IMG/VR virus record: IMGVR_UViG_3300011113_000693
Location: 1-22,473 of that record
Source of the DNA: a virus
Reading direction: 5' to 3' (one strand)
Length of the DNA stretch: 22,473 nt
The translations under genes and the position numbers were made by a program. The notes beneath the pieces were generated by a model, which was given only the letters and a program-made list of their open reading frames with translations, searched no databases and was not told the origin of the DNA. Shown piece by piece: positions 1 to 22,473 of the stretch (position 1 is the stretch's first letter; each line of letters opens with the position of its first letter).

Positions 1-339
1 CTTGATGTACGACATTAGTATACCGGTGCCGGACTCGTCAAGATGCTCAGCTTCTTCCATTGCAGATCCACGCTCCATATGAGATTTCTTCCATGCCTTA
101 AATGCATTGGAACGTGAGTACTTGGATTGTTGAGCGAATGTCATATGTTGTGGATCCCAACCCAAAGAACGAACATAACGATACAACCAAGTATCTTCAT
201 TTAAATCTTCTTCTTTGATTGGTGCGTCAAATCTTTTTGACCATGGCTCCATTGGATCATCACCATTAGCCAACTTGCCCATGACCGATTCTTTTTTGGC
301 TTTCACCAAATCTTTGACAAGTTTGCCAGCTTTGCTCAT
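1..339 (-). CDS. Partial conserved phage protein with LDE-type cleavage motif (3' end off window)
   Basis: The reading frame is open from an ATG at 339 down to base 1 with no stop, so 113 residues are visible and the C-terminus lies outside the window. The start is supported by AAGGAA eight bases upstream and by its position 12 bases after the stop of the preceding gene. The protein begins MSKAGKLVKDLVKAKKES. It contains two acidic patches, KEEDLNED (about residues 43-50) and EEAEHLDES (about 95-103). The second is the same EEAExxDE motif that recurs in the next gene upstream and fits the [IL]-x-E consensus cut by T4-type prohead proteases. The middle is rich in Trp, Tyr and basic residues. 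Function is not recognised; a head or core-associated role is inferred from the shared motif and the neighbours. Confidence 0.8.
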   Translation of the reverse strand, partial: MSKAGKLVKDLVKAKKESVMGKLANGDDPMEPWSKRFDAPIKEEDLNEDTWLYRYVRSLGWDPQHMTFAQQSKYSRSNAFKAWKKSHMERGSAMEEAEHLDESGTGILMSYIK

Positions 340-351
340 TATTGTGTTTCC

Positions 352-1992
352 TTATTTTTTGGCTCTTGCTGTGGCCGTAGCATACATTACTTCTTTTGCT
401 TTGTCACCGTAACGTGCTTTGAAACCTTTTAGAGATTTTTTCATACCTTTAACGATACGCTCTTTCTCGGCAGTTTCGCCTTTGGTTAATGTGCGTTCAT
501 CAATCTGTTCAACTTCCTCTTTTGTCAATTTGCCAGTTGCTTTTACAACTTTATTACCATCACGGTCTTTTCCACCACGGAAACCAAACACTTTTACCTC
601 GGCTTTATCTATACCTTTTTCACGTTTTGCCATTAGTTTTTTTGCTGGCTCACGCATTTTTGCCACAGCATCACTGGCCGCTTTCAAATGCTTTTGTACT
701 TCAGGAGTGTTAATTGGATTTTTACCTCTTGAACCAAGCTGGATGCCTTTATTTGTTTTAGCCATCAACCTTTTTATTTTTTGATGTTCGTCTCCCATGT
801 CTATGTCCTTTTCAAGTGCGGCCGCATGGTTTCTTATGGCTTTTCCGTAATATCTATGCACAAGATTTTTAGACAGTTCATTCAACTGTTCAAATTCTTC
901 GGTTTGCATGAAGTTTTCAACATCTCCAATAGTAAATTCAAGTTCATTAATCTGTTCCACTTCTTCATTAGTTTTATTTTTTGAAGCGTATTTAGCGGCC
1001 GCATTTGTGAAAGCGGCATTGTGCTGATCCAAATGTTTTTGTAAATGTTTTACAACACCAGCTTGTAATGTTGCGTGTGCCCTTTTATCTGCCGAAGACA
1101 TTGAGTTTTGTTCATTGCTACGGCGATTGGCAGCTTGATTACTAGAAACTGGTGAGTGAGCATTAGCTAAATGGCCAGGTGTAAATGCTTTCTTAGCACG
1201 GTTTAGTGTTGATTCTATTGCAGAAGCATTCTTTGCATAATGTTTTGCAGAAGTTGGATTTGAAATTCCGTGAGCAGCGATTGTTTTTTTCACTAGTCTT
1301 TCTGCTGTGGTTTTTGCATCAGACAATGATACGGCTTCATCCAAATCTTCCGCTTCTTCTTTGACATTATCTGGAACATCCATCTTTACTTTCTTAGAAA
1401 GAAAAGGATTATTGGAAGTTTTCTCACGACCTTTTAGTGTATCAGTTGTTGTGTCATTTGGATCAATTTCTTCTTTTTTCATTGGCTCATCTTTAACAGG
1501 CTTTCTAGAATAGATAGTACCCGTAGAGACTTTCTTGGAATCAAAGCCGGCTTTTTCACCGGGTTTGGTGGGCAGTTGACTCTTATAGTTTTTAAGGTCA
1601 AAAGGATTATTTGATTCTTCAACATTTTCAGCTTCTTCTTTTACTTTATGCCTACTTTGTATTTTGTAGTTTGCTGTCTGAATGCCTTTGATTCTTTTTT
1701 CTTCTTTGTTTCTATCACCACCAATCAAGGCTTGATTTGCTTTTGTCTGATATCTTAGAAGTGTGGAAGTTTTAAGTTCATCTATCTGTTCTGCTTCTTC
1801 TTTCTTCATGCCTTTCTTTTCACCACGAAGAATGGCAAAATCATGTGCATCAATTTTATTGTTCTTATTCTTGTCAATCTTGTGTTGTTGACCTTTAAGT
1901 TCTTCCATTTTTGCTTTGTAATCAGCTTCAGCAATGTTTTTAATTGCATCAGCAACAGCATCAAACTTACCAAATTTATTATTAGTGAACAT
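352..1992 (-). CDS. Modular virion/core-like protein with repeated IDE/LDE/LNE sites and an EF-hand-like loop
   Basis: This 546-residue, Lys/Glu-rich protein looks like a chain of short modules joined by acidic linkers. The linkers contain IDE (70-72), LDE (217-219), INE (348-350), LNE (370-372) and IDE (497-499), mostly preceded by EEAE or EEVE. These match the [IL]-x-E site of T4 gp21-type prohead proteases. Two modules are related to each other: residues 72-112 and 372-419 share the pattern EL-x-(5-6)-RY-x(3)-A followed by a KRI/KRL and IQ segment. Residues 40-51 (DKNKNNKIDAHD) form a good EF-hand-type calcium loop. The C-terminus (KGFKARYGDKAKEVMYATA) resembles the end of many T4-like cyanophage proteins of unknown role. 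The ATG at 1992 has GGAG upstream. Cleavage into several peptides during head maturation is inference; a scaffold/core protein is the likeliest alternative. Confidence 0.85.
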   Translation of the reverse strand: MFTNNKFGKFDAVADAIKNIAEADYKAKMEELKGQQHKIDKNKNNKIDAHDFAILRGEKKGMKKEEAEQIDELKTSTLLRYQTKANQALIGGDRNKEEKRIKGIQTANYKIQSRHKVKEEAENVEESNNPFDLKNYKSQLPTKPGEKAGFDSKKVSTGTIYSRKPVKDEPMKKEEIDPNDTTTDTLKGREKTSNNPFLSKKVKMDVPDNVKEEAEDLDEAVSLSDAKTTAERLVKKTIAAHGISNPTSAKHYAKNASAIESTLNRAKKAFTPGHLANAHSPVSSNQAANRRSNEQNSMSSADKRAHATLQAGVVKHLQKHLDQHNAAFTNAAAKYASKNKTNEEVEQINELEFTIGDVENFMQTEEFEQLNELSKNLVHRYYGKAIRNHAAALEKDIDMGDEHQKIKRLMAKTNKGIQLGSRGKNPINTPEVQKHLKAASDAVAKMREPAKKLMAKREKGIDKAEVKVFGFRGGKDRDGNKVVKATGKLTKEEVEQIDERTLTKGETAEKERIVKGMKKSLKGFKARYGDKAKEVMYATATARAKK

Positions 1993-2007
1993 TTTTTTCT
2001 CCGTTTA

Positions 2008-2319
2008 TTAGCAGTTCCATTTACGTAAAGATAGAGCTTTTCTGGTTGGACGACCCTTTTCATCCTTCATAGGACCTGGCATTCCACCCATTCTAGCACA
2101 GAAAGACTTTCTTCTATTGGCCGCTTTACTTCCAGGCTTTAATTTGGAAGGAGGTGTTGTTACGGCCATTGATAATTTTGAACCTGGATTTTCACGACGA
2201 TAGGAAGCAATACCTTTACGGTTCAAACCACCTTCTGGGTTTTTGCCTGCTTTTCTTTGCCATGCTGGCGATTTTTCATCCAAATTTTCTTCAGTGATGA
2301 ATTCTTTAAAAGTTTTCAT
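2008..2319 (-). CDS. Small conserved basic T4-like phage protein (DUF6321-like) with MKTF leader
   Basis: This 103-residue protein is rich in Lys, Arg and Gly and ends in RKWNC. The body, including the stretch WQRKAGKNPEGGLNRKGIAS and the later KAANRRKSFCARM, resembles a small family widespread in T4-like aquatic phages that I recall as DUF6321. Its function is unknown; the composition would suit nucleic-acid or virion binding. The N-terminus MKTFKEFITEENLDEKSP is close to the capsid-targeting leader of T4 internal proteins (T4 IPI begins MKTYQEFIAE) and contains two possible prohead-protease sites, ITE and LDE. Its ATG overlaps the stop of the preceding gene (ATGA), so the two are probably translationally coupled. 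Confidence 0.88.
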   Translation of the reverse strand: MKTFKEFITEENLDEKSPAWQRKAGKNPEGGLNRKGIASYRRENPGSKLSMAVTTPPSKLKPGSKAANRRKSFCARMGGMPGPMKDEKGRPTRKALSLRKWNC

Positions 2320-4223
2320 TTTTTATTCTTCTTTTTATTTGAATCCTGATTCAAAACTTTATCAGCCTGTGTTATCAACGGTTCTTTGTTAGAAGGACCA
2401 TATTCACCACCGGTAACTCCCATTTCTGTGCTAGGAGAATCAATTGATTCTTTTCTAAACTTCTTAAAAGATTTGCGTGTTACCTCTGCGGCACTGGTGT
2501 ATTTATTCTCTTTTTGTTCTCTATATGTAACATTTCCGAGACCAGACATGGGATAAACACTTCCCTGTGCGCGTGTATCGTATTCTGGGCTAACACCAGC
2601 AACATTTGTTACTTTGCCGCTTTGGCCTGACGGGGCTTTTTGTTTCCTGATTTTTTGCTTGTCGTTGTCTTGTTGGAAACGGGTTTCTTTTGGGTCTGGG
2701 TTTTTGGTGAGGGTTGGCTCTCCGGCTTCACTATAGGTTCTGAAGATGTAACTACTGTTTGACTTAGTGTCACCGTCTCTAACATCATCGGGGCGGCCGG
2801 CTTTTCTAGTAAGCTGGCAACTTGGGCAGATGTTGTCGTTGAGCTTGTATCGCTTGTACCCTGATACTTTTGAATATCCAGAGGATGTTTTGCAGGTGCA
2901 GGTTCCTTCGGCAAAAATAGTTTTGCGATTTGTTGTTTTATTTTCTGTAACATATTTTCTCTCCTTCAACGGATTTTTAATAAAAGATTCAAACACTTTG
3001 TTAATGTCATTTTTCTTGTGTTTTTCTAACCAAGATTCTGCAATTTCGTTTTCAACCGTTGCATCAAAGAACCAATTAGTCATTTCATAAACAATTGAAA
3101 TGTCTTCCTCTTTTTCAGCAAGTTCAAAAATTGTTGCTTCTGTTAGGTCTAATGAGTTGTCAAATTCCAAATATTTTGTAAATACTTCATTCAACTTTTC
3201 AGCAACTAATTGTGTTTTGTCCCATCTTTCTTGTCTAATTGATTCAGATAATACTCTTTCGTGATTATCGTTTCTTCTTTTTGAAGCTTCGTTTGTGGTG
3301 TTGACGAACACCATCATTGTTTCATAACCAAGTTCTTCCAATTCATTTTTAATTTCAATCATATTGAACTGTTCATTTGTCGTACCATTTATAATCAATG
3401 GCAATCTATTGCGAATGGCTTCTCTCCTAAAATCTTTGGAATGTTCGTAAAGTTTATGTTTATCATTTAAGATGCTAATAGCCAAAGTAGAATTTATCTC
3501 AACTGCATTACTTTCGGCTACTGCTTCACGAATGATAATATCTTTTCCTGAACCGGGACCACCACAAATGAATAGTGCTTTGAAAAGCCCATGATTTGTA
3601 CTTTCGTGTATACCCATACCCCTTCTCACATCACGGAAAAGTTCGCGTGTGTGCTTTTCTGGCACATGCTCTGGCACACCCATCTTAAAACTTTGAAATT
3701 CATTGTTCTTGGCATGTTCACGCATTTTAGATGCAGACATGCCCTCAACACCTTCTGAATCTGGGTCGCGTTGGCCAGCCGATTTCAATTCTATCTTTTT
3801 GAAATTGAAAAGTGCTTTTGGGTTCTGTTCTTTTGGTCCATTGTAATCATTTAGCCTCTTTTCATATTCCGGTATTCTATCCGAACCAGCAACCATGATT
3901 AGATGGTCATGACCGGCAGCATTTAGTCTTGCTGCGTGTTGTAAAAATGTTGGCAATTCTTTGCTGGATGTTTCAATATTGGCTCCAGGAAAAAATCTAC
4001 GGGCATGTTTTAACTTGGTCTTTGCATCAAGTGGATTTTTGTTTGCATCTGCCGAATGTGAAATAATCACATGGTGTGGAGCATTGTAATCTTTTGCAAT
4101 TTGTTTAACATGATTCACCAGCTTTTCGTGACCAACAGTGGGCGGATTCATCCTACCAAAAGCCATCACAACTGGACTTTTGGTTTGTAAATCTTCTTCA
4201 ACTTTTTCTAAGAATGTTTTCAT
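2316..4223 (-). CDS. NMNAT/cytidylyltransferase-like domain fused to P-loop kinase (NadR-like layout)
   Basis: This 635-residue protein has three parts. Residues 17-170 form an HIGH-superfamily nucleotidyltransferase: GRMNPPTVGH (23-32) supplies the (T/H)xGH motif, followed by VAGSDR (111-116) and GMSASKMR (161-168) in place of the usual SxTxxR signature. Residues 215-345 form a P-loop kinase resembling zeta-toxin or polynucleotide kinases, with Walker A GGPGSGKD (221-228) and an Arg-rich lid around 315-335. Residues 440-635 are a low-complexity tail with CxC (442-444) and CPSC (466-469) and a conserved-looking GRPDDVRDGD. NMNAT plus kinase is also the layout of bacterial NadR, so a role in NAD or nucleotide metabolism is possible; the substrate is not proven. 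The leader MKTFLEKVEEDL resembles a capsid-targeting sequence. Its ATG overlaps the upstream stop (ATGA). Its 3' third contains a probable second gene in another frame. Confidence 0.88.
   Translation of the reverse strand: MKTFLEKVEEDLQTKSPVVMAFGRMNPPTVGHEKLVNHVKQIAKDYNAPHHVIISHSADANKNPLDAKTKLKHARRFFPGANIETSSKELPTFLQHAARLNAAGHDHLIMVAGSDRIPEYEKRLNDYNGPKEQNPKALFNFKKIELKSAGQRDPDSEGVEGMSASKMREHAKNNEFQSFKMGVPEHVPEKHTRELFRDVRRGMGIHESTNHGLFKALFICGGPGSGKDIIIREAVAESNAVEINSTLAISILNDKHKLYEHSKDFRREAIRNRLPLIINGTTNEQFNMIEIKNELEELGYETMMVFVNTTNEASKRRNDNHERVLSESIRQERWDKTQLVAEKLNEVFTKYLEFDNSLDLTEATIFELAEKEEDISIVYEMTNWFFDATVENEIAESWLEKHKKNDINKVFESFIKNPLKERKYVTENKTTNRKTIFAEGTCTCKTSSGYSKVSGYKRYKLNDNICPSCQLTRKAGRPDDVRDGDTKSNSSYIFRTYSEAGEPTLTKNPDPKETRFQQDNDKQKIRKQKAPSGQSGKVTNVAGVSPEYDTRAQGSVYPMSGLGNVTYREQKENKYTSAAEVTRKSFKKFRKESIDSPSTEMGVTGGEYGPSNKEPLITQADKVLNQDSNKKKNKK
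2609..2953 (-). CDS. Probable overprinted gene nested in the NadR-like gene, 114 aa
   Basis: An ATG at 2953 opens a 114-codon frame shifted by one base relative to the surrounding 635-residue protein. It has a strong Shine-Dalgarno sequence, AAGGAG, seven bases upstream. The product starts with an amphipathic basic stretch (MLQKIKQQIAKLFLPKEPAP), continues as a Ser/Thr/Pro/Gln-rich linker, and ends in a Lys-rich tail (SKKSGNKKPRQAKAAK). Short proteins of this shape (helix, PA-rich linker, KK tail) are common in T4-like phages. Over this interval the outer frame uses C-ending codons far more than elsewhere (runs such as AAC GAC AAC ATC TGC), as expected if a second frame constrains it. No function is recognised. 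The alternative is a chance open frame, but the ribosome site argues against that. Confidence 0.6.
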   Translation of the reverse strand: MLQKIKQQIAKLFLPKEPAPAKHPLDIQKYQGTSDTSSTTTSAQVASLLEKPAAPMMLETVTLSQTVVTSSEPIVKPESQPSPKTQTQKKPVSNKTTTSKKSGNKKPRQAKAAK

Positions 4224-5413
4224 ATGTTTCTTATTCCGGCAAAATTTCTCTTAGAGAATTCGCTTCTATTTACAAATTTATCCGATTCTTTTCCATGATG
4301 AAAAACATAACCCTCTGGGTTTGCTGCTTCATCACCATGTTCATGTTTAAATTCTTGATGTTGATTCAATACATTGATAAGCACATTCTTAGCTTTCTGT
4401 ATGTGGTTATGCATCTTGAATAAATTATTATAATGTCTTCTATTTCTTTCAATTTTGTCCAACTCGGCAGAAAGTTCGTCTTGTTTGGCTTTTTTATTTT
4501 TTTCAACCTTTAGCTTATCAATTTCTTTATTCTTTTTGTTTTCTAACCAATTTTTGAAGTTTTGATGATTAGGTACTTCGCCACTTCTAACTGTGTGATT
4601 TATATAAGTTTCTAAGTGTCCACCAACACCCTGATGTGTTCCTGTTCCTGCGTACATATCATCACCGTGTGTGTCATGTACAGCTTTTGCTGCTGCTATA
4701 TGTTTTTGGAACTCTGCTCTTTCTTTTGGCCCAAAATGCACTTTTGAGGTGTCCATTCTTGGATCAACAGAAAAAACATCCGAATGTTGACCAAAATTTT
4801 CGTGATCTACTTCATGTGAAGCATTCAAACTGGCTGAATTTTTACCTTCATACGATAAATGTGTAACCAAGCCAATTTTAGCTTTCTTAGCTTTTGCACC
4901 ATGAGTTCCGGATGCTGTATATGTTATACCTGAAGGATTGGGTCTAAAAGACACTCCCTCTTTTGATGACTTTTTATCTTCGTCGGTGAACATCATATCA
5001 CCTTGATAAACACCTTTTTCTGGTGCAACTTTGGGTAAGTGTTTAAGTGCAGATTTAAGCTTTTCAACTAATCCAGGAGCATGACCGTGATTTCTCTCAA
5101 TGTCTGCTGGAGTGTAGTTTATTTTTGGTGTCTTGTTAAAAGCAGACTTGGAAGCAACAAAAAATTTACCACTTTCTGGGTGGTGCCCATAAACTATAGC
5201 TGGAGAACCATCGTATTTTGTTGTCAGTTCCGATGACTTTTTACCTTGCTGTATGTGTTGTGCAGCATTTTCCAGAGATGAGAAAGCATGTCTAGCACCC
5301 TTTTCTCCAGTCTGGAGTGGGCGGTCTTCTATGTGCGTTAGATGTTTTATTTGCCTGCTGGCACCTTCTTCTGGGTCCAGTTCTTCGTGCAAATATTGCA
5401 AAAATGGCTTCAT
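4220..5413 (-). CDS. Ligase-superfamily covalent nucleotidyltransferase-like protein (DUF6267-like)
   Basis: This 397-residue protein resembles a T4-like phage family I recall as DUF6267. The motifs of the covalent nucleotidyltransferase superfamily (DNA/RNA ligases and capping enzymes) appear in order: motif I TKYDGSPAIVYG with Lys66 as candidate nucleotide acceptor (KxDG, 66-69), a motif III-like VYQGDMMF (135-142), motif IV PEGYVFHH (366-373) and a motif V-like KFVNRSEF (379-386). A Lys/Glu coiled-coil-like stretch occupies about 285-345, just before motif IV, which is unusual. It could join or adenylylate nucleic acid or another nucleotide-linked substrate; this is inference. The leader MKPFLQYLHEELDPEE resembles the internal-protein leaders of the two downstream neighbours. 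The ATG has AGAGGA four bases upstream; the stop overlaps the NadR-like start (ATGA). Confidence 0.85.
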   Translation of the reverse strand: MKPFLQYLHEELDPEEGASRQIKHLTHIEDRPLQTGEKGARHAFSSLENAAQHIQQGKKSSELTTKYDGSPAIVYGHHPESGKFFVASKSAFNKTPKINYTPADIERNHGHAPGLVEKLKSALKHLPKVAPEKGVYQGDMMFTDEDKKSSKEGVSFRPNPSGITYTASGTHGAKAKKAKIGLVTHLSYEGKNSASLNASHEVDHENFGQHSDVFSVDPRMDTSKVHFGPKERAEFQKHIAAAKAVHDTHGDDMYAGTGTHQGVGGHLETYINHTVRSGEVPNHQNFKNWLENKKNKEIDKLKVEKNKKAKQDELSAELDKIERNRRHYNNLFKMHNHIQKAKNVLINVLNQHQEFKHEHGDEAANPEGYVFHHGKESDKFVNRSEFSKRNFAGIRNI

Positions 5414-5424
5414 TAAATCCTCTG

Positions 5425-5453
5425 AAATAGTACACTGTGACTATGTACTATTT
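5425..5453. repeat. Perfect 10-bp inverted repeat between glycan cassette and ligase-like gene
   Basis: AAATAGTACA at 5425-5434 and TGTACTATTT at 5444-5453 are perfect reverse complements separated by nine bases. On the minus strand the hairpin starts in the stop codon of the upstream gene and ends 12 bases before the AGAGGA ribosome site's ATG context of the ligase-like gene. No U-run follows it on either strand, so it is not a classic intrinsic terminator. It could be a protein operator, an RNA processing or attenuation element, or a scar at the cassette boundary. Confidence 0.7.
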
Positions 5454-6159
5454 AGTAGCCCCAGATTTTAATATCCACCCATTCTGACATATCTTCACGA
5501 ATAAGAGAGTGTCTTCCGCGATTAAAATTACCATCAACAAACGGATGATTTAAATCTAGTTTTTCCACCGTAACATGGAATTTATTCAACTGACTTTGTA
5601 TCATTTCATGTCCACATAGAACTACGCCGTTTTTGTAGTGTTGTTCTAGAAATAGAAATGTTGAAGCATAGACATTCATCGTATCAGAATCAGCTATGGC
5701 AAACTGGTCATTTAAAAGTGAAGGACCCTCAACATCTTTTGAAACATAGATTTTACCATGTTCTAATGAATCAAAATCTATGACTTTATTCAGTGCAAAA
5801 TCAAATCTGCTTCGGATAACATAGTCGTATCTAAATGCACCAAATACTTCATGTTTTACTCGGTATTCATTTGCAAGATTTATTGAGTAAAACATTGAGG
5901 TGCAGAAATTTGCAGGGTGCGAACCATTGGCCACTGTCATGTGGGAATTAACATTTGACGGTAACGAATAATCGTATGATGCTATTACCGGTTTGTACAG
6001 TTGACAAATATCGTCATATACAAAACTCTTAGAAGGATCACCTACCCATGTATGCAAAAAAACATCAACATCATATTTTTCAAGTAAATTTCTACTTATA
6101 AATTCAAATGCTTTTTTATAACTTCTGGGTTGACCCGATAGGCATAGTGCCAATTTCAT
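5452..6159 (-). CDS. Putative glycosyltransferase-like protein, paralogue of the 6607-7320 gene
   Basis: This 235-residue protein begins MKLALCLSGQPRSYKKAFEF and continues with DVDVFLHTW, YKPV and YDYVIRSRFDF. The same order (LLTGHMR, PDIFINTW, YKPV, YDVIIRMRPD) is present in the gene two places upstream, so the two are paralogues. The pattern of a short N-terminal beta strand with SGQxRS and a later RxRxD is typical of a family often found among phage and bacterial polysaccharide genes and usually taken to be GT-A-like transferases. The catalytic activity is not established. The ATG at 6159 lies 44 bases inside the 3' end of the GDPD-like gene, with GGAG ten bases upstream. The stop codon falls inside the inverted repeat at 5425-5453. 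Confidence 0.8.
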   Translation of the reverse strand: MKLALCLSGQPRSYKKAFEFISRNLLEKYDVDVFLHTWVGDPSKSFVYDDICQLYKPVIASYDYSLPSNVNSHMTVANGSHPANFCTSMFYSINLANEYRVKHEVFGAFRYDYVIRSRFDFALNKVIDFDSLEHGKIYVSKDVEGPSLLNDQFAIADSDTMNVYASTFLFLEQHYKNGVVLCGHEMIQSQLNKFHVTVEKLDLNHPFVDGNFNRGRHSLIREDMSEWVDIKIWGY

Positions 6160-6610
6160 TTACAAATTTCTCCACATATTTTGTACAAACTCCGGCAATA
6201 CTGTTATGACAATTTTTTGTCCATTCCCAATTTTCTGGTGTTCTTTCTGGCTGAACTGCTATGGAATTTCTTGTCAATTCTTTTCCAGGATAGGTCCAAA
6301 TAAATTGAGTGGATGTTAATGTGTAATCATCTTCTTGGTGCCAAAAATAATTAAATTTTATTGGCGTATATGACAGTACATATAGAGCATCAAGATTCTT
6401 GCAATGTAGCCATAGGCCGTGTTTACCGATAAACTCTGAAGTTGTTTTGTATTGTGGTTTGTCGTGACCCAACCACCATTCATTCTTTACAAACCAAACA
6501 TCAACTTCGCAATCATATCCTTTGGATAATGCAAGTTCAATTTGCTCAGGTGTATTTTCTTTTTCTAAATTTGGACCATTAAAAAGTCCACGATGAGCAA
6601 TTAAAATCAT
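6116..6610 (-). CDS. Short GDPD-like (glycerophosphodiester phosphodiesterase superfamily) protein
   Basis: The 164-residue product carries the hallmark residues of the GDPD TIM-barrel superfamily: HRG at 6-8, EN at 18-19, ExD at 35-37 and GHD at 48-50, giving two candidate catalytic histidines (His6, His49) and a metal-binding Glu/Asp set. It is shorter than classical GDPDs (roughly 240-300 residues), so the barrel is probably incomplete or minimal. It still has conserved-looking blocks after the catalytic core (WLHCKN, YFWHQEDD, IWTYPGK, SIAVQPE). In this sugar-gene setting it may act on a phosphodiester-linked glycan or glycerol phosphate; that is inference. The ATG overlaps the stop of the preceding gene (ATGA), and its own 3' end overlaps the next gene by 44 bases. 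Confidence 0.82.
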   Translation of the reverse strand: MILIAHRGLFNGPNLEKENTPEQIELALSKGYDCEVDVWFVKNEWWLGHDKPQYKTTSEFIGKHGLWLHCKNLDALYVLSYTPIKFNYFWHQEDDYTLTSTQFIWTYPGKELTRNSIAVQPERTPENWEWTKNCHNSIAGVCTKYVEKFVNEIGTMPIGSTQKL

Positions 6611-7320
6611 TGATATAAACTCTTATGTTTGTATTCACCCAAAGGCGTGTGCATAATTGTCTTGTTTACCATGAACTCTTGCCAAGGTAAACCCAACCGT
6701 TTGATAAAATGTTCCGAAATAACATGTGGGCATAATAGCCCGGTTTCTTTGTATAGATGTGGCAAATGATATAAAATTTTACAAAACAAACTCATTGTAA
6801 AAAAGTTTCCGACCTGAATCATGTCTGATGTTCCTTGACCCATATGATTTCTAAATCCTAAGGTGTAAAAACTATTCGGATCAAAATCGGGTAAAGGTTC
6901 ATTGAACACTAAATCTGGCCGCATACGGATTATAACATCATATATTTTACCTGTCAACATCATGTGTTCTTCAACAGCAAGCATACCTCGGCCAACCTTA
7001 AACCACATGGAAATCTGATTCTTGGGAACATGATAGAAATTGGTATATTCTTTGGCACGATATGAGAAATTTTCTTCAAATTCTTCGTATTTTTCAACAT
7101 TCATGTACACAGGTTTATAGGTACGTTGAATTGCATCAACATCTAAATTGGGACCACCTTCCGTTATACCCTTTGACGAATGTGGATCCCAATATGCTTC
7201 AGAATCCCATGTGTTAATAAAAATATCAGGCTCATATTTGTCTATGAAATGTTGTTTGGTATTTGGGAATACTTGTTCCCAACAACGCATATGACCAGTT
7301 AATAATAAAGCAACTCTCAT
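6607..7320 (-). CDS. Putative glycosyltransferase-like protein, paralogue of the 5452-6159 gene
   Basis: This 237-residue protein (from the ATG at 7320) begins MRVALLLTGHMRCWEQVFPN and shows PDIFINTWDSE, YKPVY and YDVIIRMRPDLVF. This is the same block order as the 235-residue gene downstream, so both belong to one putative GT-A-like transferase family in phage and bacterial polysaccharide loci. An in-frame GTG at 7323 would add one residue, but the ATG is preferred because it forms a TGATG overlap with the stop of the FkbM gene, and GAGAGGG lies just upstream. Acceptor and donor sugars cannot be read from the sequence. Confidence 0.8.
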   Translation of the reverse strand: MRVALLLTGHMRCWEQVFPNTKQHFIDKYEPDIFINTWDSEAYWDPHSSKGITEGGPNLDVDAIQRTYKPVYMNVEKYEEFEENFSYRAKEYTNFYHVPKNQISMWFKVGRGMLAVEEHMMLTGKIYDVIIRMRPDLVFNEPLPDFDPNSFYTLGFRNHMGQGTSDMIQVGNFFTMSLFCKILYHLPHLYKETGLLCPHVISEHFIKRLGLPWQEFMVNKTIMHTPLGEYKHKSLYQ

Positions 7321-7931
7321 CACACCCTCTCAAAGAAAATGTTGTCTTCGTTCACCTGAGAGGTTATGTTTGTAACAGTAAAACCATTTTTCTCAAGGAA
7401 GTCAAATGTTTCTTCTTTGGTATGCTGACCTTTATATAAACGCAAAGCGGCAGCCTGTGGCACTTCAACTACTCCGGACCTAACCATAGATATTTTTGAG
7501 CCTAAGCCTTTAAGCACCGCCAAGTCGGAGCCTTGAGCATCAATATGTAAATGGTCAATTTCGGTAACTTCAGGCATGAATATTTTGAGCCAAGATTCTA
7601 ATTTATACACATTTACTTTTATAGATTTTCTGACAACAAAATCGGTTCTACCTGGCCAAGTTTGTGCCAAATTATCATTGAATTCATTTAATGATGCCGA
7701 ACCGGTGTCGTTCTCAACCAAATGAAAAGAAGATTCTCCGTCATAATCCGAAATAGCGTGTTCATAAACTTTATATCTATCTGTAAATCCACCTTCTTTG
7801 GCAAGCCATCTTAATCTTGATGCAAGTTCTGGTGTAGGTTCAAATGCAACTACAATTGTATTTGGATCATCTTTTGCTATGTGTAAAGAATCTTGACCCC
7901 AATGTGCACCAACATCAAACAAATATTTCAT
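7320..7931 (-). CDS. FkbM-family SAM-dependent methyltransferase
   Basis: The 203-residue protein has the FkbM methyltransferase layout: a SAM-binding strand and glycine motif near the N-terminus (LFDVGAHWGQDS, 4-15), an acidic strand-2 end with AFEP (about 29-32), and the diagnostic IDAQGSDLAVLKG segment in the second half. FkbM enzymes are typically O-methyltransferases acting on sugars or polyketides, and related genes are frequent in phage and bacterial surface-glycan clusters. Within this cassette it most likely methylates a sugar hydroxyl added by the neighbouring transferases, which could cap or mask the glycan (inference). The gene begins two bases after the HAD/nucleotidyltransferase gene and its stop overlaps the next start. 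Confidence 0.9.
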   Translation of the reverse strand: MKYLFDVGAHWGQDSLHIAKDDPNTIVVAFEPTPELASRLRWLAKEGGFTDRYKVYEHAISDYDGESSFHLVENDTGSASLNEFNDNLAQTWPGRTDFVVRKSIKVNVYKLESWLKIFMPEVTEIDHLHIDAQGSDLAVLKGLGSKISMVRSGVVEVPQAAALRLYKGQHTKEETFDFLEKNGFTVTNITSQVNEDNIFFERV

Positions 7932-7933
7932 TT

Positions 7934-9316
7934 TTATTCCTTATGATTATCTAAGAAGTAATTCAAATCTTCTGGAGTTCCAATACCCCACATGCCTTCA
8001 ACATTTTTGACTCTGATTTTTTTGCCAGCACCGATTGCTTCATTGAAAACTGGGCAAACATAGAATTCATTATTCACACGAATATTTTTTGCGACCATCT
8101 GTTCAGCATATTTAACATAATCTGAACCGTGGCGCCAGTAATAAATTCCAACTGTTGCATTGTTTGATATAACTTTTTTCTCTGCAACTTCCGATACGAA
8201 ACCATTTTCATCCAGTTTTGCATATGACCATTTTGGATGTGTGGCTTCAAATGTGAGAATACCACCATCAATAGAATCTGCTGAGAAAGCGTACATGCAT
8301 TCGTTTGAGTTCCATTCAACAAATTGGTCAGAGTTTGCCATGACTAGTGGTGCATCGTTATCTATGTGTTCTTTAGCTAACAAAGTGGTACACGCTGCAC
8401 CTTCAGTTAATCCGTCAACCTGAACAATTTTGCAGCCAGGTGCAATCAGATTCAACAGATATTTGAGATTGTATTTTTCATAATGTTCTTTTTGAACTAA
8501 GAATATGTAATTGGCTTCAATATTCAAATTTTCTACCACAAGTTGAATCATTGGTTTTCCACGAACTTCAATAAGAGGTTTGGGAAAAGTGTAACCAACA
8601 GCAGAAAACCTAGAACCGGCACCGGCCATCGGAATCAAAACATTCAATTTATTATCTCGCCATGGTAGAGATTTTTTACTTTTACCTTCAATCGTATTCA
8701 TAAGATCATAAATCCTTTGCATCATATGTTCGCTATTCACTTCTTGTGCATTTTCAACTGGTAATAAATGTGCACCAGAATCTAAAGCACCTTGCCTTCC
8801 TATATGACTATCTTCAATAATGATTGTATTTTTAGGAAGAACATTTAAAGCTGTCATGCATTTCCAGTACATTTCTGGATATGGCTTTGCTCTACCTACA
8901 TCCTCATTACTGACAAAATAATCAACTTCTTCAATCAGACCAATACTTATGAGTGATAATTTTACTGTCTCACGAATAGAATTGGATGCAACCGCAATTT
9001 TGTATCCTTTAGATTTTATCTTTCTGAACATTGTTTGCAGCCAATATTCTTTTTTGAACCCACGGACAATATTGAATGTGGCTTCCTGTTTGTCATTCCA
9101 AATTTTATCATATTCAGAAACAGGAAGACCTTTTCTTTCGGTCAACATCTTGAGTTTTCTTGTGGTATTCAAACCATCATATAAGCTCAAGTGTTCTTCT
9201 CGGGAAATAACATATTTTTCACCGACTTTTCTCAGTGCATCGTTTAGTGCATCATAATGTATTTCTCTTGAATCAATCAAGACACCATCAAGGTCAAAGA
9301 TTACTAATTTATTCAT
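7934..9316 (-). CDS. HAD phosphatase fused to sugar nucleotidyltransferase
   Basis: This 460-residue fusion has two domains. Residues 1-210 are a HAD hydrolase of the beta-phosphoglucomutase/phosphatase type: DLDGVL (8-13, Asp8 nucleophile and Asp10), VASNS (109-113), Lys144 in GRAKPYPEMY, and IIEDS (166-170). Residues 223-460 are a nucleotidyltransferase of the sugar-1-phosphate type: IPMAGAGSRF (228-237) followed by FPKPL (244-248), with ANSDQF as the likely metal-binding segment and a terminal MWGIGTPEDL block. Such an enzyme could make an activated NDP-sugar and handle a phosphosugar in one polypeptide. Base and sugar specificity are unknown. The start overlaps the HtrL-like gene by eight bases. 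It is probably the donor-supplying enzyme of the cassette. Confidence 0.9.
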   Translation of the reverse strand: MNKLVIFDLDGVLIDSREIHYDALNDALRKVGEKYVISREEHLSLYDGLNTTRKLKMLTERKGLPVSEYDKIWNDKQEATFNIVRGFKKEYWLQTMFRKIKSKGYKIAVASNSIRETVKLSLISIGLIEEVDYFVSNEDVGRAKPYPEMYWKCMTALNVLPKNTIIIEDSHIGRQGALDSGAHLLPVENAQEVNSEHMMQRIYDLMNTIEGKSKKSLPWRDNKLNVLIPMAGAGSRFSAVGYTFPKPLIEVRGKPMIQLVVENLNIEANYIFLVQKEHYEKYNLKYLLNLIAPGCKIVQVDGLTEGAACTTLLAKEHIDNDAPLVMANSDQFVEWNSNECMYAFSADSIDGGILTFEATHPKWSYAKLDENGFVSEVAEKKVISNNATVGIYYWRHGSDYVKYAEQMVAKNIRVNNEFYVCPVFNEAIGAGKKIRVKNVEGMWGIGTPEDLNYFLDNHKE

Positions 9317-10139
9317 GTTTATTAAACTTCCTCAATATTGATCTAACATCTTCAATTGGAGCATCTAACGGCATCTTATGCAGTTCATATTTTTCTGGCT
9401 TCATGAAGTAAGAACTTAAAAGAAGCCCCTGGTCATCATCAACAAGTTTATTGTCCATCAACATTTCTAATGACTTTTTCATATCAACTTCAAGCATTTT
9501 CCATTGATCTTTTTCTCCAACAAAAACACCGCCAATTATGTATACGATGTTGTTTAAGACGGCTAGTTGAATTTGTTCAAGCTTACGATCAAGTACAGGA
9601 TCTCTATAATTAAAGTAATGCATTTTTCCCGGAGTAAAATCATATTCCCATTTCTTGGATACAGGAACATGTTCACTATCACGACAGTAACCAAAATCTA
9701 CCCATGCAGCCCATTCATTTGTAATAAGACCTTTTTCAAAAGCATCGGACACATAAAATGCTTTGAGTGATGTTACGCCAACATAGTCTTTAGACCAGTA
9801 TTCTGGGTTTCTAACTTGATAGGGATTTATTCGGCGTGTAAACTCAGGTGAACTTTGAATTGCTTCAATCTTATCACGGAGTTCTTGATGTAAATTAAAG
9901 TAATCATATTCAACTACTTTAACATTTGGTGAAATTGCGGCTAAGTGAGGCGCAATATCCGAAGAAGTGTAGACAATAATTTCGGTGTCAATTTCACACA
10001 TGCGCGTGAAATGGTCTATGTACTTATCAACAGACCTTTGCAAATAATGTGGAAGTGGACCACCATTTTTCTGAACTGATGTTGACCAATCACCACGACC
10101 AATGTCATAGAATGCAGTTACGATGCTAATTTTGCTCAT
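9309..10139 (-). CDS. HtrL/YibB (WlaTC)-like putative glycosyltransferase
   Basis: The 276-residue protein opens with ISIVTAFYDIGRGDW and later has an AAWVDFGYCRD segment, the two signatures I associate with the HtrL/YibB/WlaTC family. That family occurs in lipopolysaccharide and capsule loci of Gram-negative bacteria and in phages. The VDFG block sits where GT-A enzymes have their metal-binding DxD, so a transferase fold is likely, but no activity is known to me for the family. It lies 23 bases after the preceding gene, with a late-promoter-like TATAAATC in the gap, and overlaps the next gene by eight bases. Confidence 0.85.
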   Translation of the reverse strand: MSKISIVTAFYDIGRGDWSTSVQKNGGPLPHYLQRSVDKYIDHFTRMCEIDTEIIVYTSSDIAPHLAAISPNVKVVEYDYFNLHQELRDKIEAIQSSPEFTRRINPYQVRNPEYWSKDYVGVTSLKAFYVSDAFEKGLITNEWAAWVDFGYCRDSEHVPVSKKWEYDFTPGKMHYFNYRDPVLDRKLEQIQLAVLNNIVYIIGGVFVGEKDQWKMLEVDMKKSLEMLMDNKLVDDDQGLLLSSYFMKPEKYELHKMPLDAPIEDVRSILRKFNKHE

Positions 10140-10162
10140 TTCAAAATCCCATATTTATTAAA

Positions 10163-11047
10163 TTATGATTTATATAAAAAGTATTTAGGTGAAGTGCCGG
10201 TATTGGTCTCGGCCGTGATGTTTATTCCAAATTTTTTGCTGAAATGTTCCATCCATTTTGGATCACGATCATATTGATGTATGATTGTAAATGAAATTCC
10301 GTCAGAATTGCAAATCAAACCGTCATCGTTCATATGCGGCCTTTTTTCCAATAAATATGAATCCAGTTTACCAATCAAATCTGGTTTATTTGTAACATGC
10401 AGGTTTGCGTTCCAAGCATCTTTCAATTCCGTAAAGAGTGTTGCATCATACCATGGACCAAAGGCGAGTAACATGTTATACGCCGCCTGGTCGGCTACCC
10501 AATCTGCACGATTGGAAGAAAATTGGTATAGTTGGAAACATAGATCACGAATTGCATTTGCTTTTCCAGCCAAGACACCCACATTGTATACGGTATTGTC
10601 TTTCACTTTATTGTAAAAATATTCACCAAAATTTTTACGAATATTTTCACGGTTCCATTCTTCATTTTCAACTTTAATTGCTTCGCTTGATGCAATGATG
10701 TTTTTGTCTTTTAAATTTTTCTCTAAAAATTCTATAGGGTTCTTTTGGAAAATAACATCACGAACATCTGTTGAAATCACATAACGATACTTGTTGGCAT
10801 TTGTATTAAGAAAATCAAAAATATAAATGAAACGCAACATGTGAATCATCATGTTGTTTTCACTGGGTACAGACATAACAATTACACCCTCTTGTTTCAA
10901 TTTATCACACAATTTTTGGCTTGTATTAATAGCAAATAAAACCGTATCACCCTCAAAACCTGAATCTTTGATAGATTGCACCCAAGGTTTTAAAACATCG
11001 TAGTCAGTATACTTATTGAAAGCACCAATAATTAAATCTTTCGCCAC
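10163..11047 (-). CDS. GT-A-like putative glycosyltransferase, GTG start
   Basis: This 294-residue protein starts with an N-terminal beta-strand pattern (DLIIGAFNKYTDYD). It has YRYVISTDVRDVIFQKNP near residue 90, where DVRD looks like the metal/nucleotide-binding motif of GT-A glycosyltransferases, followed by conserved-looking WVADQAAYN. No transmembrane segment is visible. The best start is a GTG at 11047: it has GGAG seven bases upstream and no nearby in-frame ATG fits as well. The gene overlaps the GT2 gene by 16 bases. Sugar donor and acceptor are unknown. It is likely one of the successive transferases of the cassette. Confidence 0.8.
   Translation of the reverse strand: MAKDLIIGAFNKYTDYDVLKPWVQSIKDSGFEGDTVLFAINTSQKLCDKLKQEGVIVMSVPSENNMMIHMLRFIYIFDFLNTNANKYRYVISTDVRDVIFQKNPIEFLEKNLKDKNIIASSEAIKVENEEWNRENIRKNFGEYFYNKVKDNTVYNVGVLAGKANAIRDLCFQLYQFSSNRADWVADQAAYNMLLAFGPWYDATLFTELKDAWNANLHVTNKPDLIGKLDSYLLEKRPHMNDDGLICNSDGISFTIIHQYDRDPKWMEHFSKKFGINITAETNTGTSPKYFLYKS
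10167..10174 (-). promoter_or_regulatory. Possible T4-type late promoter, TATAAATC
   Basis: On the minus strand the gap before the HtrL-like gene contains TATAAATC, one base away from the T4 late-promoter element TATAAATA. Transcription would start about 10-15 bases downstream, leaving a leader of roughly 25 bases before the ATG at 10139. AT-rich DNA produces such octamers by chance, so this is only a candidate. If real, it would let the second half of the glycan cassette be expressed late. Confidence 0.3.
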
Positions 11048-11763
11048 GGGTATTCTCCATTCATATTATTTTTCATCACTTCATTACCTTTTACAAAGAA
11101 ACTACCTTGTACTGAGTCCTCACGACTTGCCACTCTATAGTTTACACTGTATTGACCATTCGTGTCAAATTTTGGCAAATTTTTCATCATAAAAGCCGAA
11201 AGTATTCTATCAACTTCTGGTTGTTCTTGTGGATGCCTCGCTCGGCGGTACCAGTAAGGTGAAAAATGAACAGCGGCCATTTTTGGTATCATAAAGCAAT
11301 TCACATCGATAAAATTATCATTCAATACAGATTTCCATTTACCAAGAGATTCACAATCATCATTACATATATATTCACCTTCCTGGTTAACTATTTTGCG
11401 GAGAGAATATGACCAATCATTACCTTGTTGGATGACATCCATAAGAGATTCAATATGATTATCTTCATACCAATTGTCTTGGTCCAAGAAACAAATATAA
11501 TCACCTTCAGCAATGAATGACATTGCACCATAGATTCTATGACCATTATATTGGTTATATCCTGTATTGTATGGAAGCGCGAATGCGGTGGAACGTGTTG
11601 CACCCACCATTGCTTGCGTGATCCTAACACCATACTTGTTAAAGCCATCTACCACAACTAAATGTTGTAAATTTTGATAGGTTTGTCTGTCTATAGATTT
11701 CAGTACATCATTTAATTGGTCACTTGCCGTAGTCGGCGTAATGACCGTCACTAGTGGATTCAT
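11032..11763 (-). CDS. Family 2 glycosyltransferase
   Basis: The 243-residue protein has the standard GT2 (GT-A fold) N-terminus: VTVITPT (5-11), SIDRQTYQNLQHLVVVDG (23-40), and the DxD metal/nucleotide-binding motif CFLDQDNWYED at 91-101 (Asp94 and Asp96). There is no membrane anchor, so it is a soluble cytoplasmic enzyme. The catalytic-base region lies further on, near the HPQEQPEVD stretch, and is less clear. It is the first gene of the glycan cassette in transcription order, starting one base after the stop of the 93-residue replication-operon gene and overlapping the next gene by 16 bases. It probably transfers a sugar onto a surface or virion acceptor. The target cannot be read from sequence. 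Confidence 0.9.
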   Translation of the reverse strand: MNPLVTVITPTTASDQLNDVLKSIDRQTYQNLQHLVVVDGFNKYGVRITQAMVGATRSTAFALPYNTGYNQYNGHRIYGAMSFIAEGDYICFLDQDNWYEDNHIESLMDVIQQGNDWSYSLRKIVNQEGEYICNDDCESLGKWKSVLNDNFIDVNCFMIPKMAAVHFSPYWYRRARHPQEQPEVDRILSAFMMKNLPKFDTNGQYSVNYRVASREDSVQGSFFVKGNEVMKNNMNGEYPWRKI

Positions 11764-11764
11764 T

Positions 11765-12046
11765 CTAACTCCTGGTCAATTTCAAAATTTTAGTTATCTG
11801 TGCTTCAATTGCAGTTTTGCGATTTGGCCAATATATGTATTCTTTGTCGGCCGTCTTTAATAACTTCGTCAAGAACGGTAAAATAAGCTTTTCAACTTCG
11901 GTCAATTTAGCTTTATAAGCATCTGCGGTTTCTGCGGTCTCATTAATAACTTTATTGTAGTCATCTTCTGAAACAGCAGAGAAACCAAAATCATCAGAGT
12001 CGTCAAACTCGTTAAGTATTTTTTGTATGTCTAGGTCTAGTGGCAT
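11765..12046 (-). CDS. Conserved small T4-like phage protein of unknown function
   Basis: A 93-residue acidic protein. The N-terminal third is Asp/Glu-rich (DIQKILNEFDDSDDFGFSAV), the middle is helical, and the C-terminus carries EYIYWPNRKTAIEAQITKIL. I recognise that KxYIxWPNR pattern as conserved in small proteins of T4-like cyanophages, but I know of no function. Its ATG overlaps the stop of the nuclease-like gene upstream (TAATG). It closes the replication operon before the glycan cassette begins, which marks the likely left edge of the ancestral replication block. Confidence 0.82.
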   Translation of the reverse strand: MPLDLDIQKILNEFDDSDDFGFSAVSEDDYNKVINETAETADAYKAKLTEVEKLILPFLTKLLKTADKEYIYWPNRKTAIEAQITKILKLTRS

Positions 12047-12957
12047 TATGGTCTTTCAACTATTACTACATTTTTATTGATTCGTTTTGCATAAGCAGCA
12101 AGAATTCTTATGCCAGGATATTCTTTAATGCTTTTTCTTGTTTTATCGTTTCTGATAAGGAAATAAACATCTTTGTCACCCTTAACATCTTTCATATCAG
12201 TAATGATACTACTCACATCAATGATAACTGAATCTTCTTGCATATCAAAAGAACTTTTTGAAAATGTTTTAGTTATAATACAACCGTTTGGTAAAATATC
12301 TGAGCCGAAAACAACATCTTTTTTTTCTGCCGATGAGGCTTCAACAGCAATGTTAGGTTCAATTGTAAAATAAGTTGTTTGTGGTATGAGTTTTGTTTTA
12401 CCTGCTTTGACTGCCATATCAATTATTTTTTTTGCTTCGGTGCCAAAATATGAATCAGCGGATTCCCAATATTCTGCATCATCTTTTTTAATACTAATTG
12501 GAAAAACTTTATTTTTGTAATCTATTAAATTTACATCCGATTTTTTTCTACCTGCGGTATCAGCACCGGCAGATACTGCTTCAACACAACCAAAAACTTC
12601 AAAAGTTTTATTTCCATTCATAAAAAATACATTGACTGGTCCAGTTTTTGCGGCACTGTTAATATAATCAACCAACATTTGTTCATTGTCCACACCCGCG
12701 CTTGCTTTGCCTTGTTTACTTGCAGGTTTGGCAAATACACTGAAATTACCAATTTTTACAAAACCAACAGATGATGCTGATGATGGAGTTTTATTGTACA
12801 TTGAACCTTTTATATTTTTATGTACTTTTTCCAAAGCATCAACTCTATTAATATCTACTAATATAGCGATTTTATTAGTAGATATTTTTTTCTGTTTATC
12901 AAAACCCATTGATGAAAGTGTTACGCTTAAACTTTCAAATGTAAAATTTATTGCCAT
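12046..12957 (-). CDS. Possible PD-(D/E)XK-type nuclease-like protein next to the helicase
   Basis: The 303-residue protein is not a textbook family member. Its middle contains a plausible PD-(D/E)XK nuclease core: a helical NEQMLVDYIN with Glu92, then KKSDVNLID with Asp141, then a strand ending PISIKKD with Lys157, where the usual Glu/Gln is replaced by Ser155. The spacing and the following AEYWESADSYF resemble phage proteins sometimes annotated as restriction-endonuclease-like. If active, it could process replication or recombination intermediates, or degrade host DNA. It sits 31 bases after the gp41 helicase gene, and its stop overlaps the next start. Loss of the canonical acid could also mean it is an inactive DNA-binding relative. 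Confidence 0.6.
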   Translation of the reverse strand: MAINFTFESLSVTLSSMGFDKQKKISTNKIAILVDINRVDALEKVHKNIKGSMYNKTPSSASSVGFVKIGNFSVFAKPASKQGKASAGVDNEQMLVDYINSAAKTGPVNVFFMNGNKTFEVFGCVEAVSAGADTAGRKKSDVNLIDYKNKVFPISIKKDDAEYWESADSYFGTEAKKIIDMAVKAGKTKLIPQTTYFTIEPNIAVEASSAEKKDVVFGSDILPNGCIITKTFSKSSFDMQEDSVIIDVSSIITDMKDVKGDKDVYFLIRNDKTRKSIKEYPGIRILAAYAKRINKNVVIVERP

Positions 12958-12988
12958 AGTTTTATTCCAAATAAAATTATTTAGTAAC

Positions 12989-14380
12989 TCATACCTTCAA
13001 TCCTCCAAATTTATTTTTGGGGAATTCACGGGTACCAAATGTGTTCAAAGGTTTGTCTTGTTTACCAGAATCTGCAATACCATATTGTGCATCTTGTTCA
13101 ACATCATAAAGCCTCATCTTAGACCTGTCAATACCCAAAACAAATCTTTTGTGTGCTGTTGGATCAGAATAACGGTTCTTCAACTGTTTGACCATGATCT
13201 GATTCAATGCTTCCATTTCTTCAGAAGCAATCAAAGCAAACATCAAGTCTGCTGTCGCTGGCAAACCAAAAGACTCACTTGTGTCTTCCAGTCCGGGGTC
13301 GGAAGAAGTAAAGCCACTTCTTGTTGTTTGTGTTGCAGATACAATTGGTACTCCGAACTCAACGGCAAGACCTCGCAACTCCTCTGCGATGGCTTTAACA
13401 TATGTATAGGAATTAACATTGGCTCCTGCTTTGATTCTGGCGCTACAGCATATATTAAGATAGTCAATGAAAATAATGTCCGGAACAAAGTTCCTTTTGA
13501 GGTTGAGTTCATTTAAAAGTGTCCTAAAATGTATGGACGAAGCAGATGCTGTTGGATACTCTTTGATAATCAGCTTTCCTGTCGTCATCTCTTTGACACG
13601 GTTAACTTTTTTATCATACATATCTTTGGGCAGTTGCATCAGGTCATCAATTGAAACATTCAATAGATTTGCATCAATCCTTTCTGCAATCTTTTCTTCA
13701 GCCATTTCCATTGTTATGTATAACACATTCTTACCTTGTGTCATACAACCTGCTGCGACATGACACATGAACAACGATTTACCAACGCCAGTACCTGCAA
13801 GAGCAATATTCAAAGTCTTTGCAGGCAAACCACCTTTGGTAATTTTGTTGAAATATTCAAGATCAAAAGGAATTCTTTCCTCTTTACGGTGATAGAAATC
13901 ATATCTCTCATCATAGTCTTCCAAATAATCATGACCAACAGATGAATCAAAACTTACGGCCAAAGCATCAGAAAGAATTTTTGGAATTGCGCCTTTGTCC
14001 TGTGCCTTGTCTTTTCCATCAAGAATAGAAATAGAACCTAGAACCGCATTGTAAATAGCTTTTTCTTGGCAGAACTTTTCTGTCTTGTCAATTAGCCATT
14101 GTATTTCTGTTTTCTCCGCAGGCGGAGTTTCCAGTTCTTTAAGTGCAGTTTCGCATTTTTCAACTTCATCATTTGTAAGATTGCGTTTCTCTTTTAGAGA
14201 AAGTTCCAACGCTTCTGTGGTCGGAGGGTTATTATATTCATTCGTGAAGTCAGTAATCTCTTTAAAGATTGCCTTTTCTGCTCTATCACTGAAGTATTCA
14301 TCTTTAAGAAAGGGTAGAACTTTCCTTAAATAGTCTTCATTGTGAATCAAGTTCCTCAGAATAGTTTGTTCCAGCCTCAT
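12989..14380 (-). CDS. 41: gp41 replicative DNA helicase (DnaB-like)
   Basis: This is the 463-residue replicative helicase that unwinds the fork as a hexamer on the lagging strand. The N-terminal helical domain occupies about 1-110. The RecA-like motor has Walker A (GTGVGKS, about 196-202), the DnaB-type glutamate (ITMEMAEEK, about 225), Walker B (IIFIDYLN, about 302-309), and an ATQTTRSGF segment matching motif H4. Its length is close to T4 gp41 (about 475). The ATG at 14380 is preferred to the TTG one codon upstream because AGG lies eight bases before it. The start lies inside the end of the preceding gene (44-base overlap). The order uvsX, small gene, 41 matches T4-like cyanophages. Confidence 0.95.
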   Translation of the reverse strand: MRLEQTILRNLIHNEDYLRKVLPFLKDEYFSDRAEKAIFKEITDFTNEYNNPPTTEALELSLKEKRNLTNDEVEKCETALKELETPPAEKTEIQWLIDKTEKFCQEKAIYNAVLGSISILDGKDKAQDKGAIPKILSDALAVSFDSSVGHDYLEDYDERYDFYHRKEERIPFDLEYFNKITKGGLPAKTLNIALAGTGVGKSLFMCHVAAGCMTQGKNVLYITMEMAEEKIAERIDANLLNVSIDDLMQLPKDMYDKKVNRVKEMTTGKLIIKEYPTASASSIHFRTLLNELNLKRNFVPDIIFIDYLNICCSARIKAGANVNSYTYVKAIAEELRGLAVEFGVPIVSATQTTRSGFTSSDPGLEDTSESFGLPATADLMFALIASEEMEALNQIMVKQLKNRYSDPTAHKRFVLGIDRSKMRLYDVEQDAQYGIADSGKQDKPLNTFGTREFPKNKFGGLKV

Positions 14381-14669
14381 CAATTAATCCTTTATCTAAA
14401 TTTGCTGACATAATATTGACCAGAATATCACCAATGTAATTCTTAAACTCGGAACTTTTTTCCAGTTCTTCCTTGTTCAGTGGAGTTTCTAGTATATTAT
14501 AGACGAATTGAAGATAGATGGCACCATCTTTTTCTTCTTGAAATTTGACTTTGCCGTATTGATACACGGTATCCAAAAATTCACCTTTTAGTATTTTAAT
14601 TCCAACTGTAGTATTCTCATCATTTGGAATCACATAGTTGAAATCTATACCCTCTTTAAACTGGTTCAT
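14337..14669 (-). CDS. Conserved T4-like protein between uvsX and gene 41
   Basis: A 110-residue acidic protein containing the blocks IKILKGEFLDTVYQYGKVKF and, later, EFKNYIGDILVNIM. I recognise a similar small protein at this position, between uvsX and gene 41, in T4-like cyanophages, but know of no assigned function. Because it is coupled to both recombinase and helicase it may be an accessory to replication or recombination (inference). It overlaps uvsX by 14 bases at its start and gene 41 by 44 bases at its end, an unusually tight arrangement that suggests coupled translation. Confidence 0.85.
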   Translation of the reverse strand: MNQFKEGIDFNYVIPNDENTTVGIKILKGEFLDTVYQYGKVKFQEEKDGAIYLQFVYNILETPLNKEELEKSSEFKNYIGDILVNIMSANLDKGLIDEAGTNYSEELDSQ

Positions 14670-15711
14670 CTTCTACCTCTATTTCTTCTTTGATAATTTC
14701 ACCGGCAGCAACACGATATTTTTCTTCAATGAATTTTCTGAAGCTTTCTGTTTTTAGAATAGGTAACCAAAAGTCTTTTGTGTCAGTATCTTTGATTCGG
14801 TATTTTTTATCTTCTACTTCACCGGAGGAAACATCCACTTTGCTGTACCACCCATTTGAGGGTTTGATGACATGCCCGGATTCAAGTGCAATATCAAGTA
14901 GGCCTGACCACTTGCTAATACCACCATCAAAAGATACAGTAACAGGGATTTTAGATTTTTCTTTAACATATCTACTCTTTTCTACATTAATGATAAAATT
15001 ATAACCAACAATTTCGGTTCCTTCTTTTTCTTGTTGGCGACCAATGATAAAGATATTGTCGGCTGAATAGTAAGAACCTGTGCCGCCACCAACAATATCT
15101 TTCGGAAACATACCAATTTCTTTGTATGTATGATTGACAACAACCATTGGAATATCTTTAAGTGACAGATGTGGTGTAACCATACGGAACAAAGACTTAA
15201 CTTGTTTTGCACGGCTCATATCTGCAACAGATTTTCCCTCAAGTGCATCATCAACTTCTTTTTTAGAAGCTAAATTACCAATTGAGTCAATAACAATAAT
15301 TAATCTCTCACCACGCTCAAGATTGGTCAACTGTTGCATAACATCAAACTTTAACTGTTCAATGTCAGTGAGTGGTGTGTGAAGAACACGATCAGTATCA
15401 ATACCAAAGCTATCAAAATAACTCTGTGGAGTACCGAACTCACTATCATAAAACAACAAAGCCGAATCTGGATATTTGTCTAGATAAGATTTTGCCATCA
15501 AAAGTGAGAAAGCTGTCTTGAAATGCTTTGAAGGTCCTGCCCACATTGTTAAACCTGGTGTTAGACCACCATCCAATTTACCACTCAATGCAACATTGAT
15601 AATCGGAATGGAGGTTTGAATCATATCCTTATCAAGAAAGAATTTTGATTTGGATAGAATAGCCGATTCTTTGATGCTGCTGTTCTTTTTAATTTTGTCT
15701 AAAATACTCAT
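14656..15711 (-). CDS. uvsX: UvsX RecA-like recombinase
   Basis: The 351-residue protein is the phage strand-exchange recombinase. The ATP site is clear: Walker A GPSKHFKT (59-66), which is the T4 UvsX-type variant rather than the RecA GxxxxGKT form; the catalytic-glutamate segment FYDSEFG with Glu91; and Walker B LIIVIDSIG. Loop regions with VVNHTYKEIG and GGGTGSYYSAD match the DNA-binding loops. It is somewhat shorter than T4 UvsX (about 390), mainly at the C-terminus, which ends in an acidic tail (EEIEVEDEPV) as in T4. The ATG at 15711 lies 11 bases after the polymerase stop, with AAGGAAA just upstream. It loads on ssDNA for recombination-dependent replication and repair. Confidence 0.95.
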   Translation of the reverse strand: MSILDKIKKNSSIKESAILSKSKFFLDKDMIQTSIPIINVALSGKLDGGLTPGLTMWAGPSKHFKTAFSLLMAKSYLDKYPDSALLFYDSEFGTPQSYFDSFGIDTDRVLHTPLTDIEQLKFDVMQQLTNLERGERLIIVIDSIGNLASKKEVDDALEGKSVADMSRAKQVKSLFRMVTPHLSLKDIPMVVVNHTYKEIGMFPKDIVGGGTGSYYSADNIFIIGRQQEKEGTEIVGYNFIINVEKSRYVKEKSKIPVTVSFDGGISKWSGLLDIALESGHVIKPSNGWYSKVDVSSGEVEDKKYRIKDTDTKDFWLPILKTESFRKFIEEKYRVAAGEIIKEEIEVEDEPV

Positions 15712-15722
15712 AGTTTTCCTTT

Positions 15723-18245
15723 TCAGTCAAAGAGAGAATTCGTTCTCTCTGTTTGCCAATTCATACAATCTAAAATAACTTTGATCGGGTCAAGAAATGT
15801 CTTTTCAAATTGCCTATCATAATCTATAAATTCTTGCAAATCAAATTCTGGTGGAAGTCTACCGGGAAATGAAATTACGGTATCTTTGAATGGATTGGGA
15901 CTCTTTAGATATGCAAATTTAATCTTTTCACCTTCTTGAATAAGTGCATATTTTTTAGACAAACCTTTTTCTTCCAGGTAATAATTATATAGTAATGCAC
16001 CTTTCACATGGATTGGTGTACCTTTCTTATAGATTGCCGTTTTGTCACCATACTCACGCAAGCCATTAATGCCACGCGGAAAAGAAATTTCTTCTGCGGC
16101 AAGTTTTTTGAATTCATCACGAAAAGATGAAATAAAACTGTGAATGTCTGATTCTTGACCTTTCATCATAATTTGGAGTGCTGCTTTCATCTTCTCTCGC
16201 ACGGGCGCAGGTGTGGATGATTTAATCATTTCAAGACCCATGACTTTCATGTCTGGTTCTGCGTACTGAACACCTTCATTGTTATACACATGCATGATGT
16301 ACCGTTTCTTGGCAGTCCAAATACCTTTGTCAGCCAACGCTTCCCGTTTCATCTGCATTTTTTGTGCATATGCGTGTACATATTCAGCCAAGTCACTATA
16401 TGATTTATCAATAAAAGGTTGGATCTTTTCTTCACAAATTTTATCCATAACGGAGATGACTTTGTTTTTGTCTGATGTATCTTTGACAAATTTATCAACT
16501 AACTCAGCCAAACGCAAATAGATTGAATCGGTATCAGACGCAATCACATAATCTTTTTCAGTTTTCAAAAGTCCGTTCATGTATTTGTTAAGAGCATTTT
16601 CAATCCAACGAATGCTCAATTGGCCGGCAGTAGTGACACCAAGAGCCATACGCAAGTCATAAAAACGAAAGTATTGAGAACCCAAAGCACCGTAAGCACT
16701 GTTAAGGGATACTTTTTTAGCCAGTTGAAGATTGTTGTATCTGGCGATACGCTTTTCAATATCATATTTTTTAGAATCATCTTTCTCTACTTCATACTCT
16801 TTCTTTGCTTGAATCATCATCTTCTTAAACTTCTTCCGATCTTCATACATTTCTTCCATCATTTTTGGTAAGAAACCCTGAAAGTCTGTACGAAAGAATT
16901 GTCCGTTTGGTGTGATAGTTGCATTTTGCAAACTTGACATGTCAACTTGACATTTCAAAAGTTTATCAACGGATACACCTTGAGAAAGAATGTCGCGCAT
17001 TTCCGGCGTATAGTTTTCTGGTTCTATCAAAGTTTCTGGTGAAATATTGTATTGCATCATCAAATGTGGATAAAGTGAATTCAAGTCAAAGCTTGCCACC
17101 CAGTCATGTAGACCAACTTGTGGATCTTTAACATAAGCACCTTCAAAAGCGGCATCTTTGTCTTTGATGATTCGTGGAGGAACTACAATCTTCTTTTGCA
17201 TTAGGTGATTGTATGTCAAAGCATCCCACATGCGTGTCTGTGCAAACACATCATCGTAGTTTGTTTTGGTATCATATGCAAGAGTCAAGCCAAGTTCAAG
17301 CAACTTCAGCTTTTCATCCATTTTGAGAATCAGTTCAACGTCTTTAATGTTGTATTCAATAAATTTTTGATAATCAAGACGGTAAAGCTGATGCAGAGAA
17401 TCGTACTCAGAATAATCCAATTTCTTTTCACCAATCTCAACATTGGCGATGCTATCCAGCCGGTATGATTCTTGTGATTTTCCACCAGGAGCATACCACT
17501 TATACAATTCCATATAATCAAAATCGGCTACGCCAACGAGATCATAGACCTTTAACCTACGATTCATAACAAATGCTTCACGCTCACGAATCATATTCCA
17601 TGGTGAAAGTTTCTTAACTTCATCTTCGCCAAGAATTTTACGAATACGATTTACAAGATATGGCACATCAAAGAACTTGGTATTCCAACCAGTCAAAGCA
17701 TCTGGACATTTTTCTTGCCAAAACTTCACAAAGAATTTTAGAAGTTGATATTCATCCTTACACTTCAGATACCTTTCTTGACCTTTGGTTTCATAATCAC
17801 CGCAGCCCCAGACGAACATGTGTCCATCCACAAACTTGAGTGCAATTGCAGTGACTGGCTCGTTGGCTTCATATGGATCTGGGAAACCATTTTCTGATCC
17901 AACCTCAATATCAAGTACGCCGATTGAAATGTGTTCAAGTTCCCAGTCAACCATACCTTTATGTTGTTCGCCAATAAAAGCATACTCAAAACGATTTTGA
18001 CCATAGATTGTTTTACCTGAGACATCTTCAAATTGTCTCAAATATTCTTTGGCCTCACGAATTGAATCAAACTTGATGGGTGTCAGATATGCACCATCAA
18101 GATTAGTGTAACCAGTTACGCTTTTGGCTTTTTCATATAGCGTTGGTTGATAAGGTATTTTTGTTTTAATTCTTTTACCGTCAAGAACTCCACGATAAAG
18201 AATGTTGCTTCCTACAGTTTGGACATTGGTGTAAAATTGAGACAT
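15723..18245 (-). CDS. 43: gp43 family-B DNA polymerase
   Basis: This 840-residue enzyme is the replicative polymerase with 3'-5' proofreading. Exo I LDIE (Asp112, Glu114), Exo II NTKFFD (188-193) and Exo III YNIKD (298-302) are intact. Polymerase motif A is DLNSLYP (387-393), motif B KVSLNSAYG (511-519) and motif C SDTDS (570-574), so all metal ligands are present. A KKRY motif follows in the palm. T4 gp43 is about 898 residues, so this one is shorter. The protein ends NSLFD, matching only the first part of the clamp-binding C-terminal tail of T4 gp43 (SLFDMFDF). Its ATG overlaps the stop of the small gene upstream (TAATG). Confidence 0.97.
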   Translation of the reverse strand: MSQFYTNVQTVGSNILYRGVLDGKRIKTKIPYQPTLYEKAKSVTGYTNLDGAYLTPIKFDSIREAKEYLRQFEDVSGKTIYGQNRFEYAFIGEQHKGMVDWELEHISIGVLDIEVGSENGFPDPYEANEPVTAIALKFVDGHMFVWGCGDYETKGQERYLKCKDEYQLLKFFVKFWQEKCPDALTGWNTKFFDVPYLVNRIRKILGEDEVKKLSPWNMIREREAFVMNRRLKVYDLVGVADFDYMELYKWYAPGGKSQESYRLDSIANVEIGEKKLDYSEYDSLHQLYRLDYQKFIEYNIKDVELILKMDEKLKLLELGLTLAYDTKTNYDDVFAQTRMWDALTYNHLMQKKIVVPPRIIKDKDAAFEGAYVKDPQVGLHDWVASFDLNSLYPHLMMQYNISPETLIEPENYTPEMRDILSQGVSVDKLLKCQVDMSSLQNATITPNGQFFRTDFQGFLPKMMEEMYEDRKKFKKMMIQAKKEYEVEKDDSKKYDIEKRIARYNNLQLAKKVSLNSAYGALGSQYFRFYDLRMALGVTTAGQLSIRWIENALNKYMNGLLKTEKDYVIASDTDSIYLRLAELVDKFVKDTSDKNKVISVMDKICEEKIQPFIDKSYSDLAEYVHAYAQKMQMKREALADKGIWTAKKRYIMHVYNNEGVQYAEPDMKVMGLEMIKSSTPAPVREKMKAALQIMMKGQESDIHSFISSFRDEFKKLAAEEISFPRGINGLREYGDKTAIYKKGTPIHVKGALLYNYYLEEKGLSKKYALIQEGEKIKFAYLKSPNPFKDTVISFPGRLPPEFDLQEFIDYDRQFEKTFLDPIKVILDCMNWQTERTNSLFD

Positions 18246-18556
18246 TAACCTGTAATAATTTGTTTTGAGGGAGTTATGATTCCAGATCCGAACATCTGGT
18301 TGTAGTTTGCCACGATTTGTTCATCGGGTGTATAAGTATACACTATATGTAGTGGTTCCACAAGAACATTTTCGCCTTGTGTGCCGAAAGATGGGAAAGG
18401 TACAAAACCCATGGATGGCTGTGCGCCTGCAAGTTGAGGAGGAACTACCCTTAGTTGCACTGGGTTTTTCATCACTAACCTACCATCCGGCATGTTTGCC
18501 ACTTCGGAAATGACTTCCTCACCTGTGACCAGCTTAATTCCTTTGACATTTGACAT
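18245..18556 (-). CDS. Small conserved protein upstream of DNA polymerase
   Basis: A 103-residue protein starting MSNVKGIKLVTGEEVISEV. The ATG at 18556 is chosen because AGGAG lies nine bases upstream. Longer in-frame starts to 18589 would add an unlikely hydrophobic leader and overlap the promoter region. The beta-rich N-terminus (GIKLVTGEEVISEV, then GRLVMKNPVQLRVVPP) has an Sm-like feel and resembles small proteins seen beside the polymerase in T4-like cyanophages. I cannot assign a function; it is not RegA by sequence. It is the first gene of the long minus-strand operon and is coupled to polymerase translation through a TAATG overlap. Confidence 0.82.
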   Translation of the reverse strand: MSNVKGIKLVTGEEVISEVANMPDGRLVMKNPVQLRVVPPQLAGAQPSMGFVPFPSFGTQGENVLVEPLHIVYTYTPDEQIVANYNQMFGSGIITPSKQIITG

Positions 18557-18571
18557 TCTATTTCTCCTAAA

Positions 18572-18579
18572 CATAAATA
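18572..18579 (+). promoter_or_regulatory. Possible late-type promoter element CATAAATA for the plus operon
   Basis: CATAAATA differs by one base from the T4 late-promoter octamer TATAAATA. Initiation would fall near 18585-18590, leaving a leader of about 60 bases before the ATG at 18647, which itself has AGAGG five bases upstream. The position in a divergent gap with no other plus-strand candidate makes it reasonable but unproven. Confidence 0.35.
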
Positions 18580-18591
18580 ATATGAACACTC

Positions 18592-18619
18592 ATTTTATCA
18601 TAATTTTAAAAAATATCAA
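18592..18619 (-). promoter_or_regulatory. Candidate sigma-70-like promoter for the replication operon
   Basis: Reading the minus strand, TTGATA (18619-18614) is followed after 16 bases by TAAAAT (18597-18592). Each hexamer matches the sigma-70 consensus at five of six positions. A start near 18585 would give a leader of about 30 bases before the ATG at 18556. This would fit early or middle expression of the polymerase, recombinase and helicase genes. The spacer is AT-rich, so chance is not excluded. Confidence 0.42.
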
Positions 18620-18646
18620 CCTTGATTTAGTTCAAAAGAGGTAAAT

Positions 18647-19699
18647 ATGTCATTCAAAAAGATGCCATTTGTGGTGCTTTTTGCTATGATTACATCATTT
18701 TCTGTCGCCCAGACGACATATGATTCGAAAACGCTGGTGGATACCAATAGTTCATCCACAAGTACAAGCACAGTCAATACAAACAACACCAGCACTGCCA
18801 CAACAGTTAATACAAATAACACAAACGTTAATAGTGTTTCCACAAATGTTAACACCAGCAACAGTGTTAACACCAACAATAATGTCAATACTGGTACTAT
18901 GACTTATAACAACAATAATGTCAATGCCAGTACCTCTACAAGTACTAACGTAAACACAAATAACAATGTGAATTCTGGTACCATGACTTATAATAACAAC
19001 AATGTAAATGCTAGTACTTCTACAAGTGTTAATACTAATAACAATGTGAATACTGGTACCATGACCAATAACAATAATAATGTGAATACGAATACTTCAG
19101 CAAGCACATCCACAAATGTGAATACAAATAACAATGTGAACAGTGGTGATATGACAAATAGAAATATCAACACTTCAACTGCAACTTCTTCTTCAACTAA
19201 TAACAATGTTAATCAGAACATTCAAAGCGGTTCAATGGTGAATAAGAACTTGAATCAAAGTGAAGTTGTTCAGAAGGTTATTCAAGCACCACCAACCGCG
19301 GTTGCTCCTACGATGATGAGTGGTGGCAATAGTGATTTGTGTACAACTGGTACAAGCAGTGCGGTACAAACACAAATCTTTGGCGTAAGTTCTGGTGGAA
19401 CAGTTCGTGATGAAAATTGTGAAAGATTAAAGTTAAGCAAAACACTTTATGATATGGGAATGAAGGTAGCTGCTGTTGCTACAATGTGTCAAGATCGTAG
19501 AGTATGGGATGCAATGATGGCTGCTGGAACACCTTGCCCATATGAAGGTAAGATTGGTGAGCAAGCTAAAGAAATGTGGAATGCAAACCCTGGTAAAATA
19601 CCGGCTGAAGTAAAGGCTAAAGGCGATGACACATATAAAAAGATTGGTATCGGTAGTTTGCTTGGCGTTGTTGCTTACAAACTATTCGGAATACACTAA
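18647..19699 (+). CDS. Exported Asn/Thr/Ser-rich repeat protein with conserved C-terminal domain
   Basis: The 350-residue product has a Sec signal peptide (MSFKKMPFVVLFAMITSFSV, cleavage likely after the AQ near 21-22). An Asn/Thr/Ser/Val-rich region follows (about 30-210) with four or more imperfect units of about 26-30 residues built on VNTNNNVN-GTMT-NNNNVN. The C-terminal domain (225-325) has four cysteines in the blocks SDLCTTG, DENCERLKLSK, ATMCQDRRVW and GTPCPYEGKIG, and the protein ends in a hydrophobic stretch (IGIGSLLGVVAYKLFG). I recall this C-terminal block from proteins in other T4-like aquatic phages, with no known function. The repeats may form an Asn-ladder beta-structure, as in adhesins or ice-binding proteins (inference). 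AGAGG precedes the ATG. The last 74 bases also encode the start of the next gene. Confidence 0.88.
   Translation: MSFKKMPFVVLFAMITSFSVAQTTYDSKTLVDTNSSSTSTSTVNTNNTSTATTVNTNNTNVNSVSTNVNTSNSVNTNNNVNTGTMTYNNNNVNASTSTSTNVNTNNNVNSGTMTYNNNNVNASTSTSVNTNNNVNTGTMTNNNNNVNTNTSASTSTNVNTNNNVNSGDMTNRNINTSTATSSSTNNNVNQNIQSGSMVNKNLNQSEVVQKVIQAPPTAVAPTMMSGGNSDLCTTGTSSAVQTQIFGVSSGGTVRDENCERLKLSKTLYDMGMKVAAVATMCQDRRVWDAMMAAGTPCPYEGKIGEQAKEMWNANPGKIPAEVKAKGDDTYKKIGIGSLLGVVAYKLFGIH
18866..19202 (+). repeat. Imperfect tandem coding repeat, about 78-90 bp per unit
   Basis: Four consecutive units begin at codons for Val74, Val102, Val128 and Val158 and encode VNTNNNVN followed by TG/SG, a Met-Thr pair, an Asn run and a Ser/Thr run. 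Spacings are 28, 26 and 30 codons. A degraded fifth unit with NNVNQN and SGSMVN follows. Synonymous differences between copies show that the protein pattern, not the DNA, is being kept. The antisense strand appears as a long Leu/Val-rich open frame only because of this composition. Confidence 0.85.
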
Positions 19700-21242
19700 C
19701 GCACAGCCAGCAGAAACATACAGCACTGGTAACATTGTTATCAATACACCTCAAGGCGGTCCATCGTCTTGGGCGAATGGCGTTTATCAAAACAATCTGA
19801 CATGTTGGGGCTGGGGTAATCCAGGTTATTGTGGACCGAATGCGATAGTTCGACCAGGAAATGTTGTCAATTTTTCTTTCGGTACAACTGACTTGCATCA
19901 GATTCGATCAATTGAAAATGTTTTACCTAATTCTGGTACAGGTTTACAGGTAACAGGATATACTTTTGGATTTACTGCTAAGAATGGCAATGGATGGGAT
20001 GATGGTAGAGTGGACCAGTTAAGTGCTTATGTAAATCTTTATGACCGTTCAGGTGCAATTGTAACTAATAAAACATACAATTTAAATTATAAGTTTAATT
20101 GGACCACTTTTAATTTCAACGAAACATTTACAACACCATATGCAGCAAGTTCTTTGGGTAATGTTCGTTATGGTTTTGTAGGTAAAGACAATAATTATTG
20201 GGCGGGACCATATGGTCCAGAAATTAACAATATTAGTTTTTCATTGAAGTACACAGTTGATCCTTGTTCAACAAATGTTTTAAGTTCACCTAGTTGTCCA
20301 GGTTATCTGTCAGCAATCAACACATTGACACCGGCAACAACAACTGCACAAACTGCGCCAGTAAATACGATAACAACTTTACCAATCGTTGCAGATACAC
20401 CTTCGGCTGAAGTCAAGGTGGATGCGGGTGGTGTTCAAGTTTCTACCACAGGTTCAATCAGTGCGCCAGACAATATTCCACAATCTGTTAAAGAGTCACA
20501 AAAATCCGAAGAAAACAAGCCAGCACCAAACATGAATTTGATTATGAGTGTTGTTAGACAAGTGCAGGCGAATGATAGAGCAACACAACAGGCGGCTGTT
20601 CAAAATGCATTACAGGAAGTTTCAAATGCGATTGCAAATGCACAAGAACAAACCAATATGGTAATAGCAAGTAATCAAAGGTCAAATGAGAGATTACAAC
20701 AAGAAATTTCTACATCAGTTACTAATTCAAACAGTGTTGTAAATATTACAACACAAGTTCAAAGAACTACCGAAGCGCCAACACAACCTGCACAAATAAT
20801 TCAAACACAATTACCAAAAGTTGATTATTCTCTTTCTTCTACGATACCAACACCAACTACAATTGCTGTAAATAGGGTTGAACAAAAGAATGTTGAAATG
20901 GAATCAACACAACAGTCCAATGTTATGGGGTTAAACAGTCCCATTAATAACATACTACAGCAACGAATGAATATTGATAACACAAATGTAGATCAACCAA
21001 CTGAAACGGTGAAAGGCAATGTGCAACCGAATGAATTGGCTGGTAACGTTGACATAGCATCAATCGCAGTTAATCCAGCAGGATTTGCTGCTTATACGAG
21101 TTTAACTATCAAGGATGGTCAGTTATACAAACCTGAGGAGATTTATAAGAACCAAGTGACTGTAGATAATGCTAGAGCATTGAGACAACTATCTTCGGAT
21201 AGATTGCATCAAGAGATGGTCAACCAACAATTTAATAGGTAA
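19626..21242 (+). CDS. Exported phage protein with beta-rich N-domain and conserved C-terminus
   Basis: The 538-residue protein starts inside the previous gene. The ATG at 19626 is supported by AAAGG nine bases upstream and by the Sec signal peptide it supplies (MTHIKRLVSVVCLALLLTNY, cleavage likely near TNA at 24-26). Residues 30-215 form an aromatic and Gly/Asn-rich, probably beta-sandwich domain with NGNGWDDGR, YKFNWTTFNF and GPYGPEI, and paired cysteines around 59-69 and 219-229. A Thr/Pro/Gln linker and a helical Gln-rich segment (about 300-370) follow. The end (VDNARALRQLSSDRLHQEMV) matches the C-terminus of a family I recall from uncultured T4-like phages. The role is unknown: a secreted, surface or virion-attached lectin-like protein is possible (inference). 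Confidence 0.88.
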   Translation: MTHIKRLVSVVCLALLLTNYSEYTNAQPAETYSTGNIVINTPQGGPSSWANGVYQNNLTCWGWGNPGYCGPNAIVRPGNVVNFSFGTTDLHQIRSIENVLPNSGTGLQVTGYTFGFTAKNGNGWDDGRVDQLSAYVNLYDRSGAIVTNKTYNLNYKFNWTTFNFNETFTTPYAASSLGNVRYGFVGKDNNYWAGPYGPEINNISFSLKYTVDPCSTNVLSSPSCPGYLSAINTLTPATTTAQTAPVNTITTLPIVADTPSAEVKVDAGGVQVSTTGSISAPDNIPQSVKESQKSEENKPAPNMNLIMSVVRQVQANDRATQQAAVQNALQEVSNAIANAQEQTNMVIASNQRSNERLQQEISTSVTNSNSVVNITTQVQRTTEAPTQPAQIIQTQLPKVDYSLSSTIPTPTTIAVNRVEQKNVEMESTQQSNVMGLNSPINNILQQRMNIDNTNVDQPTETVKGNVQPNELAGNVDIASIAVNPAGFAAYTSLTIKDGQLYKPEEIYKNQVTVDNARALRQLSSDRLHQEMVNQQFNR

Positions 21243-21246
21243 ATTC

Positions 21247-21396
21247 ATGGCAACAACAGCATTTGTGGCAGGCTTTTTTACCGCAATGGGATGGTGGTCT
21301 GCAAATAAATTTATACAAATAGTTATAGAAAAACCTGTGATAACAATAGAACAAAAAAATATTGAAAAAGGAAACAAGGATGACGGAACAAATTAA
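21247..21396 (+). CDS. Small single-span membrane protein, 49 aa
   Basis: A 49-residue frame starts at the ATG at 21247, four bases after the previous stop, with AGG eight bases upstream. The N-terminal half is hydrophobic (TTAFVAGFFTAMGWWSANKF, then IQIVIE) and would make one membrane span. The C-terminal half is polar and charged and ends DDGTN. It overlaps the next gene by 17 bases. A small membrane protein placed before a membrane-anchored coiled-coil protein could be part of a lysis or envelope module, for instance holin- or spanin-like, but no specific family is recognised. Confidence 0.6.
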   Translation: MATTAFVAGFFTAMGWWSANKFIQIVIEKPVITIEQKNIEKGNKDDGTN

Positions 21397-22033
21397 AGAC
21401 GTAAACAAAAAGATAGACGAAGCAGAAGCAGCAGTTAAGAAATATGCAAGCAAAGATACCGTTATTAGTATTGGTGGTTATGAGTTTACACCAGCAAAAT
21501 TAATGGTTGCATTTACTTTGGTATCATCAGCACTTGGTGGTCTTTATGGTGCATTTGAAGTGTACAAAGACTATCAAGGTATGAAGAAAAAGATTGCGGA
21601 GTATGTTGCACCAGATTTATCTGAGTTTGATAAACGATTGGCTGTTATTGAGGAAAATAGTGCCAAAACTTCAGACTATACAAGAGACATTAAGAATGAT
21701 TTAAAGAATGATATTCGTAGAAATGAATCTGTAACAGAACAAGTTGAACGTTCAGTTAAACTGGCTCAACGAGAAACAGAAGCTGAGATGCGTCAAGCAC
21801 GAAAAGATATTCGTGAAGATTTAGAGAAAGCTAGAGCCGAAGTAAATTCAATTCGCAAAGAAGTTGCGGATGCTCGCCGTGAAATTTCTAGAGAAGTGGA
21901 CACAACCAAGAAAGAAATTTCTAGAGAAGTTGATGTGATGAAAAGAGAAGTCAACGGAAAAGTTGAAACTCTGAAAAAAGAAGTTGACCAAAAAATACAG
22001 AAAGCTATTGACAATCCTTTAGCCAATAAATGA
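21380..22033 (+). CDS. Membrane-anchored long coiled-coil protein
   Basis: The 217-residue protein (ATG at 21380, AGGA eight bases upstream, preferred to a TTG six codons earlier) has a short charged N-terminus. A single hydrophobic segment follows (about 36-60: PAKLMVAFTLVSSALGGLYG then AFEVYKDY). After it comes about 150 residues of uninterrupted Lys/Glu/Arg-rich heptad-like helix, with repeated REISREVD, KKEISREVD and KREVNGKVE units near the end. It is therefore a membrane-tethered rod. The start lies inside the 49-residue gene and the stop overlaps a possible small gene (ATGA). The function is unknown; a spanin-like, scaffold or host-membrane role would fit the shape. Confidence 0.85.
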   Translation: MTEQIKDVNKKIDEAEAAVKKYASKDTVISIGGYEFTPAKLMVAFTLVSSALGGLYGAFEVYKDYQGMKKKIAEYVAPDLSEFDKRLAVIEENSAKTSDYTRDIKNDLKNDIRRNESVTEQVERSVKLAQRETEAEMRQARKDIREDLEKARAEVNSIRKEVADARREISREVDTTKKEISREVDVMKREVNGKVETLKKEVDQKIQKAIDNPLANK

Positions 22034-22047
22034 TTTTTGAAATCATT
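22029..22047 (+). terminator. Possible hairpin terminator at the end of the plus operon
   Basis: AATGATTT-TTG-AAATCATT forms a perfect eight-pair stem with a three-base loop, followed on the plus strand by TTATTTTAT. It spans the stop codon of the coiled-coil gene. The stem has only one G-C pair, so it would be weak. It also covers the start codon of the candidate small gene at 22030, so it could instead modulate that start. Confidence 0.35.
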
Positions 22048-22215
22048 TTATTTTATAAATTGGCTTATCTGAAACCACAGTATGAATGTGTACGGTGGTT
22101 TTGGACAGGAGATGTTTATAATAGAAAAGTCGTTTGTCTTGTTTGGAAACAAAAAGACAAAGAAAAGGAAGTGGTGCGCCCGAAGGGACTTGAACCCCTA
22201 ACCAACAAATTATGA
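22030..22215 (+). CDS. Doubtful small gene, 61 aa, running into the antisense of a tRNA
   Basis: The ATG at 22030 overlaps the stop of the coiled-coil gene in the ATGA arrangement used repeatedly here. The first 50 residues look protein-like, with a hydrophobic start (MIFEIILFYKLAYL) and a Cys/Trp/Tyr-rich block (YECVRWFWTGDVYNRKVVCL). I have an impression of similar small proteins in related phages but cannot confirm it. The last residues (RPKGLEPLTNKL) are the typical read-through of an antisense tRNA T-arm and are unlikely to be selected protein. No Shine-Dalgarno sequence is visible, so translation would depend on coupling. Confidence 0.4.
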   Translation: MIFEIILFYKLAYLKPQYECVRWFWTGDVYNRKVVCLVWKQKDKEKEVVRPKGLEPLTNKL

Positions 22216-22247
22216 GTTTGCTGCTCTAACCATTGAGCTACAGGCGC
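22172..22247 (-). tRNA. tRNA with CAU anticodon (Ile2 with lysidine, or Met)
   Basis: The minus strand folds as a class I tRNA: acceptor GCGCCTG with CGGGCGC (one U-G pair), D-arm with AGCTCAATGGTTAGAGCAG, and anticodon loop CTCATAA with CAT at 22212-22214. The T-loop is TTCAAGT, the discriminator A, and CCA is encoded (22174-22172). The CAU anticodon fits either elongator Met or tRNA-Ile2, in which C34 is changed to lysidine. The C4-G69 and C5-G68 pairs and the D-arm resemble E. coli Ile2, which I favour. T4-like phages often carry the Ile2 type to read AUA codons. Confidence 0.92.
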
Positions 22248-22248
22248 T

Positions 22249-22336
22249 TGGTGCGAGAGGCGGGATTCGAACCCGCAGTGTTTCTAATGTGGGAGATTTT
22301 AAGTCTCCTGCGTTTCACCAATTTCGCCACTCTCGC
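22249..22336 (-). tRNA. tRNA-Leu (UAA)
   Basis: A class II tRNA on the minus strand: acceptor GCGAGAG with CTCTCGC, D-arm with GTGGCGAAATTGGTGAAACG, anticodon stem GGAGA/TCTCC with loop CTTAAAA, and anticodon TAA at 22299-22301. It has a normal long variable arm (CACATTAGAAACACTG region), T-loop TTCGAAT, discriminator A and encoded CCA. It reads UUA, a frequent Leu codon in AT-rich genes. Its CCA end is one base from the start of the CAU tRNA, and a consensus promoter lies just upstream. Confidence 0.96.
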
Positions 22337-22345
22337 ATGAGTACT

Positions 22346-22374
22346 ATTATACAAAATTAAGTGTAATTTGTCAA
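22346..22374 (-). promoter_or_regulatory. Perfect-consensus sigma-70 promoter for the tRNA pair
   Basis: On the minus strand TTGACA (22374-22369) and TATAAT (22351-22346) are both exact consensus hexamers with the optimal 17-base spacer. Initiation would be near 22339, only about three bases before the 5' end of tRNA-Leu(UAA), giving almost no leader. It starts two bases after the encoded CCA of the preceding tRNA. It should be recognised by unmodified host RNA polymerase, so early and strong expression of the Leu(UAA) and CAU tRNAs is expected. Confidence 0.85.
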
Positions 22375-22375
22375 G

Positions 22376-22452
22376 TGGTTCCCCAGAGGAGAGTCGAACT
22401 CCTAGAATTCTCCTTTTGAGAGAGACACGTATACCAGTTCCGTCACCGGGGC
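22376..22452 (-). tRNA. Leu-type tRNA (CAA anticodon) with a short variable loop
   Basis: The minus strand folds into a tRNA with acceptor GCCCCGG/CTGGGGA, D-region TGACGGAACTGGTATACGT, anticodon stem TCTCT/GGAGA, loop CTCAAAA (U33, anticodon CAA), T-stem AGGAG/CTCCT, T-loop TTCGACT, discriminator A and encoded CCA. The D-region and anticodon loop are those of a Leu tRNA, but the variable region is just five bases (ATTCT) instead of a long arm. The first acceptor pair is a G-A mismatch and one D-stem pair is also non-canonical. It may be a degenerate or specialised Leu tRNA that reads UUG. Confidence 0.8.
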
Positions 22453-22473
22453 TTATGCATGAACATCAACTAT

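Follow-up and report, generated by a model that had tools for sequence, protein, structure and literature searches.

Capsid targeting by short N-terminal leaders is already known, and the internal proteins of T-even phages have been identified through them (PMC12373910, PMC9026906). In T4 IPIII, genetics assigned residues 4 and 7 to targeting and residues 8 and 10 to processing, with cleavage after L/I-x-E (PMC9026906). Among cyanophages, NMNAT has been reported in the virions of S-SM1 (PMC3037559), S-SCSM1 (PMC9602691), S-SZBM1 (PMC9146016) and S-CREM2 (PMC10665884). Whether this repeatedly found protein is cargo or contamination was left undecided there, and a leader offers a packaging mechanism for it. 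An open-access literature search returned no paper applying capsid-targeting leaders to marine phages, which is weak evidence of absence. Here we describe an operon of a T4-like marine phage that, with a probability of roughly 0.8, encodes head-packaged internal proteins.

The window, which is the whole stretch of DNA analysed, is a 22.5-kb virus-record fragment from a T4-like marine phage. Its minus strand carries T4-like replication genes, read from the ORFs as a DNA polymerase (15723–18245), a UvsX-like gene (14656–15711) and a gp41-like gene (12989–14383), in the same order as in HTVC008M. These are followed by a stretch of sugar-related genes and then by four genes (4220–5413, 2316–4223, 2008–2319 and 352–1992). 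The first three are consecutive minus-strand ORFs exactly where the first-pass annotation had placed them, and adjacent ORFs overlap by ATGA at 4220–4223 and 2316–2319, so the three genes probably form one translated operon. The late-promoter pattern NATAAATA has four matches in the window, below the chance expectation. The features of the locus are as follows.

4220–5413, minus strand: DUF6267 gene, 397 aa, probable covalent nucleotidyltransferase (PF19782, E = 6e-94; AF2 model; motifs)
5384–5413, minus strand: capsid-targeting-like leader MKPFLQYLHE of the DUF6267 gene, predicted cleavage after L-H-E
2316–4223, minus strand: gene for an NMNAT-like domain plus a P-loop kinase, 635 aa (phrog_3041 cytidyltransferase, E = 1e-63; fold matches)
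4194–4223, minus strand: leader MKTFLEKVEE of the NMNAT-kinase gene, a weaker match (Lys7, V-E-E)
3609–4181, minus strand: NMNAT-like domain, residues about 15–205, TxGH and SxSKMR intact
3144–3590, minus strand: P-loop kinase domain, residues about 212–360, GGPGSGKD
2008–2319, minus strand: DUF6321 gene, 103 aa (PF19846, E = 4e-24)
2290–2319, minus strand: leader MKTFKEFITE of the DUF6321 gene, predicted cleavage after I-T-E
352–1992, minus strand: neighbouring gene, 546 aa, probable further head protein with repeated protease-like motifs

The T4 leaders used for comparison are MKTYQEFIAE in ipII and ipIII and MKTFKEF in ipI. The three window leaders are indeed of this capsid-targeting type, as had been proposed from the sequence. 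The targeting residues are F4 and F7 in the DUF6321 protein and F4 and Y7 in the DUF6267 protein, and they are partly present in the NMNAT-kinase protein (F4, with K7). An [IL]-x-E site, which the first-pass annotation named as the place where the prohead protease trims T4 internal proteins, lies at residues 8–10 in two genes, as ITE and LHE, whereas the VEE of 2316–4223 is not canonical; because of this site and the Lys at position 7, the NMNAT-kinase leader is the weakest match of the three. A regular expression modelled on the T4 leader matches the three genes, and the sole additional match in the window, with a looser expression, is an internal ATG of a short plus-strand frame that lies antisense to a minus-strand gene.

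DUF6267 and NMNAT homologues were collected with HMMs and scored with a strict T4-modelled expression (M-[KRQ]-x-[FYLMI]-x-x-hydrophobic-hydrophobic-x-E) and with a looser one permitting one residue fewer ahead of the first aromatic. The strict leader is present in 36 of 138 DUF6267 and 39 of 152 NMNAT homologues, compared with 3 matches among 6062 methionines inside control ORFs and 13 matches in 887 other long ORFs. With the looser expression the counts are 83/138 for DUF6267, 54/152 for NMNAT and 18/96 for DUF6321 versus 28/887 for control ORFs, the DUF6321 frequency being biased upward because the viral scan was partly seeded by a leader-derived pattern. The corresponding Fisher values (6e-60, 3e-29 and 4e-8) are indicative only, since the relatives are not independent. 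Several of the 28 control matches themselves resemble additional leader-bearing proteins. Across six relatives there are 12 occurrences of the leader pattern and none of its reversal.

The sharpest test used no leader expression: the most upstream ATG lying 9–45 residues ahead of the conserved domain was taken, and the composition of the resulting extension was read by position. The 85 distinct DUF6267 extensions have an aromatic residue at position 4 in 86% and at position 7 in 89%, an aliphatic residue at position 8 in 88% and Glu at position 10 in 82%, and no comparable preference exists at positions 3, 5, 6 and 9. The constraint coincides with the residues that T4 genetics assigns to targeting and processing. 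Among NMNAT extensions the trend is fainter: position 4 is aromatic in 59%, position 8 aliphatic in 65% and position 10 Glu in 53%. Lys is frequent at position 7 within the clade to which the window's protein belongs, which makes the NMNAT leader of the window the least certain of the three. The leader does not accompany the enzyme domains everywhere: some DUF6267 and NMNAT clades are leaderless, including clades that carry MSKNTHLEHLED-type DUF6267 and NMNAT without it, yet it recurs on many unrelated families. The loss of the leader from conserved enzymes, named in the first-pass annotation as a refutation, is thus seen only in part.

Each N-terminal stretch might instead be no more than a helix of the enzyme itself, part of its fold or of an oligomer interface. 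The enzymes would then be made and active in the infected cell and never packaged. In the model of the window NMNAT, residues 4–13 form a helix running directly into the first strand, and the NMNAT extension is of constant length in close relatives, both of which fit such a helix. In the AF2 model of the window DUF6267, however, residues 5–19 are disordered and lie outside the well-predicted fold, and the linkers are variable. The constrained positions, moreover, match the T4 targeting sequence, and the same pattern is carried by proteins unrelated to these enzymes. We consider an own-fold helix quite improbable.

The leader behaves as a module. A scan of IMG/VR with the exact DNA leader pattern gave at least 124 matches; among the matches listed, 94 have no other upstream start codon, and 101 ORFs belong neither to the three families nor to the kinase. 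One cluster accounts for 47 of these 101, and its representative is an S-AdoMet lyase (PF23780), the most frequent cargo among the matches listed, which also include a lysozyme and a methyltransferase. A literature search for S-adenosylmethionine lyase in virions found no paper. In the DUF6267-NMNAT fusions (12 ORFs, 11 distinct), the leader, if any, stands solely at the N-terminus of the fusion protein. A gp21-type prohead protease (PF03420) is encoded in four of the four large relatives examined; the window fragment is without such a gene. We favour, with some reserve, the view that in marine T4-like phages the leader is a general tag by which varied enzymes are delivered on injection, among them NMNAT, DUF6267, S-AdoMet lyase, an APH-like kinase and others. 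If so, the presence of a leader would by itself mark those uncharacterised genes whose products work right at the start of infection.

Published virion proteomes of relatives bear directly on packaging. For S-CREM2, 52 virion proteins are listed with coordinates (PMC10665884), and its genome contains exactly four strict-leader ATG ORFs: ORF6 (S-AdoMet hydrolase), ORF13, ORF136 and ORF154 (NMNAT). All four are among the virion proteins detected by mass spectrometry (hypergeometric 0.003), although the leaders of ORF136 and ORF154 were known before the expression was set, so that the fresh S-CREM2 evidence consists of ORF6, ORF13 and ORF14. The last is a kinase with a GTG start and the leader VKRFDAFLTE, and is also on the virion list, as is the Cas9-like ORF12, in which LRFASFMAE|A lies slightly internal. 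The virion NMNATs of S-SM1, S-SCSM1, S-SZBM1 and S-CREM2 bear the leader in four cases out of four. The DUF6321 domain also has a homologue in the proteomes: ORF137 of S-CREM2, which was detected in the virion, has PHROG families in common with the DUF6321 gene of the window. One leader-bearing protein, S-SCSM1 ORF30, carries no virion label, and the non-T4 cyanophage S-CBWM1 has a virion NMNAT without a leader; virion presence without a leader thus occurs in another head type. DUF6267 is not among the proteins of the virion lists examined, and the S-SM1 and S-SZBM1 copies have no leader.

The virion NMNATs could also be carry-over of abundant infected-cell proteins and hence uninformative on packaging, a possibility raised by the authors of two of the proteomes and in keeping with the few NMNAT peptides (3 in S-CREM2, 2 in S-SZBM1). 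Detection of NMNAT in four T4-like phages argues against it, as does the detection of all remaining strict-leader proteins of S-CREM2, and we regard carry-over as very improbable. The leader predicts virion peptides starting after residue 10, or after Glu9 in S-SZBM1, which is checkable in existing spectra.

The gene downstream of the operon (352–1992) encodes six EE[AVF]E[NQD][ILV][DEN]E motifs, each with a terminal prohead-protease-like [ILV]-x-E, against a mean of 0.0035 such sites in shuffled versions of the protein. I-A-E|A occurs at residues 20–23. Similar motifs are found in related phages, and one such motif each in S-SCSM1 ORF89 and ORF92, which are labelled virion proteins. The product may be a head protein that is cut into several pieces.

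What the packaged enzymes would do is suggested by their domains. The AF2 model of the window DUF6267 has a pLDDT of 90.7, and the motifs K66xDG, QGD137–139, EGxV367–370 and K379-x-V-x-R383 are invariant in 55/55 homologues (the V in 54). KxDG, EGxV and a downstream Lys, in this order, are the motifs of covalent nucleotidyltransferases. The first-pass annotation had assigned this protein to the ligase superfamily; motifs I (KxDG) and IV (EGxV) and the downstream Lys are present in all 55 DUF6267 proteins, whereas the fold and profile searches gave no confirmation. Foldseek of the model against the PDB returned no match at E ≤ 0.001, the matches obtained being meaningless, and hhalign against T4 Rnl2 homologues gave no profile match; comparison with viral proteins returned RNA and DNA ligases at sub-threshold scores only. 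A full-text literature search found no paper naming DUF6267. On its motifs, DUF6267 is a probable covalent nucleotidyltransferase.

The middle protein (2316–4223) matches phage cytidyltransferase families, with AAA_33 just under the Pfam cut-off, which the DUF6267 and DUF6321 matches exceed. Its TxGH and SxSKMR motifs are intact, the active-site motifs (H/T)xGH and SxSxxR are invariant in 56 homologues, PF01467 is found in 44 of the 56, and the modelled NMNAT domain matches NaMN adenylyltransferases. The kinase part has a fold similar to that of polynucleotide kinases, and its family matches are zeta toxin and AAA_33 (Zeta_toxin in 49, AAA_33 in 35 and AAA_28 in one of the 56). The window has Thr246 where 28/56 homologues have an Asp that is probably the catalytic general base. 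The label 'NadR-like', which the protein had been given, is not borne out: no NadR model matches it, and the kinase, with the probable catalytic Asp missing, is zeta-toxin/polynucleotide-kinase-like. The kinase is optional; the recurrent partnership is that of DUF6267 with NMNAT, adjacent or fused.

Two purposes can be considered. The likelier one, which we put forward tentatively and with far less confidence than packaging, is NAD or nucleotide chemistry as infection begins: together with DUF6267, the NMNAT-like enzyme would use NMN or NaMN to sustain NAD or to build it up again. The phage NAD reconstitution pathway NARP2 consists of Nampt and NMNAT. Alternatively, the packaged set would repair nucleic-acid ends against tRNA- or DNA-cutting defences, with a PNK-like domain and a ligase-like DUF6267, rather than make NAD. 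The polynucleotide-kinase fold matches, the KxDG and EGxV motifs and the sub-threshold ligase matches speak for repair, whereas the window's kinase lacks its probable general-base Asp, neither the DUF6267-NMNAT fusions nor the NMNATs of the cyanophages with virion data contain a kinase, and DUF6267 has no Rnl2 profile match; end repair appears somewhat unlikely.

Head delivery is well supported for the protein families, and we infer packaging, cleavage and injection for the phage of the window. The first ten residues would target the protein to the capsid, with residues 4 and 7 making it dock onto the prohead core while the head is assembled; a gp21-type prohead protease would trim after Glu10 of the [ILV]-x-E site; and the mature proteins would be retained there until they pass into the cell together with the DNA. 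Since enzyme-like proteins bear the T4 head-loading tag, the virus probably brings ready-made enzymes into the infected cell. The leader is thus a sequence handle for injected proteins of marine phages, and DUF6267 becomes a testable enzyme candidate.

Compared with described systems, the middle protein is like NadR, which combines NMNAT with a ribosylnicotinamide kinase, in having an NMNAT-like domain followed by a P-loop kinase, although the window kinase is from a different family and its probable catalytic Asp is missing. It shares a homologous NMNAT domain and a genome region after gp41 with the cyanophage virion NMNAT/cytidyltransferase (T4-GC190), but adds the P-loop kinase and a C-terminal extension, and its leader is less typical. 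The DUF6267 gene is a full-length member of the family (PF19782) that elsewhere occurs fused to NMNAT (phrog_455 fusions); unlike it, many cyanophage members have no leader. Finally, the operon is like T4 IPI–IPIII in its ten-residue leaders with aromatic residues at 4 and 7, an aliphatic residue at 8, Glu at 10 and an [IL]-x-E site ahead of an unrelated body. The T4 proteins have small inhibitor bodies, whereas two of the three proteins described here are large and enzyme-like and are encoded in one operon.

The window holds the following features besides the probable packaging operon:

352-1992, minus strand: gene for a 546-aa protein with EE[AVF]E[NQD][ILV][DEN]E repeats
5452-11763, minus strand: sugar-related gene block
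18647-21242, plus strand: two overlapping ORFs

The 546-aa protein carries six copies of its repeat, each closed by a prohead-protease-like site, and reads I-A-E|A at residues 20-23. It is possibly a head polyprotein processed to fragments. It also has a weak EF-hand-like match. The sugar-related block, which contains a glycosyltransferase-like gene, a HAD and nucleotidyltransferase fusion and a methyltransferase-like gene, separates the helicase region from the packaging operon. Both plus-strand ORFs have signal-peptide-like N-termini, and Asn/Thr/Val repeats make up most of the first (350 aa).

Leaders or leader-like starts occur in other phage sequences:

L351 (from the IMG/VR leader scan), 4015-4725, plus strand: ORF of the S-AdoMet lyase (PF23780) cluster
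S-CREM2, 7704-10313, minus strand: Cas9-like protein
S-CREM2, 10579-12846, minus strand: APH-like kinase
T4, 18966-19130, minus strand: gp61.1, a 54-aa hypothetical protein

Among the IMG/VR matches listed, the S-AdoMet lyase cluster (the L351 ORF and at least 46 similar ORFs) is the commonest leader-bearing protein, and the S-CREM2 virion protein ORF6 belongs to the same family. Two other proteins listed in the S-CREM2 virion have leader-like sequences, LRFASFMAE|A slightly internal to the N-terminus of the Cas9-like protein and VKRFDAFLTE at the N-terminus of the GTG-start kinase. In T4, gp61.1 begins with MKTFKEFIKE, a complete internal-protein leader, and may be a so far unrecognised T4 internal protein.

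Follow-up and report, generated by a model that had tools for sequence, protein, structure and literature searches.

Reports of glycan gene clusters in aquatic T4-like phages go back years, and the roles suggested for them are stuffer DNA, superinfection exclusion, and protection from grazing. For the lipopolysaccharide (LPS) genes of cyanophages and pelagimyophages, remodeling of the host envelope has been proposed (PMC7029224; PMC2984593), and 'stuffer' DNA was once considered for the cyanophage LPS clusters (PMC3037559). A precedent for glycans on the virion itself is reported for mycobacteriophages, in the part of PMC12619734 that cites Freeman 2023. The window analyzed here—22,473 nucleotides of the IMG/VR record IMGVR_UViG_3300011113_000693—stems from an aquatic T4-like phage (gp43, UvsX, and gp41 are present) with a glycosyltransferase-rich gene run, in which five glycosyltransferases are predicted (Table 1).

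Table 1 Features of the glycan gene run and its surroundings (positions in the window)
Feature	Coordinates	Strand	Basis or remark
Gene A: GT2 glycosyltransferase	11032..11763	(−)	Pfam Glycos_transf_2 E 1.4e-8
Gene B: GT-A-like transferase	10163..11047	(−)	phrog_1579 glycosyltransferase E 6e-9
Gene C: HtrL/YibB family, probable glycosyltransferase	9309..10139	(−)	PF09612 (HtrL_YibB) E 8e-46
Gene D: HAD-IA + sugar-1-phosphate nucleotidyltransferase-like fusion	7934..9316	(−)	HAD_2 + NTP_transferase
Gene E: FkbM-type methyltransferase	7320..7931	(−)	TIGR01444 72.8 bits (cut-off 37.7); PF05050
Gene F: phrog_13607 family, predicted GT-A-fold glycosyltransferase	6607..7323	(−)	AlphaFold model
Gene G: miniature GDPD-fold phosphodiesterase (predicted)	6116..6610	(−)	Structure model
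Gene H: DUF7796 / phrog_13607, family of F	5452..6159	(−)	Family matches and alignment with F
p93, conserved small 93-residue protein	11765..12046	(−)	Fixed left neighbor of the island
303-aa gene, phrog_12709	12046..12957	(−)	Profile match
DUF6267 gene	4220..5413	(−)	PF19782 E 6e-94; fixed right neighbor
Late-promoter motif CTAAATA (putative)	12978..12984	(−)	Between gp41 stop and first island-side gene
Internal late-promoter motif AATAAATA (putative)	10152..10159	(−)	Between B and C; ends 12 nt before C start
Late-promoter motif CTAAATA (putative)	5449..5455	(−)	Overlaps H stop codon; start of DUF6267 late unit
Covarying hairpin, 5-bp stem + octaloop CACAGTGT	5427..5444	(−)	Predicted 5′ end of DUF6267 late mRNA

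The eight ORFs are tightly packed on one strand, with overlaps of 16 bp (A/B), 8 bp (C/D), 4 bp (E/F and F/G), and 44 bp (G/H) and gaps of 23 bp (B–C) and 2 bp (D–E). The co-directional, overlapping run described in the initial annotation is thus borne out, and family matches agree with its donor-making enzyme (D) and methyltransferase (E); its 'near-complete pathway' is too strong, as an epimerase/dehydratase is absent from this eight-gene version. Gene B resembles glycosyltransferases weakly at the family level, and its residues T93-D94-V95-x-D97 are invariant in the alignment. Gene C, aligned over 28 sequences, scored below the cut-offs of the NCBIfam YibB models. The AlphaFold model of F (pLDDT 94.5) had the GT6 enzyme BoGT6a as top structural match (Z 12.1, rmsd 3.4, 186 residues, 10% identity). 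F and H—noted before as two paralogous putative transferases—form one family, both matching phrog_13607 and H additionally DUF7796, and are predicted GT-A glycosyltransferases with GT6-like structure. A PDB profile search gave no sequence match to GT6 for F or H and Pfam returned DUF7796 only; we file the two as GT-A-like rather than GT6. With B, C, F, and H, PDB profile searches yielded chance matches only.

Each of the 46 complete relatives with the main gene order carried glycan genes in the slot between p93 and the DUF6267 gene. Their contents differed: C was found in 31 and D in 18 of these islands, A in all 46 and B in 44, so that the two outer glycosyltransferases, A and B, are nearly constant while the other island genes vary. 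A comparison of the locus among relatives, as had been proposed, hence revealed constant flanks and differing content rather than one set identical throughout. Judged from these sequences, this T4-like phage group has a permanent glycan locus here, fixed in position and hypervariable in content. The dN/dS values of the island genes (about 0.03–0.26, rough figures because dS is saturated) resembled those of gp41 and UvsX and indicate purifying selection. Outside the island, p93 has its nearest cultured relative in Pelagibacter phage Mosig EXVC030M (41%); identifying it with the late co-activator gp33 was unsupported, that annotation belonging to another gene in Mosig. The 303-aa phrog_12709 gene had no counterpart in the relatives fetched through gp41. 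A cyanophage host was also considered but found no support, psbA being absent from ten relatives' records, as was the curli gene CsgG.

The late-promoter motif is TATAAATA in T4 and CTAAATA in Aeh1 (PMC1524935), and NATAAATA in S-PM2 (PMC2984593). In the clade of the window phage, NATAAATA or CTAAATA lay upstream of the first ORF after gp41 in 15 of 17 unique upstream regions, against a background of 1.3% per 60 nt. It also preceded C in 13 of 16 members, counted as an intergenic NATAAATA ~20 nt before C (CTAAATA motifs 49–58 nt before C fall in codons of B and were therefore not counted), and the DUF6267 gene in 15 of 16, or 57 of 80 overall. No clade member carried it before p93, A, B, D, E, F, G, H, UvsX, p110, or gp41. 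We read the motifs at these unit starts as putative T4-type late promoters, and since they are confined to three places in the clade's region—after gp41, before C, and before DUF6267—the island is probably a late transcription unit. The replication operon next to which it had been placed would thus be a neighbor only, with late motifs beginning directly after gp41; read-through from replication promoters into the island may occur. The motif before C would give a leader of only ~7 nt. Beyond the clade, a late motif directly after gp41 was mostly absent from other gene-order lineages (10/80). Islands of cultured cyanophages begin with a terminator and TATAAT-like sites, with NATAAATA in some only: S-CAM9, S-8S53, and S-PRM1 have it upstream of the first island gene, SynMITS9220M01 and Bellamy have TATAAT-like sites only, and B23 has none directly upstream of its first glycosyltransferase. 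Given this mixed picture, we rejected the late promoter as a general rule and restrict it to this clade.

At the DUF6267 end, the inverted repeat reported earlier is real, with perfect 10-nt arms (5425–5434 and 5444–5453). It appears to combine two elements: a late promoter of the T4 type and, behind it, a hairpin that is conserved, covaries, and falls in the 5′ leader of the DUF6267 late gene; four relatives' records each hold a single exact copy of this hairpin. Rfam returned tRNAs only.

Genes D and G form a strict pair. D joins a HAD-IA phosphatase/mutase-like domain (residues ~1–200) to a sugar-1-phosphate nucleotidyltransferase-like domain (~222–455). In the former, the HAD core motifs (DxD, S, K, ED) are present, with FDLDG, ASNS, K144, and ED168–169 invariant in the alignment. 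A beta-phosphoglucomutase assignment was rejected (TIGR01990 76.5 bits versus a cut-off of 189.4); aligned to 6hdi/6hdh, D has Thr at the position of the phosphate-binding R49, which we take to be the numbering of these structures. The C-terminal domain carries a nearly invariant GAGSRF...PKPLIE, corresponding to the GxGxR...PKP nucleotidyltransferase signature, and matched PF00483 (score 40.7, cut-off 21.2) and, by PDB profile, 4evw (E 5e-20); no equivalog model attained its cut-off for it.

For G, a protein of 164 aa, Pfam and NCBIfam gave no match and the PDB profile match reached merely E 0.086. Its model (pLDDT 92.8) resembled the glycerophosphodiester phosphodiesterase (GDPD) TM1621 (Z 11.5, rmsd 3.1, 142 residues), nearly all top ranks being GDPDs, and H6, R7, E18, N19, E35, D37, and H49 are invariant in 30 sequences, among them the GDPD catalytic motif H-R, E-x-D, H (H6, R7, E35, D37, H49). 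The GDPD-like protein of the initial annotation is therefore consistent with the modeled fold, and we predict G to be a miniature phosphodiesterase. With TM1621 and PfGDPD it shares the barrel fold and the N-terminal H-R, E-N, E-x-D, and H residues, whereas those enzymes measure ~220–250 aa and G is set apart by its size, its lack of a family match, and its invariant partnership with D. All 29 phage islands with D also contain G, whereas none of the 29 lacking D contains it; this count leaves out three loci with another gene order. It also adjoins D in all seven cell genomes with a full-length D, from the Prochlorococcus and SAR86 groups, where the pair lies beside sugar-activation or envelope-sugar-type genes; the cultured phages S-CAM9, S-PRM1, and B23 encode the same two proteins. 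A literature search for a HAD + nucleotidyltransferase + GDPD capsule module found nothing relevant. It is conceivable, if rather unlikely, that D and G form a dedicated, as yet unnamed two-enzyme module for a specific activated building block in aquatic T4-like phages, Prochlorococcus, and SAR86, feeding a late virion 'serotype' locus in this clade. Were this so, the particle coat would differ among phage lineages as the O-antigen does among strains.

We tentatively favor, at somewhat below even probability, a permanent, late-expressed glycan locus whose likeliest acceptor is a virion surface protein. Production of the enzymes would be late, alongside virion proteins, and driven by gp55-type promoters that follow gp41 and precede C. 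D would convert a sugar phosphate into a nucleotide-activated donor, and G would cleave a phosphodiester within the same pathway; A, B, C, F, and H would assemble a short oligosaccharide and E would methylate it, a product that we infer from the genes. The island lacks a flippase, a polymerase, a lipid-carrier enzyme, and any clear membrane anchor, which suggests that transfer to the acceptor takes place in the cytoplasm. Among acceptors, a virion surface protein would rank first, so that every phage lineage would have a particle coat of its own, and the host LPS core would follow closely. HtrL is named after an E. coli LPS-core locus; this name and the envelope-sugar-type neighbors of D–G in Prochlorococcus and SAR86 point to the envelope.

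Next in probability, as a serious though doubtful candidate, comes an effect on the infected host: its envelope (LPS core or O-chain) would be remodeled, which would block superinfection or re-adsorption of progeny. HtrL_YibB and FkbM are families characteristic of envelope loci, D–G lies beside sugar-activation genes in the two cellular groups, and the same has been proposed for the cyanophage and pelagimyophage LPS genes cited above. The clade's late-promoter placement, however, is late for superinfection exclusion, and genes for an acyltransferase, flippase, or polymerase are absent from the eight-gene run. Because LPS core sugars are attached on the cytoplasmic face, the missing export genes are no obstacle to this reading.

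Far less probable, and contradicted by the data, is the recent insertion of a mobile cassette next to the replication operon, with the 93-residue gene as one border and the inverted repeat as the other. Differing content between conserved flanks would fit such a cassette, but an empty site, with p93 joined directly to DUF6267, was absent among the 46 complete islands that have the main gene order. Both flanks are fixed: p93 is a conserved neighbor rather than a border, and the repeat belongs to the conserved leader hairpin behind the putative late promoter. Island GC content shows no shift against the remainder of the window, and no integrase, transposase, or recombinase family matched at the island. 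Turnover looks gene by gene, given that B is 57% and A and C are 84–85% identical to the relative L082.

Glycosylation of phage DNA is less probable still. DNA glucosylation is a known trait of T4-like phages and the locus adjoins replication genes, but ten relatives' records (six measuring 163–214 kb) contained no member of PF00303 (the dCMP hydroxymethylase/thymidylate-synthase family), although records may be incomplete; the F model is GT6-like and the G model GDPD-like, neither like a DNA glycosyltransferase, and gene content is too variable. Cyanomyoviruses have given no evidence of modified nucleotides (PMC2984593). We rejected the DNA reading on the absence of PF00303 and the fold matches, and T4-style glucosylation is unlikely; apparent late expression with particle genes suggests that what the island decorates is probably the particle or cell surface, not DNA. 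Least credible of all is non-functional DNA filling the head. Large variable clusters without proven function might suggest it, but purifying selection (dN/dS 0.03–0.26) contradicts it, and frames are intact, content is ordered, and D–G linkage is strict.

Late-promoter placement, purifying selection, and the strict D–G pair together argue for function, and the first of these changes the timing expected of the island in this clade. Like the T4-like cyanophage clusters (P-SSM2, S-SSM7, S-SM2, and, identified in this analysis, S-CAM9, S-PRM1, B23), the island combines glycosyltransferases with sugar-activating enzymes and methyltransferases, whereas those clusters sit elsewhere (near tRNAs or hli genes), have heptose/epimerase genes, and lack HtrL. 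Bacterial O-antigen and capsule (serotype) loci share its constant flanks and exchangeable middle genes; unlike them, the eight-gene island has no flippase, polymerase, ligase, or exporter. In mycobacteriophages, phage-encoded transferases are thought to act on particle proteins (so the passage in PMC12619734 citing Freeman 2023), as we propose here for an acceptor yet putative, and the island's gene set is much larger and more variable than those glycosyltransferases. The pelagimyophage host recognition cluster (PMC7029224) is likewise hypervariable, rich in glycosyltransferases, and carried by T4-like phages of aquatic bacteria, but is placed between VrlC and gp14, together with tail fibers, whereas the island described here lies between p93 and DUF6267.

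Our window, a 22.5-kb IMG/VR fragment of a T4-like phage, encodes on its minus strand the DNA polymerase gp43, UvsX and the DnaB-type helicase gp41. The genes downstream of gp41 are, in order, a 303-aa gene, p93, A to H (the eight genes of the island) and the DUF6267 gene; all are co-directional, with small overlaps. F and H share phrog_13607, and GC content compared along the window showed no shift at A-H.

Features of the window and family assignments of the island genes
Feature	Position	Strand	Family or context
A to H (island)	11763-5452	minus	
A			GT2
C			HtrL_YibB
D			HAD + nucleotidyltransferase
E			FkbM methyltransferase
H			DUF7796
p93	11765-12046	minus	conserved 93-residue gene
303-aa gene	12046-12957	minus	
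DUF6267 gene	4220-5413	minus	
Two-domain gene	2316-4223		
Two genes next to gp43	18647-21242	plus	
Late motif	12984-12978	minus	before first ORF after gp41
Late motif	10159-10152	minus	before C
Late motif	5455-5449	minus	before DUF6267
Covarying octaloop hairpin	5427-5444		predicted 5' end of DUF6267 late mRNA
Three tRNA genes (Met, Leu-TAA, Leu-CAA)	22172-22452	minus	window end

Relatives were retrieved with three queries (gp41, DUF6267 and D), and all window proteins were then mapped onto them. Of the main gene order there were 46 complete islands, bounded by p93 (or gp41) and DUF6267, with lengths of 3.7 to 10.9 kb from p93 and a constant order of the A-H genes. Their content varied: A was present in 46/46, B in 44, C in 31, H in 23, D and G in 18 each, F in 15 and E in 12, counts that are not population frequencies since part of the loci came from the D query. 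Three loci with another gene order (L065, L074 and L079) were excluded from these counts. A second gene order has DUF6267 ahead of p93, and its islands are bounded by p93 and a homologue of the two-domain gene. The initial annotation had proposed an inserted cassette; no empty site was seen. Islands lacking D carry other sugar genes (named from sequence only), encoding epimerase/dehydratases and nucleotide-sugar C-methyltransferase-like and aminotransferase-like proteins, along with other nucleotidyltransferases and methyltransferases. Identity to the relative locus L082 is 84-85% for A and C and only 57% for B, suggesting that close relatives exchange genes one by one. Another relative locus, L093, has an extra 445-aa gene (8662-9999) between H and DUF6267; the late motif and hairpin of this locus precede the extra gene.

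Within this changing content, D and G travel together. D joins a HAD-IA domain with invariant core motifs to a nucleotidyltransferase domain whose closest match is 4evw; as a beta-phosphoglucomutase it scored far below the curated cut-off, so the HAD domain is left as phosphatase or mutase. G matched no curated family, and its model (pLDDT 92.8) resembles GDPD enzymes (Z 11.5), with the H-R, E-N, E-x-D and H residues invariant in 30 sequences. G occurred in 18/18 main-order islands with D and 0/28 without, and in 11/11 and 0/1, respectively, in the second order. Among cultured phages, all 16 records with G were Synechococcus phages that also have D or D-like genes. Full-length D was found in seven cell genomes (two Prochlorococcus and two SAR86 found directly, three more among 201 and 199 sampled genomes of these groups), and G adjoined D in all seven, at 5-8 bp in five and at about 120-130 bp on the opposite strand in two. 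Outside known genomes, broad samples of two phyla yielded no G (0/397 and 0/291), nor did the genome with an archaeal D (L241). From this co-occurrence we infer that D and G act in one pathway.

The AlphaFold model of F (pLDDT 94.5, 52-sequence alignment) resembles the GT-A fold of GT6-family glycosyltransferases (Z 12.1 over 186 residues); at 10% sequence identity, we file F as GT-A-like by predicted fold, not as GT6. G10, R13, R135 and D167 are invariant in the F/H alignment.

In nearly all main-order relatives DUF6267 is preceded by TATAAATA or, among members of the window's clade, by CTAAATA, matching late-promoter sequences known from T4 and Aeh1 (PMC1524935) and from S-PM2 (PMC2984593). 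Scored in the 60 nt before each gene start (background 1.3%), the motif was present in the clade before the first ORF after gp41 (15/17), C (13/16) and DUF6267 (15/16), and never before p114, gp43, UvsX, p110, gp41, p93, A, B, D, E, F, G or H. Late transcription of the island, in two parts, is thus probable. A transcript from the motif before C would have a leader of only about 7 nt, so that this motif may serve downstream genes more than C itself. This rule is limited to the clade, given that the first ORF after gp41 was preceded by the motif in 10/80 other relatives and its placement in cyanophage islands was mixed.

T4 transcripts start six bases after the late-promoter motif, which would put a hairpin at the 5' end of the late transcript of DUF6267. 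Its octaloop, CA[ACG]AG[TC]G[TC], followed the motif in 100/111 upstream regions. Across 46 distinct sequences selected by loop only, the four inner stem positions were paired in 181/184 cases, and at three of them two-sided changes (e.g., C-G to T-A) retain pairing; observed pairing was 45-46, against at most 38/46 in shuffles. The exact pattern was single-copy in each of four relatives' records. We read the inverted repeat, previously taken for a cassette boundary, as an mRNA leader element and not a recombination border; the longer 10-bp arms noted then are a feature of this window. The hairpin is possibly an mRNA stabiliser or a binding site.

The neighbouring genes show further features. 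DUF6267 has a K-x-D-G motif, that of the adenylation site of nucleic-acid ligases, in 122/122 relatives and may be a ligase-like nucleotidyltransferase. The two-domain gene combines an N-terminal cytidyltransferase-like domain (phrog_3041, phrog_395) with an AAA_33 kinase-like domain; phrog_455 spans both it and DUF6267, suggesting that the two are fused in other phages. The 303-aa protein (phrog_12709), 38% identical to unannotated Stenotrophomonas and Vibrio phage proteins, was not found in relatives retrieved via gp41, and the space between gp41 and p93 appears to be a second variable slot. Two genes directed away from gp43, with signal-peptide-like starts and the first rich in Asn/Thr/Ser repeats, are retained next to gp43 in relatives.

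All eight island genes had dN/dS of 0.03-0.26 with dS saturated, which points to purifying selection and argues against filler. Hydropathy gave no clear membrane segment in A-H (C borderline at 1.79), and no flippase, polymerase or exporter gene is among them; the enzymes therefore probably reach their acceptor from the cytoplasmic side. We tentatively favour a virion protein, to which late timing points over the host LPS core; the latter, a somewhat more doubtful acceptor, draws on gene homology, which favours the envelope. DNA is an unlikely target, as the dCMP-hydroxymethylase/thymidylate-synthase family was absent from ten relatives' records (0/10), six of which are 163-214 kb long or otherwise exceed 100 kb.

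Glycan clusters with unsettled roles are known from T4-like cyanophages (PMC3037559) and pelagimyophages (PMC7029224). As far as our searches show, the present loci would add to these a constant position for the cluster, the pairing of D with G in phages as well as in cells, the placing of F and H among GT-A proteins, the late promoters, and a hairpin in the DUF6267 leader.
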